From the NCBI GenBank assembly GCA_029194535.1, contig JARFXR010000001.1, positions 1,248,721 to 1,312,720 of the forward strand: DNA of 64,000 nt, written 5' to 3'. Both the position numbers and the translations under genes were made by a program. The notes beneath the pieces are model-generated. The model was not told where the DNA came from, searched no databases, and saw only the letters and a program-made list of their open reading frames with translations. Shown here one piece after another: positions 1 to 64,000 of the stretch; within the stretch, counting starts at the first letter, position 1, and every line of letters begins with the position of its first letter. Source of the stretch: Nitrospira sp. Lineage in GTDB: Bacteria > Nitrospirota > Nitrospiria > Nitrospirales > Nitrospiraceae.

Positions 1-437
1 TCACCGCCGCCACGCCTGTGGCACAGGCGGTGTTCCGCCCGGAAGGGCTGGTCTCTGTCACGAGCGGCTCGCAGCAGCCGCTCACCTGGTGCCGGGGCAA
101 GACGGCGGTGCTGTGCAGCGGGATCGCCGATCCTGCCTCGTTCCATGCCATGACGATCCGGCTGGGGATGACACCGCTCGAACATATGATCTATCGGGAC
201 CATCATCGCTATACGGGCGAGGACGTGAACCAGGTGCGTGCGAAAGCGGCGGCGACGAAGGCGGACGTGATCGTGACGACTGAAAAGGATGCGGGCAAGC
301 TCGCTCCGCTGCTCACGTCCGCGGACCGCGGGTGGTGGGCCGTCCGCCTCGGGACGAACATCGTCGCGGGCGAGCGGGAGCTCCAAGCCTTGATCGCGAA
401 GGCGTCGGCAGGCAGGACGGGGACGGTACATGCCTGA
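1..437 (+). CDS. lpxK: Tetraacyldisaccharide 4'-kinase LpxK, C-terminal part (5' end outside window)
   Basis: LpxK phosphorylates the 4' position of the lipid A disaccharide at the inner membrane. Only the last ~145 codons are present; the reading frame is open from base 3, so the gene begins before the window and the GTG at 18 is not the start. The visible part carries family hallmarks: CSGIADPASF, the DHHRYTGED stretch and VTTEKDAGKL close to the C-terminus. The N-terminal P-loop is off the edge. Its stop overlaps the start of the next gene by 8 bases, which suggests co-transcription with the LPS core genes. Identification by motif is firm. Confidence 0.9.
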   Translation, partial: TAATPVAQAVFRPEGLVSVTSGSQQPLTWCRGKTAVLCSGIADPASFHAMTIRLGMTPLEHMIYRDHHRYTGEDVNQVRAKAAATKADVIVTTEKDAGKLAPLLTSADRGWWAVRLGTNIVAGERELQALIAKASAGRTGTVHA

Positions 438-2157
438 CGGAACACCGAAGAAAGTGCTGGTCCGCGGACCCAACTGGCTGGGCGATGCCGTGATGTGTGA
501 GCCGGCGCTGCGGGGTTTGAAGCGCCTGTGGCCGGGCATGCAGCTGTTTCTGCTGGTCAAGCCGGCGGTCGCGCAGCTCTTCCAGGCGCACCCCGCGATC
601 GACCGGCTGGTCGTCTACGAGGACCGAACCCGTCATGCGGGACTGACGGGCAAGTGGACTCTGGCCGGAGACCTGCGGCGGGAACGGTTCGACCTCGCGG
701 TCCTCTTCCAGAATGCGTTCGAGGCGGCATTCATCACGTTCCTCGCCGGGATCCCCCGGCGGTACGGCTACGCGACCGACGGCCGCAGTGCCCTGCTGAC
801 GGAGCCGGTGGCGCCTCCCGATCCCGGCACGTTGGTCCATCAAGTTCACTATTATTGGAATCTGGTGAAGCCCCTCGGTGTGTCCGGCGCGCCGTTCCAG
901 CCGGAGCTCCGGGTCACGCCGGAGGAGGATCAGTCGATGGCCGCGCGACTGATGCAAGCCGGGATCGGCGCGCAGGATCCGGTTATCGGCGTGAATCCCG
1001 GCTCCACGTACGGAGGGGCCAAGCGTTGGTTGCCCGAGCGGTTCACGCACGTGGCTGAGCGGCTCGCCAGGCGGCTGGAGGAATCGCAGGGAAAGCCGGC
1101 GGCCGTGCTGATTCTCGGCGCGAAAGGGGAGGAGGCGCTCGGGCGGAGCGTCGCCGCCGGCTTGACCGGACGGTCGATGGTCCTATCAGGCGCGACGACG
1201 ATCCGTGAGTTGATGGCGGCCGTGAAGCGGTGCGGGGTGCTCGTGACCAATGACACGGGTCCGATGCATATCGGCTCGGCGTTCGGTGTGCCGATCGTCG
1301 CCGTCTTCGGCCCGACCGACTGGCGGACGACGTCTCCCTCCGGCGCCGGCCATGCCTTGATCCGGCATCCGGTCGAGTGCGCACCCTGCCTCCTGCGCGA
1401 ATGTCCGATCGATCATCGTTGCATGACCGGGGTGTCGGCCGACCAGGTCTACGAGGCGGCGGCCAAGCTGATCCGCGCTCCCGGCTCCGCTCCTGCAAGG
1501 CCGGAGGTGCCGTCGCCGGGCCCGGTTGCGGCGGAGCGGTCCAGCCCTCGGCCTGTCCTCGACGGCGTCACGGTCTTTCTTGATCGGGACGGCACATTGA
1601 ACGAGGATACAGGCTATTTGAGATCCGCCGCGGAATTGAGGCTCTTGCCCGGTGTGGCGACGAGCCTCGCCAGGCTGAAGGCGGCGGGTGCGCGCCTGGT
1701 GGTCGTGACCAATCAATCCGGTGTCGGCCGCGGGTTCTTGAGCCTTAAGGATTTGGAGGCTCTCCACGCGCGGCTGCAGGGCTTGCTGGAGGCGGACGAT
1801 GCGGCGCTGGACGCCATCTATTTCTGTCCGCATCACCCGGACGACGGATGTCGCTGCCGCAAGCCCGCGCGCGGCATGGTGGATAGGGCCGTGGCCGAGC
1901 TGCAGGTCGATCTGCGCCGGTCCTATCTCATCGGCGATCACGCGCGCGACATTCAATTGGCCCACGTCGTCGGCGCGAGATCCGTGCTCCTCGTGCCGGG
2001 GCCGATCGATGAGGCGGTCAAGGAGCAGCTCAGGGCCGAGCGGGCGATGCCGGATTTCATCGCGCGGACGATAAGCGAGGCGGCCGAATGGATTCTGACG
2101 GATGCGGAATTGCGCGCCGGAACTCCGGCGCAGGCCGGCGAACGGTCGGCCGGATGA
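430..2157 (+). CDS. waaF-gmhB: Fusion: ADP-heptose:LPS heptosyltransferase II (WaaF) + D-glycero-D-manno-heptose-1,7-bisphosphate 7-phosphatase (GmhB)
   Basis: The 575-residue product joins two enzymes. Residues ~1-350 are a GT9 heptosyltransferase: VRGPNWLGDAV at the N-terminus, NPGSTYGGAKRWLPERF, and NDTGPMHIGSAFGVP in the ADP-heptose-binding half, ending with the Cys-rich CAPCLLRECP. After a Pro/Ala-rich linker (~355-377), residues ~380-545 form a HAD phosphatase: FLDRDGTLNED with the catalytic aspartates at 385 and 387, VVTNQSGVGRG, and the metal-site segment CPHHPDDGCRCRKP typical of GmhB. One protein would therefore both help make the ADP-heptose precursor and transfer heptose to the inner core. 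The two activities are usually separate proteins. The start ATG at 430 overlaps lpxK. Confidence 0.92.
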   Translation: MPDGTPKKVLVRGPNWLGDAVMCEPALRGLKRLWPGMQLFLLVKPAVAQLFQAHPAIDRLVVYEDRTRHAGLTGKWTLAGDLRRERFDLAVLFQNAFEAAFITFLAGIPRRYGYATDGRSALLTEPVAPPDPGTLVHQVHYYWNLVKPLGVSGAPFQPELRVTPEEDQSMAARLMQAGIGAQDPVIGVNPGSTYGGAKRWLPERFTHVAERLARRLEESQGKPAAVLILGAKGEEALGRSVAAGLTGRSMVLSGATTIRELMAAVKRCGVLVTNDTGPMHIGSAFGVPIVAVFGPTDWRTTSPSGAGHALIRHPVECAPCLLRECPIDHRCMTGVSADQVYEAAAKLIRAPGSAPARPEVPSPGPVAAERSSPRPVLDGVTVFLDRDGTLNEDTGYLRSAAELRLLPGVATSLARLKAAGARLVVVTNQSGVGRGFLSLKDLEALHARLQGLLEADDAALDAIYFCPHHPDDGCRCRKPARGMVDRAVAELQVDLRRSYLIGDHARDIQLAHVVGARSVLLVPGPIDEAVKEQLRAERAMPDFIARTISEAAEWILTDAELRAGTPAQAGERSAG

Positions 2158-2194
2158 CGATCGAGCCGGACACTCCGGTGTCTATGACACACCC

Positions 2195-3238
2195 ATGCGC
2201 GCACCCATGACGGCCTATCAGCACATCTTGTTCATCAAACCCAGCTCTCTCGGCGACATCGTGCATGCCATGCCCACGCTCGCGGCAGTGCGGCGCGCTC
2301 ACCCGGACGCCACCGTGGGATGGCTGGTCAAGCGGCAGTGGGCGGGGCTGGTCGAGCGGATCGACGGAGTCGATCACCTGTGGGAAGTGGAGCCGGGGGT
2401 CAAGGGCTGGTTGTCGCTGGTGCCGGCGCTGCGCGCCGACCGGTTCGATCTTGCGATCGACCTGCAGGGCCTGTTCCGCAGCGCGATGATGGGCCGGTTG
2501 AGCGGCGCGCCCGAGCGCATCGGGTTCGCCAACGCGCGCGAGGGCAGCCCCTGGCTCTACACCAGACGTGTGGCGGTGCCGCATCCCAACATGCATGCCG
2601 TGGACCGGTATCTTCTGGTGGCCAAGGCGTTGGGAGCGGATGCGCGCCCGGCCGAATTCAAGTTCCGGATTCCCCACCGAGATCACGAGACGGTGGAGCG
2701 GGTTCTCCGGCAGGCGGGCTGGGCGGCCGGGGAACGGCTCATCGCGGTCAACGTATCCGCGCGCTGGCTCACGAAGCGGTGGCCGATCGCCTCATTCGCC
2801 GCGCTGTCGGATTTGGTCGTCCAGCGGGACATCGGCTCCGTCCTGTTCATCGGCGGGTCGGACGAGCGGGCGCAGGTCGCGCAGGTTCGCGGGTTGATGA
2901 AGGCCCGGTCGTTGGATCTCAGCGGCGCGCTGCCGGTGGGCCTGTTGCCGGCCCTGCTGAGTCGGGTCGAGCTGTTGATCACGAATGATTCCGGGCCGAT
3001 GCATATCGCCGCCGCCGTGGGCACGCCGGTGGCGGCGATGTTCGGTCCGACCAGTCCGCTGCGCACCGGACCCTACGGGACCGACCATGCGGTGCTTATG
3101 CATCCGGTGCCCTGCAGCCCCTGCTTCAGCCGGACCTGCTCGAATTCCCAGCCGCTCGTCTGCCTGACCGACATTACGGTTGACCGGGCCTTCTCGGTTG
3201 TGGCAAGTCTCCCTCGGCGGTCGGCACGATCCTTGTGA
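2195..3238 (+). CDS. waaC: ADP-heptose:LPS heptosyltransferase I-like (WaaC family, GT9)
   Basis: Product of 347 residues from ATG 2195; an in-frame ATG at 2207 is also possible, and the longer open frame back to 2102 overlaps waaF and is unlikely to be used. The N-terminus FIKPSSLGDIVHAMPTL is the classic GT9 opening, and NDSGPMHIAAAVGTP with AMFGPTSP forms the nucleotide-sugar site. A Cys-rich tail (PCSPCFSRTCS) follows. It should add the first heptose to Kdo of the inner core, before the WaaF domain acts. The gene begins 37 bases after waaF-gmhB and overlaps the next glycosyltransferase by 4 bases. Assignment to WaaC rather than another GT9 rests on gene order and motif. Confidence 0.82.
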   Translation: MRAPMTAYQHILFIKPSSLGDIVHAMPTLAAVRRAHPDATVGWLVKRQWAGLVERIDGVDHLWEVEPGVKGWLSLVPALRADRFDLAIDLQGLFRSAMMGRLSGAPERIGFANAREGSPWLYTRRVAVPHPNMHAVDRYLLVAKALGADARPAEFKFRIPHRDHETVERVLRQAGWAAGERLIAVNVSARWLTKRWPIASFAALSDLVVQRDIGSVLFIGGSDERAQVAQVRGLMKARSLDLSGALPVGLLPALLSRVELLITNDSGPMHIAAAVGTPVAAMFGPTSPLRTGPYGTDHAVLMHPVPCSPCFSRTCSNSQPLVCLTDITVDRAFSVVASLPRRSARSL

Positions 3239-4395
3239 ACCTCTTCATTTCAGAATCCAGCACGGCGGTCGGCGGACAGGAACTGGCTGTGCTCCTGCAC
3301 GCGGAAGGATTGGCGAAGCGAGGCCACCGGCTGCGCTTGATCCTCGAACCGGGCAGCCCGATCGCCGCTATGGCGGAAGAGAGGCGCCTCCCGGTCACGC
3401 TCCTCTCCATGCGTCGAAATCGGTATCCGCAGGCGATCCTCGCGATGCGGCGGCTCATGCACCGCGAGCGTCCGGCCATCCTCCAGGTCAACAGTTCCCG
3501 CGACAGCTGGATCGGCTGCATCGCAGTCCGGTTGCTGCAGCCCAGGCCGAAGATCATCCGGATCCGGCACATCTCCACGCCGCTCAACCGCAACATGACC
3601 ACGCAGCTGCTGTACCGCCGGCTGCTCGACATGGTGGTGGTGACCGGCGGCGAGCGGACCAGGCGGGACCTGGTCGAGCGCGACGGCCTCGAGCCGGGAC
3701 GCGTCGCCGCCTTTCCGATCGGACTCGACGTCGCGCACTTTCGGCCCGCGCCTCCCGTCCGTGACCTCCGGCGCGAATTGGGGCTCCCGCCGGGGCATCT
3801 GCTGGTCGGCATCATCTCCTATCTGCGCACGTACAAAGGGCACGAGTACTTCATCGAGGCGGCCGGGCGGATCGCGGCGCAGCGCGACGACGTCACCTTC
3901 GTCATCGTCGGCGAAGGTCCGGAGGAGCAGTCGATCCGCCGCCGGATCGAGCAGTCGGGATGGGCGTCGCGGATCAGACTGTTGGGCTTCCGCGACGACC
4001 TGCTGGAGGTGTTCCGGTCTCTGGACGTCTTCGCGATCCCGTCGGTCGAAGGAGACACGATCCCGCAAGTACTGATGCAGGCCCTGGCGCTCGGCCTCCC
4101 CGTCGTCTCCACGACGGTCGGTTCCATTCCCGACGTCGTCATCGACGGCGAAACCGGCTACGTCGTTCCTCCGCGCGACGGCCGGACATTGGCGGATCGG
4201 ATCGCCCGCTTATTGAGCGATGCCGGGCTGCGATCCCGTCTGGGCGCGAACGGCAGGGCCTTGGTGGAACGGTGCTACTCCATCGACAAGATGCTGGACC
4301 GGATGGAAGCGGTCTATCAGAGCCTGGGGCAGAGTCTGCCGCAGGGTCCGGCGTCCAATCCGGAGCAGAGTACGACTCCCAAGCGGGACGGCTGA
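3235..4395 (+). CDS. GT4 family glycosyltransferase, LPS core block
   Basis: 386 residues from a GTG start that overlaps the waaC stop. A GT-B fold enzyme: N-terminal acceptor half with GGQELAVLLHAEGLAKRGH, C-terminal donor half with ISYLRTYKGHEYFIEAA, and EGDTIPQVLMQALALGLPVV followed by GSIPDVVIDGETG. The second acidic position of the usual GT4 EX7E motif is a glutamine here (LMQA for LLEA), a variant found in some GT4 subgroups. The sugar donor cannot be read from sequence. Position among heptosyltransferases and WaaE-like enzymes points to outer-core synthesis at the cytoplasmic face of the inner membrane. Confidence 0.85.
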   Translation: MNLFISESSTAVGGQELAVLLHAEGLAKRGHRLRLILEPGSPIAAMAEERRLPVTLLSMRRNRYPQAILAMRRLMHRERPAILQVNSSRDSWIGCIAVRLLQPRPKIIRIRHISTPLNRNMTTQLLYRRLLDMVVVTGGERTRRDLVERDGLEPGRVAAFPIGLDVAHFRPAPPVRDLRRELGLPPGHLLVGIISYLRTYKGHEYFIEAAGRIAAQRDDVTFVIVGEGPEEQSIRRRIEQSGWASRIRLLGFRDDLLEVFRSLDVFAIPSVEGDTIPQVLMQALALGLPVVSTTVGSIPDVVIDGETGYVVPPRDGRTLADRIARLLSDAGLRSRLGANGRALVERCYSIDKMLDRMEAVYQSLGQSLPQGPASNPEQSTTPKRDG

Positions 4396-4396
4396 C

Positions 4397-5149
4397 ATGG
4401 CCCGCTATTCCGTCTACGTGATCGCCTACAACGACGAGCCCAACATGCGGGCCTGCCTGGAGTCGGCGGCAGGGGCGGACGAACTCGTCGTCGTCGATTC
4501 CCACAGCACCGACCGCACGGCCGCGATCGCGCGCGAATTCACGGACAAGGTTTACCAGGTCGAGTTCAACGGATTCGGCCGGCTGCGCAACCAGGCCCTA
4601 GCCTACTGCTCGCACGACTGGATCTTCAGCCTGGACAGCGACGAGCGGATGACGCCGGAATTGCGCGAGGAAATCCGCCGCCTGCTCGAGCAGGGGCCCG
4701 GGGCCGACGCGTACTTCGTCCCGCGGAAGAACTACTTTCTCGGCCGCTGGATCAAGCATTGCGGCTGGTATCCCGACTACCGCCAGCCGCAATTGTTCCG
4801 TAAGCGCCGCTTCCGGTACCGGGACGAGCTGGTCCATGAAGGTTTCGAGTGTGATGGATCGGTCGCGCATCTGACGCAGCCGGCCCTCCAGTATCCGTTC
4901 CGAGACATCGACCATTACATCCAGAAGCAGAACCGGTATTCGACGCTGATGGCCGAGCGGATGGTCGAACAGGGCCGCCGCTTTTCGAGCCTGCAGCTCG
5001 TCACCCATCCGCTCGCCGCCTTTGCCAAGATGTACGTGCAGCGGCGCGGCTTTCTCGACGGCATGCCGGGGTTGATTCTTTCCGGGCTCTATGCCTATTA
5101 CACCGTCATGAAATACGCGAAGTTCTGGGAACTCACGAAGAGAGATTGA
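4397..5149 (+). CDS. GT2 glycosyltransferase, WaaE/KdtX-like
   Basis: 250 residues from ATG 4397, one base after the previous stop; the open frame extends further upstream but that part shadows the preceding gene. GT-A fold features: SVYVIAYNDEPNMRACLESA, VVDSHSTDRT, and the metal-binding SLDSDERMTPELREEI. The C-terminus (KMYVQRRGFLDGMPG, YAYYTVMKYAKFWEL) matches the conserved tail of the WaaE/KdtX family, which transfers glucose or a related sugar to inner-core heptose. A paralogue with the same tail is at 7033. The precise donor is unknown. Confidence 0.85.
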   Translation: MARYSVYVIAYNDEPNMRACLESAAGADELVVVDSHSTDRTAAIAREFTDKVYQVEFNGFGRLRNQALAYCSHDWIFSLDSDERMTPELREEIRRLLEQGPGADAYFVPRKNYFLGRWIKHCGWYPDYRQPQLFRKRRFRYRDELVHEGFECDGSVAHLTQPALQYPFRDIDHYIQKQNRYSTLMAERMVEQGRRFSSLQLVTHPLAAFAKMYVQRRGFLDGMPGLILSGLYAYYTVMKYAKFWELTKRD

Positions 5150-5162
5150 ACCTTCACCTATC

Positions 5163-6008
5163 ATGAGAGTCAGCGGCTTCACGTTTTGTCGCAATGCGGT
5201 GAAATACGACTACCCGGTGGTAGAGTCCATCCGCTCCGTGCTGCCGATCTGCGACGAGTTCATCGTGAACGTCGGACGCAGCGACGACGGCACGCTCGAA
5301 TTGATCCGCTCCATCGGCGATCCCAAGATCACGATCGTCGAATCGGTCTGGGACGAGACGCTGCGCAAGGACGGGCTGATCTATTCGCAGCAGACGAACA
5401 TCGCGCTCGCCCGTTGCAAGGGCGATTGGGCGCTCTACATGCAGGCCGACGAAGTCATGCACGAGGACGACCTGCCGGCACTTCGTCGCGCCATGCGTGA
5501 ACAGTTCGACAATAGAACCGTAAAAGGCCTGCTGTTCCGCTATCTGCATTTCGTGGCCGACTACTGGTCCACGAATCCCTGGTTCTATCACAAGGCGGTG
5601 CGGGCCATCCGGAACAACGGCGAGGTCGAGTCCTGCGGCGACGCCGTGGGGTTTCACTTCAAGCCGACGCAACAGTATTTGCAGAGCGGCCCCAAGGAAT
5701 GGCTCACTTGGTCCGGCGCGCGGATTTTTCACTACGGCTGGGTCAAGGATCCGAAGGTGATGCTGGCGAAGGTCAAGGACCAGATCAGCCGCCATCACGG
5801 GGACAGCCCTCCAGCAGACCAGGCCGGACTCTACCGGCAGGACGCCTTCCGATTCGACGACTATGCGGTCCTCAAGGAATTCTCGGGCCGGCATCCGGCC
5901 GTGATGCAGGATCGGATCCGCTTGGCCAAGCGCTGGGCCGAGCGCCGGAGCCGGTGGCTCAACCCGCGGTTCTATCGCGAAGTCCTGAAGCGGGGATTTC
6001 GGGGTTAG
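5163..6008 (+). CDS. GT2-like glycosyltransferase
   Basis: 281 residues from ATG 5163, 13 bases downstream of the WaaE-like gene. The N-terminus GFTFCRNAVKYDYPVVESI and the region CDEFIVNVGRSDDGTLELI resemble GT2 enzymes; YMQADEVMHEDDLPALR takes the place of the usual DXD segment, with QADE as the likely acidic site. The middle contains many aromatic residues (FLHFVADYWSTNPWFYHK-like stretch around residues 125-145). I recognise it as a core/exopolysaccharide transferase of unknown specificity. It belongs to the contiguous set of core glycosyltransferases. Confidence 0.75.
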   Translation: MRVSGFTFCRNAVKYDYPVVESIRSVLPICDEFIVNVGRSDDGTLELIRSIGDPKITIVESVWDETLRKDGLIYSQQTNIALARCKGDWALYMQADEVMHEDDLPALRRAMREQFDNRTVKGLLFRYLHFVADYWSTNPWFYHKAVRAIRNNGEVESCGDAVGFHFKPTQQYLQSGPKEWLTWSGARIFHYGWVKDPKVMLAKVKDQISRHHGDSPPADQAGLYRQDAFRFDDYAVLKEFSGRHPAVMQDRIRLAKRWAERRSRWLNPRFYREVLKRGFRG

Positions 6009-6012
6009 GAAC

Positions 6013-7014
6013 ATGCTGAGCATCATCGTCGCCGTGCACAACCAGCTGGGCCACAACCAACTCTTCCTGGAGGGCGTGAAGGCCTATACGACCGGTCCTT
6101 ACGAGGTGATCGTCATCGACAACCACTCGACGGACGGCTCCCCCGAGTTTTTCGAAGCGGGCGGGTGCCGGGTGATCCGCAACGACCGGAACCTCTGTTA
6201 TCCGGAGTCGATGAATCTCGGTTCGCGCGCGGCGCGCGGCGATGTGTTGTGTCACATCAATAACGATCTCTACGTTGCCCCGGGCTGGAACGGCCGGCTC
6301 GTCGAGGCCATGGATCGGCAGGGGCTCGACGTGGCCTCACCGCTGGGGTTGGAGATGATGCCGAGCCCGGCCTTGACCGATTGGATGCAGGGGCGCTGGG
6401 CCGCCATCGGCCAGGGGCGCCTGTCCAGCGGGAAGCCGCTCGATCGGCTCCGGACGATGGTACAGGCCATGTACGGAGATTGGGAGCGCTATTGCGAGGA
6501 GGTCCACCGGGCCTTCGCCGATACGGTCTTCGAGGGCATCGTCGGATCCTGCGTCATGATCCGCCGCTCGGCCTACGAGAAGATCGGCGGCTTGGACGAA
6601 CGAGTGCAGGCGGCCGATTGGGATCTCTATTACACGTTGCGCAAACGGGAGATCACCACCGGAGACCTGCGCCGGTGCATGGTGCTCGGCGCCACGTTCG
6701 TGCATCATTTCATCCGCGCGACGGTCAAGAGCAAGCGGGAGCCGTTCGCCTGTACGCACGAACGGTGGTCGATCGATCAGAAATGGGACCAGCGCGAGCA
6801 GGCCGATCTCTGGTGCAAGCCGGAGGATTTCGCCCGTTCCGGCCTCCGAGAATCCGTCACCCGGCGGTTCGGCAAGCCGTTCAAGAAACTCGCACTGGAG
6901 CTCGATCGGCTGAGCGCGTGGCGGCGGCTCTGGATGCCGCCGCAGCTGGTCGTCGAACAGTATCGCCGGCAGTTCGCCAGACTTGGTCCTCCTGCCGCAT
7001 CCCGCCTGAGTTGA
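6013..7014 (+). CDS. GT2 family glycosyltransferase
   Basis: 333 residues from ATG 6013. A clear GT-A start: MLSIIVAVHNQLGHNQ, EVIVIDNHSTDGSPEFFE, VIRNDRNLCYPESMNLG (the stretch that usually reads N-x-G-F-A/P), then HINNDLYVAPGWNGRL where NND is the probable metal-binding acidic motif. SCVMIRRSAYEKIGGLDER is the conserved C-terminal acceptor-side segment of rhamnosyl/galactosyl-type GT2 enzymes. The C-terminal third is rich in Arg/Trp and could contact the membrane. It starts 4 bases after its neighbour, as expected for an operon. The acceptor and donor are not predictable from sequence alone. Confidence 0.85.
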   Translation: MLSIIVAVHNQLGHNQLFLEGVKAYTTGPYEVIVIDNHSTDGSPEFFEAGGCRVIRNDRNLCYPESMNLGSRAARGDVLCHINNDLYVAPGWNGRLVEAMDRQGLDVASPLGLEMMPSPALTDWMQGRWAAIGQGRLSSGKPLDRLRTMVQAMYGDWERYCEEVHRAFADTVFEGIVGSCVMIRRSAYEKIGGLDERVQAADWDLYYTLRKREITTGDLRRCMVLGATFVHHFIRATVKSKREPFACTHERWSIDQKWDQREQADLWCKPEDFARSGLRESVTRRFGKPFKKLALELDRLSAWRRLWMPPQLVVEQYRRQFARLGPPAASRLS

Positions 7015-7032
7015 TCGCGAGAGGAGCAGCCC

Positions 7033-7809
7033 GTGCCGACGGTGACCGCGCTGATCATCACCAAGAACGAGGAAGCCAACATGACCGACTGCCTCGCGTC
7101 GCTCGATTGGGCCACGGAGCGCCTCGTCATCGATGCGGAGAGCGCGGATCGGACGGTCGAGCTGGCACGCGCCACAGGCGCCGACGTAGTGGTGCGACCC
7201 TGGCCCGGCTTCGGGCCCCAGAAGAATTTCGGCATGGAGCGAGCCTCGTCGGACTGGATCCTCATCGTCGACGCGGACGAGCGGGTGCCCGGTCCGCTCG
7301 CGGAGGAGATCCGGTCGCTCGTGAGCCGGTGGAAGGACGGAGATCCGGTCGCCTACGAGATCCCTCGGATGAACTTCTACTACGGCGCCTGGGTCCGCCA
7401 TGCCGGGCTGTATCCCGACTATCAGATTCGCCTGGTCCGCAAGGGAACGGCGGCCTACAACGACGTGCCGGTGCACGAGAATCTGATCGTGCGGGGAACC
7501 GTCGGCAAATTGGTCAATCCGTTTGAACACCAGACCGAACGCCGCATCGACGACCACTTCCGGAAGTTCGGCCTCTATACGACGCTGGCCGCGCGCGAGA
7601 AGGGCAAGACGGTCCGGACCGTGCGGCACCGGGATCTCCTGGCTCGTCCATTGGTCGTCTTCTTCAAGACTTATCTGCTCAAGCGAGGCTATCGGGACGG
7701 AGTCCGTGGGTTGATCGTGTGCCTCTTCGCCAGCATGTACACCTTCGTCAAGTATGCGAAGCTGTGGGATGCGAGGAGAACGCCCGCGACTTCTCGGGGT
7801 CTCGCCTAG
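7033..7809 (+). CDS. GT2 glycosyltransferase, second WaaE/KdtX-like paralogue
   Basis: 258 residues from a GTG at 7033 preceded by GAGAGGAG. Motifs: ALIITKNEEANMTDCLASL, VIDAESADRTVELAR, ILIVDADERVPGPLAEEI as the DXD-containing segment, and a tail (KTYLLKRGYRDGVRGLI, YTFVKYAKLWD) nearly parallel to the enzyme encoded at 4397. It probably adds a second hexose to the core. The stop codon overlaps the GTG start of the next gene (TAGTG). Confidence 0.86.
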   Translation: MPTVTALIITKNEEANMTDCLASLDWATERLVIDAESADRTVELARATGADVVVRPWPGFGPQKNFGMERASSDWILIVDADERVPGPLAEEIRSLVSRWKDGDPVAYEIPRMNFYYGAWVRHAGLYPDYQIRLVRKGTAAYNDVPVHENLIVRGTVGKLVNPFEHQTERRIDDHFRKFGLYTTLAAREKGKTVRTVRHRDLLARPLVVFFKTYLLKRGYRDGVRGLIVCLFASMYTFVKYAKLWDARRTPATSRGLA

Positions 7810-8960
7810 TGGCCCGGCGAATCCTGTACGTTCACGGCATCGGCGCCGTCGGCGGCGCGGAGCATGACCTGCTGGCGGTGCTGGCGCGGCTCGATCGGCG
7901 TGCCTGGGACCCCCATGTGGTCTGTCCTCCGGAAGGACCGTTCCGGGCCCTGCTGGAGCAGGCCGATCTCACCGTACATCCGCTCGCGCTGGTCCCCTGG
8001 CGAAAATGGTTTTCACCCATCATACGGTGGCGGAGCGTGGGCGGACTGCGCGACGTGATTGATCGCCTGCGTCCGACCCTCGTGCACGTTAACGACATCT
8101 GGTGGGTGCCGCATGCGCTCGGCGCGCTACGAGGGACCGTCGCGTCTCCAGCGGTGGTCGCCCACGTGCGCCAGGAGATCGAGCCTGATAAGGTGCGCCG
8201 CTATGAGCTCGACCGGATCGATCGGGTCATCGCCATCTCCGATCAGGTGGCCGACTCGTTGAAAGCCGGTGGGGTGGAAGCCCGGCGGCTGCGTAGGGTC
8301 TACAGCGGGCTTGATTTCTCCCGTCCGGTCAAGGCGATACCGGATCGGTCGGCGGTCCGCCGACGGCTGGGCGTTCCGGACTCCGCCTTGCTTCTCGGTA
8401 CGGCGGCCAATCTGTTTCCTCGCAAAGGGTATGACGTGATGTTGCGGGCGCTCCCCGGCATCCTCGCGGTTCATCCCGACGTCCATTATCTGTTGGCCGG
8501 AACCGCGGAGCCCGTCCATGGCGGGTCGCTGCGGGCGTTGGCGGGAGAACTGAGAATCGCCGAGCGAATCCACATGGTCGGGTTTCAAGATCCGGTCCGG
8601 CCCTTTCTCGAGACGCTCGACCTCTACGTGCATCCGGCTCGCATGGAAGGATTCGGCATCGCGCTGGTCGAGGCGATGGCGGCCGGGAAGGCCGTGGTCG
8701 CGACCAGAACCGGCGGTGTGCCGGAAGTGGTCGAGCATGGAGAGACGGGACTCTTGGTCGCGCCGGGCGATCCGGACGGGATGCGGGACGCGGTCATCGA
8801 ATTGTTGGGAGACGAGGCGAGGCGCGCGCGGATGGGAGCGAAAGGGCTCGCCCGCGCGCGGGAGCGCTTCGACCTGGGCCGGACGGTTGCGGATCTCGAA
8901 CAGATGTATCGTGAAGCGGCAGCCGAATATGGGAGAGGCCGAGATGCGGATCGGCATTGA
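7809..8960 (+). CDS. GT4 family glycosyltransferase
   Basis: 383 residues. The start is taken as GTG 7809, which overlaps the preceding TAG; the longer frame from 7719 would lie inside the previous gene. It opens with ILYVHGIGAVGGAEHDLLAVL and has a donor-binding half with AANLFPRKGYDVMLRAL, PARMEGFGIALVEAMAAGKAVVATRTGGVPE, i.e. an intact EX7E motif, and VEHGETGLLVAPGDPDGM. A retaining GT-B transferase of the LPS core or linker region; donor unknown. It overlaps the following GT4 gene by 17 bases. Confidence 0.86.
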   Translation: MARRILYVHGIGAVGGAEHDLLAVLARLDRRAWDPHVVCPPEGPFRALLEQADLTVHPLALVPWRKWFSPIIRWRSVGGLRDVIDRLRPTLVHVNDIWWVPHALGALRGTVASPAVVAHVRQEIEPDKVRRYELDRIDRVIAISDQVADSLKAGGVEARRLRRVYSGLDFSRPVKAIPDRSAVRRRLGVPDSALLLGTAANLFPRKGYDVMLRALPGILAVHPDVHYLLAGTAEPVHGGSLRALAGELRIAERIHMVGFQDPVRPFLETLDLYVHPARMEGFGIALVEAMAAGKAVVATRTGGVPEVVEHGETGLLVAPGDPDGMRDAVIELLGDEARRARMGAKGLARARERFDLGRTVADLEQMYREAAAEYGRGRDADRH

Positions 8961-10059
8961 TGCGAGCCCCATCATCGGCGACCGTGGCGGGGTCGGCTGG
9001 CACACCTATTATTTGCTTGAGGCCATGCTGGCCGGTTTGGACAACGTCGAATTCATCGGATACCTGCGGCCCGGCTCGGTCCTGCCGGAAGACGTACGGT
9101 CCTGGCGGACCGGCGGCCGGATCACCTGGGTCGAATCGGCCAAGTGGGCGATGCGCCGGCGCGGACGGGCCGACCGGCTGGACCTGTATCACGGCACCAA
9201 CTTCAAGCTTCACACGGCCGGGCGGCACGGAGGCATCGTGACGATTCACGATCTCTGGCTGGAGCGGTTTCCGCAATACTCGACCAAAGTGCTGGGCCAG
9301 CGGCTGGCCTCGATGAAGGCCAGGCGCACGGCGCGGCGCGCCAGGATGGTCGTCACGGTATCGGATTTCTCCGCGCGCGAGCTGAGCGAACTCTATCGGG
9401 TGCCGCGTGAGCGGCTCGCCGTGATTCCGAACGGCGTCGCCGCTGTGTTTGCGGCGCGCCGGGATGATCGGGCGATGGCCGAGCTGCGGACGAGAATCCG
9501 GCTTCCGGACAAACCCTATCTGCTCTTCATCGGGGGCGCGGACCCGCGCAAGAACCATCGGCGGTTTCTCGAAGCGGCAAGCCTGATGCGGCGGCCGTTG
9601 CAGGGGCACAGCCTGCTGCTGGTCGGCTCGACCGATCATGCCTTCGGTTCCTATGATGAATCGGCCAAAGAATATGGACTCACGGCTCGCGTCTGTTGTC
9701 CGGGCCGGCTGGGCCGGGCGGACCTCCAGCTGCTCTATACCTACGCGGACCAGTTTGTCTTCCCGTCGCTCTACGAAGGATTCGGCATGCCGGTTCTCGA
9801 AGCGATGGCCTGTGGGGTTCCCGTGATCACGTCCCGCACGACCGGTGTCGCCGAGGCGGCGGGCGATGCGGCGCTGCTGGTCGATCCGGAAGACGCCCGC
9901 TCGCTGGGAGAGGCGATGGTCTCCCTGTTAGAGAATCCGTCGCTGCGGGCCTCGCTCACGGCCAAGGGGTTCGCGCGTGTGAAGCAGTTTTCCTGGCGGT
10001 CGGCTGCGGTCCAGACGTTGGACTTGTACCGACGGCTCTGTCAGGAGCGAGTGTCGTAG
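8944..10059 (+). CDS. GT4 family glycosyltransferase
   Basis: 371 residues from ATG 8944, which has GGGAGAG a few bases upstream; an in-frame ATG at 8929 is an alternative. The N-terminus MRIGIDASPIIGDRGGVGWH is the typical opening of the mannosyltransferase-like GT4 subgroup. The donor half has LFIGGADPRKNHRRFLEAA, FPSLYEGFGMPVLEAMACGVPVITS with an intact EX7E, and GDAALLVDPEDARSLGEAM. It overlaps the 3' end of the preceding GT4 gene, so the two are likely translationally coupled. Specificity unknown. Confidence 0.86.
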   Translation: MRIGIDASPIIGDRGGVGWHTYYLLEAMLAGLDNVEFIGYLRPGSVLPEDVRSWRTGGRITWVESAKWAMRRRGRADRLDLYHGTNFKLHTAGRHGGIVTIHDLWLERFPQYSTKVLGQRLASMKARRTARRARMVVTVSDFSARELSELYRVPRERLAVIPNGVAAVFAARRDDRAMAELRTRIRLPDKPYLLFIGGADPRKNHRRFLEAASLMRRPLQGHSLLLVGSTDHAFGSYDESAKEYGLTARVCCPGRLGRADLQLLYTYADQFVFPSLYEGFGMPVLEAMACGVPVITSRTTGVAEAAGDAALLVDPEDARSLGEAMVSLLENPSLRASLTAKGFARVKQFSWRSAAVQTLDLYRRLCQERVS

Positions 10060-10061
10060 CC

Positions 10062-11105
10062 ATGGCCGTGACCATGTCGCCCTGTAATATTCTCGTCATC
10101 AAACTGCGCTATCTGGGAGACGTGCTGCTGGCCACGCCCACCCTGGAGGCGTTGAAAGCGGCCTATCCTACCGCCAGACTGACCGTCGTGATCAATCGGG
10201 GAACCGAGGCCATGCTGGCCGGCAATCCGCACGTGGACGACGTGCTGCCGCTCGAGCGAGGGTCGCTCCTCGCCCAATGGCGGTTCCTGCGCGAGCTTCG
10301 ACGGAGACGATTCGATGTGGTCATTGATCTGACCGACGCGGACCGGTCCGCCTGGCTGAGCTGGATGACCGGAGCGCCGGTGCGTGTCGGATTCAACGAC
10401 GAAGGACGCCTCCGTGGGCGTTGTTATACCGTGGTCGTACGAGGCGAACCGGGGTCGCATCGTATCGAGCGGGATCTCGCGTCCCTGGCTCCGTTGCCTC
10501 TCGTTGTCGACGGCCAGACGCCGCGCCTCTGGCTTGCCCCGGAAGAAGAGCGGCGCGCCGCGGAGTTATTGACCCGTCATGGCGTCGACGGAAAGAAACC
10601 CCTGGCCATGTTGCAACCGGGCGCGCGCTACTGGTTCAAAGCCTGGCCGTGGGAGCGGTTCGCCGCGCTGGCCGATCGACTTGCGGAGCAGTATGGCTCT
10701 CAGGTCCTGATCGGAGGGAGCCCGCAGGAATTCGACCTCGCCGAACGGATCTGCGGTACGGCTGCGAGCCGCCCGGTCAATCTGGCCGGACAGGCGGACA
10801 TGCGGACCTATGCCGCGGTGCTCAAGCGGGTCTCGCTGTTCGTCGGAAACGACAGCGGCGCCATGCATGTGGCAGCCGCGGTCGGGACGCCGCTCGTCGC
10901 CCTGTTCGGGCCGTCCGATCCGAAGGAATGGGGACCGCGCGCTGCCGCCGCAGCCGTACTCTACAAGGGACTGGATTGCCGCGCTTGTTTTCATCCGACG
11001 TGTGATCGAGGAGAGCAGAATTGCATGAGGCTCATCTCGGTTGATGAGGTCATGTCGGCAGTGGATGAATTGAATAAGAAGATGCAGAAAGGCGCGTTGC
11101 GCTGA
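10062..11105 (+). CDS. Heptosyltransferase III-like GT9 glycosyltransferase (WaaQ-like)
   Basis: 347 residues from ATG 10062, two bases after the previous stop; GTG 10068 and ATG 10074 are alternatives. Motifs: ILVIKLRYLGDVLLATPTLEAL, INRGTEAMLAGNPHVDDVL, LQPGARYWFKAWPWERFAAL, and NDSGAMHVAAAVGTPLVALFGPSDP with a Cys-rich tail (CRACFHPTCDRG). This matches the heptosyltransferase III branch of GT9, which adds a side-branch heptose to the inner core. It is the last gene of the core block; a 254-base gap with a mobile-type repeat follows. Confidence 0.85.
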   Translation: MAVTMSPCNILVIKLRYLGDVLLATPTLEALKAAYPTARLTVVINRGTEAMLAGNPHVDDVLPLERGSLLAQWRFLRELRRRRFDVVIDLTDADRSAWLSWMTGAPVRVGFNDEGRLRGRCYTVVVRGEPGSHRIERDLASLAPLPLVVDGQTPRLWLAPEEERRAAELLTRHGVDGKKPLAMLQPGARYWFKAWPWERFAALADRLAEQYGSQVLIGGSPQEFDLAERICGTAASRPVNLAGQADMRTYAAVLKRVSLFVGNDSGAMHVAAAVGTPLVALFGPSDPKEWGPRAAAAAVLYKGLDCRACFHPTCDRGEQNCMRLISVDEVMSAVDELNKKMQKGALR

Positions 11106-11158
11106 CAACTGCATCGTTGAATTGTAACGCAGCAATGTGTATTGCTCTGTCGCGACCG

Positions 11159-11316
11159 ACTGGAACCTATCTCAAAATGGGTGTTCCGGTCGGAACTGGT
11201 CATGCCCGCGAAAGCGGGCATCCAGAATGACCTAAAAAGACTGGATTCCCGCCTGCGCGGGAATGACGACCACAGATCCCATCCCATCATGAATGAAATT
11301 TGAGATAGGTTCTAGT
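11159..11316. repeat. MITE-like repeat with terminal inverted repeats and internal GCGGG hairpins
   Basis: The ends form an 18-base inverted repeat with one mismatch: ACTGGAACCTATCTCAAA at 11159-11176 and the complement of ACTAGAACCTATCTCAAA at 11299-11316. Inside are two palindromes, TGCCCGCGAAAGCGGGCA (11203-11220) and ATTCCCGCCTGCGCGGGAAT (11245-11264), facing each other. Read on the minus strand these give the FPRRRES and FWMPAFAGMT peptide strings often mis-annotated as genes. No transposase is present and I see no convincing target-site duplication. It is best described as a small non-autonomous element or composite REP-type repeat. Confidence 0.75.
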
Positions 11317-11359
11317 TTTCTCTTGGGTCGGCGGCAAGGACACATCAAGGGGTGATGAA

Positions 11360-12046
11360 GTGACCCTGCTCGATCGCTTATTGGTTCAGGCGTTCGTGAA
11401 AATATTCGACTGTCACGAGCCGGTTTTCGAGATCGGATCGCATCAGCTTCAGGAGGGTGGGAACCCCTATCAAGATCTCCGGCCGTTCTTTCCAGGCAGA
11501 AAATATATTGGATCTGATTTTACGTCTGGTCCCGGCGTAGATTGTGTCGCAGATGCGACGCGCTTGGGGATCAAGAAAGGCTCCATCGGCACAGTCATCA
11601 TGGTCTCGACGGTCGAACATATTTTTCGTGTATTCGACGCTTTTCATGAGGCCGAAGGAGTGTTGTCGGACCAGGGCGCCCTCATTGTCACCTCTCACAT
11701 GGATTGCGGTATTCATGCGTACCCGAGCGACTATTGGCGGTTCACTCCGGAGGCCTTTGCCAGACTGCTCGACCCTTTTCCCGCCAAGATTGTCGGCTAC
11801 CAAGGGCTCTCCTACAACCCGTTTGTAGTCTTTGGGATCGCATTCAAGACCGCACCGGAAAACATCGAGGCGCGAACCGGACGATTCCGTCTGGAGCTGG
11901 AGCGGTCGATGAAGGAAGCCGGCGATGCCGTTCCGTTCAAGAAAAAAATCTCTCGGATCCGTCGCCTCTGCTTCTATCGGCTGTTCGGCTCAAAGGATTC
12001 CTTCCGAAAGCTTCGGGATGAGTATGTCATCGGCTGGCATGACTAA
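11360..12046 (+). CDS. Class I SAM-dependent methyltransferase
   Basis: 228 residues from GTG 11360, with AAGGGG about ten bases upstream. The SAM-binding region is divergent: VFEIGSHQLQEGGNPYQDL in place of the usual glycine-rich loop, then IGSDFTSGPGVDCVADATRLG, and IVMVSTVEHIFRVFDAFHEA-like and LSDQGALIVTSHMDCGIHAYPSDYWRFTPEAF segments typical of methyltransferases in surface-glycan loci. The HAYPSDYWRFTPEA string is common in such enzymes. The gene stands alone between the repeat and the regulatory promoter, and its base composition is visibly less GC-rich than the core genes. Target unknown, likely a sugar hydroxyl. Confidence 0.72.
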   Translation: MTLLDRLLVQAFVKIFDCHEPVFEIGSHQLQEGGNPYQDLRPFFPGRKYIGSDFTSGPGVDCVADATRLGIKKGSIGTVIMVSTVEHIFRVFDAFHEAEGVLSDQGALIVTSHMDCGIHAYPSDYWRFTPEAFARLLDPFPAKIVGYQGLSYNPFVVFGIAFKTAPENIEARTGRFRLELERSMKEAGDAVPFKKKISRIRRLCFYRLFGSKDSFRKLRDEYVIGWHD

Positions 12047-12071
12047 CGAGTGAGGAGATCCCACAAACCCC

Positions 12072-12100
12072 TTGACTCGGCGACTCCGAGCGTTCATAAA
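12072..12100 (+). promoter_or_regulatory. Sigma70-type promoter of the regulator/antiterminator operon
   Basis: TTGACT at 12072-12077 and CATAAA at 12095-12100 are separated by exactly 17 bases. The promoter lies 18 bases upstream of the ATG at 12118, which has a strong GGAGGTGGA ribosome-binding site. It is the best promoter match that I see ahead of the glycan block. Confidence 0.6.
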
Positions 12101-12106
12101 GTGAAC
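12076..12106. promoter_or_regulatory. Two adjacent dyads overlapping the promoter (candidate operator)
   Basis: CTCGG-N5-CCGAG occupies 12076-12090 inside the promoter spacer, and GTTCA-N5-TGAAC occupies 12092-12106 across the -10 box. Both have five-base arms and five-base centres, 16 bases apart centre to centre. This placement suits repression, possibly by the winged-helix protein encoded immediately downstream (inference). Confidence 0.45.
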
Positions 12107-12117
12107 ACGGAGGTGGA

Positions 12118-12738
12118 ATGGACGTCCAGGGTCAGCGGGACCTGCTTCTCCTGTCTGAAGTTGAACGCAACGCGCATCTGACCCAGCGCTCACTCTCGAG
12201 TCGTCTCGGTGTGGCGCTCGGCCTGACCAATCTGTACATCAAGCGACTGGCCCGCAAGGGCTACATCGAGATCGAGGCGATTCCCCCCAATCGAGTCCGG
12301 TACCAGCTCACGCCGCAGGGCGCCGCGGAAAAAGCTCGCCTGACGCATGAGTACATGGATTATTCGTTGGCCTACTATCGCGACATTCGCATCCGGTTGA
12401 AGGAAATGTTGGCGACCGTGGGACGGCTTGCCGGCCGGCGGTTCGTCATTTTCGGTACGGGTGAGCTGGCTGAGCTGACCTACTTGTCGCTACGGGAGAT
12501 GGACGGCACCTGCGTGGGGTTTCTCGACGACGAGCGGCGGGACTCGTTTCTCTCCTATCCGGTTTCCTTTCCGGAAGCGATCGGTCGATGGGAGTTCGAT
12601 AAGGTGCTGATCGCGGACCTCGATCAGGCCTCCGCTCACGAGGCGAGATTGATCGGATGCGGCGTGTCGCCCGACAAGGTGATGAGGCTGGTCTTGACGT
12701 CGCAGAGAAAGGCACAGGCGGATGTTGGGCCCGTCTAG
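12118..12738 (+). CDS. Winged-helix transcriptional regulator fused to a nucleotide-binding-like (PglD-N-like) domain
   Basis: 206 residues from ATG 12118 with GGAGGTGGA just upstream. Residues ~1-85 are a winged helix-turn-helix of the MarR type: LLLLSEVERNAHLTQRSL, GVALGLTNLYIKRLARKGYIE (recognition helix), and RYQLTPQGAAEKARL (wing). Residues ~100-200 resemble the Rossmann-like N-terminal domain of PglD/NeuD sugar acyltransferases: FVIFGTGELAELTYLSLRE, VGFLDDERRDSFL, and FDKVLIADLD. The combination suggests a regulator that senses a nucleotide or sugar-nucleotide. It overlaps the downstream antiterminator by 17 bases, so both probably control the glycan genes. EPS-associated MarR-like regulators at the head of polysaccharide operons are known. 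Confidence 0.75.
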   Translation: MDVQGQRDLLLLSEVERNAHLTQRSLSSRLGVALGLTNLYIKRLARKGYIEIEAIPPNRVRYQLTPQGAAEKARLTHEYMDYSLAYYRDIRIRLKEMLATVGRLAGRRFVIFGTGELAELTYLSLREMDGTCVGFLDDERRDSFLSYPVSFPEAIGRWEFDKVLIADLDQASAHEARLIGCGVSPDKVMRLVLTSQRKAQADVGPV

Positions 12739-13252
12739 CGGAGCGACGGACTGCGGGGCGGAGAGGTCCCGCTGGTACGCGTTGCGCACCAGGTCGCGCC
12801 ATGAAAAACTGGTGCGCGATCAGCTCAACGGCCAGGGCATCGAGCCCCTGCTGCCGACGGTCCGCCGCCTGAGCCAATGGAAAGACCGGAAGAAGGAAGT
12901 GGAAGTGCCGCTGTTCTCGGGCTACTGCTTCGTGCGTTTCGCCTCCGAGCAGAAGCTTCCGGTGCTCAAGACGGTCGGCGTCGTGGACATCGTGGGCGGG
13001 GGCGTCCAACCGGAGCCGATTCCCGACGAGGAGATCAGCGCATTGCAGACATTGATGGCCAGCGTGCTGCCCTACGATCCGCATCCCTATTTGCACGAGG
13101 GCATGACGGTCGAAGTGATCCGCGGACCGCTCCAAGGGGCGCGCGGGATTCTGCTGCGGAAGGAGAAGCGGCACCGCCTGATCCTGGGCATCCGTTTGAT
13201 CCAGCAGGCTGCGGCAGTGGAAATCGACATCAAAGACGTGGTGCCTGCGTAA
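12722..13252 (+). CDS. NusG-paralogue transcription antiterminator (UpxY/RfaH/LoaP-like)
   Basis: 176 residues from ATG 12722, overlapping the regulator gene. The NGN domain is seen as WYALRTRSRHEKLVRDQL, GIEPLLPTVRRLSQWKDRKKEV-like segment and PLFSGYCFVRF; a KOW domain follows with HEGMTVEVIRGPLQGARGIL. Specialised NusG paralogues of this kind bind RNA polymerase and prevent early termination in long polysaccharide operons. Its location at the head of the glycan block fits. I looked for an RfaH-type ops element (GGCGGTAG-like) nearby and did not find one, so the recruitment site is unknown. Confidence 0.88.
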   Translation: MLGPSSGATDCGAERSRWYALRTRSRHEKLVRDQLNGQGIEPLLPTVRRLSQWKDRKKEVEVPLFSGYCFVRFASEQKLPVLKTVGVVDIVGGGVQPEPIPDEEISALQTLMASVLPYDPHPYLHEGMTVEVIRGPLQGARGILLRKEKRHRLILGIRLIQQAAAVEIDIKDVVPA

Positions 13253-13300
13253 TGGGTCCGCATATCGGGGCGGGCGGGCTACTGGAGCATCGCTAGGCTG

Positions 13301-14506
13301 ATGGCCGCAACAGTATGTGATTTTGTGGTGATCGGCGGAGGAGTCGTAGGATTGTCGATCGCGCTCGCGTTACGTCGGCGCCATCGCGCCAAGGTGACGT
13401 TGGTTGAGAAGGAGCGCTCCACGGGGCTCCATGCCAGTGGAAGAAACAGCGGCGTGCTTCACGCCGGTGTCTATTACAAGGCCGGAACGCTGAAGGCCCG
13501 TCTGTGCGTTGAAGGCAACAGACGGATGCGTGAGTATTGCAGGAGAAAACAGATTCCCCTGAACGAAAACGGGAAAGTCATCGTCGCGCGGAGCGCTGAG
13601 GAATTGCCGACACTGCGCGAGCTCCACGCACGGTCGGAGGCGAACGGTGTTCGTGCGGAGCTGATCGATTGCCGGTCGCTCAAGGACATTGAGCCCTGCG
13701 CGAGGACGTTTGAACAGGCGCTGTACGTGAAAGACACGGCCGTCGTGAATCCGCAGCGCGTGATGGAAGCGCTGGTTGAAGATGCCGGGCAGGAGGGAGT
13801 CGAATTCCGGTTAGGCTGCGCTTGGCACGGGTGTGAGGACGACAACACGGCGATCACTTCTCATGGGCGCATCGCCTATGGCCATCTAGTCAACTGCGCG
13901 GGCCTGTACGCAGACAAGATCGCGCATCGGTTCGGCGTGGGGCGGCAGTATCGAATCCTTCCATTTCGGGGACAGTTCTACCGCCTGAGGCCGGAATCGA
14001 TGGTGAAGGTACGGGGAAACATTTATCCTGTGCCGGACCTCAGGAATCCGTTTTTGGGCGTGCATTTCACCCGCCGACCTGACGGAGAAGTGACCGTCGG
14101 CCCATCAGCGTTGCCGTTACTCGGACGAGAGCAATACCGTGGGTTGGCCGGCGCAAACATGACAGATGGCCTCGCCATGATCGCGTATTTGCTCCGGCTG
14201 TTCGGCAAAAACCGAGACCATTTTCGATCTATCGCTTGGAGGGAACTGACGAAGCTCTCGCGTTCCGGTTTTTATCGGGAGGCGGAGCGACTGGCTGACG
14301 GGTTTGAGCGGCGGGATCTGCTGTCGGGAAAAGAACCGGGGATCCGCGCGCAATTAGTCGATACCGCAACCACAGAGCTGCTGAACGATTTTGTGGTCGA
14401 GCCGGGGCCTCGGTCCACGCATGTACTCAATGCCGTCTCACCGGCCTTTACCTCCTCCGCGCCGTTTGCAGACTACGTGGTGGACCTGATGAAAGTTGAA
14501 GCCTGA
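13301..14506 (+). CDS. lhgO: FAD-dependent oxidoreductase, L-2-hydroxyglutarate oxidase (LhgO) family
   Basis: 401 residues from ATG 13301. The FAD-binding [13 protein letters not shown] lies near residue 12, followed by [25 protein letters not shown], the signature of the LhgO/L2HGDH branch of the DAO superfamily; [22 protein letters not shown], and [10 protein letters not shown] are further landmarks. LhgO oxidises L-2-hydroxyglutarate to 2-oxoglutarate with electrons passed to the membrane. That substrate is well supported for the family, but the position at the head of a glycan operon may mean a different role here. One idea is removal of 2-hydroxyglutarate made as a by-product of WbpB-type NAD recycling with 2-oxoglutarate. 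Confidence 0.8.
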
Positions 14507-14558
14507 GCGCGGGCAGACGAAGCGACGACGTCAACATCACTCGAACCCAGGAGTGAGG

Positions 14559-16181
14559 ATGAATATTGCACCATCAAGCGCGGGCATGAAACCTCATGTG
14601 GCCGTCGTGGGGGCCGGCTATTGGGGAAAAAATCTCGTAAGGAACTTCCATGCCATCGGCGCGCTGGATGCGATCTGCGACAGCAACCGGGAGCTGCTGG
14701 ACACGCTGAGCCGCGACTACGCGCCGCGCAAGGTCGTGACCGCCTATTCGGAGATTCTCGGCGACCGGAGGATCGGCGCCGTCGCGATCGCCACGCCGGC
14801 CGAAACGCATGGCGATCTCGTCCGCGAGGCGCTGCTGGCCGGGAAGGATGTGTTCGTCGAGAAGCCGCTGTGCCTCGATGTCCGCAACGGACGGGAATTG
14901 GTGGAGCTGGCAAAAACGAAGCAGCGCATCCTCATGGTCGGGCATCTGCTCTGGTACCATCCGGCGGTCCTGAAACTGAAAGAGTTGATTCGGGCGGGGG
15001 AACTCGGCCGCATCCAATACGTGTACTCGAATCGGCTCAACCTCGGGAAGATCCGTCGGGAGGAGAACATTCTCTGGTCCTTCGCGCCGCACGACCTTTC
15101 CGTGATTCTCGGATTGCTGGGCGAGATGCCGGAGAGCGTGCGGGCGCAAGGGGGCAACTACCTCCATCAAAACATCGCCGACGTCACGATCAGTCTGTTG
15201 TCTTTTCCCAGCGGCGTGAGGGCCCATATCTTCGTGTCTTGGCTGCATCCCTTCAAGGAGCAGAAGCTCGTGATCGTGGGCGACCGCAAGATGGCCGTCT
15301 TCGACGACATGGAAAAGAAGGACAAGCTCCTGCTCTATCCCCATTCGATCGACTGGAAGAATCAGATCCCTGTCGCGAACAAGGCGGATGCCTGTCCGGT
15401 CGAACTGGAGACGAGCGAGCCGCTGCGGACGGAGTGCGAGCATTTCCTCGACTGCGTCGCCACCAGGCGTCAACCCAGGACCGACGGTGAGGAAGGGCTG
15501 CGCGTCCTCTCGGTGCTGCAGCGCTGCCAGGACGCCCTCGAAAAGGACGCGCATCGCGAGGCCAAACCGGAGCCGGCTGCGGCCCCCGCGCCGAAGCGGA
15601 CGTTCTTCGCGCACGAGTCGGCCTGCATCGACGAAGGGACGGACATCGGCGAGGGGACGAGCATCTGGCATTTTTCCCACGTCCTCAAGGGGTCTCGGAT
15701 CGGCAAGCACTGCAAGATCGGCCAGAATGTGGTGGTGGGACCCAAGGTGACGGTCGGCAACGGCGTGAAGATCCAGAACAACGTCTCGGTCTATGAAGGG
15801 GTCACGCTGGAAGACTTCGTGTTCTGCGGCCCGTCGATGGTCTTCACCAACGTCTTCAACCCGCGCAGCGAAATTCCCCGCATGGACGAGCTGCGGCCCA
15901 CGCTGGTGAGGAGGGGCGCCACGATCGGGGCCAATGCGACCATTCTGTGCGGCATCACGATCGGCCGCTACGCCCTGATCGGCGCCGGCTCGGTCGTCAC
16001 CAAGGATGTGCCCGATCATGCGCTGGTGCGCGGAAACCCGGCGAAGGTGACGGGGTGGATGTGTTCCTGCGGCGTGAAGCTCGCGCTCAAGGGCTCCAAG
16101 GGCGTCTGCCGGACCTGCGGAAAGAAATTCAGCAAGAATACGAAGGGTGCGAAAGGTACGAACGGATTGCAAGCTCACTGA
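14559..16181 (+). CDS. wbpBD: Fusion: UDP-sugar 3-dehydrogenase (WbpB/WlbA-like) + N-acetyltransferase (WbpD/WlbB-like) + zinc ribbon
   Basis: 540 residues from ATG 14559, chosen for the AGGAGTGAGG just upstream; the frame is open back to 14496. Residues ~12-330 are a Gfo/Idh/MocA oxidoreductase: [19 protein letters not shown] at 101-103, and [13 protein letters not shown]. After an Ala/Pro linker, residues ~349-500 are a left-handed beta-helix acetyltransferase with hexapeptide repeats ([20 protein letters not shown]) and [16 protein letters not shown] short C-terminal zinc ribbon has Cys at 502, 504, 517 and 520. In Pseudomonas and Bordetella the two enzymes are separate steps making UDP-2,3-diacetamido-2,3-dideoxy-glucuronate, on either side of the WbpE transamination encoded next. 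Confidence 0.9.
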
Positions 16182-16197
16182 ACAGGAAGGAAGGCAT

Positions 16198-17337
16198 ATG
16201 GGGGTCCCATTACTCGATCTTGCGGCGCATCATGATCCGCTGCATAAAGAGATCATGGCTGCCATCGAACAGGTGTTCAAGAGTCAGGCGTTCATCTTGG
16301 GGCCGGAGGTGGCGAAGCTCGAGGAGCGGGTCGCGTCCTACTGCCAGGCTAAGGCCGGGGTCGGCGTGTCGTCGGGCACCGATGCGCTGCTCATTTCCCT
16401 GATGGCGCTCGGCGTCGGCCCGGGTGACGAGGTGGTGACCACGCCCTATTCCTTCTTCGCCACGGCCGGGGCCGTCGTGCGGCTCGGCGCGAAGCCGGTG
16501 TTCGTCGATATCGAGCCCCGCTCGTTCAACATCCATCCCGACAAGATCGAAGGAGCGCTGACGTCCAAGACCAAAGCGCTGATCCCCGTGCATCTGTACG
16601 GGCAGTCGGCCGACATGGCCCCCATCATGGATCTGGCGGCGCGGCGCAAGCTCGCGGTGATTGAAGACGCCGCGCAGGCGATCGGCACGGAATACAAAGA
16701 CGGCCGGCGTGCCGGCAGCATCGGCACGGTCGGCTGTCTGTCGTTCTTCCCGAGCAAGAACCTTGGCTGCCTCGGTGACGCGGGCATGGTCGTGACAAAC
16801 GACGCGGACTTGGCCGAGCGGCTCAGGGTGCTGCGGGTCCACGGCAGCAAGCCCAAGTACCATCACAAACTGATCGGGGGGAACTTCCGCATCGACACCA
16901 TCCAGGCCGCCGTGCTGAACGTCAAGCTCAACTACCTCGACGGGTGGACCAAACGCCGGCAGGACAACGCACGGCGCTATGAGACCCTGTTTCGGCAAAC
17001 CGGCCTGGTCGAGCGCGGTGTGATCAAGCTGCCCGAAGCCGTCTATCACGCGTCGGGCAAGCCTCACCACCACATTTATAACCAGTTCGTGCTGCGGGTC
17101 GAACGCCGGGACGATCTGATCGCGCATCTGAAGCAGAAGGGCATCGGCGCGGAGATTTACTATCCCGTGCCGTTCCATCTGCAGGAATGCTTCCGGTACC
17201 TGGGCTATAAGGCAGGCGACTTCCCGGAATCGGAACGTGCGGCAAGGGAAACCGTCGCGATCCCGATCTATCCGGAACTCACCGCCGAGCAGCAGGCCGA
17301 AGTCGTCGAAGGCGTCGCCGGCTTCTATCGGATGTGA
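16198..17337 (+). CDS. wbpE: PLP-dependent aminotransferase, WbpE/WlbC-like (DegT/DnrJ/EryC1/StrS)
   Basis: 379 residues from ATG 16198, with AGGAAGGAAGG upstream. Landmarks of sugar aminotransferases: VGVSSGTDALLISLMALG, VTTPYSFFATAGAVVRLG, IPVHLYGQSADMAPIM, EDAAQAIG, and FFPSKNLGCLGDAG with the PLP lysine at residue 187. It should aminate the 3-keto group produced by the WbpB domain, before acetylation by the WbpD domain of the upstream gene. The operon ends here: the next gene is convergent, with 102 bases between the stops and no strong terminator visible. No wbpA (UDP-GlcNAc 6-dehydrogenase) or wbpI epimerase occurs in the window. Confidence 0.9.
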   Translation: MGVPLLDLAAHHDPLHKEIMAAIEQVFKSQAFILGPEVAKLEERVASYCQAKAGVGVSSGTDALLISLMALGVGPGDEVVTTPYSFFATAGAVVRLGAKPVFVDIEPRSFNIHPDKIEGALTSKTKALIPVHLYGQSADMAPIMDLAARRKLAVIEDAAQAIGTEYKDGRRAGSIGTVGCLSFFPSKNLGCLGDAGMVVTNDADLAERLRVLRVHGSKPKYHHKLIGGNFRIDTIQAAVLNVKLNYLDGWTKRRQDNARRYETLFRQTGLVERGVIKLPEAVYHASGKPHHHIYNQFVLRVERRDDLIAHLKQKGIGAEIYYPVPFHLQECFRYLGYKAGDFPESERAARETVAIPIYPELTAEQQAEVVEGVAGFYRM

Positions 17338-17439
17338 TGTGGGGACCGGCTCCCGCCGTAGCCTGGCGAAGGCAGGCGCGTGGACAGGTGTCGCGGTCTC
17401 CGAGACGCGGGGAGGGGTGTCAGCCTCCGAGCCGTGGCC

Positions 17440-18864
17440 TTACGGCTGCAGGGCCTGTCGGTAGACGGTCAGCGTTTCTTCCACCATGCGGTCCAAACCG
17501 AAGCGTCCGGCAATGAAGGTCGGCGCCGCCTCGCTCAGACGTTCGCGTCTGGCCCGGTCGAGCAACAACGACAGCAGGGCCTCGGTCAAGCCGTCGATAT
17601 CCCCCACCTCCAACAACAAGCCGGTCCGGTCGTGACTGACGGCATCCGTCGCGCCGCCGGCCTTCGTGGCGACGACGGGACAGCCGAGCCATTGCGCTTC
17701 CAGCAAGACGTTGGGCGTGCCCTCCTGCCGCGACGCCAGGAGCAGGGCCGTGGCGGCGGCCATGACGACTTCCACGTCTTTTCTCCTGCCCAGCAATCGG
17801 AATCGATCGGAGAGGCCGTGCCGCGCGACGGCCTCGCGCAATTCGCTTTCGCAGGGACCTACGCCGGCCACCACGGCGTGGAGGTTGCGGATGCGGCTCA
17901 TCGCCCGTCGCACGACCTCGAAGAAGACCATCGGTTGCTTCTCCTCGCTCAGCCGGAATACGCCGGCGACGAGCGGGGCGCCGGACGGCAGCCGCACCTC
18001 GTCTCGAAACGATCGGACTCGATCGGGATTCGGGCGCACCACCGTGTCGAAGTCCACGCCGTTGTGCACCACCCGGAAGCGATCGACCTCCACGCCCAGC
18101 CACGTCGCATAGTCCTCGGCGCCCGGATGCGAATTGTTGATGAAGCGCACCTGCGGGAAGGAGGCCAGGAGTCGGTACCACGGCTTGAAGAGCGGATGGG
18201 CCAGATACGGAAAGTGATTCGGATTCACATTGCGCGTGGATAACACAATATGCGGAATCCCCGCGAGCAGCGCGGCGACGCCGGCCCAGATGTTGTTGTG
18301 GTCGAGCCAGGCATGAACGAGATCGGGCGGATCGATCAGCAATTCTCCCAGGATGTCGACCGTATAGGGGAGGAAGAAGACCGGCAGCTGATTGAGGAAC
18401 TCAAGCGCACCGGGCCTCGCTTTGAGCTTGCGGATGAAATCGGCGTTGAAGTCGGCGCCCGCGGCAAAGGCCCGGATACCGGCCCGCTGGAGCAGATCGG
18501 CATAGTGCGCATCGTCGTCGACGGATTCGCGCAACGTCAGCACCCGGAGTTCCAGGCCCCGCCGGCTTGCGCCGACGACGAAGTTGCAGAGCTGCCGTTC
18601 GGCCCCTCCCGGAATCAAACCTCCGATGCAGTGCAGCACGCGCAACTTGCTGAAGTCGGGCGCGGGACGCTCGTTCGGCGGGATGCGCCGGAGGAGCGCC
18701 GCCATCGGGGAGGGGATCGACGGGTTAATGGAGTCGTAATGCCACCGGCGGGCAAGTCCATGGAGCCATGGGGCGCGGCGCTGGAGCATCCAGGCCAGGC
18801 GTTTCAGCCGAGGAACCGGCGGCGACCCCGCTTGCCCCGCCACCCACGCTGCATAGCTGCCCAT
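17440..18864 (-). CDS. GT4 family glycosyltransferase (only minus-strand gene)
   Basis: 474 residues, longer than its GT4 neighbours because of an N-terminal extension of ~70 residues before LRVLHCIGGLIPGGAERQL. The donor half has GVFRLSEEKQPMVFFEV, LLGRRKDVEVVMAAATALLLAS, and SRQEGTPNVLLEAQWLGCPVVAT with an intact EX7E motif, then TGLLLEVGDIDGLTEAL. The basic, Trp-rich N-terminal extension may bind membrane, or the true start may be an internal ATG. Specificity unknown. It faces the wbp genes and is divergent from the ABC-transporter block, so it has its own promoter between 18865 and 19034. Confidence 0.85.
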   Translation of the reverse strand: MGSYAAWVAGQAGSPPVPRLKRLAWMLQRRAPWLHGLARRWHYDSINPSIPSPMAALLRRIPPNERPAPDFSKLRVLHCIGGLIPGGAERQLCNFVVGASRRGLELRVLTLRESVDDDAHYADLLQRAGIRAFAAGADFNADFIRKLKARPGALEFLNQLPVFFLPYTVDILGELLIDPPDLVHAWLDHNNIWAGVAALLAGIPHIVLSTRNVNPNHFPYLAHPLFKPWYRLLASFPQVRFINNSHPGAEDYATWLGVEVDRFRVVHNGVDFDTVVRPNPDRVRSFRDEVRLPSGAPLVAGVFRLSEEKQPMVFFEVVRRAMSRIRNLHAVVAGVGPCESELREAVARHGLSDRFRLLGRRKDVEVVMAAATALLLASRQEGTPNVLLEAQWLGCPVVATKAGGATDAVSHDRTGLLLEVGDIDGLTEALLSLLLDRARRERLSEAAPTFIAGRFGLDRMVEETLTVYRQALQP

Positions 18865-18963
18865 AGTGATCCGAAGTGATCCGACGATGAAGATGAGCCC
18901 CGAACGGTGTCGGCGATGGACCGATCAACGCGTTTTGTAGCAAGAAGTCTTCACCGGACGGAG

Positions 18964-18979
18964 CTAGGGGTAACCCTAG
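18964..18979. promoter_or_regulatory. Perfect 6-bp-arm palindrome in a divergent promoter region
   Basis: CTAGGGGTAACCCTAG reads as CTAGGG-GTAA-CCCTAG. It lies in the 170-base region between two divergent genes, 56 bases upstream of the ATG at 19035 and 100 bases from the minus-strand start. Such a short AT-centred dyad looks like a regulator binding site, but which regulator is unknown. Confidence 0.4.
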
Positions 18980-19034
18980 TACATCGATCGTGGTCGTTGT
19001 GTGAACGTGGAAGGCACGCAAGGGGGTTCACTAG

Positions 19035-20171
19035 ATGCGTTACGAATTCGGAAAGAACTGGTCGGAGTTCGCGCGCCGGCATGTCACGGACGAGCGGATC
19101 GAGACGGCCCGCCGGTGCCTGCTCGACTTCCTGAAGCTGGACGATCTGCGAGGCAAGACCTTCCTGGATGTCGGCTGCGGAAGCGGAATCCATTCGCTCG
19201 CGGCCTACCGGGCCGGCGCGAGCCGGGTCGTCGGATTCGACTACGATCCCGATTCGGTGCAGACCAGTCGCATGGTCCGCGAGCAGGCCGGATCGCCGGA
19301 CAACTGGGAAATTTTGCAGGGTTCGGTCCTCGACCGTCCCTTCTTGGACAAGCTGGATCGGGCGGACATCGTCTACAGCTGGGGTGTCCTGCACCATACG
19401 GGGAGCATGTGGGAAGCGGTCGCGAACGCCTCCTCGCTGATGAAGCCGGACTCCGTCTTCTGTATCGCCCTCTACACGACCGACATCTTCATCGATCCCA
19501 CACCGGAGTTCTGGCTCTCCCTGAAACAACGCTACAACCGCGCCGGAGCGTTCACCCGTCGTTGCATGGAATGGCGCTATGCGTTGTGGGCGACCATTCT
19601 GCCCGAGTTGCGGGCGGGCCGGAACCCGTTCACGCACATCCGCGAATACGGGCGGTCGCGCGGCATGTCGTATTGGACGGACGTGAAGGATTGGCTGGGC
19701 GGCTGGCCGATGGAGTTTGCGGGCATCGCGGAGACGAAAGCCTTCTGCGCGGATCAACTCGGCCTGGAACTGCTGAATATCACGGCGGGCGAAGCGAACA
19801 GCGAATATTTGTTCCGGAGGAAGGGCGCCGCCAACTATTGGGACGCCGTCGCCGGGCGCCGTACGGAGGTCGCCCTCCACGCTCCGTTCGCTCATGAAGC
19901 GGGACACGCCTGGGTCGCTCATCTCCCGCAGTATCAGGCGGAAGCCGATCGAGTTGAGGCGCCTCGACGATCCCGAATGATGCTGTGTGAAGACGGATTG
20001 CCGCTGGGCTTTGCGCATGCGCCGCATGCCCAGATCGAGGCCTACGGCGGAAGCCGGTATTCCCATTGGGGCGACCGTCTGGTGTTTTCGTCGACCGACC
20101 ACAGCAATCCCAACACGAACGGCCGACGATATTCGATCTATCTCGACGTGGGGAGCGGTTCCGAGTCATGA
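19035..20171 (+). CDS. SAM-dependent methyltransferase with C-terminal beta-rich module
   Basis: 378 residues from ATG 19035, with AAGGGGG upstream. Residues ~30-150 are a class I methyltransferase: TFLDVGCGSGIHSLAAYRAG (motif I), VVGFDYDPDSVQTSR, ADIVYSWGVLHHTGSMWEA. The sequence TAGEANSEYLFRRKG ends the catalytic part near residue 270. Residues ~285-372 form a separate module with YSHWGDRLVFSSTDHSNP and NGRRYSIYLD, which is recognisably repeated twice at the end of the next protein. The stop codon overlaps the next start (ATGA), so both are probably translated together. It likely methylates a glycan or lipid-linked sugar; the extra module may bind the shared substrate. Confidence 0.8.
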   Translation: MRYEFGKNWSEFARRHVTDERIETARRCLLDFLKLDDLRGKTFLDVGCGSGIHSLAAYRAGASRVVGFDYDPDSVQTSRMVREQAGSPDNWEILQGSVLDRPFLDKLDRADIVYSWGVLHHTGSMWEAVANASSLMKPDSVFCIALYTTDIFIDPTPEFWLSLKQRYNRAGAFTRRCMEWRYALWATILPELRAGRNPFTHIREYGRSRGMSYWTDVKDWLGGWPMEFAGIAETKAFCADQLGLELLNITAGEANSEYLFRRKGAANYWDAVAGRRTEVALHAPFAHEAGHAWVAHLPQYQAEADRVEAPRRSRMMLCEDGLPLGFAHAPHAQIEAYGGSRYSHWGDRLVFSSTDHSNPNTNGRRYSIYLDVGSGSES

Positions 20172-22060
20172 GTCTCGCCAAGAGGGTGGCGGATTCGACC
20201 GAAGTCCTGCTGAACCGGTTCATCGCGAAGGGTTACAGCGACAAGGTCGCGGCGCTGCTCTGGCGACGCCATCCGGCGTCCGCCTACTTGCTGGCGCGCG
20301 GCGGGGCGGACGTCCCGCCCCCGGTCTTCTGCAATCTAGCCCTTACGAACAAGTGCAATCTCCGCTGTGAAATCTGCGGCAGTCAGAAGTATCTCGATGA
20401 GACCGGCGTGATTCGCAGCCACATGCAGTTGGACGTGTTCTACGCCGTCGCCGAAACGCTCTTCCCGTTCATGGTGGAGGTCGAATTAAACAGCCAAGGC
20501 GATCCTCTCCTGCATCCGCAGATCGAGGCGATATTGGGGACGATCGGCGTCTACGGCTGCGACGTGAAGGTACAGACCAATGGGACCCTGTTCACGGATC
20601 GGGTCATCGACGTACTGCTTCGCCAGCGGGGCAAGGTCATGTTGTCGTTGGATGCCGTCGGTCCCCGCTTCGATGAAGTGCGGCGGGGCGGCGAATGGGC
20701 CAAGGCCGCGCCGCAGTTGGTGAAGTTTCTGCTCCGGCGCGACCGGGGACGGCTTCGGGTCGGCGTCTACCCGACACTGACCCGGCGGACACTCGCCGAT
20801 GCGTTGCGGGTCGTGCAGTGGTCGCTGAACCACGGCATCGAAGAGGTGGCATTTCACCGATACAGTCCCATTCAGAATTCGTTCGAGGAGGCGCCGAGTC
20901 CGGATGAACTGGCCGCGACGGCCGGTCGACTCCGGGACTGGTTGGCGCGCAACGGCGACTTTATCAGAGTGAGCCTCGACGGCGATCCTCTGAACGCGGG
21001 CGGCGTCTGGATGGATTCGGCGCGAACCCGCTTGCACTGGAATCTCAAGCGGCTGCTGGCGATCGGTCAACACCGGATGCTGTTTCCACGCGGTCCCGAC
21101 GACTACCGAGCTGATCCGCTCCGCATTTGCGCGGCCCCCAGCTACTATGTCGAGATCGGGCTCGACGGCCAGATGAGCGCCTGCTGCCGCGCGCAGGATG
21201 TGGTATTGGGGTACGCGACGTCGGTGACAGACTTTGCCGACGCGTGGTTCGGCCGCAACTACGCCGGCATCCGGGCCTCGCTCCGCCGGGACGCCTCGGG
21301 ATTGCTCCCGTTGCCCAATTGCGAAGACTGCATCCGCTTCCACGTGCCAGGTCTCTACGACGGCCGCCGGGCGTCTCATGCCACTGATGCGGGGGCGGAG
21401 TCGCCGGAGACGCTCGTCTGGCCGGATCATCACGCCGTCAAGATCGAATTCATCCAGCAGGAAGCAGGCCATTGCCATCTTGCCGTCCTGCCGCCCGGCG
21501 TCGGCGCCGAACACTATGAGTTATGGGAGAACGAGACGCTCCTCGGACCCCGACAGGTGTTGCATGCCGAGGTCAGAGAATACGGCGGGGGATCCTATTA
21601 CATCGGAGACCGCAAGCTCTATTTCAGCACGTCGGACAACTCGGATGCCAGACGGAACGGGCGCGTCTATCGCTTGAAGAAGCGCCGGCAGGAGCCGGCG
21701 CCGCCGGATGTCGTTCCACCTGCCGAGGAGGAACCCCGTCACGAGGTGCCGTTGAAGTTCATTCACAGAGAAATCGGCCTCTGCGCCATCGCGAGCTTGC
21801 CGCCGGGCATCGGCGATGAGCAGTACGAACTTTGGGAGGACGACACCAGGCTCGGCCCCAAGGCTTCCCTTCATGACGACATTCGGAAATGCGGACAGGG
21901 GCGGTATTCGATCTGGGGCGCACAACTGTATTTCAGCTCCTCCGACGATTCCGATCCGAAGGAGAACGGACGGACCTATCGGTTGAAGCGGTCGAAACAA
22001 CAAGATGGGGACCGGCTGGCCTATGCGGCTCAGGTCGGCTCGGAACCGGAGCGACGGTGA
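20168..22060 (+). CDS. Radical SAM/SPASM protein with two copies of the C-terminal module
   Basis: 630 residues from ATG 20168 (ATGA overlap with the methyltransferase gene). The radical SAM cluster motif CNLRCEIC gives Cys 63, 67 and 70; QGDPLLHPQIEAIL, VKVQTNGTLFTDRVIDVL, and MLSLDAVGPRFDEVRRGG are core segments. SPASM-type cysteines are at 321, 339, 340, 385 and 388 (CRAQDV and NCEDCIRF contexts) and would bind an extra Fe-S cluster. Two tandem modules follow at ~421-505 (YYIGDRKLYFSTSDNSDA) and ~527-610 (YSIWGAQLYFSSSDDSDP), each ending NGR-x-YRLK. SPASM enzymes modify peptides or, in glycan loci, sugars. The substrate here is unknown; the operon context with Wzm/Wzt points to glycan. Confidence 0.82.
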   Translation: MSLAKRVADSTEVLLNRFIAKGYSDKVAALLWRRHPASAYLLARGGADVPPPVFCNLALTNKCNLRCEICGSQKYLDETGVIRSHMQLDVFYAVAETLFPFMVEVELNSQGDPLLHPQIEAILGTIGVYGCDVKVQTNGTLFTDRVIDVLLRQRGKVMLSLDAVGPRFDEVRRGGEWAKAAPQLVKFLLRRDRGRLRVGVYPTLTRRTLADALRVVQWSLNHGIEEVAFHRYSPIQNSFEEAPSPDELAATAGRLRDWLARNGDFIRVSLDGDPLNAGGVWMDSARTRLHWNLKRLLAIGQHRMLFPRGPDDYRADPLRICAAPSYYVEIGLDGQMSACCRAQDVVLGYATSVTDFADAWFGRNYAGIRASLRRDASGLLPLPNCEDCIRFHVPGLYDGRRASHATDAGAESPETLVWPDHHAVKIEFIQQEAGHCHLAVLPPGVGAEHYELWENETLLGPRQVLHAEVREYGGGSYYIGDRKLYFSTSDNSDARRNGRVYRLKKRRQEPAPPDVVPPAEEEPRHEVPLKFIHREIGLCAIASLPPGIGDEQYELWEDDTRLGPKASLHDDIRKCGQGRYSIWGAQLYFSSSDDSDPKENGRTYRLKRSKQQDGDRLAYAAQVGSEPERR

Positions 22061-22076
22061 TGGGGAGGGCTGACTG

Positions 22077-22937
22077 ATGGCGCAAACGACTGTGCCGTGG
22101 TCGATCACCGGCTCGGCGCGCGCGCCGCGCGGGACCGGCGGCCTGATCGAGACGCTCATCGGCCGCCGCCGTCTGGTTTGGCAGATGGCGAAGCGGGAGG
22201 TGCGCGACCGCTATGCGGGGCAAGCGCTGGGCACCGTGTGGGCCGTGGCCCATCCCATCCTCCTGATGGGACTGTACCTGTTCCTGTTCACCTTTGTGTT
22301 TCCGTCCCGCATGCCCTTCGGCGGCGGTCAGGGCGGCGCGGTCACGTACATTCTGGCCGGCTTGATTCCCTGGATGACGTTCGCGGATGCCATGGCGCGC
22401 GGCACCGGGGCGATCGTGAACGAAGCCGGTCTGGTCAAGCAGGTGGTCTTTCCGGTCGAGATCCTCCCGGTCAAGTCGGTGCTGGCCGCCGCGCTTCCGC
22501 AAGGCATCGCGACGTTGGTTCTTCTCGTCTATATGGCGATCGTCGATCGGCATGTGCCGGTTCTCGCCGCGTCGCTGCCGGTTCTCTTTTTTCTGCAGCT
22601 GATGGTGATGACCGGCGTGGTCTACGTACTGTCGTCCGTCGGGGCCTATGTCCGGGACTTGCGTGAGGTGGTCCAGGTCTTTGTGAGCGCCGGCATCTTT
22701 CTCGCGCCCATTCTGTACTCGGAAGGCGCGGTCGAGCGGATAGTGCCGGGGTTCGCCATGCTGCTGTCGTTGAATCCGTTCAGCCATCTGATCTGGTGTT
22801 ACCAGGACGCGCTGTACTACGGCCGGCCGGTTCATCCCGTCTCCTGGCTGCTGCTGCTCGTCGTGAGCCCGGCCGCGCTGTTCCTGGGTCATCGGATCTT
22901 TCGGAAGCTCAAACTCATGTTCGGCGAGGTGCTATGA
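22077..22937 (+). CDS. wzm: Polysaccharide ABC transporter permease (Wzm)
   Basis: 286 residues. A hydrophobic ABC-2 type permease with about six membrane segments (for example around residues 60-77, 85-105, 140-160, 170-195, 200-220 and 255-275). The N-terminal cytoplasmic part WQMAKREVRDRYAGQALG and AVAHPILLMGLYLFLFTFVF are characteristic of Wzm/KpsM-type exporters. It should form the channel moving a complete lipid-linked O-polysaccharide to the periplasm. It overlaps wzt by 4 bases. Confidence 0.92.
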   Translation: MAQTTVPWSITGSARAPRGTGGLIETLIGRRRLVWQMAKREVRDRYAGQALGTVWAVAHPILLMGLYLFLFTFVFPSRMPFGGGQGGAVTYILAGLIPWMTFADAMARGTGAIVNEAGLVKQVVFPVEILPVKSVLAAALPQGIATLVLLVYMAIVDRHVPVLAASLPVLFFLQLMVMTGVVYVLSSVGAYVRDLREVVQVFVSAGIFLAPILYSEGAVERIVPGFAMLLSLNPFSHLIWCYQDALYYGRPVHPVSWLLLLVVSPAALFLGHRIFRKLKLMFGEVL

Positions 22938-24277
22938 CGGTCGAGGCCGAGGCGCCCGCGATCCGGGTGCGACATCTTTCGAAGCGGTTCGAAATCTATC
23001 GGCGGCCGGCCGATATGCTCCGTGAGCTGATCACCAGGCGGCCGAGGCACGAGGAACGATGGGCGCTCCGCGACGTGAGCTTCGAGCTGCGCCGAGGCGA
23101 GGTGGTGGGAATCATGGGGCGCAACGGCGCGGGAAAGAGCACGCTCCTGAAGATTCTGACGGGGACACTGGAGCGGACGGGCGGCGACGTCGAGGTGGAG
23201 GGTAAGGTGACGTCGATCTTGGAACTGGGCACCGGGTTTCACCCCGAATATACGGGTCGCGAAAATGTCTACATGGGAGGGCTCTGCCTGGGCCTCACCA
23301 ACGATGAGATCGATGAGCGGATCGAGGGCATCATCGCGTTCAGCGAACTGGGCGAGGTCATCGATCAGCCGTTCAAGACCTATTCGACCGGGATGCAGGC
23401 CCGGCTGACCTTCAGCACGGTGGTGAGCGCCGATCCCGACATCCTGATCGTGGATGAGGCCCTGTCGGTGGGCGACGCCCGGTTCCAGAAGAAGTGCTGC
23501 GATAAGTTCCGATCGTTTCGCGAGGCCGGAAAGACCATTCTCCTGGTGTCACACAGCGCCGATGCCATCACGTCGATGTGCGATCGGGCGATTCTGCTCG
23601 AGAACGGGACCGTCGCGGCCGATGCGGAACCATGCTACGTGACCAAGTTCTATCATCGGATGTTGTTCGGGGGACTGAGTGAAGAGGGCGAGGCTGTCGA
23701 TCAAGATCGACGACTCGCGGGTGAGAGCCTGGTTGCGGCATCCACCGCTGTCCACGGTGCTCACGACTCGACGGACCGATCGGTTAAAGGGGGTGCCGAG
23801 GGGCCGTCGGAAGCGCAGCACCGTGGTGAAATGCGCTACGGCGACCGAAAGGCCGAGATCATGGAGTTGAGTATACGGAATCATGAAGAGAAGCCCCTTG
23901 TCCGGTTATCATCCGGCAATTCATATGCTTTTGTCTTGCGGGGACTGGCCCACGAGGATCTTGATGACCTCGAAGTGGGATTTCTGGTGCGTGATCACCG
24001 AGGACTCGACATGTTCGGCACAGACACGCTCCTGCAAGGGATTCGAGTGGCTCCTCGCCTGCGCACCGAGTTATTTGAAGTGCGGTTAGAAGTAACGATG
24101 TGGATAGCGCCCGGCAGCTATTTTCTCACCGCCGGTATCGCACGTGCCAACGGCATTCAATATGATCTGCGCTACGACGCCTTGGCTTTTGAAGTTGAGG
24201 GCGCTCTCAACATCTATACCGATTCAAAGGTCAATCTCGACGCCAAGTTTTCTGTCCGCGGATTAGGGACGGCGTGA
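22934..24277 (+). CDS. wzt: Polysaccharide ABC transporter ATPase with C-terminal carbohydrate-binding domain (Wzt)
   Basis: 447 residues from ATG 22934, overlapping wzm. The ATPase half has Walker A GRNGAGKST at 62-70, signature YSTGMQARL from residue 150, Walker B ILIVDEAL and the switch HSADA. A linker (~250-300) leads to a C-terminal beta-sandwich (~305-447), with RYGDRKAEIMELSI, LVRLSSGNSYAFVLR, and FEVEGALNIYTDSK; this matches Wzt proteins whose C-terminal domain recognises the modified non-reducing end of the O-antigen. DNA coding the C-terminal domain is clearly less GC-rich than the ATPase part. The domain implies a capped chain as export substrate. Confidence 0.93.
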   Translation: MTVEAEAPAIRVRHLSKRFEIYRRPADMLRELITRRPRHEERWALRDVSFELRRGEVVGIMGRNGAGKSTLLKILTGTLERTGGDVEVEGKVTSILELGTGFHPEYTGRENVYMGGLCLGLTNDEIDERIEGIIAFSELGEVIDQPFKTYSTGMQARLTFSTVVSADPDILIVDEALSVGDARFQKKCCDKFRSFREAGKTILLVSHSADAITSMCDRAILLENGTVAADAEPCYVTKFYHRMLFGGLSEEGEAVDQDRRLAGESLVAASTAVHGAHDSTDRSVKGGAEGPSEAQHRGEMRYGDRKAEIMELSIRNHEEKPLVRLSSGNSYAFVLRGLAHEDLDDLEVGFLVRDHRGLDMFGTDTLLQGIRVAPRLRTELFEVRLEVTMWIAPGSYFLTAGIARANGIQYDLRYDALAFEVEGALNIYTDSKVNLDAKFSVRGLGTA

Positions 24278-24307
24278 AGTAATCGGAGATCGCGGGTTTC
24301 AGCGTAC

Positions 24308-25003
24308 ATGGGTATCGCGTTTTCATTCTTGCCGTTTTTTGATGCCTGCTTCGAGCAAGGGGCTCTGCGGAGTCCTGTTCTCGCTTTGGGATCCCTCAGC
24401 ATTCATGAGTTGCCAGAAACCATCGCAGTTCTAGCTGCGCGCCATTCCTACTCTCATCTGGCGGGCGATCCCTCAGTGCGTGCCCTGATGCGAGATCGCT
24501 ACGGGATCACGGCATACCAGGATTGTGATGTAAACGGTCTAGCCGATCTGAATCTCGACATCGGCAAGCCGTTGGACTCCGGCTGGAAGGGAAGATTCGG
24601 CACGGTACTGAATGGAGGAACCATTGAACATGTGTTCGATGTGCGTCAGGCCATGTCCAACATCCATGAGTTGGTCCGTCCCGGAGGCGCGATGATTCAC
24701 TTGGCTCCGGTGACTTGGATCAACCACGCGTTTGTGAACTTCAATCCGAGGATGTTCCAGTCAATCGCCGACGTGAATCGCTATGAGATCCTCGTTGAAG
24801 ATTTCCAAATTCCGTCCACCGCACATGCCGAGGAGGATTGCCGCCGTTATCTGGCGACGAAAGGAAATAGACCCGACACGATGACCGAACGGGTTTCCGC
24901 AGTCTTGAGCGCGCCCTCCCTGCCTTCCAATATTCTGTACATGATCGCCATGCGAAAGATCAGTGAAGAGGATTTCAATGTTCCCTACGATGTGACCACA
25001 TGA
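24308..25003 (+). CDS. Probable SAM-dependent methyltransferase, divergent
   Basis: 231 residues from ATG 24308. The usual glycine-rich loop is poorly conserved; the recognisable part is FGTVLNGGTIEHVFDVRQAM followed by HELVRPGGAMIHLAPVTWINH, which corresponds to motifs II-III of class I methyltransferases in glycan clusters. FNPRMFQSIADVNRYEILVE is a common downstream segment. The gene is AT-richer than the island average, like the wzt 3' end and the next two genes, suggesting that they arrived together. Probable function: methylation of a sugar in the exported glycan. Confidence 0.65.
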   Translation: MGIAFSFLPFFDACFEQGALRSPVLALGSLSIHELPETIAVLAARHSYSHLAGDPSVRALMRDRYGITAYQDCDVNGLADLNLDIGKPLDSGWKGRFGTVLNGGTIEHVFDVRQAMSNIHELVRPGGAMIHLAPVTWINHAFVNFNPRMFQSIADVNRYEILVEDFQIPSTAHAEEDCRRYLATKGNRPDTMTERVSAVLSAPSLPSNILYMIAMRKISEEDFNVPYDVTT

Positions 25004-25035
25004 TCGATCGAGAGACGTCTTGATTCGGAGCAGTC

Positions 25036-25998
25036 GTGAGAACCGACGGCATGGAATACATATCGTGCAATTTGTGCGGAAGCGATCGCACCGCACTGAT
25101 GTTTCGTCGCAGTGACACGAGGTTTCTCGTCTCCGATGAGGCCTTCGCAGTCGTCAAGTGCCTCGCGTGCTCACTGGTGTATGTGAACCCACGGCCCGAA
25201 GAAAAAGAAATTCGAAAGTACTACACCGATGAATTTTATCAAGCAGAGTTGTCACCAGAACAGGCCTTGGAAGGCAATCGTGGACGAATCGAGGCCATGT
25301 ACCGCCATGTTCAACATCTCCCGGCGGGCCGCCTTCTCGATATCGGCTGCTACAAGGGCGAGTTTCTCTATTTCATGAAGAACAAGGGCTGGACGGTGAG
25401 CGGCCTGGAGTTCTACTCGAGGCCTCCGAATCTGTTCGGTCTGAATATTCATTATGGAGAAATCGACAGTGCCTCGTTTGAGCCGAGTTCACTCGATCTC
25501 GTTACGATGTGGGCCGTCTTAGAGCATGTCTACGATCCCAAGCGCCTCCTGGCTCAAGTCCGACAATTGTTGAAGCCGACTGGTGAGTTGATCATTCTCG
25601 TGCCGAACTTCAACAGCATCCCGGCGCGCTTCATGCGGCATGACGATGTGCCGCGTCATACGACCATGTTCACAAGAGAAACGCTCTATTCGATGTTGAG
25701 AGTATCGGGTTATAAGGCGCTCAGTTGTATGTGCGACCAAGGTGTCTACAGCGGATCAGTGCGTGGCGTTCTCAACTATATGGTCAAATGTTGTGGAGGC
25801 GAAAGCGTAGAGGAGATTGTGGCTCAAAATCGGCGTCCCGAGCGTTGGCATGAGTTCTCAAGACAATTGAGAGGGAAAGAAAGCCCGTTTATCGGAAGAA
25901 TTGACTTGTGGGATCAGTTTCTTACTCCATACCTCGATGCTGTACTGGACCGACTGGGACTCGGGTTTATCATGACTGTCAGGGCAATACCTGTATGA
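25036..25998 (+). CDS. SAM-dependent methyltransferase with N-terminal zinc ribbon
   Basis: 320 residues from GTG 25036; ATG 25051 is an equally reasonable start. An N-terminal ribbon has CNLCGSD and CLACSLVYVNPRP (two CX2C pairs). The catalytic domain shows GRLLDIGCYKGEFLYFMKNK (motif I), LVTMWAVLEHVYDPKRLL, and LKPTGELIILVPNFNS. The RHTTMFTRETLYSMLRVSG segment follows. This architecture is frequent in methyltransferases modifying O-antigen or capsule sugars. Base composition is AT-richer than the flanking genes. Its stop overlaps the start of the next small frame (ATGA). Confidence 0.8.
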   Translation: MRTDGMEYISCNLCGSDRTALMFRRSDTRFLVSDEAFAVVKCLACSLVYVNPRPEEKEIRKYYTDEFYQAELSPEQALEGNRGRIEAMYRHVQHLPAGRLLDIGCYKGEFLYFMKNKGWTVSGLEFYSRPPNLFGLNIHYGEIDSASFEPSSLDLVTMWAVLEHVYDPKRLLAQVRQLLKPTGELIILVPNFNSIPARFMRHDDVPRHTTMFTRETLYSMLRVSGYKALSCMCDQGVYSGSVRGVLNYMVKCCGGESVEEIVAQNRRPERWHEFSRQLRGKESPFIGRIDLWDQFLTPYLDAVLDRLGLGFIMTVRAIPV

Positions 25999-26282
25999 CG
26001 ACACTTGATCTTTGCCGGAACAAGATGCTTCGAATCGATACCGGGAAACCAGTCAGCCTGCATTTCGATCACCATCGCGTGATCCGGGACGATGACTACA
26101 GCGGGCAATATCAGCCGATCGAATACAGTAGCCGGTTCGACGATCAGTGGCGGCTATCCCTGGAGCGTCGGGTGGGCTTTTGCCGGCACACCGATTTTAC
26201 CCTCTGTTGGGGTGTCGTGATGCTGAATCAGGACGAGCCGCACAAGTGCGCCTATCACATGCTGGGGCGAAAAACGGGATGA
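25995..26282 (+). pseudogene. Small 95-codon frame, probable remnant of a larger glycan gene
   Basis: 95 codons from ATG 25995, which overlaps the previous stop as an ATGA. The first part (HFDHHRVIRDDD, QPIEYSSRFDDQWRLSLER, GFCRHTDF) looks like the N-terminus of a larger enzyme, and the last part (EPHKCAYHMLGRKTG) like the C-terminus of one, with nothing resembling a catalytic core between. The simplest reading is an internal deletion of a methyltransferase-like gene. It could instead be a genuine small protein, since the coupling to the upstream gene is intact. I do not recognise a family with confidence. Confidence 0.4.
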
Positions 26283-26334
26283 TGCGGCAGGGGCGTACCG
26301 ACCTTCACCGATTCGACCGAGGAGACCGTTGACC

Positions 26335-27330
26335 ATGTTGTCGTCCTGGTTGTCCATTCCCTCACGAGTGTACCGGCGTTTCCGCGGCGGTGCGGCGGCG
26401 CGGGAGTGTATCCACGAATACTACGCGAGGCGACCGGACAGTGAGGCCCAATTGCGGCAAGAGGTGCGGTTCGCCGCGGCCTGCGGTGGAGAATATGCGG
26501 AGAACATCGTCCGTGAGTTGGGGCGCCGAATCGGGCCGGCGCCGGATCTTTCGTCGCTGTCGGTGCTCGAATTGGGCCCCGGAATCAACTTCGGCGCCTC
26601 GCTGGTTTGCGCCATGTTGGGCGCGCGGGTGACCGTCTTCGACAAATATCTCGTGGAATGGCACGAGGCCTACCACCCGCGGTTCTACCGGCTGCTGCGG
26701 GCGGAGTTGGAGGCAGCCGAGCGGCCGTTCGACCTGCGCCTTCTCGACCGGGTCATCACGGAATGCCGCCATCCGGCCGGGGTGATCGAGGCCGGACGCG
26801 GGGATCTCGGCTCCGGCCGGCTCGACCTCGCGACCGGCTCCTTCGACGCGATCGTCTCAAACGCCGCGCTGGAACACGTCGCGGACGTGCCGAAGCTTTG
26901 CGCCGAGTTGTGGCGCGTCACCCGCCCGGGCGGGGTGGGCATTCACCAGATCGATTTTCGCGACCATTCGAATGACCGGCGTCCATTGGATTTCCTCGCC
27001 GTGTCGGACGACCGGTATGCGCGCACGTTCGTCGGCGGGCAGGGCGGCGGCGGCAACCGCGTCCGGCCCTCGGAATTCCGTGCCGCATTCAGGGAAGCGG
27101 GATTCGACGTGATCCGCTTCGAGCCCAACTGTTTCGCCGACGGCGCCTACGTCGAGGCCGTTCGTCCGGGCCTGCTGCCTCGGTACGCGTCTCTCTCCGT
27201 CGAGGAGTTGCGGGTCGTGGGGGGGCGGATTTTTCTCAAACGACCAAACGAGGAACAGGGCCTGGTTGGTCCTCACGGCGCGGCCTCCGTGCCGGGCGGA
27301 GTGGGGAGCGCTCTCTCACAATGGACCTGA
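26335..27330 (+). CDS. Class I SAM-dependent methyltransferase
   Basis: 331 residues from ATG 26335, with GGAG upstream. Motif I appears as LSVLELGPGINFGASLVCAM, followed by ARVTVFDKYLVEWHEAY; the acidic residue after VFD would bind the ribose of SAM. DAIVSNAALEHVADVPKLCA and VTRPGGVGIHQIDFRDHS are the typical downstream motifs, and FDVIRFEPNCFADGAYVE the C-terminal part. GC-rich again, unlike the three preceding frames. It overlaps the double-methyltransferase gene by 10 bases. Substrate probably a glycan hydroxyl or carboxyl. Confidence 0.8.
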   Translation: MLSSWLSIPSRVYRRFRGGAAARECIHEYYARRPDSEAQLRQEVRFAAACGGEYAENIVRELGRRIGPAPDLSSLSVLELGPGINFGASLVCAMLGARVTVFDKYLVEWHEAYHPRFYRLLRAELEAAERPFDLRLLDRVITECRHPAGVIEAGRGDLGSGRLDLATGSFDAIVSNAALEHVADVPKLCAELWRVTRPGGVGIHQIDFRDHSNDRRPLDFLAVSDDRYARTFVGGQGGGGNRVRPSEFRAAFREAGFDVIRFEPNCFADGAYVEAVRPGLLPRYASLSVEELRVVGGRIFLKRPNEEQGLVGPHGAASVPGGVGSALSQWT

Positions 27331-29150
27331 TGAACATCATGCGGCCGTCGATGACGCTTGATGAGCTGTATGAACAGCTTCTGACGACCTACGCCGACCT
27401 GGGCTACCAGCGTGAATTGGTCAGCCATTGGGCGCTTCCCGGCCGTGACTTCCGTCGACTCCTGGCGGAGATCGAGGAAGCGGCTCCGCTGCGGCTCCTC
27501 GAAGTGGGCACGTTCGTGGGATTGTCGACGCTGGCGATGGCGTTCAAGACGGGAGAGAGCGCGGTGATCCACACCGTGGATCCCAACTTTCCCCTGCAGG
27601 TCGAGCTTCAGGCGATGCAGACCCAGAGCCGGGAGGCCGACCTCACGGTCCGGTCCCAAGCGCTCGCGCGCGAAGCGGCCGAACGCTTGGGGCTGGCCCA
27701 TAAGATCGTATTCCACGCCGGAGGATTTTCCACTCCCGCGACCTTCGCCTCGACCAAGACCGATCCGGCCCATACGACCCCGGTCGTCGGGCCGGATGTT
27801 TGCCGGTCGCACGGCCCCTTCGATCTCATCTTCATCGACGGCCTGCACTACAGCGACGCGGTCCTGGAGGATCTGCGGCTGGCGAGGCCTCATCTGCGGC
27901 CCGGCGGCCGGATCGTCCTGCATGATGTGATCGGTTGCTGGGGGTCAAACGTGCGTCGGGCCGTTTACCAGTTCCTGGCCGAAACGCCGGGATTGACCTT
28001 TCGGCACGCACGCTACGCCGACCTCTACGAGGCGATCGGGGTGATCGAACAGGCCACCGATCGTCCGGGCGCATCCGTTCCGGCGGCGACCGAACAGCCG
28101 GCCGGCTCCGGTCTCTTCGAGCAACCGGGATTCGCCGAGCACCTTGCGGCCGTCGTCTACAACCTCTGCCGGCCCGCGAGCGTGATCTGTCTCGGTCCCG
28201 ACAAAGGAGGGCTGCTGGCGCAGTTGGGTCGCTGTGGGGTGGAGCATCTGATCGGCGTCGGGAAAGAGACTCCCCCGATCAAACAGCATGCCGGGTCGCT
28301 TCGTTGGGAGGCGTTCGATTACCGATCGGTCTATCGGCCTCGTGCGCGCGTGGACCTGTGCCTGTGTGTCACGGACGAGCACGATCTCCGCGCGACGTCC
28401 TACCGGGATCTGGTTGCATCCTGCGCGGTCACCAGCGACACGGTCCTGTTCTGTTCGACCCCGCCGGGTGAAGCGGTGACCGCCGGGCATGACGCCTTGC
28501 CGATCGAAAGTTGGGTGCGCGAGTTCTGGAAGCACGGCTATCGCTTCCACGACGTCGTCCGCCCGAGTTTCGAGCCGCTGCGGTTCGGAAATTCCCCTGC
28601 GCCGGTCTACGACGTGCGCTCGACGGAGCTGGCGAACCTCTATCTGGTCCGCCGCGACCCCTCGCCGCGGCCCTGGTCCGACGAGGCGGTGGAGGTTGTG
28701 CTGGTGGAAAAGGAGCGGCGCATCGAAGACCTCACCCTCCAGGGCCTGTTCAGCGACGTCGCCCTCCGGCACGCGTTGGAGGAATCCCACGCGGCGCAGC
28801 AATGGATCGCGGAGAGAGATCGCCGGTTGCTGGCGCAGGAACAGACGATCGCCGATCGCCAGGAACTGGTCAGGCAAGGCGAGGCGTCGGTACGCGTGCT
28901 GGAGGGGATGCTGGCCCGTTCCAGCGCGTTGGTGCAGGAACAGGAAAGGGTGATCGCACAAGAGCGGCAGGAGACGGCCGAGTGCGAACGGCAGATCGCG
29001 GAGCAGGGGCGAGTCATCGCCGAGCAGGGGCGCGTCATCGACGGGATCGAGCAGAGCCTGGAGTACCGCGTGGCGTTGCGCCTGGGCCGGTACCCCAGGC
29101 TCCTGCGGTTGGCCGTGCGATGTTGGCGCGCTCTCTTTCGCCGGCAGTAG
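27321..29150 (+). CDS. Double methyltransferase-like protein with C-terminal coiled coil (WbdD-like architecture)
   Basis: 609 residues. Region ~50-245 is a Methyltransf_24-type domain: LRLLEVGTFVGLSTLAMAF, IHTVDPNFPLQ, and DLIFIDGLHYSDAVLEDL then LRPGGRIVLHDVIG. Region ~265-445 looks like a second Rossmann-type domain (VYNLCRPASVICLGPDKGG, VDLCLCVTDEHDL), without a clear motif I. Region ~456-580 is strongly heptadic, Glu/Gln/Arg-rich (EQGRVIAEQGRVID is an exact-looking seven-residue repeat), predicted coiled coil. The final ~25 residues are basic and amphipathic (YPRLLRLAVRCWRALF), suited to membrane attachment. E. coli WbdD caps ABC-exported O-antigen and uses a coiled coil as a length ruler; this protein, five genes after wzt, may do the same. 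Confidence 0.7.
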   Translation: MDLMNIMRPSMTLDELYEQLLTTYADLGYQRELVSHWALPGRDFRRLLAEIEEAAPLRLLEVGTFVGLSTLAMAFKTGESAVIHTVDPNFPLQVELQAMQTQSREADLTVRSQALAREAAERLGLAHKIVFHAGGFSTPATFASTKTDPAHTTPVVGPDVCRSHGPFDLIFIDGLHYSDAVLEDLRLARPHLRPGGRIVLHDVIGCWGSNVRRAVYQFLAETPGLTFRHARYADLYEAIGVIEQATDRPGASVPAATEQPAGSGLFEQPGFAEHLAAVVYNLCRPASVICLGPDKGGLLAQLGRCGVEHLIGVGKETPPIKQHAGSLRWEAFDYRSVYRPRARVDLCLCVTDEHDLRATSYRDLVASCAVTSDTVLFCSTPPGEAVTAGHDALPIESWVREFWKHGYRFHDVVRPSFEPLRFGNSPAPVYDVRSTELANLYLVRRDPSPRPWSDEAVEVVLVEKERRIEDLTLQGLFSDVALRHALEESHAAQQWIAERDRRLLAQEQTIADRQELVRQGEASVRVLEGMLARSSALVQEQERVIAQERQETAECERQIAEQGRVIAEQGRVIDGIEQSLEYRVALRLGRYPRLLRLAVRCWRALFRRQ

Positions 29151-29190
29151 GAGCCATGGAGAGCACATTCATGACAGATGGAGATGTTTC

Positions 29191-31047
29191 ATGTGCGGCA
29201 TAGCCGGCGTAATCGATCACGGAGCAGGATTCGGACCGCAGCGGCTGCGGGAGATCGTCACCGCGATGCGGGATACCATGGTACATCGGGGACCGGACGA
29301 TGCCGGCCTTTGGATCGAGCCGGACGGCTCCTGCGCCCTGGCGCATCGGCGGCTCTCGATTCTGGACCTGACCGCGGAGGGGCGGCAGCCGATGGCCGAC
29401 CCGGACGGTTCGGTGGTCGTCACGTTCAACGGCGAGATCTATAACTTCCAGTCGATCCGCGCGGTGCTCGAGCGGCAGGGCCGCCGGTTCCATTCCAGGA
29501 CCGATACGGAGGTGCTGCCCCATCTGTTCGATGGGCTGGATCCGCGGCGGCTCGCCGAGCTGGACGGGATGTTCGCGTTCGGCTGCTGGCACCGCGCGCA
29601 GCGCCGGCTCTTGTTGGCACGGGATCCGTTCGGCAAGAAGCCGCTGTACTACGCGGCGGGAGCCGGCTGGTTTGCATTCGCGTCGGAACTGCAGGCGCTG
29701 CGCTGCGTGCCGGGATTCGACGACGGCATCGACGAGGATGCGCTGGCTCTGTATCTGCTTCTGCAATACATTCCCGCGCCCTGGACCATCTTCCGGAGCG
29801 CCAGAAAACTGCCGCCCGGCTCCTATCTGTCGGCGGATTTTTCAGGCCGCTCCGTCCCCGAGCCCCTCGTGCGGCGGTATACGACGTTCGACGCATGCGA
29901 GGCGCCGGTCTCGCTGCCGAGGTCGTCCGAGGACCGCGAGGCGGCATTGCGGCGTCTGGTGCTGGAGGCGGTGGAAAAACGGCTGATCAGCGATGTGCCC
30001 TTGGGGGCCTTTCTGTCGGGCGGCGTCGATTCCTCGCTGGTCGTCGCGATGATCACCCGAGAACTCGGACGCCCGATCCAGACCTTCTCCATCGGCTTCG
30101 AAGGCACCGAGGACACGGAACATGTCTTTGCCAGACAGGTTGCAGCCCATCTTGGGACCGATCATCACGAGCAGCTCGTGACTCCCGATGCGGTCGCGCT
30201 GGTGGAGGATGTCGCCGCCATGCTGGACGAGCCGAACGGCGATACGAGTTGCCTGCCGACATACCTCCTCTGCCGCTACACGAGGCAATTCGTGACGGCC
30301 GCCGTGTCCGGAGACGGAGGCGATGAAATGTTCGGCGGCTACGGACGGTATCGCGACACGTTGCTGGAAGCGGGAGACTGGCTCGGCCGGCTCCGCCGCA
30401 GCGTCCGCGAGCGACGCTGGAGCAGTTCGGCCGATGCCTATCTGTCGCCCCGATGGCTCATGTTCCAGCCGGAGCAGGTGGCGGAGCTGCTCGGCGGGCT
30501 CTCGCCGATGCTCGAGCAGCAGATCCAAGAGTGGCGGGATCAGCTGAACGATCCACGGCGGCCTCTGATTCATCGCATGCGGAATCTGGATGTGGCGACC
30601 TATCTGCCGGGCGCGGTCTTGGGAAAAGTCGACCGGATGAGTATGCAGGTGTCGCTGGAGGTCCGGTGCCCGTTGCTCGACCGCCAAGTGGCGCAGTTCG
30701 CCCAATCGCTGTCGGCCGCCGATTGCTGGCGCGCCCCGCAGGACACCAAGCGGATTCTGAAGCGGCTGGCCTCGCGCTATCTGCCCGAGCCCTGGGTGAA
30801 GAGAAAGAAGATGGGATTCGGCCTGCCCGCGAGCGCCTGGTCCCGGGACGAAATGTTGAGCCTGGCCGGCGACCTCATCCTTGCGCCGTCGGGTCAGCTC
30901 GCGGGACTCACGGATCGGGCAGCCTTGCGTCGATTGGTCGAACGGCAACGGTTCCCCGGTTGTTTTTCCATCTATCGGGTCTGGCCTCTGCTCATTCTGG
31001 AATTATGGCTTCGCAAGAGTCGAGATCGAGCCCTTTCGGCGGTCTAG
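29191..31047 (+). CDS. asnB: Asparagine synthase-like glutamine amidotransferase (AsnB family), copy 1
   Basis: 618 residues. Starts MCGIAGVID with the nucleophilic Cys2 of class II glutamine amidotransferases; VHRGPDDAG, AHRRLSILDL, and FNGEIYNFQSIRAVL complete the glutaminase domain (~1-210). The synthetase domain has the PP-loop SGGVDSS at 276-282, SGDGGDEMFGGYGRY, and KVDRMSMQVSLEVRCPLLD. In polysaccharide loci such enzymes often amidate uronic acids on sugar nucleotides or glycans, as WbpS is proposed to do in Pseudomonas O-antigens. It follows the coiled-coil protein gene by 40 bases. Confidence 0.9.
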   Translation: MCGIAGVIDHGAGFGPQRLREIVTAMRDTMVHRGPDDAGLWIEPDGSCALAHRRLSILDLTAEGRQPMADPDGSVVVTFNGEIYNFQSIRAVLERQGRRFHSRTDTEVLPHLFDGLDPRRLAELDGMFAFGCWHRAQRRLLLARDPFGKKPLYYAAGAGWFAFASELQALRCVPGFDDGIDEDALALYLLLQYIPAPWTIFRSARKLPPGSYLSADFSGRSVPEPLVRRYTTFDACEAPVSLPRSSEDREAALRRLVLEAVEKRLISDVPLGAFLSGGVDSSLVVAMITRELGRPIQTFSIGFEGTEDTEHVFARQVAAHLGTDHHEQLVTPDAVALVEDVAAMLDEPNGDTSCLPTYLLCRYTRQFVTAAVSGDGGDEMFGGYGRYRDTLLEAGDWLGRLRRSVRERRWSSSADAYLSPRWLMFQPEQVAELLGGLSPMLEQQIQEWRDQLNDPRRPLIHRMRNLDVATYLPGAVLGKVDRMSMQVSLEVRCPLLDRQVAQFAQSLSAADCWRAPQDTKRILKRLASRYLPEPWVKRKKMGFGLPASAWSRDEMLSLAGDLILAPSGQLAGLTDRAALRRLVERQRFPGCFSIYRVWPLLILELWLRKSRDRALSAV

Positions 31048-31079
31048 CGCCGGCGGATCGGCGATCCGGGCGAGCGCGC

Positions 31080-32237
31080 ATGAGGAAGACCGCAGAGCGA
31101 CCGGTGCGGTGGCTCTTCCTCACGAGATCGCTCAATTGCGGCGGCAGTCAGCGCCAGCTCGTCGAGTTGGTGAGGAGCCTGGCGAAACGGAACGTCTCCG
31201 TCGCGGTGGCCACGCTCTACGAGGGCGGGCCCTGGCGCGCCGAGCTGGAACGGACCGCCACGCCCGTGTTTTCGCTCGATAAACAGACGCGGTGGGACCT
31301 CCTGTCGTGCCTCACCCGACTGGTGAAGCTGGTTCGCCGAATTCGTCCCACCGTGGTGCACGGCTATCTCGGCACGGCCAACATTCTGGCGTTGCTGGCC
31401 AAGCTGGCGGTTCCTTCCGTGACGGTCGTGTGGGGGATTCGCGCGAGCAACATGGACTTGGGGCGCTACGGATGGCTCGATCGCGTGCTCTATCGGCTCG
31501 AGTCGCGACTCTCCCGCTTCTGCGACCTCATCATCGTGAATTCCGAGAGTGGGGTGAAGTATGCCGTGGCGCAGGGATTTCCTGCGGAGAAGATGCTGTG
31601 CATCCCGAACGGCATCGATACGGAACGGTTCAAGCCGGATGCCGCGGCCGGCCGCCGGTTCCGTCGCAGCCAGGGCATAGAAGATGACGTGCCTCTGATC
31701 GGCTTGATCGGGCGCATCGATCCGATGAAGGGCCACCGGACCTTCCTGACGGCCGCCGCCTCGTTGATCGCCGCCGGCGGGAACGCTCGTTTCGTCTGTG
31801 TCGGGGACGGGAATGCGCGATTGAAGAAGGATCTGCGCGCGCAGGCCGACCGGCTCGGACTCGCCGGCCTGGTCAGCTGGCTGGATGAGCATGATCCGAT
31901 CGAAGACGTCTACAATGGGCTCGATCTCCTGACGTCCAGCTCGTCCTATGGTGAGGGGTTCTCCAATGCGGTCGCCGAGGCGATGGCGTGCGGGCGCGCC
32001 TGCGTGGTGACCGACGTGGGCGACTCCAGGCGGATCGTCGGAGACACAGGCCTGATCGTGCCGCCGGACCGCAGTGACGAACTGGTGTCCGCATGGCGGA
32101 GGCTCTTATCCGCGGACCGTTCGGAGCGCGCGAGTCTGGGCGGTGCGGCCCGGGAGCGGATCGTCCGGCAATTTGGATTGGATCGACTGGTCGACGCCTC
32201 GGTCAGCGCCCTCACGCTCGCCGGCTCGCTCAAGTGA
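31080..32237 (+). CDS. GT4 family glycosyltransferase
   Basis: 385 residues from ATG 31080; an upstream open frame to 30453 only shadows asnB. Opening: WLFLTRSLNCGGSQRQLVEL. Donor half: LIGRIDPMKGHRTFLTAAA, SWLDEHDPIEDVYNGLDLL, SSSYGEGFSNAVAEAMACG (intact EX7E) and VTDVGDSRRIVGDTGLIVPP. It is clearly related to the next gene's product, which shares the EGFSN and CVVTDVGD-type segments, so the pair likely arose by duplication. Sugar donor unknown. Confidence 0.87.
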   Translation: MRKTAERPVRWLFLTRSLNCGGSQRQLVELVRSLAKRNVSVAVATLYEGGPWRAELERTATPVFSLDKQTRWDLLSCLTRLVKLVRRIRPTVVHGYLGTANILALLAKLAVPSVTVVWGIRASNMDLGRYGWLDRVLYRLESRLSRFCDLIIVNSESGVKYAVAQGFPAEKMLCIPNGIDTERFKPDAAAGRRFRRSQGIEDDVPLIGLIGRIDPMKGHRTFLTAAASLIAAGGNARFVCVGDGNARLKKDLRAQADRLGLAGLVSWLDEHDPIEDVYNGLDLLTSSSSYGEGFSNAVAEAMACGRACVVTDVGDSRRIVGDTGLIVPPDRSDELVSAWRRLLSADRSERASLGGAARERIVRQFGLDRLVDASVSALTLAGSLK

Positions 32238-32359
32238 AATCCCTCACAAGGGAATCCACCAGGCCTTCGCGCAAGCTTCACGATTCTCAGCTGATGCGAC
32301 GAAGAGCCGGCCGCGCCGCGCTGGGATGAAAATCAACGAAGCAAGGGGTTTCCCCAGTG

Positions 32360-33529
32360 ATGCCCAATGCTCACAACCGTTATGGTCAATTTCGCATGAT
32401 TCGCATCGTCCATATCATTTCTAATCTCGAGGTCGGCGGGGCCGAGCTGATGCTCGCCCAGCTGGTCACAGGGATGGATCGAGGTCGATTCCACAACACC
32501 GTCATCTCGCTGACAGACCGGGGACAGTTGGCGGATCGGATCGAGTCCTCCGGCATCGTGGTTCATTCGCTCGGAATGAAGCGCGGCCGTCCCGACATGG
32601 CCTCGCTGCCCAAGCTGATCCGGTCGCTGCGGGCGGCGCAGCCCACCATCATGCAGAGCTGGCTCTACCATGCCGATTTGATCAGTCTCCTCGCCGCCCG
32701 CTTCATTAAGTCGACCAGACTTGTGTGGAACATCCGCTGCTCGGACATGCAGCTCAAGTACTATCCGTTCCAAACCCGTTGTGTGCGGCAGATGCTCTGC
32801 TGGTGCTCGCGCATACCGGTGGCCATCGTCACGAACAGCGAGGCGGGCAAACGGATCCACGAGAGGTTCGGCTACCGGCCGCGGCGTTGGGCCTATATCC
32901 CGAACGGATTCGACACGAACCGGTTCCGTCCAGACCCGGTGGCGGCCCGCAAACTGCGCGACGAACTGGCCCTGCCGGACGACGCCAGAATCGTGGCGCT
33001 GATTGCGCGCTGCGATCCGATGAAGGATCACGCCACCTTCCTCGAGGCCGCCAAGCGGATCGTCAGGCTCCGTCCCACGGTGCACTTTCTGCTGGCCGGT
33101 AAACAGACGCATATGCTGGGTCCGGAGGTGGCGCGGGCCGGGTTGGATGACCATGTCCATGTCCTTGGGTTGCGGCACGACATCGACCGGCTGTTCGCCG
33201 GAGCCGACGTCGCCTGTCTTACGTCCGCGTTCGGCGAAGGGTTCTCCAACGTGCTGGGCGAGGCCATGGCCTGCGGGGTCCCCTGCGTCACGACGGATGT
33301 CGGCGACGCCAGAATGATCGTCGACAATACCGGCCTCGTGGTGCCGCCCAGGGATCCGGGAGCGCTGGCTTCCGCCGTCATCAATCTGATCGACCGGGAC
33401 GCGGCCGCCCGCGTTGCCTTGGGAACCGCCGCCCGCGCGCGGATCCAGTCCCGCTATTCCCTCACCAGCGTGATCAATGCCTACCAGGCGTTCTACGCCG
33501 AGATCTGTAACGACCCGGCCGTGGCCTGA
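32360..33529 (+). CDS. GT4 family glycosyltransferase
   Basis: 389 residues from ATG 32360, preceded by AAGGGG; an in-frame GTG is at 32357, and ATG 32396 (MIRIVHII) is an alternative. Opening: IISNLEVGGAELMLAQLV. Donor half: LIARCDPMKDHATFLEAAK, TSAFGEGFSNVLGEAMACGVP with an intact EX7E, and TTDVGDARMIVDNTGLVVPP. Related to the enzyme encoded at 31080. It is the last gene before the toxin-antitoxin insertion; the first intergenic repeat begins 6 bases after its stop codon. Confidence 0.87.
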   Translation: MPNAHNRYGQFRMIRIVHIISNLEVGGAELMLAQLVTGMDRGRFHNTVISLTDRGQLADRIESSGIVVHSLGMKRGRPDMASLPKLIRSLRAAQPTIMQSWLYHADLISLLAARFIKSTRLVWNIRCSDMQLKYYPFQTRCVRQMLCWCSRIPVAIVTNSEAGKRIHERFGYRPRRWAYIPNGFDTNRFRPDPVAARKLRDELALPDDARIVALIARCDPMKDHATFLEAAKRIVRLRPTVHFLLAGKQTHMLGPEVARAGLDDHVHVLGLRHDIDRLFAGADVACLTSAFGEGFSNVLGEAMACGVPCVTTDVGDARMIVDNTGLVVPPRDPGALASAVINLIDRDAAARVALGTAARARIQSRYSLTSVINAYQAFYAEICNDPAVA

Positions 33530-33534
33530 GAGGA

Positions 33535-33640
33535 CGGCCGGAAGATCCCTGCCATCACAGTCACTTCCAACGCGCTCTGAGTCGGGGAGAGTGGGCGGTC
33601 GGATTCCTCCCCTGTAAGTAGAAAGAGCGGATCTGTGTGC
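33535..33640. repeat. Left copy of an intergenic direct repeat
   Basis: The first 37 bases (33535-33571, starting CGGCCGGAAGATCCCTGCCA) are identical to 34412-34448. Beyond that, the copies still align imperfectly, for example GTGGGCG, TGTAAGT and GCGGA...CTGT. GGAAG...CTTCC and GGGGAG...CTCCCC can pair, so the RNA may fold. The pair of copies brackets the toxin-antitoxin module. Confidence 0.75.
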
Positions 33641-33680
33641 GTGAAGGGCGAGGCGCGCGATGGCTTGTTTTTAATGGAGG

Positions 33681-33716
33681 CTTACTATATTGTAAGGATC
33701 TGCATCTCTAGTAAGG
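33681..33716. promoter_or_regulatory. Candidate antitoxin operator
   Basis: CTTAC-TATATT-GTAAG (33681-33696) is a perfect five-base-arm dyad, and a further GTAAGG half-site lies at 33711-33716, just before the antitoxin start at 33724. The AT-rich centre overlaps a plausible -10 box. This layout is typical of autoregulated AbrB/MazE-like antitoxins. Confidence 0.5.
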
Positions 33717-33723
33717 ATGAAGG

Positions 33724-33963
33724 ATGTCCACCTCAACCCTGACCAGCAAGGGTCAAACAACCATTCCCAAGGATGTTCGCAAACGACTCAATCTTCGGCC
33801 TGGGGACCGTCTGGAATTTGTGATCGATGAGGATGGCCGTGTGCTGATGTTATCGGCAAGCATTGATGTGTCAGAGTTGGCGGGGATGCTCAAGCCCCCG
33901 GCTCGGTCGGTCAGTGTCCAGGACATGAACCGCGCGATTCGCAAACGAGGAGGCCGGCGATGA
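33724..33963 (+). CDS. vapB: AbrB/SpoVT-type antitoxin (VapB-like)
   Basis: 79 residues from ATG 33724. The N-terminal swapped-hairpin domain is seen as STLTSKGQTTIPKDVRKRL followed by GDRLEFVIDEDGRVLM, the standard AbrB/MazE DNA-binding sequence. The C-terminal tail (MLKPPARSVSVQDMNRAIRKRGGRR) would wrap the toxin. The stop overlaps the toxin start by 4 bases (ATGA), the usual coupling. It should neutralise the PIN toxin and repress the operon through the dyad upstream. Confidence 0.9.
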   Translation: MSTSTLTSKGQTTIPKDVRKRLNLRPGDRLEFVIDEDGRVLMLSASIDVSELAGMLKPPARSVSVQDMNRAIRKRGGRR

Positions 33964-34355
33964 TCGGTCTCGACACGAACGTTCTGGTCAGATACTTGGT
34001 TCAGGACGACCCAGGACAATCGCGGAGAGCCGCTCACGTGATCGCAAAGCGATGTACGCGTGATGACCCAGGGTTTATCAATCGTATCGTCCTGTGTGAA
34101 CTGGTGTGGGTGTTGGAAAGCGCCTACGGGTATTCAAAAGACATGATCGTACCTGTATTGGAAAAGCTGTTGAGGACCAGCCAGCTGAAGATTGAGGATA
34201 CGCAGTCTGCGTGGACCGCCTTTCGCGCATACCAAAAAGGGAAGGCGGACTTCGCGGATTGTCTACTGGGAACCACCAATCGGTTTGGGGGATGCGATGA
34301 GACCGTCACCTTCGATCAGGCCGCAGGCAAGCTGGAAGATTTCCAACTACTGTAG
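33960..34355 (+). CDS. vapC: PIN-domain ribonuclease toxin (VapC-like)
   Basis: 131 residues. The PIN fold acidic residues are all visible: D5 (IGLDTNVLVRYLV), E47 (VLCELVWVLE), D97/D100 (KADFADCLLG) and D119 (VTFDQAA). VapC enzymes are Mg-dependent endonucleases, many cutting tRNA or rRNA. The length is normal and the gene appears intact. Codon composition is lower in GC than the surrounding island, consistent with recent arrival. Confidence 0.92.
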   Translation: MIGLDTNVLVRYLVQDDPGQSRRAAHVIAKRCTRDDPGFINRIVLCELVWVLESAYGYSKDMIVPVLEKLLRTSQLKIEDTQSAWTAFRAYQKGKADFADCLLGTTNRFGGCDETVTFDQAAGKLEDFQLL

Positions 34356-34361
34356 CGCCGT

Positions 34362-34396
34362 GGGGTCAGGCACCCTTCCGACTGGTGCCTGACCCC
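34362..34396. terminator. Perfect 13-bp inverted repeat, possible terminator or REP-like element
   Basis: GGGGTCAGGCACC (34362-34374) and GGTGCCTGACCCC (34384-34396) pair perfectly around a 9-base loop, 6 bases after the vapC stop. Only TT follows, so it is a weak intrinsic terminator at best. Strings like GGGGTCAGGCACC also occur as dispersed repeats in many genomes, so it may be a REP-type unit instead. Confidence 0.45.
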
Positions 34397-34411
34397 TTCG
34401 AGCGTTCGCTC

Positions 34412-34538
34412 CGGCCGGAAGATCCCTGCCATCACAGTCACTTCCAACATCCCTCGCAGCCGTGTACACTGCGCCCTGGGTCGGGCTGGTGGGCGACCGG
34501 CACCTCCCGGTTGTAAGTGAGAGGGCGGAGCTGTATGC
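34412..34538. repeat. Right copy of the intergenic direct repeat
   Basis: The first 37 bases (34412-34448) match 33535-33571 exactly. About 20 extra bases including GTGTACAC (34462-34469) follow before alignment resumes with GTCGGG, GTGGGCG, TGTAAGT and GGCGGAGCTGTATGC. Identity at one end with divergence at the other suggests either a mobile repeat with two insertions or an older duplication partly homogenised. Confidence 0.75.
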
Positions 34539-34676
34539 AGGCTAAGCCGGCCTTCTTCTGGGATTTACTCCGATAAGTGGGCTATAAGGAAGGGATTTCC
34601 GACCAGGGTCAAGAGTGCGACGGATTGGCGAAGGCCGCCGCAAAGGTTCGTACTGTCTGACGAGAGGAGCCATCAC

Positions 34677-35672
34677 GTGGATCTGAAGGGAAAGAAAGTG
34701 ATCGTCATCGGCGGAGCCGGCCTCATCGGGTCGCACGCGGTGGACGAACTGGTCAAGGAAGATGTCGCGGAGATTCGGATTTATGACAACTTCGTGCGGG
34801 GCAGACAGGAGAATCTCCACGAGGCGTTGAAGGATCCGCGCGTCAAGATCTACGAGGTCGGCGGAGATATCTGCCAGACCGATATTCTCGACGCCGCGAT
34901 GAAGGACATGGACGCGGTCTTCCATTTCGCGGCGCTCTGGCTGCTTCAATGCCACGAATATCCGCGCTCGGCGTTCGATGTCAATGTACGAGGCACGTTC
35001 AACGTGCTGGAGGCCTGCGTGGCCAACAAGATTACGCGGCTCGTCTACTCCTCGTCGGCGTCGGTATACGGGGACGCCGTCGAAGAACCCATGACGGAAA
35101 ACCATCCGTTCAACAACAAGAATTTCTACGGGGCGACGAAAATTTGCGGCGAAGCGATGGCCCGCTCCTTTCATTATCGTTATGGGCTCGATTTCGTGGG
35201 ATTGCGATACATGAATGTGTATGGTCCGCGGCAGGACTACCGGGGGGCCTATATCGCGGTGATCATGAAGATGCTCGACGCGATCGACCGTGGGGAGGGA
35301 CCGACGATCCTCGGAGACGGCAGCGAGGCGTTCGACTTCGTCGCGGTCGCCGACTGCGGACGGGCGAACCTGTGCGCGATGAAGGCCGAGACGACGGATC
35401 GCTTCTACAACGTCGGGACGGGCAAGCGGACGTCGCTCAAGCAGTTGGCCGAGATGGTGATCGATCTGACCGGATGCAAAGCGCCGATCAAATACGCGCC
35501 GCGCAGTCAGGCCACCTTGGTGCGAAACCGGATCGGGTCCGCGAAGCGCGCGAGCGACGAAATCGGATTTACGGCCAAGGTAGAACTGAAGGAAGGACTC
35601 GCCCGATTGATCGCGTGGAGAGCGGCGCATAAGGAAGAAGTGGCGGCGCGACGTGCTGCGGCCGGGGTGTAA
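34677..35672 (+). CDS. NAD-dependent sugar epimerase/dehydratase (extended SDR)
   Basis: 331 residues from GTG 34677 with GAGAGGAG upstream. Rossmann motif VIVIGGAGLIGSHAVDEL; SSSASVYGDAVEEPM; catalytic YXXXK as Tyr151 and Lys155 in NFYGATKICGE; LRYMNVYGPRQDYRGAY. This resembles UDP-sugar 4-epimerases or WbmF-type enzymes of O-antigen loci. Immediately downstream is a sugar aminotransferase, so the pair probably makes an amino sugar nucleotide. The exact product (4-epimer versus 4-keto intermediate) cannot be fixed from sequence. Confidence 0.85.
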   Translation: MDLKGKKVIVIGGAGLIGSHAVDELVKEDVAEIRIYDNFVRGRQENLHEALKDPRVKIYEVGGDICQTDILDAAMKDMDAVFHFAALWLLQCHEYPRSAFDVNVRGTFNVLEACVANKITRLVYSSSASVYGDAVEEPMTENHPFNNKNFYGATKICGEAMARSFHYRYGLDFVGLRYMNVYGPRQDYRGAYIAVIMKMLDAIDRGEGPTILGDGSEAFDFVAVADCGRANLCAMKAETTDRFYNVGTGKRTSLKQLAEMVIDLTGCKAPIKYAPRSQATLVRNRIGSAKRASDEIGFTAKVELKEGLARLIAWRAAHKEEVAARRAAAGV

Positions 35673-35681
35673 AAGGCGCTC

Positions 35682-36827
35682 ATGACCGAACATCGTCAGA
35701 TTCAGATCGCCACGCCGAGCCTCGGAGAAGAGGAATGGCAGGCGTTGCGCGAGCCGATCGAAACCGGGTGGTTGACCCAGGGACCGAAAGTCGCCGCGTT
35801 CGAGCAGGCCTTTGCCGCCCGGCATGGGGTTAAGCATGCCGTGGCCGTGACGTCCGCGACTACGGGGCTTCACCTGGCGCTTGCTGCGCTGGGAATCGGA
35901 CCAGGGGATGAAGTGATCGTTCCTGCGTTTACATGGGTGGCGACGGCCAACGTCGTGCTCTACTGCGGCGCCACGCCGGTCTTCGCCGACGTCGACCGTG
36001 TCACCTATAACATCGATCCGCAGGACGTGGCCTGCCGAATGACCCCCAAGACCAAGGTCGTTATCCCGGTGCATCTCTTCGGCCTCTGCGCCGACATGAC
36101 CGCACTGCGCAACGTGGTTCGGCCTGACGTGAAAATCGTGGAGGACGCGGCCTGCGCCGCAGGGGCAAGTTGGCAGGGCCGTTCTGCCGGTGCATTGGGT
36201 GATCTCGGGGTGTTTTCCTTTCATCCGCGCAAGTCCATCACGACCGGCGAGGGTGGCATGGTGACGACCGACGACAACGAACTGGCCGACCGGGTCAGAA
36301 AGTTGCGCAATCACGGGGCGTCGGTGTCGGAAGAGGAGCGGCATCATGGGCCTCGGCCCTATCTCCTTCCGGAGTTCGAGCTGCTGGGGTTCAATTACCG
36401 GATGACGGATCTGCAAGGGGCGGTGGGGCTGGTGCAGTTGAAGAAGCTGGACCGGTTCATCGACGAGAGGGCCGCTTTGGCTGCGCGATACCGAAAGGAA
36501 TTGGCGAATGTGCCGTGGCTCCGCATGCCGGAAGAACCTCCGAAGGGCCGTCATGCCTGGCAGGCCTTCGTGACCTATGTGAATCCCAATACGGCTCCTC
36601 GTTCGCGCAACGAGATCATGGAAACCTTGCAGCAGCGGGGCATCTCGACCAGGCCGGGAACCCACGCGGTGCATATGCTCGCGTACTATCGGCAACGTTT
36701 CGGTTTGAAGCCTGATGATTTTCCCGGCGCTCGTGATTGCGATCGGAACACCATGGCGATCCCACTCCATAACCGAATGACCGACGGCGACGTCTCCTAT
36801 ATCGTTCAAGCACTCCGCGGTCTGTGA
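35682..36827 (+). CDS. PLP-dependent sugar aminotransferase (DegT/DnrJ/EryC1/StrS)
   Basis: 381 residues from ATG 35682, nine bases after the SDR. Landmarks: VAVTSATTGLHLALAALG, VIVPAFTWVATANVVLYCG, VDRVTYNIDP, IPVHLFGLCADM, EDAACAAGA, and FSFHPRKSITTGEGGM with the PLP lysine at 184. This resembles perosamine synthase/GDP or UDP 4-keto sugar aminotransferases. Together with the upstream SDR it should form a 4-amino (or 3-amino) deoxysugar. It is not close to the WbpE-like enzyme at 16198 beyond the family motifs. Confidence 0.88.
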   Translation: MTEHRQIQIATPSLGEEEWQALREPIETGWLTQGPKVAAFEQAFAARHGVKHAVAVTSATTGLHLALAALGIGPGDEVIVPAFTWVATANVVLYCGATPVFADVDRVTYNIDPQDVACRMTPKTKVVIPVHLFGLCADMTALRNVVRPDVKIVEDAACAAGASWQGRSAGALGDLGVFSFHPRKSITTGEGGMVTTDDNELADRVRKLRNHGASVSEEERHHGPRPYLLPEFELLGFNYRMTDLQGAVGLVQLKKLDRFIDERAALAARYRKELANVPWLRMPEEPPKGRHAWQAFVTYVNPNTAPRSRNEIMETLQQRGISTRPGTHAVHMLAYYRQRFGLKPDDFPGARDCDRNTMAIPLHNRMTDGDVSYIVQALRGL

Positions 36828-36874
36828 AATTCAGTCCCTGATCCGCCGTCGAAGCGAAAGGACACGATCCGGGT

Positions 36875-38779
36875 ATGTGCGGCATCGCAGGCATCGTGCA
36901 TCTTGACGGGGCTCCGGCCTCGCCGGTGTTGCTGAAGCGCATGACCGACGCCATCACCCACCGGGGTCCCGATGGGGAAGGTCAATGGGTCAGAAGCCAT
37001 GTGGCGCTTGGCCACAGGCGCCTGGCCATCATCGATCTGTCTCCGGCCGGGCATCAACCGATGGTGACGCCGGATGGGCGGTATGTCCTCACCTACAACG
37101 GGGAGATTTACAATTTCCAGGAAATCCGCGCTGAGTTGGAGAGCCTTCGTTACCGGTTCCGATCCAGGACCGATTCCGAAGTGCTCCTCTATGCTCTTGC
37201 CGAATGGGGAGTCAAGGCGCTCGAGCGGTTCAACGGGATGTTCGCCTTTGCGCTTTGGGACGAGAAGGAGCAGACGCTGGTCCTGGCCCGGGATCGCTAT
37301 GGCGTCAAGCCGCTGTACTACGTGGCGGCGGGAAACACGCTGCTCTTCGGCTCCGAGATCAAGGCGATCCTTGCGCATCCGGCGTATGAAACCGTACTCG
37401 ACCGTGAGGCACTGCTCGAATACTTCACCTTTCAGAACTTCTTCACCGACCGAACTCTCTTCAAAGGCGTCAAGCTGCTGCCGGCCGGCACCTACGCGAC
37501 CATTCGTCCAGGAAGAGGCGACCTGACGAGCACACGGTACTGGGACTATCGCTTCGTCGAACCGGAAACCGCGGGCGACGAGAAGGAATATGCCGAAGAA
37601 CTCAGTCGGCTGTTCCGGCAGGCCGTCAACCGCCAATTAATCAGCGACGTGGACGTCGGTTCGTACCTGAGCGGCGGGATTGATTCCGGGTCCATTACCG
37701 CAGTCGCCGCATCGCAGCTGCCCTATATCAAGACGTTCACGACCGGATTCGATCTGAGCTCGGTGTCCGGCGTCGAACTCGGCTACGACGAGCGGGCCAG
37801 AGCCGAGCATATGTCCTACTTATTCAAGACCGAGCACTATGAAATGGTGCTCAAGGCCGGCGACATGGAGCGCATCATGTCTCGCCTCGTCTACCAGCTG
37901 GAAGAACCGCGAGTGGGACAGAGTTATCCGAACTTTTACACGGCTCAACTTGCCAGCAAGTTCGTGACGGTCGTGCTGTCCGGAGCCGGCGGAGACGAGT
38001 TGTTCGGCGGATATCCCTGGCGGTATTACCGAGCGGTCGTGAACGATGATTTTGAACACTATATCGACAAGTACTATCTCTTCTGGCAACGACTCATTCC
38101 CAACAAGGCGATTCAGCAGGTATTCAGGCCGATCTGGAAGGACGTCTCGAAGGTGTGGACCCGGGATATTTTCCGTGATGTGTTCCAAAAGCATGCGGAG
38201 ACGTTTACCAGGCCGGAGGACTATGTCAGTCATTCGCTCTATTTCGAAGCGCGGACCTTCCTCCACGGACTGCTGGTCGTGGAGGACAAGTTGTCCATGG
38301 CGCACAGCCTCGAAACCCGAGTGCCGTTTCTGGACAACGACCTGGCCGACTTTGCTCAGCGTCTTCCTGTCCGATTCAAACTCGGCAACCTGGACGAAGT
38401 GGTGAAGCTCAATGAAAACGAGCCTGGCGCCAAGACACGCAAGTACTTTGAGCGCACCCGCGACGGGAAGCTGCTTCTCCGCAAAGCGATGCAGAACTAC
38501 ATACCGGACGCGATCACTCAAGCGGAGAAGCAGGGATTCGCGGCCCCTGATGCCAGCTGGTTTCGAGGGGAGAGCATCGACTATGTCCGCAAGCTCCTGT
38601 TCAAGGGGGCTCCACGGATCTACGCATTTTTCGATCGAGAGGCCATTCAGCGCTTGGTCGACGAACATCTGGACGGACGTCAGAACCGCCGGCTCTTGAT
38701 CTGGTCGCTGGTCTATTTCGAGGAATGGTGCCGAACCTTTCTCGACGGCGGCGCGCGGAAACAGGAGCAGGTGCGTTGA
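36875..38779 (+). CDS. asnB: Asparagine synthase-like amidotransferase (AsnB family), copy 2
   Basis: 634 residues. Glutaminase domain: MCGIAGIVHLDG (Cys2), THRGPDGEGQW, GHRRLAIIDLSPAGHQPM, TYNGEIYNFQEIRAEL. Synthetase domain: PP-loop SGGIDSG at 266-272, where the usual last Ser is Gly, then SGAGGDELFGGYPWRYYR, and VEDKLSMAHSLETRVPFLD. Intact by length and motifs. It sits in an amino-sugar cassette and overlaps the FemAB-like gene by 4 bases, suggesting that they act on the same product. Confidence 0.9.
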   Translation: MCGIAGIVHLDGAPASPVLLKRMTDAITHRGPDGEGQWVRSHVALGHRRLAIIDLSPAGHQPMVTPDGRYVLTYNGEIYNFQEIRAELESLRYRFRSRTDSEVLLYALAEWGVKALERFNGMFAFALWDEKEQTLVLARDRYGVKPLYYVAAGNTLLFGSEIKAILAHPAYETVLDREALLEYFTFQNFFTDRTLFKGVKLLPAGTYATIRPGRGDLTSTRYWDYRFVEPETAGDEKEYAEELSRLFRQAVNRQLISDVDVGSYLSGGIDSGSITAVAASQLPYIKTFTTGFDLSSVSGVELGYDERARAEHMSYLFKTEHYEMVLKAGDMERIMSRLVYQLEEPRVGQSYPNFYTAQLASKFVTVVLSGAGGDELFGGYPWRYYRAVVNDDFEHYIDKYYLFWQRLIPNKAIQQVFRPIWKDVSKVWTRDIFRDVFQKHAETFTRPEDYVSHSLYFEARTFLHGLLVVEDKLSMAHSLETRVPFLDNDLADFAQRLPVRFKLGNLDEVVKLNENEPGAKTRKYFERTRDGKLLLRKAMQNYIPDAITQAEKQGFAAPDASWFRGESIDYVRKLLFKGAPRIYAFFDREAIQRLVDEHLDGRQNRRLLIWSLVYFEEWCRTFLDGGARKQEQVR

Positions 38780-39807
38780 CATCCAGGCTCTCGGTCCTGG
38801 GGCCGAGCGACGAAGCCGCGTATGAAGCCTTCCTACTCGGTATCGAGGATTCCCTCCTGTATTATTCAATACGGTACAAATTATTTCTTCAGGACTTGCT
38901 GCAGTGCGAATCCCAGTACTGGCTTGCCTGGGATGAGAAGCTGATCACCGGCGTGCTGCCGATCATGCAGCGTGATGGGCCGTACGGCCGGGTCATCAAC
39001 TCGCTTCCGTACTACGGCAGCAACGGCGGTGTTCTGGCGATCGGCCATGATGCCGCATCGGCACTCACGGCAAAGTACAACGAGCTGGCCTCGGAATCCG
39101 GTGTCGCGGCGGCAACGTGGGTCTGTCATCCGTTTCGTGCGTCTGCGGCGACTCCCGCGCATACCATGATCGACGAGCGGATCGCGCAGTGTACCCCGTT
39201 GTCGTGGGGAGACCGTGATCCCGAGTCGGGTCTGCTCAGCGCCATAGACGGTTCGGCGAGACGCAACATCCGGAAGGCCGAGTCCAGCGGCGTCACGGTG
39301 CGGATCGACAACGCTCAGCTTCCGTTCATCCAGGCCGTGCATTCTGACAACATGGCGGAAATTGGAGGCAAGGCGAAGAGTCCCGACTTCTTCGCTAAGG
39401 TGCGGACGCACTTCAAGGCCGGGACTGACTATCGTATTTATGTGGCCGAGCAGAACGGAACGTTGATTTCGGGACTGTTGCTGTTCTATTTCCACAAGAC
39501 CGTGGAATACTTCACCCCCGTCACGGTTTCGAAGAACCGTGAGAGCCAGCCCATGGCGCTCATTTTAACGAGAGCCATGGTCGATGCCGCGCGTCAAGGC
39601 TTTCTCCGCTGGAACTGGGGTGGGACCTGGCTCAGTCAGGACGGCGTGCTGCGGTTCAAGCGCAAATGGGGCGCGAAGGACGAGTCCTACCGGTATTTCA
39701 CGCAGCTCAACGAGCCGGACATTTTGAGACGGGGGAAATCGGAGATTCTCTCGGCCTATCCGGATTTCTTTGTCGTTCCGTTTCACAGTCTCACCTCTAC
39801 GACATAG
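38776..39807 (+). CDS. FemAB/GNAT-like acyl- or aminoacyl-transferase
   Basis: 343 residues from TTG 38776, overlapping the asnB stop (TTGA) with AGGAG eight bases upstream; the open frame also extends to 38725. Characteristic segments: YWLAWDEKLITGVLPIM, SARRNIRKAESSGVTVRI, YVAEQNGTLISGLLLFY, and RWNWGGTWLSQDGVLRFKRKWGAK, the last being typical of the FemAB-like/double-GNAT group. Family members attach amino acids or acyl groups; in glycan loci they may acylate an amino sugar. The neighbours (aminotransferase, AsnB, PglD-like) support this. Confidence 0.72.
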   Translation: MTSRLSVLGPSDEAAYEAFLLGIEDSLLYYSIRYKLFLQDLLQCESQYWLAWDEKLITGVLPIMQRDGPYGRVINSLPYYGSNGGVLAIGHDAASALTAKYNELASESGVAAATWVCHPFRASAATPAHTMIDERIAQCTPLSWGDRDPESGLLSAIDGSARRNIRKAESSGVTVRIDNAQLPFIQAVHSDNMAEIGGKAKSPDFFAKVRTHFKAGTDYRIYVAEQNGTLISGLLLFYFHKTVEYFTPVTVSKNRESQPMALILTRAMVDAARQGFLRWNWGGTWLSQDGVLRFKRKWGAKDESYRYFTQLNEPDILRRGKSEILSAYPDFFVVPFHSLTSTT

Positions 39808-39810
39808 GTC

Positions 39811-40473
39811 ATGACGAAACAAGCCGTCATCTTCGGCACCGGCAGTCTTGCGGAGGTTATCGACTTTTATCTTGCCCACGATAGCTCGTACCGCGTGGTC
39901 GCATTCACCGCTACGGGGGACTTTGTCGGTCAATCGCAGTTCCTCGGCCGTCCGCTTGTTGCCTTCGAGGCGGTGGCGATCCAATTCCCCCCGGACTCGC
40001 ACGAGATGTTCGTGGCTGTCGGCTATAGGCACCTGAACCGGTTACGGGAACAATACTGTTTCGAGGCGCGAGCAAAGGGATACAAGTTGCTGACCTATCT
40101 GTCATCAAAGGCGACGCATTGGGGTGACACCAAATTGGGAGACAATGTCTTTGTGTTCGAAGATAATACCATTCAACCTTTTGTCAAAATCGGGAACGGA
40201 ACGATCTTGTGGAGCGGAAACCACATCGGTCACCATAGCTCGATTGGGGCGAATTGCTTTATCTCGAGCCATGTGGTCGTTTCCGGTCATTGCACGGTCG
40301 GCGATCGATGCTTCCTCGGCGTCAATGCAACCATTGCGGACAGTGTCGTCATCGGCAACGATAACATCATCGGGCCGGGCGCGCTCATTCAAAAGCCCAC
40401 GGCCGACGGCGAAGTTCATGTCGCCGAACGCGCCAAGAAACTCCCCAAGGACAGCAGCAACTTCCTCCGATGA
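39811..40473 (+). CDS. PglD/NeuD-like sugar O- or N-acyltransferase
   Basis: 220 residues from ATG 39811. The N-terminal Rossmann-like domain begins AVIFGTGSLAEVIDFYLAHD; the C-terminal left-handed beta-helix has hexapeptide repeats (IGNGTILWSGNHIGHHSSIG, CTVGDRCFLGVNATI, IGNDNIIGPGALI). The HIGHHSSIG histidines fit the PglD catalytic site. It likely acetylates (or otherwise acylates, with the FemAB-like gene) the amino sugar made upstream. Overlaps the following methyltransferase gene by 4 bases. Confidence 0.85.
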   Translation: MTKQAVIFGTGSLAEVIDFYLAHDSSYRVVAFTATGDFVGQSQFLGRPLVAFEAVAIQFPPDSHEMFVAVGYRHLNRLREQYCFEARAKGYKLLTYLSSKATHWGDTKLGDNVFVFEDNTIQPFVKIGNGTILWSGNHIGHHSSIGANCFISSHVVVSGHCTVGDRCFLGVNATIADSVVIGNDNIIGPGALIQKPTADGEVHVAERAKKLPKDSSNFLR

Positions 40474-41084
40474 CCGACGATAAGACCGATCTGCAGTCGA
40501 TTGCGAGACTCTACGAAGAAAGCCTGGAACAGCACGGGCTGAAGCCCTTGGGAGTCGGCTGGCGCGATGAGGATTCGCACCAGCTCAGATTCGACAAGCT
40601 CGCTTCGGTCATCGATGCGAGTGGTCGGGCAAGCATCAACGATCTCGGGTGCGGCTACGGCGCCCTGTATAGCTATCTGATCTCAAGGGGTATCACGGTC
40701 CCCCTGTTTCGCGGCTACGACATCAGCGAGAAAATGCTCGCGCAGGCCAAGGTCTTGGTGCCCCACGGTGACTTCCGAAGAAGCAGCGTCTTGGATGAAA
40801 CGGCGGACTATTCGTTCGCCAGCGGCATTTTTAACGTCCGGCTGCAGGAGGACGAAACAAAATGGCTCGGCCACATCGAGCGGACGCTTGATAACCTCTT
40901 CCAATACTCCTCGCAGGGATTTGCATTTAATCTGCTCTCCACGTATGTCGATTATCGAGAATCCCATCTCTACTATGGTGATCCGTTGTACTTTTTCGAC
41001 TATTGCAAACGGCGGTACTCCCGTCGGGTGTCGTTATTGCACGATTATCCGTTATTTGAATGGACGATCACGGTACGAAAGTAG
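40470..41084 (+). CDS. SAM-dependent methyltransferase
   Basis: 204 residues from ATG 40470 (ATGA overlap). Motif I: INDLGCGYGALYSYLISRG; then FRGYDISEKMLAQAKVLV, SFASGIFNVRLQEDETKW and YGDPLYFFDYCKRRYSRRV near the C-terminus. A compact class I methyltransferase of the kind often found in O-antigen clusters. It closes the amino-sugar cassette; a 115-base gap without recognised signals follows. Confidence 0.82.
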   Translation: MTDDKTDLQSIARLYEESLEQHGLKPLGVGWRDEDSHQLRFDKLASVIDASGRASINDLGCGYGALYSYLISRGITVPLFRGYDISEKMLAQAKVLVPHGDFRRSSVLDETADYSFASGIFNVRLQEDETKWLGHIERTLDNLFQYSSQGFAFNLLSTYVDYRESHLYYGDPLYFFDYCKRRYSRRVSLLHDYPLFEWTITVRK

Positions 41085-41199
41085 TCTCGCAGATCGACTC
41101 TTCCCTGAAACATGCGACGTCAGTGATCGGTTGCGGCGCGGATCACCGTGACGACATCGGCCCCTGTGCGTGCACCCGGGCGCGTGCGGCATCTTGAAC

Positions 41200-42168
41200 A
41201 TGAGATTTCCCCGCCTCCGATGGGAAAGAAAAGGGCTGATCTATCGACCGGACACGCGAAGGGCCTGGATGAAGTCTCATTGCCAATTGCCGGTTGCCGA
41301 TCAACTTGGCGGGGCACTCTACCGGGTCTATTTTGCAAGCCGTGACGAGTCGCAGCGCTCTCACATCGGCTGCATCGAAATCGATCTCAATCATCCCACA
41401 CAAGTTGTCAGCTCCGCCGAGCAGCCGCTCTTGTCCCCGGGCCCGGCGGGACACTTTGATGAGCACGGCGTCTATCCGTCGTCAATCGTGACGGTCGGAG
41501 ACAAGAAATACCTCTACTTTATCGGATGGAACCGAGGATACCGTCAACCTCTCTTCTATGCCTCAATCGGACTGGCGGTCAGCGAGGACGGAGGACGGTC
41601 GTTTGGAAGATTGTTTCGATCGCCGATCATGGCGCGAAGCGAATACGATCCATGCCTGGTGACCTCGCCGAACGTGTTCATCGATAACGGTCTATGGAGA
41701 ATGACCTACGTATCAGGCATTCGCTGGGAAGAGTCTGCGGACGGGGGGCTGAAGTCCGTGTATCACATCAAATATGCGGAGTCTGCCGACGGGATTGCCT
41801 GGACTCGGGACGGAACCGTCGCGATTGATTTTGCTTCAAGGGATGAAACCAACATCGCCCGCTCAAGCGTGCTCAAATCAGGTGATACCTATCGTATGTG
41901 GTATTCGACGGCTCGGTTGCCGGTCCGTCCCTATCGCATCGGATATGCCGAATCGGACGACGGCAAGAGCTGGACAAGGATGGACGACGCGGTCGGTTTC
42001 GATGTCGCTCCGGAAGGATTCGACAGCGCAATGATCTGTTATCCCCATGTCATTCAGTACGAAAACCGACTGTACATGTTCTACAACGGCAATGGATTCG
42101 GCCGCGACGGCATCGGCCTCGCCGTCGCCGAGAACTCCGAAGCTTCAGCGTCAATAACGCCATCATGA
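41200..42168 (+). CDS. Five-bladed beta-propeller-like protein of O-antigen loci (GH43/GH32-like fold), function unknown
   Basis: 322 residues from ATG 41200; GTG 41170 is an alternative and neither has a good ribosome site. Repeated blades show as YLYFIGWNRGY, IGLAVSEDGGRSFG, YHIKYAESADGIAWTRDG, MWYSTARLPVRPYRIGYAES, and MICYPHVIQYENRLYMFYNG. The pattern of S-E/D-D-G-x-x-W blades is found in glycoside hydrolase-like propellers. Intact hydrolase active-site acids are not obvious to me. Related proteins are common in glycan gene clusters and may bind or transfer sugars. No signal peptide, so cytoplasmic. Confidence 0.65.
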   Translation: MRFPRLRWERKGLIYRPDTRRAWMKSHCQLPVADQLGGALYRVYFASRDESQRSHIGCIEIDLNHPTQVVSSAEQPLLSPGPAGHFDEHGVYPSSIVTVGDKKYLYFIGWNRGYRQPLFYASIGLAVSEDGGRSFGRLFRSPIMARSEYDPCLVTSPNVFIDNGLWRMTYVSGIRWEESADGGLKSVYHIKYAESADGIAWTRDGTVAIDFASRDETNIARSSVLKSGDTYRMWYSTARLPVRPYRIGYAESDDGKSWTRMDDAVGFDVAPEGFDSAMICYPHVIQYENRLYMFYNGNGFGRDGIGLAVAENSEASASITPS

Positions 42169-43493
42169 GGGATGTGTCGCCGGTGTTCCGCGGGCTTGTC
42201 AGAGCCGTGGCATTTGTTTTCGATCTGGCTTGTCTTCCGTGGCTGGCCCTCGCGAGCCTCGCAGCGAGAGCAGGCCAGCAGCTCCTGATCTGGGGGCCCG
42301 TCCCCATCATCAACAACAAGTATTGGTCGGAAGCCATGCGGCGTGCCGGTTGGGAGTCCCGCACGCTGATGTCGACCTACTACTCCGCCATTAATCAACG
42401 CAGCGACTATGACATCTACTATGAGGACCTAATCGGGATCCGTTCATTCGGAATTCTGACGCGATTGTTCGGTCCTTACGTTGCCCATTTATATATCGTT
42501 CGAAAGGCCAAGGTCGTACATATTCCGTTTTCGGGAGGACCTCTTGGAAGGACCGCGCTGTTATGGCGGTGTGAGGCCTGGCTGTATCGGCTGGCCGGTG
42601 TTCGGACGGTGGTGGTGCCTTACGGCACAGACATTTACAGGTATTCGAGGGTAGGCGATCCCACCGTTCGCAATGCATTGTTGCTATCTTATCCGGAGGC
42701 AGCAAGGCGAGAACCAGAGGTCGAACAGTCGGTTCGATACTGGACTAGACATGCGGATGTCATCGTCATGGGTTTTACAATGGACGGCATAGGGCGGTGG
42801 GACATTCCCAGTGGAAACATGGTGTGTATCGACACCGATACCTGGAGCCGGACGCGGCGGGGATTGGAGAGACCTGCCGACGGCCCGGTCCGTATCCTGC
42901 ACGCGCCGAATCATCGCGGGGTCAAGGGAACCGAATATATTCTGGCGGCGGTTGATCAATTGAAGGCGGAAGGGTTGTCCGTCGAATTGGTGCTCGCGGA
43001 GCGTATTTCGAACGATCAAGTCAGGCGCCTCATGCAGGAGGTTGATCTGCTCGCCGACCAGTTGATCCTTCCCGGATACGGGCTCAATGCGATCGAAGGC
43101 ATGGCCAGCGGTTTAGCCGTCATTGCCAACCTCGAAGATCGTGCCGCAACGGAGGTATTCCGACGCTATTCGTTCCTCGACGAATGCCCTATCGTTTCGG
43201 CCGGCCCCGACACCATCGTCGAAGTCCTGCGCGTCCTGGTCGCGAATCCGTCGCTGCGATTGGAATTGGGCGCGGCCGGCAGGGCCTATGCCGAAAAATA
43301 TCATTCCTACGCCACAGCACAATATCTGTTCGGCTCCATTTACAGAAAGTTCGCGGGCGAGGATGTGGACTTGATGAATCTGTACCATCCGCTCAAATCG
43401 GCCTACTGCCGCGAGAAAGCGGTGGTGAAACATCCCCTCGTGAACAGCCGAATCCCACCTCGCTACGTTGCAAGTGCTTACGAGTCTCGGTAA
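42165..43493 (+). CDS. GT-B glycosyltransferase-like protein (paralogue of 46728 gene)
   Basis: 442 residues from ATG 42165 (ATGA overlap with the propeller gene). A hydrophobic N-terminal stretch (~10-35) may be a membrane anchor. The C-terminal half has RILHAPNHRGVKGTEYILAA, LLADQLILPGYGLNAIEGMASG, and FRRYSFLDECPIVSAGPD. The HAP-x-HRGVKGT string also occurs in the product encoded at 46728 (HAPSHRGVKGTRFILDAV), so these two form a subfamily. A canonical EX7E is not evident. Likely a retaining transferase with unknown donor. Confidence 0.7.
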   Translation: MRDVSPVFRGLVRAVAFVFDLACLPWLALASLAARAGQQLLIWGPVPIINNKYWSEAMRRAGWESRTLMSTYYSAINQRSDYDIYYEDLIGIRSFGILTRLFGPYVAHLYIVRKAKVVHIPFSGGPLGRTALLWRCEAWLYRLAGVRTVVVPYGTDIYRYSRVGDPTVRNALLLSYPEAARREPEVEQSVRYWTRHADVIVMGFTMDGIGRWDIPSGNMVCIDTDTWSRTRRGLERPADGPVRILHAPNHRGVKGTEYILAAVDQLKAEGLSVELVLAERISNDQVRRLMQEVDLLADQLILPGYGLNAIEGMASGLAVIANLEDRAATEVFRRYSFLDECPIVSAGPDTIVEVLRVLVANPSLRLELGAAGRAYAEKYHSYATAQYLFGSIYRKFAGEDVDLMNLYHPLKSAYCREKAVVKHPLVNSRIPPRYVASAYESR

Positions 43494-44928
43494 AGACGTC
43501 CTTCTCTACGGGGCCAGCGATCTGTTGTTCAAGGTGCTGGCCTTCTCGGTGTTTCCAATCTATGCCTATACGTTCTCGGTCCGCGACTTCGGGGTGATTG
43601 AACTGGTGACGGCCTTTTCGATGCTCTTGACGATGTGCGGCAGTCTCGGACTGAACAACGCCGTGCAGCGGTATTATTGGGAGCCCGGTATGACCGAGGA
43701 AGGCAAGCGGCGACTTGTATCCACGGGACTGCTCTTTCAGTCCGGCTCGACGATCGTCCTGGTCGCGGCGGCGGCCGCCGGACTCTATGCGATCAGGCGG
43801 CCGGTCGAAGAGCACTATGGGGTGTCTTGGCCGCTCATCCTGTTTGCACTCGCCGGGCTCATTCCCTCCGTGGCGCTCCAGTACGTGCTTGATGTGCTCC
43901 GTCTCCAGTTCGCTCCATGGCGGTATGCCTGCGTCGCCTTCCTGAAGAACGCCGTCGGAGTGGCGGTGGGGTTGCTGCTCATCCTGGCATTCGGGTTCGG
44001 CGTGACGGGAATCTTCATGGGGTCCGCCGTCGCCGGATTGCTGGCGGTTCCGCTCGGACTTTGGATGATCGGCAAGGATCTGGAAGTCGGTTTCAACTCC
44101 GGCGTCGCCCAGACCTTGTTTCAATTCGGATACCCGTTCATTTTCAGCGGGCTGGCCTATTGGGTGTTGGGCTCGATCGATCGCTGGATGATCGCCCAAT
44201 TGAGCAATATGGATGAAGTGGGGCTGTATGGGATCGCATTCAAATTCGCCGCGATCGTCATGTTCCTCAATACGGCGTTCGGACAGGCCTGGAGTCCGTG
44301 GGCGATGAAGGTTCGAGCCGAACGTTCCGACTATCGAAAGGTCTACAGCGAAGTGTTCTCCGTATGGTTTCTGATGCTGACTCTTGCCGGCTGCGTCCTG
44401 TCGATGTTCGCCAAGGAGTTGCTGGTCCTCACGACCCCGGAACGGTATTGGCCGGCGGCGAACATTCTGATCGTCGCGGTGTTGGGAGTCGTATTTCTCG
44501 GGACGACGCAGATTACCGCCGTGGGTATTTCGCTGGAAAAGCGGACCCGTATCTTCGCCGTCTCGGCTTGGATCGGGGCAATCCTCAACGTCGTGCTCAA
44601 CATGGTGTTGATTCCGAGATTGGGCGCTCTCGGTGCGGCTCTGGCCACGACCGTGACGTACTTCAGTCTCAGCGGAGCCTACCTCTACTGGACGCAGCGG
44701 GTTCATCCGTTGCCGCTGAACTGGAATCAGTTGCTGTCCGTCTTTGTCGTCGGGGTGCTGTCGGTTCCCGCCGCCTGGACGCTGAACGGCTTCGACACGG
44801 GGCTTCGGACGGTTCTGGTCAAGATCCTCGTCTTGTCTCTTCCCATAGTAATGATCTGGCGATGGGGTATGTTCAGAGAGACCCTGGCCGCCATCATTCC
44901 GCCGACCGGGGCGCCGGCGGAGGAGTAG
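43468..44928 (+). CDS. wzx: Polysaccharide flippase, Wzx-type (MOP superfamily)
   Basis: 486 residues from TTG 43468, with GTG 43474 as an alternative; both overlap the preceding gene. About 12-14 hydrophobic segments run the whole length, beginning DVLLYGASDLLFKVLAFSVF and FGVIELVTAFSMLLTMCGS, a typical RfbX/oligosaccharide flippase start. SIDRWMIAQLSNMDEVGLYG is a conserved mid-protein signature. It would flip an undecaprenyl-linked repeat unit for periplasmic polymerisation, a different route from Wzm/Wzt in the same island. Confidence 0.9.
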   Translation: MQVLTSLGKDVLLYGASDLLFKVLAFSVFPIYAYTFSVRDFGVIELVTAFSMLLTMCGSLGLNNAVQRYYWEPGMTEEGKRRLVSTGLLFQSGSTIVLVAAAAAGLYAIRRPVEEHYGVSWPLILFALAGLIPSVALQYVLDVLRLQFAPWRYACVAFLKNAVGVAVGLLLILAFGFGVTGIFMGSAVAGLLAVPLGLWMIGKDLEVGFNSGVAQTLFQFGYPFIFSGLAYWVLGSIDRWMIAQLSNMDEVGLYGIAFKFAAIVMFLNTAFGQAWSPWAMKVRAERSDYRKVYSEVFSVWFLMLTLAGCVLSMFAKELLVLTTPERYWPAANILIVAVLGVVFLGTTQITAVGISLEKRTRIFAVSAWIGAILNVVLNMVLIPRLGALGAALATTVTYFSLSGAYLYWTQRVHPLPLNWNQLLSVFVVGVLSVPAAWTLNGFDTGLRTVLVKILVLSLPIVMIWRWGMFRETLAAIIPPTGAPAEE

Positions 44929-44939
44929 GTCGGAAGCGG

Positions 44940-45836
44940 ATGTCTCGGATACTCGTGACCGGCGGTTCCGGCTTGATCGGAAGAAGCCTGCTCGCAAGAC
45001 TGTCGGGCCATGCCGAGTTGGTGGCGGTCGGACGTCACCATCCGGAAGTATCTGATGTACAGTGGATCGCGCACGATCTGTCCGAGTCCACGCTGCCGAT
45101 GTTGCCCAAGGACGTCTCGGACGTCATCTATCTCGCGCAATCGGAGCACTTTCGGGAATTTCCAGAGCAGGCTCGGGATATTTTTGAAGTCAATGTCGCC
45201 AATGTCCAGCGGATGCTGGACTGGGCACGGGGGTCCGGCGTCACACGCTTCATCCTCGCCTCTTCGGGCGGAGTCTACGGCCACGGAGAGAACTCGTTTC
45301 GGGAGGACGATATCATGGGGCCGGGGGGACCGCTCGGCTTTTACTTGGCCTCGAAGCAATGTTCGGAACTGGTGGCGGCCGGCTATTCCGAATGCTTTGC
45401 GGTGGTGATCCTTCGGTTCTTTTTTGTCTTCGGTCCCGGACAGAAGAAGTCGATGCTCATTCCAAGGCTGATCGATTCCGTGGCGCAGGGGAAGCCGGTT
45501 TCCCTTCAGGGACAGGAAGGGATTAGGCTCAATCCGATCTTCGTCGACGATGCCGCTCTGGCCGTGTCTCGGGCGCTCGAATTAACGGGCAGCCACATCA
45601 TCAACGTGGCGGGACCTGAGGTGATGCACATGCGGGACATCGCGAGCAAGATCGGGAAGGCGGTCGGACGGGATCCGGTCTTTCACGTCGATCACGGCGC
45701 CTCTCCTCGTCACCTGAGCGGCGACATCACCAAGATGTGCCGGCTGCTGGCCGCTCCGGCCGTACATTTCTCAGACGGATTGGCGCGCATGCTGCAGGGA
45801 TCCCGCGGCGATTCCTCATCGGCGTCGAAGGGCTGA
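44940..45836 (+). CDS. NAD-dependent epimerase/dehydratase (extended SDR)
   Basis: 298 residues from ATG 44940; a longer upstream frame shadows wzx. Rossmann motif RILVTGGSGLIGRSLLARL; FILASSGGVYGHGENSF; YLASKQCSELVAAGY with the YXXXK tyrosine and lysine; LRFFFVFGPGQKKSML. HIINVAGPEVMHMRDIA is an NVG-type substrate segment. Sugar-nucleotide or lipid-linked sugar modification is likely; product unknown. It abuts the next methyltransferase with no gap. Confidence 0.8.
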   Translation: MSRILVTGGSGLIGRSLLARLSGHAELVAVGRHHPEVSDVQWIAHDLSESTLPMLPKDVSDVIYLAQSEHFREFPEQARDIFEVNVANVQRMLDWARGSGVTRFILASSGGVYGHGENSFREDDIMGPGGPLGFYLASKQCSELVAAGYSECFAVVILRFFFVFGPGQKKSMLIPRLIDSVAQGKPVSLQGQEGIRLNPIFVDDAALAVSRALELTGSHIINVAGPEVMHMRDIASKIGKAVGRDPVFHVDHGASPRHLSGDITKMCRLLAAPAVHFSDGLARMLQGSRGDSSSASKG

Positions 45837-46715
45837 ATGGCGGACAACACGCGACATAGCTTCAAAGACAAGTGGGAGAAGAATCCCCATCTGGCGCTTG
45901 ATCAAACGCTCGAAGAAGGCAGCGACATCAATCGATGGATCTTGACCCGCAATGGATTTGCGGACAAGGCGGAGTTCACGGCGTATCTGGCGACCAAGCA
46001 CCGCATCCTGGACGCCGGTTGCGGCAACGGGAGGGTGACGGCGCTGCTGCGGACCTGTTCATCGGTCGAGCACACGGAGATCGTGGCGTTCGATCTCGTC
46101 GCGGCCGACGTCGCAAGAGGCAATCTGGCCGGATACGAGCGAATCGAGGTCAGAGACGCGGATCTGCTGGGAGATCTCTCCGGACTGGGCCGGTTCGATT
46201 TCATCTACTGCCAGGAGGTGCTGCATCATACTTCCGACCCTGAAGAAGCCTTCCGGAACCTGTGCACACTATTGGAGCCGGCAGGGGAGATCGCCATTTA
46301 TGTGTACAAGCAAAAGGCTCCGGTACGGGAGTTCGTGGATGACTTCGTGCGGACGCGGATCTCCGGGCTGGCCTACGAGGACGCGATGAAGGCGGCGGAG
46401 CAGATCACCGCGCTGGGCAAGGTGCTGGCCGAGCTTCGCGTGGACGTCGACATCCCGGCCGTCGATGTGCTCGGGATCCCGGCCGGGCGCTACGACCTGC
46501 AGCGGTTTCTCTATCATTTCTTCATGAAGTGCTTCTGGAACCCGGAGCTGAATTTTCGGGACAACGCCGTCATCAATTACGAATGGTATCATCCGCAACT
46601 CTGCTCACGGCACAGGGTGGAAGAAATCCGGGAGTGGTTTCAACGGGCTGGTTTGCATGTGAGCCAGGAGCACGTCGATTTCTACGGTATCACCATGCGT
46701 GGCAGGCCCGGTTAG
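45837..46715 (+). CDS. SAM-dependent methyltransferase
   Basis: 292 residues from ATG 45837, beginning on the base after the preceding stop. It has the start HSFKDKWEKNPHLALD, motif I HRILDAGCGNGRVTALLR, then VAFDLVAADVARGNL, DFIYCQEVLHHTSDPEEAFRN, and LLEPAGEIAIYVYKQKAPVR. The YVYKQKAPVREFVDDFVR and VINYEWYHPQLCSRHRVEEI segments are often seen in glycan-cluster methyltransferases. Intact and GC-rich. Probable methylation of a sugar or uronic acid. Confidence 0.85.
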   Translation: MADNTRHSFKDKWEKNPHLALDQTLEEGSDINRWILTRNGFADKAEFTAYLATKHRILDAGCGNGRVTALLRTCSSVEHTEIVAFDLVAADVARGNLAGYERIEVRDADLLGDLSGLGRFDFIYCQEVLHHTSDPEEAFRNLCTLLEPAGEIAIYVYKQKAPVREFVDDFVRTRISGLAYEDAMKAAEQITALGKVLAELRVDVDIPAVDVLGIPAGRYDLQRFLYHFFMKCFWNPELNFRDNAVINYEWYHPQLCSRHRVEEIREWFQRAGLHVSQEHVDFYGITMRGRPG

Positions 46716-46727
46716 TCGCCTGTTCAC

Positions 46728-47906
46728 ATGGAGAGCGCGCCGGTTCCCATACGAGTGCTGCACTGCCCGGATCTCGTCGGAGGGCAACCGTTTCAACTCG
46801 CCAAGGCCGAACGAGCGATCGGCCTGGACAGCCGGTGCGTGGCTTTGCAGCCGCATCCCTTCGGCTATCCCGCCGATCGGTTTCTCTCGTCGAGCGGCGA
46901 GATGGCCCTGCAGCTGGCCCGCTGGCGACTGCTGGCCCTGGCCTTGCGGGACTACGACGTCGTTCATTTCAACTTCGGCCAATCTGCGATGCCGCAGCGG
47001 CTTCCCTTGGATGCCGCGTCGAAGCGGGATCTTCCGTCATGGGCCAGACGCCTGTTCAACTGGTACGCCGCCCCGCTGGAGTTGATGGATCTGCGGCTGC
47101 TGAAGCGGAGGGGGAAGTCCATCGTCATGACCTATCAAGGGGACGACGCCCGCCAGGGCGACTTCCTCCGCGCGCACTATGCGATCCATTCGGCGGACGA
47201 AGCGGGGTATTACACGCCCGAGTCGGATCGCCTCAAGAGAGCGCGCATCCAGACCGTTGGGCGGTACGTGGATGCCGTGTTCGCGGTGAATCCTGATCTG
47301 CTTCACGTCCTGCCCTCCGGCGCCCGGTTCATGCCCTATGCGCATCTGGATGTAGCGTCGATCACGCCGTCCGGCGGGGCGGCTCATGCGTTGCCGAAGG
47401 TCCTGCATGCGCCCAGCCACCGAGGGGTCAAGGGAACCCGGTTCATACTCGATGCCGTCCACCGGCTCAAGTCCGAAGGCGTGCCGTTTGAATTCGTCTT
47501 GGTTGAGGGGCTGTCACACGCCGAAGCGATGAAACTGTATGCGGACGCCGATCTCCTGGTCGATCAGCTGTTGGTCGGCTGGTACGGAGGACTGGCGGTG
47601 GAACTGATGGCGCTCGGGAAGCCGGTGGTCGCCTATATCCGCGACCAAGATCTCCGTTTCATCCCGCCGGCCATGCAGGCGGAGCTGCCGGTGGTGAATG
47701 CCACGCCCGATTCCATCACCCGCGTGTTGCGCGACTTGCTGACGGTCCGGCGCCACGAGCTGGGCGAGATCGGCATGCGCTCCAGACGGTACGTCGAAGC
47801 CTGGCACGATCCCGCTCGTATCGCCTCACATCTAAAGTCCACCTACGAAAGTCTTGTCAGCCGATTCCGCAACGGCCGGCCGGCCGAAGTCTCAACGGGT
47901 CGTTAG
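46728..47906 (+). CDS. GT-B glycosyltransferase-like protein (paralogue of 42165 gene)
   Basis: 392 residues from ATG 46728. Opening: RVLHCPDLVGGQPFQLAKAE; VVHFNFGQSAMPQRL; VMTYQGDDARQGDF; HAPSHRGVKGTRFIL shared with the 42165 product; LLVDQLLVGWYGGLAVELMALGKPVVAYIRD in place of the usual EX7E region. The AVELMALGKPVV string is GT4-like. Likely a cytoplasmic retaining transferase. Together with the related gene, wzx, SDR and methyltransferase it forms a block of five. Confidence 0.72.
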   Translation: MESAPVPIRVLHCPDLVGGQPFQLAKAERAIGLDSRCVALQPHPFGYPADRFLSSSGEMALQLARWRLLALALRDYDVVHFNFGQSAMPQRLPLDAASKRDLPSWARRLFNWYAAPLELMDLRLLKRRGKSIVMTYQGDDARQGDFLRAHYAIHSADEAGYYTPESDRLKRARIQTVGRYVDAVFAVNPDLLHVLPSGARFMPYAHLDVASITPSGGAAHALPKVLHAPSHRGVKGTRFILDAVHRLKSEGVPFEFVLVEGLSHAEAMKLYADADLLVDQLLVGWYGGLAVELMALGKPVVAYIRDQDLRFIPPAMQAELPVVNATPDSITRVLRDLLTVRRHELGEIGMRSRRYVEAWHDPARIASHLKSTYESLVSRFRNGRPAEVSTGR

Positions 47907-47920
47907 GACGTTCCACCAAC

Positions 47921-49918
47921 ATGTGCGGCATCGCAGCGCTCTTCGCCTCAAATCCCGCTCCGCTGGAACCGCTGGTTCGTGCCATGACCGACACCGTCCG
48001 TCATCGCGGTCCGGACGATGAAGGTGTCGTAGTGTTCTCGGCTGGAATGATGACAGCAACTGCATCCGGAGGGATCGATACTCCGCAGGCGGTATACCAG
48101 ATGGCTGTCTCTTATGCGCCGGTTCGGCAAAGTGGGTCCAATCCGGACGTCGTGGCGGCTCTGGGCCACCGGCGGCTGTCGATTCTCGACGTCAGCGCGG
48201 CCGGCCATCAACCGATGTGTACGGCCGACGGCCGCTTCTGGGTCATTCACAACGGAGAGATCTACAACTACCTCGAGCTTCGTGCCGAGCTGGAATCTCT
48301 GGGACATGCCTTCGTCTCGCAGACCGACACCGAAGTCATCCTTGCTGCGTATCGGGCGTGGGGAGAGGAATGTCTGCAACGTTTTAACGGCATGTTTGCG
48401 TTCGTGCTCGTGGATCGAGAGGCCCGGCGGGTCTTCGCCGCCCGCGACCGGTTCGGCGTCAAGCCGCTGTATCTATGGCGCTCCGCTCAGGGGCTGGTGG
48501 CGCTGGCCTCGGAGATCAAGCAGTTCACCCTGTTGCCGGGCTGGTCGCCGACCGTCAATGGGCAGCGCGCGTACGACTTCCTCAACTGGGGGCTGATCGA
48601 TCATACGGACGAAACGATCTTCGAGGGCGTCCGCCAACTGCGGGGCGGCCAATCGTTCCATTGTTCCGTAAAGGAGTTGCTGGCCGGCCCGCCCATCACC
48701 CAGTGGTACCATCTGGCTCCGCAGCCGTTCGACGGCGACATGAAGGCCGCGGCCGAGCAATTCCTCTCGCTCTTCACCGACGCCGTCCGGCTTCGCCTCC
48801 GATCGGATGTCCCGGTCGGCTCCTGTCTGTCCGGCGGCCTCGATTCCTCGTCGATCGTCTGCGTGATGAACGAGCTGCTTCGCCGCAACACCGGGGCCAC
48901 TCGGCAAAAGACCTTCTCCTCCTGTTCGAAGGTCGATCGATTCGACGAGCGGCCATACATCGATGAGGTGGTCCGGCAGACGGGAGCGGACGCGCATTAC
49001 GTGTATCCGAGTCTGACCGAACTGTTCGAAACAGTGGATCGTGTGACCTGGATGCAGGATGAGCCGTTCGGATCGACCAGTATCTATGCGCAATGGCACG
49101 TGTTTCGGCTGGCCGCGGAACACGGCGTGACAGTGATGCTGGATGGGCAGGGGGCCGATGAACAGCTTGCAGGCTACCATGCGTATTTCGCGCCTTACCT
49201 GGGCCGGTTCTTGCGCGAAGGGCGGTGGACGACTCTGTGGAGAGAACTCCGCGGGTTGAAGACGGTCCACGGATACCCCATGTCCTGGGGTGTCAAACAG
49301 CTGCTGGACAATGTGCTGCCGGAATCTATCCGTCAGCGGGTGCGTCTGCTGGCAGGCAAGGCGGGAAGCGCCGCATCGTGGCTGGATATGAACCGGCTCG
49401 GAGCCGCTCCTCAGGATCCGTTCGCTATGGCGGGAGCCGCCAAAGCCCGTACGGTTCAGCTGATGTCCCGCGCACAAATCGGCGCGACATCCCTGCCGAT
49501 GCTCCTGCATTGGGAGGATCGCAATTCCATGGCCCATTCTATCGAGGCTCGTGTGCCGTTTCTCGACTACCGTCTGGTCGAGTTCGTGCTTGGATTACCC
49601 GATGAGTACAAGATTGCCGAGGGCGTGACGAAGCGTGTCTTGCGGGAGGGGTTGCGCACGACGCTTCCCGAGCGCGTGCGCAACCGGCGGGACAAGCTCG
49701 GATTTGCGACGCCGGAGGAAGTGTGGATGAGAGAAGACAATCCCGATCTGTTCCGCCGCGCCCTGCACGACGCGGTGAAACTTTCATCCGGCATCATCGG
49801 ATCGGATGCCGGCAGCCTGTTCGAGAAAATCGTCGAGGGAAGACGGTCCTTCTCGTTCCTCGTCTGGCGCCTCATCAGCTTCGGAGTCTGGATGAGAACG
49901 TTTGCCGTTCGCGCATGA
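47921..49918 (+). CDS. asnB: Asparagine synthase-like amidotransferase (AsnB family), copy 3
   Basis: 665 residues. MCGIAALFAS (Cys2), RHRGPDDEGVVVF, then an insertion of roughly 40 residues before GHRRLSILDVSAAGHQPM, and HNGEIYNYLELRAEL. PP-loop SGGLDSS at 304-310; DGQGADEQLAGYHAYF replaces the usual GDGGDE segment, as in the branch of AsnB proteins seen in other exopolysaccharide loci; LLHWEDRNSMAHSIEARVPFLD is near the C-terminus. Distinct from copies 1, 2 and 4, so it probably has a different acceptor. Confidence 0.9.
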   Translation: MCGIAALFASNPAPLEPLVRAMTDTVRHRGPDDEGVVVFSAGMMTATASGGIDTPQAVYQMAVSYAPVRQSGSNPDVVAALGHRRLSILDVSAAGHQPMCTADGRFWVIHNGEIYNYLELRAELESLGHAFVSQTDTEVILAAYRAWGEECLQRFNGMFAFVLVDREARRVFAARDRFGVKPLYLWRSAQGLVALASEIKQFTLLPGWSPTVNGQRAYDFLNWGLIDHTDETIFEGVRQLRGGQSFHCSVKELLAGPPITQWYHLAPQPFDGDMKAAAEQFLSLFTDAVRLRLRSDVPVGSCLSGGLDSSSIVCVMNELLRRNTGATRQKTFSSCSKVDRFDERPYIDEVVRQTGADAHYVYPSLTELFETVDRVTWMQDEPFGSTSIYAQWHVFRLAAEHGVTVMLDGQGADEQLAGYHAYFAPYLGRFLREGRWTTLWRELRGLKTVHGYPMSWGVKQLLDNVLPESIRQRVRLLAGKAGSAASWLDMNRLGAAPQDPFAMAGAAKARTVQLMSRAQIGATSLPMLLHWEDRNSMAHSIEARVPFLDYRLVEFVLGLPDEYKIAEGVTKRVLREGLRTTLPERVRNRRDKLGFATPEEVWMREDNPDLFRRALHDAVKLSSGIIGSDAGSLFEKIVEGRRSFSFLVWRLISFGVWMRTFAVRA

Positions 49919-49986
49919 TCGAAGACGGGGACAGAGGGTCGAGAGATCTCGGGATTCAATATGATGATGAGAGACGGTGCCGAACG

Positions 49987-51129
49987 ATGAGGATCGCCTA
50001 CCTGGCGCTGGAGGCTCCCCGGGAAGGACAAGCTTCCTATGTGCACGTGATCGAGATCATCGAGGGCCTGCGGAAGAGGGGCCACACCGTGGAGTTGTTC
50101 GCTCCCTCCTACAGCGACCGGTGGGTTCGACCATCTCTGGCCAACCGGCTAGGGGAACATCTCCTTGTCCAGCTTCGGTTGGCCCGTCACGTGCGACAAT
50201 TTCAGCTCATCTATATTCGGTCTCATCCGATGGCCGCCCTGGTCGCTCTGGTCGCCCGGATCTTTGATGTCCCGGTGATTCATGAAGTCAACGGTCCCTA
50301 CGAGGACATTTTCGTCGGCTACCCCATGGCGGCGAGATGCCGGAATCTCGTGACGCGGCTGTGGCGAACGCAATATCGTCACGCCGCCGGCCTGATCACG
50401 GTAACGCCGCAGCTTGCCGGATGGCTGAAACAGGAATCAGGCGGTCACCAGCCGGCGTGCGTCATTCCGAACGGCGCGAATACGAAGCTCTTCAACCCGG
50501 ATCGGGAACGATACCCGGGCTTGCCCGATCGGTATGTCGTGTTTTTCGGCGGGCTGGCCCAGTGGCACGGCATTTCGACGTTGGTAGCGGCTCTACAAGA
50601 GAGCTGCTGGCCCCGCGACCTGTCTCTCGTGGTCGTCGGCGAGGGGAGTGGGACGAGCACCTTAGAGCAGGCGGCGCGGGAGAACGCGAAACTGGTGTTG
50701 TTGGGACGGCGACCCTATGCGGAAGTCGGCGCCATCGTCGCCGGGGCGCTGGCCGGACTTGTCCCGATAACAAATCCAGGCGGCAGATCCATAACGGGCC
50801 TGGCTCCGCTGAAGCTGTTCGAAACGCTGGCTTGCGGCATCCCGGCGATCGTCAGCGACTTTCCGTATCAGACGGAGCTGGTGCGATCGAATCGGTGCGG
50901 TCTGGTATTTCCGGCCGAGGATGGGAGGGCGCTCGCGCAAGCCGTATCAGCGCTCGCACAGAATTCCGCTCAAGCGAAAGAGATGGGCCGCCGTGGTCTC
51001 GAGCTGGTTCGAAGAGAACATTCCTGGGAAGCGCGTGTGGCCCAAACGGAAACGTTCCTGAGTCAGGTCGTCGCGTCCTCGGGAATCAGAAAGCCCGATT
51101 GCCTCGGTGTTCGAGCGTCCCGTCGTTAG
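49987..51129 (+). CDS. GT4 family glycosyltransferase
   Basis: 380 residues from ATG 49987. Opening: RIAYLALEAPREGQASYVHV; HEVNGPYEDIFVGYPMA; TVTPQLAGWLKQES and CVIPNGANTKLFNPDRE (linker). Donor half: VVFFGGLAQWHGISTLVAAL, RSITGLAPLKLFETLACGIPAIVS. The first glutamate of EX7E is not conserved; LKLFETLACG gives the second. A GT-B transferase, donor unknown. The frame upstream to 49723 overlaps asnB and is not used. Confidence 0.82.
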   Translation: MRIAYLALEAPREGQASYVHVIEIIEGLRKRGHTVELFAPSYSDRWVRPSLANRLGEHLLVQLRLARHVRQFQLIYIRSHPMAALVALVARIFDVPVIHEVNGPYEDIFVGYPMAARCRNLVTRLWRTQYRHAAGLITVTPQLAGWLKQESGGHQPACVIPNGANTKLFNPDRERYPGLPDRYVVFFGGLAQWHGISTLVAALQESCWPRDLSLVVVGEGSGTSTLEQAARENAKLVLLGRRPYAEVGAIVAGALAGLVPITNPGGRSITGLAPLKLFETLACGIPAIVSDFPYQTELVRSNRCGLVFPAEDGRALAQAVSALAQNSAQAKEMGRRGLELVRREHSWEARVAQTETFLSQVVASSGIRKPDCLGVRASRR

Positions 51130-51196
51130 GTTCACGCAGGGAGATCAAATCGGCGATCGGAACGGAAGTGTGGAGTCGGGACCGAGAGGCACGCAG

Positions 51197-52447
51197 ATGC
51201 GAGTGACCCTGCTCCGGACCGCGTTCACTGCGGCCTTCCTCCTGTGCGCCGTCGATCTGCTCGTGGTGGTGGTCGGTTCCGGGGTGTCGCTCGACATCGT
51301 AGGGTGGCGGCTTCGTTCGACCACCATGGAGTTTCCGGCCATCGGGTTGGTACTGACCGGCCTGGCGGCATTGGTGTCGGCAGGGAAGTGGCGCGAAGCG
51401 GTCCTCGTCACTGGTTCGCTTGCGGGAGCCGGCTTGGCGGCGGAGGTGATCCTGAGGGTTTCGGATCATCCGCTCTCGAAACCGCACGTGGACTATGCCG
51501 CCTGGTACCGGCCTTCCGATCGATTCGGCCACGAACTGGTACCGGGCTTCGAGGGATTCGGCCCGCTCAATGTGCCGATCAGGATCAACGATCTCGGTTT
51601 TCGAGACGGGGAGCATGCGTCGGAAAAGCCGGCAGACGTCGTTCGGATCTTGGGGCTCGGTGATTCTTTCCTCTTCGGATGGGGCGTGCCGGAAGACCAG
51701 ACGTTTCTTCGACGGCTTGAGCAGCAACTTGCTCGCCGCACAGGCCGGAGGATCGAGACGATCAATGCCGGCGTCCCCGGATGGGGGCTCAATCAATACT
51801 ACATCTATCTCACCCTGATGGGACGGCAACTGGATCCGGACCTGGTCGTGCTAGCCTATTTCGTCGACGACCTGAACGGACCGCTCGCGGAACGACTCGC
51901 GCCGGATCTCCAGTATCAGCAGGGCCTTCAATACAAAGGCGGGATCTTCCATCGCTCCCGCCTGTTCAATTTCATGAAGTCGCTCAGCCATCTCGTCCGG
52001 GAGAAGAACCGGTCGGTGAGAGTCGGCTATCTGCACGACTTGGATCTTCGCCGGGAGGAGTGGTCCAAACGCCCCAACTATTTGATGGGGTCGGGAGACC
52101 CGGGCGAGCAGCGGCGCCAGATTGAGTTGCTGGACCGCCATCTCGCCAGATTGAAGGAGCGCGTGGACGCCGCGCAGGCGACGCTGGTAGTCCTGTTGAT
52201 TCCCGACATTTCCCAGTTGCGCCATTCGGAGGTGCAACAGGTCAATCATATCTTGTTCGATACCTGCCGGCGACTGGGGATTCCATTCCTCGACATGACG
52301 CCGATATTCGAACAGACGGACGATCCCGAGCGATTCTACCTCTGGCCCAAGGATCCCCATACGAACGCAGCGGGACATGCGGAGATGGCCACCGCGCTCG
52401 AGCGACTGATCTGCCGGCCGCCGGTGGCTCGGCAATTGACGTGCTGA
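51197..52447 (+). CDS. Membrane-anchored SGNH/GDSL-type hydrolase or acetyl-esterase
   Basis: 416 residues from ATG 51197. Two to three N-terminal membrane helices (~10-30, 45-65, 72-90) precede an extracytoplasmic-type domain. SGNH block I is LGLGDSFLFGWGVP with Ser157 as nucleophile; NAGVPGWGLNQYYIYL matches the Gly/Asn blocks; block V is DPHTNAAGHAEM with Asp386 and His388. The domain resembles AlgX/AlgJ-like and other SGNH proteins that O-acetylate or deacetylate exopolysaccharides. It probably edits the glycan in the periplasm. Confidence 0.78.
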   Translation: MRVTLLRTAFTAAFLLCAVDLLVVVVGSGVSLDIVGWRLRSTTMEFPAIGLVLTGLAALVSAGKWREAVLVTGSLAGAGLAAEVILRVSDHPLSKPHVDYAAWYRPSDRFGHELVPGFEGFGPLNVPIRINDLGFRDGEHASEKPADVVRILGLGDSFLFGWGVPEDQTFLRRLEQQLARRTGRRIETINAGVPGWGLNQYYIYLTLMGRQLDPDLVVLAYFVDDLNGPLAERLAPDLQYQQGLQYKGGIFHRSRLFNFMKSLSHLVREKNRSVRVGYLHDLDLRREEWSKRPNYLMGSGDPGEQRRQIELLDRHLARLKERVDAAQATLVVLLIPDISQLRHSEVQQVNHILFDTCRRLGIPFLDMTPIFEQTDDPERFYLWPKDPHTNAAGHAEMATALERLICRPPVARQLTC

Positions 52448-52481
52448 CGCGGTCGCATCCGGCCGGTTCGAGAACCGATCC

Positions 52482-54497
52482 ATGTGTGGGATAGCGGGGC
52501 TGTTGGGCGGTCATAATCTGGATCTCCGACCGGTGATCGCGTCGATGGTCCGATCCATTCGGTATCGCGGGCCGGACGACGCCGGAGACTGGGTGGATCC
52601 CGGCGCAGGCGTCGCGTTGGGCCATGCGCGGCTCTCCATTCTGGATCTGTCATCGGAAGGACATCAGCCGATGAAGTCGGCCGCTGGACGCTATCGGTTG
52701 TCCTACAACGGCGAGATCTACAATTTCGTTGAGTTGAGAGCCGAGCTGGAACGGGCCGGGGCCGCCTTCCGTGGACACTCGGACACGGAAGTGATGTTGG
52801 CGGCGATAGAAGCCTGGGGACTGGAGGCCGCCGTCCGGCGGTTCGTCGGGATGTTCGCCTTCGCCCTGTGGGACCGCGAGCGGCGTGAACTGCATCTGGG
52901 GCGGGATCGGGTCGGTATCAAACCGCTGTACTATGGCTGGGTGGGATCGCTGTTCGCGTTCGGCTCCGAACTGAAGGTGTTCGAGCAGGTGCCGGGATTC
53001 AGCGGAACCGTCAGCCGCGACGCCCTCGTCGCGTTCATGCGGCTGAGCTACGTGCCGACGCCGTTATCCATCTACCGTTCCGTCTACAAGCTTTCTCCCG
53101 GCTGCCTGCTGACCGTTTCAGCAGAGCGTGCGTCGTCTCAGCAAAATTTCAGCCCGGACCCGGACGATGAGACGTCGTCCTGGCGTCCGATTCGGTACTG
53201 GTCGGCGCGGGCGGTCGCGGAAGCGGGAGTCATGAGGCCGTTCGAGGGAACCGAGGAGGAAGCGCTCGCTCAATTCGACGAGCTCCTGACGAACGCGGTC
53301 GGGTTGCGGATGATCTCGGACGTCCCGCTCGGGGCCTTTCTTTCGGGCGGTGTCGACTCGTCGCTCGTCTCCGCACTGATGCAGAAGCAAAGCGGAAAAC
53401 CGATCCGCACCTTCACGATCGGATTCCACGACGCGCGATACGACGAAGCCCCATACGCGAAGCGGGTCGCCCAGACGCTCGGGACGGACCATACGGAACT
53501 CTACATCTCGTCCGAGGAGGCGATGGCGGTGATCCCCCGGCTGCCGCATCTCTACGACGAGCCGTTCGGCGATCCGTCACAGATCCCTACGTTCCTGGTA
53601 TCGGAACTGGCCCGCCGCCACGTGACCGTGAGCCTCTCCGGCGACGGCGGCGATGAATTATTCGCCGGCTACAACCGCTATTTCTGGTGGCGGCGGATCT
53701 GGAATCGTTTCCGGTGGATGCCCGAGTCCCTGCGGCATCTCGTCGCACGGCTCATGACCTCCCTGCCGGCGGAAGGGTGGGATCGAACGGTACAGATCGC
53801 CATGACCGTGATTCCGTGGAAAGGCTGGCCCCACACGCCGGGCGACAAGATGCACAAGCTGGCGGACATGCTGCGCTTCGACTCGCCGGACGGTATGTAC
53901 CGCAACATGGTATCGCAATGGAAGCGCCCCGAGGAACTCGTGGTCGGGGGACGGGAGCCCCTCACGCTGCTGTCGGACGGCAGGCGGCGGGCGGAGCTGC
54001 CGGATTTCACCAGACAGATGATGTATCTCGATCTGGTGACCTACCTGCCGGACGACATCCTCACGAAGGTCGACCGGGCCAGCATGGGCAACGGCCTCGA
54101 GGCCCGGGTGCCGTTGCTTGATCATCGCGTGATTGAATTCGCCTGGCGGCTGCCGCTCTCCATGAAGATCAAGCGGGAAGGGGAGGGAAAATGGCTGCTC
54201 CGCCACCTGCTCTATCGGTATGTGCCCCAGGCGCTGATCGACCGGCCGAAGACGGGGTTCGGTATTCCGGTCGATCAGTGGCTGCGGGGCCCGTTGCGGG
54301 CTTGGGCCGATGAGCTGTTGAGCGAGGCGCGGCTCCAGCGCGAAGGCTTCCTCCATCCGGCGCCGATCCGCGAGCGTTGGAGAGAGCATCTTTCGGGACG
54401 GCGAAACTGGCAATATCAGCTCTGGAACGTGCTGATGTTTCAATCGTGGCTTAGCGCGCATGAACGCTCGTCCGCGGCTGTTGTACCTCATCACTGA
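52482..54497 (+). CDS. asnB: Asparagine synthase-like amidotransferase (AsnB family), copy 4
   Basis: 671 residues. MCGIAGLLGGHN (Cys2), RYRGPDDAGDWVDP, GHARLSILDLSSEGHQPM, YNGEIYNFVELRAEL. PP-loop SGGVDSS at 288-294; SGDGGDELFAGYNRYFWWRR; KVDRASMGNGLEARVPLLDH; KTGFGIPVDQWLRGPLRAW. Longest of the four copies, and closest by motif to classical exopolysaccharide AsnB proteins next to WecA/WbpL genes. Its 3' end overlaps the next glycosyltransferase by 38 bases. Confidence 0.9.
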   Translation: MCGIAGLLGGHNLDLRPVIASMVRSIRYRGPDDAGDWVDPGAGVALGHARLSILDLSSEGHQPMKSAAGRYRLSYNGEIYNFVELRAELERAGAAFRGHSDTEVMLAAIEAWGLEAAVRRFVGMFAFALWDRERRELHLGRDRVGIKPLYYGWVGSLFAFGSELKVFEQVPGFSGTVSRDALVAFMRLSYVPTPLSIYRSVYKLSPGCLLTVSAERASSQQNFSPDPDDETSSWRPIRYWSARAVAEAGVMRPFEGTEEEALAQFDELLTNAVGLRMISDVPLGAFLSGGVDSSLVSALMQKQSGKPIRTFTIGFHDARYDEAPYAKRVAQTLGTDHTELYISSEEAMAVIPRLPHLYDEPFGDPSQIPTFLVSELARRHVTVSLSGDGGDELFAGYNRYFWWRRIWNRFRWMPESLRHLVARLMTSLPAEGWDRTVQIAMTVIPWKGWPHTPGDKMHKLADMLRFDSPDGMYRNMVSQWKRPEELVVGGREPLTLLSDGRRRAELPDFTRQMMYLDLVTYLPDDILTKVDRASMGNGLEARVPLLDHRVIEFAWRLPLSMKIKREGEGKWLLRHLLYRYVPQALIDRPKTGFGIPVDQWLRGPLRAWADELLSEARLQREGFLHPAPIRERWREHLSGRRNWQYQLWNVLMFQSWLSAHERSSAAVVPHH

Positions 54498-55623
54498 GGA
54501 TTGGTATTTCTGGTCTCACCGTCTGGACCTTGCCCGCGCGGCGGTCACGGCCGGGTTCGACGTTGCCCTGGCCACCCGCGTGACCGATCACGAAGCGCGG
54601 ATCCTGCGGGAAGGGTTTCGTCTGTTTCCGATCCGATTGTTCCGCCGCAGCAAGAATCCCCTGGCCGAGCTTCTGTCCCTCGTGGAGTTGCTGGCGCTCT
54701 ACCGGCGCGAGCGGCCCGCCATCGTCCATCACGTGGGGCTGAAGCCGATTCTGTACGGGTCGCTCGCCGCCCGGGTCGCCGCCGTCCCGACCGTGGTGAA
54801 TGCCTTCGCCGGACTCGGCTACCTCTTCACGGATGAGGCTCGTCAGGGCGGGCTACTGAATAAGACGTTGGGTCTCGCGTTGCGCGCGGCGCTGAAATCC
54901 GTCGCTTCGACCGTGATCTTCCAGAATCACGACGATCGCGATCTGCTCGTCATGAAACGGGTGGTCACGCGGAAGCAAAGCCGGATCATTCCGGGATCGG
55001 GGGTGGACGTGACGGCGTTCAATCTGCGCCCGCCGTCCGGCGAGGAGGCGATCGTCATGCTGGCGTCCCGTATGCTGTGGGATAAGGGAATCGCAGAATT
55101 CGTCGAAGCAGCCCGCCGGCTCAAGCGGGAAGGTGTCTCGGCGCGTTTCGTGCTGGTCGGGCGCTGCGATGAACACAATCCGGCCGCCATTCCGGTTGAC
55201 ATGATTCGACGATGGGTCGATGGCGGCCTGGTCGAATGGTGGGGACATCAGGAAGACATGCCTGCCACCCTGGCCCTCGCGACGATCGCCGTGTTGCCGT
55301 CGTATCGGGAAGGCCTTCCGAAGAGTCTCCTGGAGGCCGCGGCTTGCGGGAAGCCTCTGGTGGCGACGGATGTGCCGGGCTGCCGCGACATTCTCATCCA
55401 CGGAGTGACGGGTCTGCTGGTTCCACCGCAAGATTCCGCGGCGCTGGCCGCGGCGATTCAGGCGCTGCTCGATGATCCCTCGCTACGAACGGCGATGGGT
55501 GCGGCGGCGCGCGAACTGGTCGTTCGGTCGTTCTCAGTCGAAAAAGTGACGGGGCAGATGATCCGGCTGTACCGGGAACTGTTGGCCTCGCAGGGGGTGG
55601 GAGCGCCGGCGGGGGTTCCGTGA
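54460..55623 (+). CDS. GT4 family glycosyltransferase (PglA/CapM/WbpT-like)
   Basis: 387 residues from ATG 54460, inside the end of asnB. Opening: LLYLITEDWYFWSHRLDLAR; HHVGLKPILYGSLAAR; VVNAFAGLGYLFTD; IPGSGVDVTAFNL; MLASRMLWDKGIAEFVEAAR; LPSYREGLPKSLLEAAACGKPLVATDVPG with an intact EX7E. This subgroup commonly adds the second sugar to an undecaprenyl-linked HexNAc and lies next to the epimerase and WecA-type genes, as here. Good confidence in role, donor uncertain (GalNAc/FucNAc-like). Confidence 0.87.
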   Translation: MNARPRLLYLITEDWYFWSHRLDLARAAVTAGFDVALATRVTDHEARILREGFRLFPIRLFRRSKNPLAELLSLVELLALYRRERPAIVHHVGLKPILYGSLAARVAAVPTVVNAFAGLGYLFTDEARQGGLLNKTLGLALRAALKSVASTVIFQNHDDRDLLVMKRVVTRKQSRIIPGSGVDVTAFNLRPPSGEEAIVMLASRMLWDKGIAEFVEAARRLKREGVSARFVLVGRCDEHNPAAIPVDMIRRWVDGGLVEWWGHQEDMPATLALATIAVLPSYREGLPKSLLEAAACGKPLVATDVPGCRDILIHGVTGLLVPPQDSAALAAAIQALLDDPSLRTAMGAAARELVVRSFSVEKVTGQMIRLYRELLASQGVGAPAGVP

Positions 55624-56606
55624 CCAGGGTGCTTGTGACGGGGGCGGGGGGATTTCTCGGCCGCGCTCTCGCTGAGGACCTCCTCCGATCCGGCCAGCGC
55701 GTTCGGGCCCTGGTGCGGCGGCCGACGCTTGCGCGGGAGCTTCCTGACGTCGAAACCGTCGTCGGCGATGTTCGCGACCCGCGTTGCGCCGGACAGGCGG
55801 CGCGCGGATGCGACGCGATCGTGCATCTGGCCGGCCTGGTCCATGCGGCGGATGACATGTCCGTGACGGAAGCGGACTACCGATCGGTCAATGTGGACGG
55901 CACCAAGTATCTGTTGGACGCGGCCGTTGCCGCCGACGTCCCCCGGTTTCTCTTCGCGAGCTCGGTGAAGGTGTTCGGCGAAACGACGGGCGGCTGCGTT
56001 GACGAGCGGGCGCCTCCCGATCCGCACACTTCGTACGCGCGCTCCAAGTGGGCGGCGGAGCAGGTGGTGGCGGCCGCCGCGGTGCCGGGGCGCATGGTCA
56101 CGGTGTCGCTGCGCCTGCCTCTCGTCTATGGTCAGACTGCCAAGGGCAATCTCTATCGCATGATCGACGCGATCGACCGCGGCCGGTTTCCTCCGCTCCC
56201 TCGGGTACAGGCCGTCCGCAGCCTGCTCAGCGTGAAAAACTTCGTGCTCGCGGTGCGCGCACTGCTGCAGGCGAAAGAGACGTCACGGCCCTGTTACGTG
56301 GCCACGGACGAAGCGCCCTACTCCGTGACCGAGATCTACGATCTGCTGCGGCGTGGATTGGGTCTGCGCCCTCCGAGCTGGCGGGTCCCGCTCTCGGTCC
56401 TGACGTTCGCGGGCGCCTGCGGCGATCTCCTCCAGCTGTGCGCGAGGCGGCCTCTGCCGCTGACCTCCGCGACGCTTGTGAAACTCATCGGTCAGGCCTG
56501 GTATAGTCCTGACGCGCTCATGCGGGAGATGGGGTACCGGCCGTCCGACAGGTTCGAGGCCGCGGTGCCTGACCTCATTCGGCATTATCGGCAGTCACGC
56601 TCATGA
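55620..56606 (+). CDS. UDP-sugar 4-epimerase/reductase, WbpV/WbjF-like SDR
   Basis: 328 residues from GTG 55620 (overlap with the GT4). Rossmann motif RVLVTGAGGFLGRALAEDLL; AIVHLAGLVHAADD; FASSVKVFGETTGG; YARSKWAAEQVV with the YXXXK residues; SLRLPLVYGQTAKGNL. This branch of SDR enzymes lies directly before WbpL-type genes in Pseudomonas and supplies 4-epimerised or reduced HexNAc (for example UDP-QuiNAc/FucNAc) to the initiating transferase. ATG of the next gene overlaps its stop. Confidence 0.85.
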   Translation: MTRVLVTGAGGFLGRALAEDLLRSGQRVRALVRRPTLARELPDVETVVGDVRDPRCAGQAARGCDAIVHLAGLVHAADDMSVTEADYRSVNVDGTKYLLDAAVAADVPRFLFASSVKVFGETTGGCVDERAPPDPHTSYARSKWAAEQVVAAAAVPGRMVTVSLRLPLVYGQTAKGNLYRMIDAIDRGRFPPLPRVQAVRSLLSVKNFVLAVRALLQAKETSRPCYVATDEAPYSVTEIYDLLRRGLGLRPPSWRVPLSVLTFAGACGDLLQLCARRPLPLTSATLVKLIGQAWYSPDALMREMGYRPSDRFEAAVPDLIRHYRQSRS

Positions 56607-57670
56607 TGGGGTTCTTGGTCTTCGCGGTCGTCGGCACCTTGGCGTGGTGGATCACCGGCCGTCTGGCGCATGAAGCTTCATTTCTCCGCTCGCTGGATCA
56701 TCCCAACGAACGGTCCTTGCACAGCGAACCGACTCCCCGCTCCGGAGGCATCGCCATTTTAGCCAGCATTCTGATCGGGATGGCCTTGGCCGCTGCCGGC
56801 TATGCCTTGATGCCGCAGTCGAAGGGATTTCTCCCGAAGGGATTTGCCTCTGCCAGTGTATGGATCGTCGGATCGATCGCCCTCGTGACCGTCGTCTCTT
56901 TTTTGGACGATCGCGGCGGTCTGCCGGTCTGGGTCCGCTTCGGGGCGCAGGCGCTCGCGGCGATGATCGTGGTGTGGGGTGTCGGGCTCAGACTGTCCTC
57001 CGTACCGATCCCAGGCGTCGGGACCGTGGCGCTGGGTTGGGTTGCCGTACCAATAAGCATCTTGTTTCTCCTTTGGATGACCAACCTTTACAACTTCATG
57101 GACGGCATGGATGGATTTGCCGGCGGCATGACCGTCATTGGGTTCGGGTTCCTCGCCTTCTTCGGCTGGAGGGCCGGGCATCCGTTCATGCTGCTGGCAA
57201 CGTTGGTCGTCGCGGCGAGCGCAACCGGATTTCTGATTCATAATTTCCCGCCGGCTCACATATTTATGGGTGATATTGGAAGTATTACACTAGGGTTTGC
57301 CGCAGGCGCCCTCATGTTGCTTGGTGTGCGAGACCGGCTGTTCGACATCTGGGTGCCTCTGTTGATCTTTTCCCCGTTCATCCTCGACGCGACGGTCACC
57401 CTGTTGCGGCGCGCTTGGCGCGGCGCGCGCATCTGGGAGGGGCATCGGGAACATTATTATCAACGCCTGGTTCTCTCCGGGTGGAGCCATCGACGGTCGG
57501 TTCTCGTAGAGTATGGGCTCATGGTCTGGTGCGGAGGGTTGGCCATCGCCTATCGGAGCGCGACCGATCGATGGCGGGTGGCGATCTTGCTCGTCTGGAT
57601 GGCGACGTTTGCCGGTCTGGCCTGGGCGGTCCACCGACGAGAATCGCGGGCGGACGCCGGGAGAGGATGA
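56603..57670 (+). CDS. wbpL: Undecaprenyl-phosphate sugar-1-phosphate transferase (WecA/WbpL-like)
   Basis: 355 residues. A polytopic membrane protein with ~10-11 helices. Family motifs: DHPNERSLHSEPTPRSGG, VSFLDDRGGLPVWVRFGAQ (first acidic pair), NLYNFMDGMDGFAGGMT (catalytic Asp region), HNFPPAHIFMGDIGS, and the cytoplasmic loop EGHREHYYQRLVLSGWSH. It transfers a HexNAc-1-phosphate from UDP to undecaprenyl phosphate and so initiates the glycan. The HREHYYQRL histidine loop matches the WecA/WbpL (not MraY) side. Central gene of the Wzy-dependent route. Confidence 0.92.
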   Translation: MMGFLVFAVVGTLAWWITGRLAHEASFLRSLDHPNERSLHSEPTPRSGGIAILASILIGMALAAAGYALMPQSKGFLPKGFASASVWIVGSIALVTVVSFLDDRGGLPVWVRFGAQALAAMIVVWGVGLRLSSVPIPGVGTVALGWVAVPISILFLLWMTNLYNFMDGMDGFAGGMTVIGFGFLAFFGWRAGHPFMLLATLVVAASATGFLIHNFPPAHIFMGDIGSITLGFAAGALMLLGVRDRLFDIWVPLLIFSPFILDATVTLLRRAWRGARIWEGHREHYYQRLVLSGWSHRRSVLVEYGLMVWCGGLAIAYRSATDRWRVAILLVWMATFAGLAWAVHRRESRADAGRG

Positions 57671-57674
57671 TGTG

Positions 57675-58949
57675 ATGAGGGAGACTTGCGTGTCGTCGTC
57701 ACCGCAGCCCGTCACGTTGTCGTGGTATTTCGACGCGACGATCCGGCTCGTTCTGTTGGTTTATGTGGCGACGTTGCCCTTTAAGAAGCTGCTGGTCGTG
57801 GAGCGACACGGGTTTCTCGTGCTGCTCGCTTTGCTGGTCATTTGGTGTGCGTCGCGGCGGCGGTTCTTCTATCGGAAGACGCCGTACGACCTGTGGCTCC
57901 TGGCGTTCGTGCTGTGGGTCGGCCTCACGATCCCGTTCGCGGCGTATCCCTCGTACAGTTTCAAGGAGTACGGCAAGCTGCTCCAGGGCATGACCGTGCT
58001 CTACGCGGTGGTCTGGTTTCTGGCGGATGCGCGGAGCCGGAAAATTCTGCTCCTCGTGCCGGGCACGTCGCTGTTGATCGTATCCTCATACGGCCTGACC
58101 CAGTTCAACATCGCCAATCCACAGGCGGTCGTTTCGACGTTTCCGGCCGAGGTCTGGCTGACGACGTTTCTGGTCATGACCCTTCCGTATGCGCTGGCCG
58201 CTGCGTACGGCGATCATTCCTCCGATGCGCGATGGATCGGGGCGGTCCTGTCGGTGACGGCGGCGGCCTGTCTGCTGAGCACACAATCCAGGGCCGGCCT
58301 GATCGCCCTGGTGACCGAGTTCGTGGCGATGGCCTGGGTCATGCGTACGGCCTTAGCCAAATGGACGGCGGGGGTGGTGACGCTCGGCTTGGTGCTCGTC
58401 GTGCTGCTCGCGGTCTGGCTCAAGCCGCCGGTGCCGGTGGGGGAGCAACAGGCAGTGCAGAGTTCGATTCCGGTCAGGACCGGCCTAGCGACCATCGTCC
58501 ACCGGTTCGACATCTGGAAATTCACCTTGTCGGAGATCGGCGAGCACTGGCTCGTCGGCGTGGGGTACGGAGGGCAAACGTATTCGATGCTGTATGGAGA
58601 CGATGCAGAAACGGTCGTTCCCGGACATGCGGCCGTGAAGGCGCAAGGCGCCCACAACATCTTGTTGTACCTGGCCCTTCACGTGGGCGTGGCAGGAATG
58701 GCGCTGTTTCTCGGATTCTATGTGTCCATGGTACGCACGACCATGAACGGCTATCGAACGGCCACGGACAGATTTTCGAGATTGGTGCTGGCGGGCACGG
58801 TCGGGAGTATGATTGGGTTGTTCGTTCGCCTGCAATTTGATCAAATGTTGGTCGGGGCTCTGGCGGTCTTCTTCTGGATGTTGGTGGGCATGAGCATCCT
58901 CGCTCTGCCTTCGCGGGACGATCGCGAAGACGAAGCCGTTTCGAGCTGA
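57675..58949 (+). CDS. O-antigen polymerase/ligase family protein (Wzy or WaaL-like)
   Basis: 424 residues from ATG 57675, with GGGAGAGG upstream. Around 10-12 hydrophobic helices cover the protein. The Wzy_C-like signature is at LSTQSRAGLIALVTEFVAMA, followed by a large periplasmic loop with HRFDIWKFTLSEIGEHWLVGVGYGGQTY and HNILLYLALHVGVAGM. The pattern QSRAG...W...HN is shared by O-antigen ligases (WaaL) and polymerases, and sequence alone does not separate them. Position right after WbpL-type gene makes polymerase or ligation of this island's glycan likely. Confidence 0.85.
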   Translation: MRETCVSSSPQPVTLSWYFDATIRLVLLVYVATLPFKKLLVVERHGFLVLLALLVIWCASRRRFFYRKTPYDLWLLAFVLWVGLTIPFAAYPSYSFKEYGKLLQGMTVLYAVVWFLADARSRKILLLVPGTSLLIVSSYGLTQFNIANPQAVVSTFPAEVWLTTFLVMTLPYALAAAYGDHSSDARWIGAVLSVTAAACLLSTQSRAGLIALVTEFVAMAWVMRTALAKWTAGVVTLGLVLVVLLAVWLKPPVPVGEQQAVQSSIPVRTGLATIVHRFDIWKFTLSEIGEHWLVGVGYGGQTYSMLYGDDAETVVPGHAAVKAQGAHNILLYLALHVGVAGMALFLGFYVSMVRTTMNGYRTATDRFSRLVLAGTVGSMIGLFVRLQFDQMLVGALAVFFWMLVGMSILALPSRDDREDEAVSS

Positions 58950-58954
58950 TTCCT

Positions 58955-60862
58955 ATGCGTCTGACCGTCGTCAAAATCTTTCAGCGTCTTCTCGGTCGCT
59001 ACGGGGACGCGCTGGTCCACTATCGATCGGTGATCGTCGTGCTGAGCCAGGCGGGCCTCGTCGTCGCGGCGAACGTCACGGCCTTCGCGCTCCGCTTCGA
59101 CGGAGAAATTTCCCCCTTCTACGGCGCGCTGTTGCTCCGCGGCTTGCCCGTCATCGTGGCGGTGTATTGGCTGGGTCTGTTCGTCTTCGGTATTCAACAT
59201 GGTCTGTGGCGATATGTGGGGTTGCACGATCTGGGACGCATCCTCTGGGCGTCGGTCGCCGGGGCCGTGGGTTCGTATGCGGTGCTGCACGGGCTCTTCG
59301 GATGGGTGGAGTATCCGCGCTCGGTGCTCATCCTCACGGGGTTGCTGAGCGGCCTCTATCTGGCGGGGATCCGGTTGGCGGTGCGGTGGTTCCGCGAATG
59401 GATTCAGGTCTGGAGCCCGATGACCAGACGAGTCCTCATCGTCGGCGCGGGCAATGCGAGCGAGCTGCTCGTGCGGGACATGTTGAGCGACGGCCGCTAC
59501 CACTATCGTCCTGTCGGACTGATCGACGACGATCCGGTGAAACAACGGATGAAGATTCACGGGATTTCGGTAGCCGGGAGGATCGCGGACATTCCGGAGG
59601 TCTCCAGGCGGCTGGTGGTCCATGAAATCATCGTGGCGATCCCCTCGGCGTCGAACGTCCTGAAGCAAAAAATTCTGGCCGCGGCCGAAGGCTGCAAAGT
59701 TCCCATCAAGATCCTGCCGAGCGTCAAGCAGCTGTTGGCGGACCCGGCCGCCTTCAGACAGGTTCGACCGATGAGCCTGGAGGATCTGCTCCAGCGCGAG
59801 CCGGTGCAAACCGAGCGCGAGGAATTGCATCCCCTCCTGGAAGGGAGACGGGTGCTCGTGACCGGCGCCGGTGGATCGATCGGATCGGAGCTGTGCCGGC
59901 AGATCGCCCATTATCAGCCGGCGTTGCTGGTGCTCTTCGAACGGTACGAGAACAGCCTGCACGCGTTGGATCTCGAACTCCGGAGGCGGTTTCCACGGGT
60001 CAATATCGTTTCCGCCGTGGGCGACGTCACTCTGCCGGAACGGGTGGCGGACGTCATGGGTCAGACCCGGCCTGAGCTGGTGTTTCATGCGGCGGCGCAC
60101 AAGCATGTCCCTCTCATGGAAATGAATCCCAAGGAGGCCGTCCGCAACAACGTGCTGGGGACCAGGACCATGGCGGAAGCGTCGTTGCAAGCCGGTGTGG
60201 AACGGTTTGTGCTGATTTCGACGGACAAGGCCGTGAACCCGACGAGCGTGATGGGAGCGTCCAAACGGGTGGCGGAAGATCTGATCCAGCGGTTGAATCT
60301 CAGGGCGACGGCGAAATTCACCGTCGTGCGATTCGGAAACGTCCTCGGGAGCAACGGCAGCGTGGTCCCCTTGTTCGCTGAACAGATTCGCGCGGGGGGG
60401 CCGGTTACGGTGACGCATCCGGACATTACCCGTTTCTTCATGACGATTCCCGAAGCGGTGCAGTTGGTCCTGCAGGCCAGCGTCCTCGGCCAGGGCGGGG
60501 ATGTGTTCGTGCTCGACATGGGCGAGCAGATCAAGGTGGTCGATCTCGCGAGAAACATGATCGTGTTGTCTGGGCTCGTTCCGGAGGAAGATGTCCGCAT
60601 CACCTACGTCGGGCTTCGTCCCGGCGAGAAACTGTTCGAAGAGTTGTTCGAAGAGGGAGAGCAGGTCGAACCGACCGCACACGCCAAGATCCGCCGTGCC
60701 GTGAAGGATCGTGTGCGCGGGGAAGGCGAAGTCGATCGGATCGTCGCGGGGTTGGAAGCGGCGGTCGGCCACGGCGACGACGAGGCCGTGATCCGGGCGC
60801 TGCAGGAGGCCGTTCCGACCTACAGGCCCCTCGCTCCCCCGAAACCCCAGCCCATTCTGTAA
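58955..60862 (+). CDS. wbpM: UDP-GlcNAc 4,6-dehydratase, membrane-bound WbpM/CapD-like
   Basis: 635 residues. Four N-terminal membrane helices (~28-135) precede two Rossmann domains: a CoA-binding-like one (VLIVGAGNASELLVRDML near residue 162) and the catalytic SDR (VLVTGAGGSIGSELCRQI near 300). FVLISTDKAVNPTSVMGASKR carries Met433 in the position where ordinary SDRs have Tyr, with Lys437, the SMK triad known from WbpM-type dehydratases. It makes the 4-keto-6-deoxy sugar from UDP-GlcNAc, feeding the epimerase at 55620 and the aminotransferase. Full length for the family. Confidence 0.92.
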   Translation: MRLTVVKIFQRLLGRYGDALVHYRSVIVVLSQAGLVVAANVTAFALRFDGEISPFYGALLLRGLPVIVAVYWLGLFVFGIQHGLWRYVGLHDLGRILWASVAGAVGSYAVLHGLFGWVEYPRSVLILTGLLSGLYLAGIRLAVRWFREWIQVWSPMTRRVLIVGAGNASELLVRDMLSDGRYHYRPVGLIDDDPVKQRMKIHGISVAGRIADIPEVSRRLVVHEIIVAIPSASNVLKQKILAAAEGCKVPIKILPSVKQLLADPAAFRQVRPMSLEDLLQREPVQTEREELHPLLEGRRVLVTGAGGSIGSELCRQIAHYQPALLVLFERYENSLHALDLELRRRFPRVNIVSAVGDVTLPERVADVMGQTRPELVFHAAAHKHVPLMEMNPKEAVRNNVLGTRTMAEASLQAGVERFVLISTDKAVNPTSVMGASKRVAEDLIQRLNLRATAKFTVVRFGNVLGSNGSVVPLFAEQIRAGGPVTVTHPDITRFFMTIPEAVQLVLQASVLGQGGDVFVLDMGEQIKVVDLARNMIVLSGLVPEEDVRITYVGLRPGEKLFEELFEEGEQVEPTAHAKIRRAVKDRVRGEGEVDRIVAGLEAAVGHGDDEAVIRALQEAVPTYRPLAPPKPQPIL

Positions 60863-60918
60863 GCGCGTGTGCGCGCGTCGTTCAAGAGAGCCGAAAGAAC
60901 CCGATCACGGTCGCCCTC

Positions 60919-60946
60919 CGCGATGGGAACCGCGCGATGGGAACCG
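60919..60946. repeat. Exact 14-bp tandem duplication
   Basis: CGCGATGGGAACCG occurs twice in a row (60919-60932 and 60933-60946) in the 141-base gap before rmlA. It may be simple slippage. No promoter is evident around it. Confidence 0.6.
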
Positions 60947-61003
60947 ATCGGCTCGCGGTGCGGTCGGACGGGATGCCGATGCGATGGCTAACGGGGAGGA
61001 CGT

Positions 61004-61756
61004 ATGAGAGGCGTGGTGCTGGCGGGAGGATTGGGGACGAGATTGTTGCCGTTGACCAAGGTCACGAACAAGCATCTGCTGCCGGTGTTCAATTGCCCGA
61101 TGATTTATTATCCCATTCACACGCTCGCCAACGCCGGCATCGACGAGATCATGCTCGTGACCGGAGGCAACAGCGCGGGCGATTTCTTGAAACTCCTGGG
61201 CAACGGCAAAGAGTTCGGCCTTAAACGGTTGAACTACACGTATCAGGAAGGCGAAGGCGGCATCGCCGATGCCCTCCGGCTGGCGGAGCACTTCGCCGAC
61301 GGAGAGCCGGTGTGTGTGATCCTCGGGGACAACATTATCGAGGGTAACATCGCCGCGGCCGCGCGTGCGTTTCGCGAGCAGCGGAACGGCGCCAAAATCC
61401 TGTTGAAGGAAGTGAACGATCCGCAACGATTCGGCGTGCCGGTGTTGCAAGGCACGCGCGTCATTCGGATCGAGGAGAAGCCGGCCAATCCCCCGTCGCC
61501 CTATGCCGTCACGGGCATCTACTTCTACGATGCCGAGGTGTTCGAGATCATCAAGACGCTGAAGCCGTCGGGGCGTGGCGAATTGGAGATCACGGATGTG
61601 AACAACGCGTATATTCGGGCCGGCACGCTGACCTGGAACCTGCTCGAAGGCTGGTGGACGGATGCCGGCACGATCGAATCGCTCCATCATGCGCATCAAC
61701 TGGTCAGCCGGACGGGAGCGAATAAGAAGGAGATAGGTTCAGGAGTAGCCTTATGA
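61004..61756 (+). CDS. rmlA: Glucose-1-phosphate thymidylyltransferase, short RmlA form
   Basis: 250 residues. GVVLAGGLGTRLLPLT and NKHLLPVFNCPMIYYPI form the dTTP site; ILGDNIIEGNI, RFGVPVL, IEEKPANPPSPYAVTGIYFYD and GELEITDVNNAYI are family signatures. The usual VYDKPMI reads VFNCPMI here. It is about 40 residues shorter at the C-terminus than classic RmlA, a length found in a distinct branch. It makes dTDP-glucose, the first step towards dTDP-rhamnose. Overlaps rmlB by 4 bases. Confidence 0.85.
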   Translation: MRGVVLAGGLGTRLLPLTKVTNKHLLPVFNCPMIYYPIHTLANAGIDEIMLVTGGNSAGDFLKLLGNGKEFGLKRLNYTYQEGEGGIADALRLAEHFADGEPVCVILGDNIIEGNIAAAARAFREQRNGAKILLKEVNDPQRFGVPVLQGTRVIRIEEKPANPPSPYAVTGIYFYDAEVFEIIKTLKPSGRGELEITDVNNAYIRAGTLTWNLLEGWWTDAGTIESLHHAHQLVSRTGANKKEIGSGVAL

Positions 61757-62763
61757 GAATTCTGGTCACCGGAGGAGCCGGATTCATCGGATCGCATCTG
61801 GTCCGTCGCCTGATCGTGGGAGGCGGCCACGAGGTCGTCAACTTGGATGCGCTGACATATTCCGGCAACCTCGCCAACCTGCAGGATCTCGAGGGAGACC
61901 GGCGGTATCGATTTGTGCACGGCGATATTGCCGATCAGCCGTTGGTGGAGCGGGTCTTGCGCGAGCACCGGATCGACGCCGTCGTCAATGCGGCCGCGGA
62001 GACGCATGTCGATCGGTCGATTATGGATCCGGGGACCTTTGCGCACACGGACGTCGTCGGAACCGGCGTGTTGCTGGAGGAAGCCAGGCGCGCCGGCATC
62101 TCCCGGTTCCTGCAGGTCAGCACCGACGAAGTCTACGGCAGCGTCGAAACCGGAAGTTCGACGGAGGAGGCGCCGCTCGCTCCGCGCAGCCCCTATTCCG
62201 CAAGCAAGGCCGGCGGGGAACTGCTCGTGTTGAGTTACTGGACGACGTTCGGCTTTCCGGTGATGGTGACGCGCGGCAGCAACACCTACGGCCCCAACCA
62301 GTATCCGGAGAAGTTCATTCCCTTATTCATCACCAACGCGATCGACGACCAGGCGCTTCCGTTATATGGAGATGGGCGTCAGCGCCGTGATTGGCTGGCG
62401 GTCGAGGATCATTGCGCGGCGATCGACCATGTATTGCTCCGGGGCGAGCCGGGGCAGATCTACAATATCGGCGGCGGCAACGAACGGGACAATATCACCG
62501 TTGCGGAGCGGCTGCTGGCCTGCCTCGGCAAGCCGACCCGGCTCATCCAATTCGTCCGTGACCGTCCGGGACACGATCGGCGTTATGCGGTCGATTGCGC
62601 CAAGCTGCAGCGGCTTGGATGGCAGCCGTCCGTCTCGTTCGACGATGGGCTGAAGGCCACCGTCGAATGGTACCGGACGCATGAATCCTGGTGGCGTCCC
62701 CTCAAGTCGGGCGAGTTCCGTCGCTATTATGAGGAGCAATACGGGAAGCGACTCACAGATTAG
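61753..62763 (+). CDS. rmlB: dTDP-glucose 4,6-dehydratase
   Basis: 336 residues from ATG 61753 (ATGA overlap). Rossmann motif RILVTGGAGFIGSHLVRRL; LDALTYSGNLANLQDLEG; VVNAAAETHVDRSIMDPG; FLQVSTDEVYGSVETGSS with the catalytic Asp-Glu after Thr; SPYSASKAGGELL with the YXXXK pair; TRGSNTYGPNQYPEKFIP; DGRQRRDWLAVEDH. All RmlB hallmarks are present. It produces dTDP-4-keto-6-deoxyglucose, which is substrate for RmlC. Confidence 0.95.
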   Translation: MRILVTGGAGFIGSHLVRRLIVGGGHEVVNLDALTYSGNLANLQDLEGDRRYRFVHGDIADQPLVERVLREHRIDAVVNAAAETHVDRSIMDPGTFAHTDVVGTGVLLEEARRAGISRFLQVSTDEVYGSVETGSSTEEAPLAPRSPYSASKAGGELLVLSYWTTFGFPVMVTRGSNTYGPNQYPEKFIPLFITNAIDDQALPLYGDGRQRRDWLAVEDHCAAIDHVLLRGEPGQIYNIGGGNERDNITVAERLLACLGKPTRLIQFVRDRPGHDRRYAVDCAKLQRLGWQPSVSFDDGLKATVEWYRTHESWWRPLKSGEFRRYYEEQYGKRLTD

Positions 62764-62830
62764 GCTGAGGTTGAGGCTGACTCCTCCTGAAGCGCACTTG
62801 ACCTGAACCACAACCTGAACCTTTCTTAAT

Positions 62831-63685
62831 ATGCGCATCTTAATTACCGGCGCACAAGGCCAACTTGGTTTCGCATTGCGGCAGGCGCTTAGAAGCGAGA
62901 CCCTGATCCTGAAGGACTTGCCCGAGTTCGATGTGACGGCCCCGTCGTGTGAGGAGCAGATCGTTCAAGCCCGGCCCGACGTCGTGGTGCACGCCGCCGC
63001 CTATACCAATGTTGATGGAGCGGAGCGGGAACCGGACCAGGCCAGGGCGGTCAACGTCGCGGGGACGACCGCCGTGGCGCGCGCGGCGGGGCGGATCGGC
63101 AGCAGGTTGATCTACATTTCGACGGACTACGTGTTCGACGGCGTCAAGGCCGCGCCGTATACGGAAGAAGATCTTACCAACCCCCTCAACGTGTACGGCC
63201 GGTCGAAGCAGGAAGGGGAAGCGGCGGCCGCCGAACAGTGCGAGAATTGCCTCGTCGTCCGCACGGCCTGGCTTTACGGACAGGGTGGACAGAATTTCGT
63301 CAAGACGATCATGCGGCTCGCCGGCGAACGGCCGACGCTGGAGGTCGTGGCGGACCAGCGGGGATGTCCGACGTTCGCCGACGATCTGGTTCACGCGCTG
63401 TGCGACCTGATCCCAAGCAGGCTCACGGGAGTCTGTCACGCGACGAACAGCGGAAGCAGCACGTGGTACGAATTCGCCGACACGATTGTGCGGCTGGCCG
63501 GTGGCGCAGCCGTGGTCCGTCCGATCACCACCGCTGAATCCTCGCGTCCGGCGAAGCGTCCTCCGTACAGCGTCTTGGCGTATGGACGTCTGGGACTGGT
63601 GCGGCCTCCCCTGCCGGATTGGCGCGATGCGCTGCATCGGTTCATGAGACAGAGCCGTTCGTCCGGTCCGGCGGTGCGCTCGTAA
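62831..63685 (+). CDS. rmlD: dTDP-4-dehydrorhamnose reductase
   Basis: 284 residues from ATG 62831, 67 bases after rmlB. RILITGAQGQLGFALRQAL; VVVHAAAYTNVDGAEREPDQA; ISTDYVFDGVKAAPYTEED; NPLNVYGRSKQEGE with the YXXXK pair; VVRTAWLYGQGGQNFVKTIM; LEVVADQRGCPTFADDLV. These are complete RmlD signatures. It finishes dTDP-L-rhamnose. The 3,5-epimerase RmlC is not found anywhere in the window and must be elsewhere. Last gene before an intrinsic terminator. Confidence 0.92.
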   Translation: MRILITGAQGQLGFALRQALRSETLILKDLPEFDVTAPSCEEQIVQARPDVVVHAAAYTNVDGAEREPDQARAVNVAGTTAVARAAGRIGSRLIYISTDYVFDGVKAAPYTEEDLTNPLNVYGRSKQEGEAAAAEQCENCLVVRTAWLYGQGGQNFVKTIMRLAGERPTLEVVADQRGCPTFADDLVHALCDLIPSRLTGVCHATNSGSSTWYEFADTIVRLAGGAAVVRPITTAESSRPAKRPPYSVLAYGRLGLVRPPLPDWRDALHRFMRQSRSSGPAVRS

Positions 63686-63722
63686 GGCGGCGCCTCGGTG
63701 CGCGGGCCGCCGAAGGTTTTTT
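63686..63722 (+). terminator. Intrinsic terminator after rmlD
   Basis: GGCGGC (63686-63691) pairs with GCCGCC (63706-63711), with an inner GCGC/GCGC pairing possible, followed within five bases by TTTTTT (63717-63722). It begins directly after the rmlD stop and should end the long glycan operon. Confidence 0.65.
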
Positions 63723-63724
63723 GT

Positions 63725-63752
63725 TTGCACCGTCGCGTCGAGTCGGTATGAT
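63725..63752 (+). promoter_or_regulatory. Sigma70-type promoter for kdsC
   Basis: TTGCAC (63725-63730) and TATGAT (63747-63752) are separated by 16 bases. It follows the terminator immediately and lies 35 bases before the kdsC ATG, marking a new transcription unit. Confidence 0.55.
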
Positions 63753-63787
63753 GACGGCGTGAGCGACCCCGAGGGACGTCCATCACA

Positions 63788-64000
63788 ATGACCAAATCTC
63801 GAGCCGCCACGCGTCGCGGTCAGAAGGCGGCCGGCAAGGGGCTCGCTGGCAAGCTCAAGGGGATTCGGTTGTTTGCGACCGACGTCGACGGGGTGCTGAC
63901 CGACGGCGGCATGTACTATGCCGAATCCGGAGACGAGTGGAAAAAATTCAACACCCGCGACGGGATGGGAATCAAACTGCTCCAGCGCGCGGGACTACTG
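63788..64000 (+). CDS. kdsC: 3-deoxy-D-manno-octulosonate 8-phosphate phosphatase KdsC, N-terminal part (3' end outside window)
   Basis: 71 codons from ATG 63788 to the window edge, no stop reached. After a basic N-terminal tail of ~25 residues, IRLFATDVDGVLTDGGMYY is the HAD motif I of KdsC, followed by GDEWKKFNTRDGMGIKLLQ, which is highly conserved in that family. It removes the phosphate from Kdo-8-phosphate in Kdo synthesis. The longer N-terminus (extra Lys/Arg residues) is unusual but seen in some homologues. Confidence 0.88.
   Translation, partial: MTKSRAATRRGQKAAGKGLAGKLKGIRLFATDVDGVLTDGGMYYAESGDEWKKFNTRDGMGIKLLQRAGLL

Follow-up and report, generated by a model that had tools for sequence, protein, structure and literature searches.

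A coil-protein gene in a polysaccharide island

The window, a stretch of 64,000 nucleotides from a Nitrospira genome that was analysed as a whole, is an LPS/polysaccharide island. It contains three GT9 heptosyltransferases and other glycosyltransferases, with a WecA-type initiator further along. Within the island, genes for the ABC transporter permease Wzm (22077-22937) and for Wzt (22934-24277), an ATPase with a C-terminal cap-binding-type domain (Wzt_C at about 23831-24199, E 6.9e-24), are followed by a run of methyltransferases that extends from 24308 to 29150. This run begins with a small methyltransferase adjoining Wzt (24308-25003) and continues with a Methyltransf_23 protein (25036-25998), which lacks a close counterpart in the sister locus, and a Methyltransf_11 protein (26329-27330). 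It ends with the gene of interest (27321-29150), the product of which we call the coil protein. Wzm, Wzt and the listed genes of the methyltransferase run all lie on the + strand. Wzm and Wzt are thus found 3-5 kb upstream of the coil gene, and the sequence-only reading was right to place them in its vicinity.

The coil gene starts with ATG and encodes 609 amino acids, arranged as an O-methyltransferase, a probable pseudo-methyltransferase, a coiled coil and an amphipathic tail. Full-length relatives were present in 2 of the 269 genomes of the class, namely the source genome and that of one sister species (G046). No match was found in GTDB r220 contigs, plasmids, phages or IMG/VR, by contig scans for exact short peptides that miss divergent relatives. 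The sister species has two tandem copies in the syntenic locus, 82% and 51% identical to the window copy, which we refer to as the sister copy and the paralogue, respectively. Start and reading frame are kept in the sister copy, and the comparison of the two whole proteins gave a dN/dS of 0.16; judged by this conservation, the ORF is a real gene under purifying selection. Its ATG lies within the last codons of the Methyltransf_11 gene, and this 10-base overlap suggests that translation of the two proteins is coupled.

Several other features of the island were noted. A short ORF at 25908-26282 resembles a methyltransferase gene reduced to its two ends by loss of the middle, and an intact, longer counterpart lies within positions 2265-3743 of the sister locus L008. 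Wzx-type and Wzy_C-type genes (43468-44928 and 57513-58949) share the island with Wzm and Wzt, pointing either to two export routes or to an O-antigen ligase. Four asparagine-synthase-like genes (29191-31047, 36875-38779, 47921-49918 and 52482-54497) are present, suggesting amidated sugars. A fused multi-module polymerase was looked for near the coil gene and was not found. Finally, a module of about 95 amino acids (YELWEDxxxLGP...HxxIRxxGxGRYSxWGxxLYFSxSDxSDPxxNGRxYxL) recurs at 19875-20159, 21413-21697 and 21722-22006 of the window and at 1791-2075 and 4436-4720 of L008. One copy closes a methyltransferase, two belong to a radical-SAM protein, and the sister locus has the module in SGNH-type membrane proteins; Pfam gave no match to it at E 10, and it is possibly an undescribed glycan-binding module.

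Domain architecture of the coil protein

Domain 1 (residues 14-250; 27360-28070) is an intact Methyltransf_24 domain with a metal-dependent O-methyltransferase fold. The Pfam match covers residues 60-203 (E 5e-15) and lies above the curated cut-off. All the hallmarks of the family are present, that is the SAM motif ExGxxxG, the acidic end of strand 2, DGxH and the late Asp, and an alignment of nine rows of relatives showed E61, G63, G67, D87, D173, G174, H176 and D202 to be invariant. When modelled alone from these nine rows (three sequences were not enough), domain 1 reached a pLDDT of 79 and a pTM of 0.84. By fold, this model came closest to TrmR and to cation-dependent O-methyltransferases (Z 21.8, 179 residues, 2.2 A), with many other O-methyltransferases at Z about 20. 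Sequence matches in the PDB were weak; they included the sugar O-methyltransferases MycE and TylE, at residues 160-204, and, with a family profile, several O-methyltransferases. With a dN/dS of 0.07, domain 1 is also under tighter constraint than the rest of the head. Members of the COMT/TrmR-like fold group methylate hydroxyls using a divalent cation, and from its membership of this group domain 1 is predicted to do likewise.

The sequence-only reading had described two methyltransferase-like regions, and the second was borne out by its fold. Domain 2 (residues 262-447; 28104-28661) had no Pfam match even at E 10. It is the best part of the AlphaFold model of the whole protein, with block pLDDT values of 56-83 over residues 271-380 and lower values thereafter, and class I methyltransferases matched residues 262-446 of this model (Z 14.8 over 162 residues, 3.0 A; VIA-align). 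A profile of domain 2 detected intact distant relatives in eight genomes from another genus of the family (E 4e-7 to 8e-4). In these relatives motif I reads VLDAGCAKG and motif II YGxDxSxYA. In contrast, the three copies in the coil-protein family have replaced the Asp of motif I by Cys, Cys or Tyr and that of motif II by Gly, Gly or Gln, the window copy having Cys and Gly. The acids of motifs I and II normally hold SAM. Since both have been lost here and are kept in the intact relatives, domain 2 is probably a pseudo-methyltransferase rather than a second enzyme or a substitute for a kinase; it is more likely to be a degenerate structural or acceptor-binding domain. It also evolves faster than domain 1 (dN/dS 0.27 versus 0.07). 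A protein kinase domain was sought with Pfam between domain 1 and the coil, and none was found; the region has a methyltransferase fold.

The coil (residues 496-580; 28806-29060) was delimited by a heptad ladder, in which Ile, Leu or Val occupies every seventh residue from I496 to L580 at 12 of 13 positions. Among 5,000 shuffles of the tail the best reached 11 and none reached 12. A scan over the window and 16 comparison loci, 677 ORFs in all, turned up such a ladder in only three, each a member of the coil-protein family. An initial hydrophobic-moment scan was uninformative, and the ladder test was used instead. A COILS-type score was modest, with P up to 0.9 confined to residues 524-569 (46 residues), P 0.49 in the sister copy and P 0.75 in the paralogue; a GCN4 control gave P 1.00, and the ladder statistic is the better evidence. 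Among 50 window genes tested one other coil was seen, of 33 residues, in a GDSL lipase at 51107. AlphaFold placed the ladder inside a single helix of 99 residues (479-577), followed by a last helix at 592-607; the neck between domain 2 and the coil was poorly modelled. Structure prediction and coil analysis, among the checks proposed with the sequence-only reading, both support an extended coil (helix 479-577, ladder 12/13, P 0.9). The heptads claimed by that reading are real, but its estimate of some 120 heptadic residues was too long, the ladder spanning about 85.

A tandem duplication of 21 bp, or exactly one heptad (AEQGRVI-AEQGRVI; 28998-29039), is present in the window copy, and the sister copy is one heptad shorter. 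Indeed, all gaps in the coil are whole heptads. Alignment with the sister copy leaves a gap of 7 residues, and alignment with the paralogue two such gaps, 14 residues in all. The window copy and the paralogue share 58% of residues in domain 1, 52% in domain 2 and 68% in the tail; in the coil the figure drops to 23%, with the ladder kept. Exact-heptad changes combined with a drifting sequence are the pattern expected of a spacer that is selected for phase, not sequence.

The protein ends in a basic amphipathic helix (residues 591-608; 29091-29144), as had been noticed from the sequence. With a net charge of +6, this helix surpasses every other segment of the protein in hydrophobic moment. Over residues 581-609 the window copy is 93% identical to the sister copy and 68% to the paralogue, and the dN/dS of the tail is 0.03. 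We presume this conserved helix to be a membrane anchor.

Relatives of the coil protein and the reader domain of Wzt

In the sister species the paralogue is fused behind a Methyltransf_11-like domain, to give a protein of 859 residues. The fusion (16791-19370 of the sister locus L007) runs from the Methyltransf_11-like domain through Methyltransf_24, pseudo-methyltransferase and coil to the tail. Its Methyltransf_11-like domain is 41% identical to the separate neighbour encoded at 26329 in the window. Because a relative of this neighbour is joined to a paralogue of the coil protein, the 26329 methyltransferase and the coil protein plausibly act together.

The distant relatives detected through domain 2 are about 560 amino acids long and combine an intact methyltransferase with a coil that is short but strong (P 0.999 over residues 231-274 in the L061 protein) and with a second methyltransferase-like part. 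In 4/4 loci checked they are encoded directly behind Wzm-Wzt. These four loci come from one genus and count as one evolutionary case, and the profile search that led to them was blind to neighbourhood. In L061 (9748-11448) and in L062-L064, the methyltransferase-coil-methyltransferase protein stands behind Wzm and a Wzt that is too short for a cap-binding domain, the Wzt beside the L061 relative having 256 amino acids. The link is therefore to ABC export in general. In the genus of the window, no methyltransferase-coil protein was seen within about 10 kb of the eleven other Wzt_C loci. A general rule by which a Wzt_C locus implies a coiled-coil terminator failed in this genus, where the eleven loci gave Wzc-like coils and one unrelated short coil.

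The window Wzt does have such a domain. Its best solved relative is that of Aquifex aeolicus (8dky, 6o14; E 1.4e-7), which binds 3-O-methyl-mannose but not mannose, and in which Trp362 forms the lid of the methyl pocket and W362L abolishes LPS binding (PMC9445017). Leu300 and Thr346 of this pocket are kept in the window Wzt. In contrast, Ala348 is replaced by Gly, His350 by Ala and Trp362 by Leu, the last position having been placed by comparison with the sister copy and by inspection. These changes, including that of the lid, mean that the cap or ligand may differ. Thus, recognition of a methyl group by the window Wzt is possible, and identity with the Aquifex cap cannot be assumed.

Comparison of Wzt between the sister species (window 22934-24277 against L008 5544-6827) revealed a mosaic, with 94.3% identity in the ATPase and 44.4% in the C-terminal region. 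The methyltransferase at 24308 is 43.7% identical between the sisters, whereas most flanking genes are at 81-97%. It would appear that the C-terminal region of Wzt and this methyltransferase were replaced or diverged together, as if cap reader and modifying enzymes change together, and that the coil protein (82%) did not take part. The contrast between a reader at 44% and a coil protein at 82% is the main argument from within the locus against the coil protein being the sole maker of the cap, for in that case reader and enzyme would be expected to be conserved together.

A candidate terminator and spacer

Where O-polysaccharides are terminated, a coil carries the terminating enzyme at its distal end and keeps it apart from elongation, and a domain of Wzt reads the cap (PMC11231755, PMC5082667, PMC3482155); the coil is a characteristic marker of the strategy (PMC11231755). 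The locus contains the same layout, with an extended coil, an N-terminal O-methyltransferase, a C-terminal amphipathic segment and Wzm with a Wzt_C-bearing Wzt. WbdD (E. coli O9a/O8; K. pneumoniae O3/O5) likewise has an N-terminal class I methyltransferase, a second domain, a long coil and a C-terminal membrane-associated helix, and is likewise encoded with Wzm and a Wzt bearing a cap-binding domain. The coil protein departs from WbdD in several ways: its domain 1 belongs to the metal-dependent COMT/Methyltransf_24 type, its second domain has a degenerate methyltransferase fold and is not a kinase, and its coil and tail are shorter than residues 460-708 of WbdD. Homology to WbdD was considered and rejected, as its structures were absent at E <= 10 from PDB searches with the sequence and with a three-row profile, which leaves room for very remote similarity; the lists of fold matches were filled by other methyltransferases, and the absence of WbdD there proves nothing. 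The sequence-only reading had proposed a functional analogue of WbdD in which a second methyltransferase replaces the kinase. The analogy is supported by the layout and strengthened by the heptad indels, the conserved tail and the relatives behind Wzm-Wzt. The kinase replacement is not supported: domain 2 lacks both SAM-binding acids, and methyl-only, kinase-free terminators are already known from E. coli O8 and K. pneumoniae O5, the methyltransferase alone being needed in E. coli O8 (PMC3482155).

Two further systems are comparable. ORF6 of K. pneumoniae O7 (methyltransferase-kinase-CBM-coil-GT-GT) shares a methyltransferase head, an unannotated second domain, a coil and a locus for an ABC-dependent glycan, and some of its orthologues end after the coil; the kinase second domain, CBM and C-terminal glycosyltransferases of ORF6 have no equivalent in the coil protein. 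ORF7 of K. pneumoniae O4 (GT137) has two beta/alpha/beta domains with a methyltransferase-like sheet topology ahead of its coil (PMC11231755), and its locus likewise has a CBM-bearing Wzt. Its reaction is Kdo transfer, a TPR-like bundle precedes its coil, and it lacks a conserved-domain match (PMC11231755). The coil protein, too, has two domains of methyltransferase topology, but domain 1 is a true Methyltransf_24; this comparison draws on a model in which the neck is poor. The literature searched, outside which most subscription journals fell, gave no description of the same domain combination. Overall, the coil protein appears to work like WbdD without being its homologue by these tests; the capping strategy is known, and the combination of domains appears to be new.

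We are confident that the gene product is a membrane-associated coiled-coil O-methyltransferase of an ABC-exported glycan, leaving the substrate unspecified. Going further, we consider it somewhat more probable than otherwise, by analogy with the known terminators, that the coil protein, as a membrane-anchored rod, is both terminator, adding an O-methyl cap, and spacer of an ABC-exported surface glycan, which is most likely the LPS O-chain. For the coil protein itself we infer membrane attachment, oligomerisation, capping, control of chain length and recognition by Wzt. When a chain had grown long enough to reach the enzyme, domain 1 would methylate a hydroxyl on the chain's non-reducing terminal sugar. 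Domain 2, without normal SAM binding, would play a structural part or help to bind the acceptor. The resulting methyl cap would halt elongation and be read by the C-terminal domain of Wzt, licensing export. The overlapping 26329 methyltransferase probably works on the same complex. Weighing against this reading are the modest COILS-type score, the replaced lid residue and the greater divergence of the Wzt reader, the short Wzt of the distant relatives, the eleven Wzt_C loci that yielded no methyltransferase-coil protein, the failure to find a fused multi-module polymerase and the Wzx- and Wzy-type genes of the island.

The best-surviving alternative is that the coil protein decorates internal sugars at the membrane, with coil and tail serving only to oligomerise or anchor it, and length and export being independent. 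Several methyltransferases in a row make internal methylation of the glycan plausible, the C-terminal region of Wzt and the coil protein diverge at different rates, and the distant relatives are paired with a Wzt that has no room for a cap-binding domain. We nevertheless regard decoration as rather unlikely, since a plain anchor would need neither a coil of this length that changes by exact heptads nor so well conserved a tail, and since the layout is that of a known terminator marker (PMC11231755). It is less probable still that the coil protein is a scaffold, whose coil and domain 2 recruit neighbouring methyltransferases or glycosyltransferases to Wzm-Wzt and for which catalysis by domain 1 is secondary. 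The degenerate domain 2, the translational overlap with the 26329 gene and the fusion in the sister species to a relative of that neighbour would all fit such a role, but within the head domain 1 is under the tightest constraint, and its active site is intact. Very improbable, lastly, is a terminator of other chemistry, in which the two Rossmann domains form a glycosyltransferase-like head as in the Kdo-transferring GT137: ORF7-O4 does have two methyltransferase-topology domains before its coil (PMC11231755) and domain 2 has lost its SAM-binding acids, but domain 1 passes the curated Methyltransf_24 cut-off, keeps every SAM and metal-site residue and matches true O-methyltransferases at Z about 20, unlike ORF7-O4 with its lack of any conserved-domain match (PMC11231755).

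A bolder proposal, which we put forward tentatively and consider doubtful, is that the coil protein represents a distinct class of chain terminators. Such a class would pair a COMT-type O-methyltransferase with a catalytically dead one on a single coil, would have the neighbouring methyltransferase as partner, either fused or separately encoded, and would have a multiply methylated cap and a ruler tunable in whole heptads.

What is known of coiled-coil terminators comes mainly from E. coli and Klebsiella. One from a distant lineage, with another enzyme head, a dead second domain and exact-heptad variants, would test how general the ruler is. Moreover, the copies of the coil protein would test whether coil length, and not sequence, is selected, and their natural coil-length variants form a small set for comparison with glycan length.
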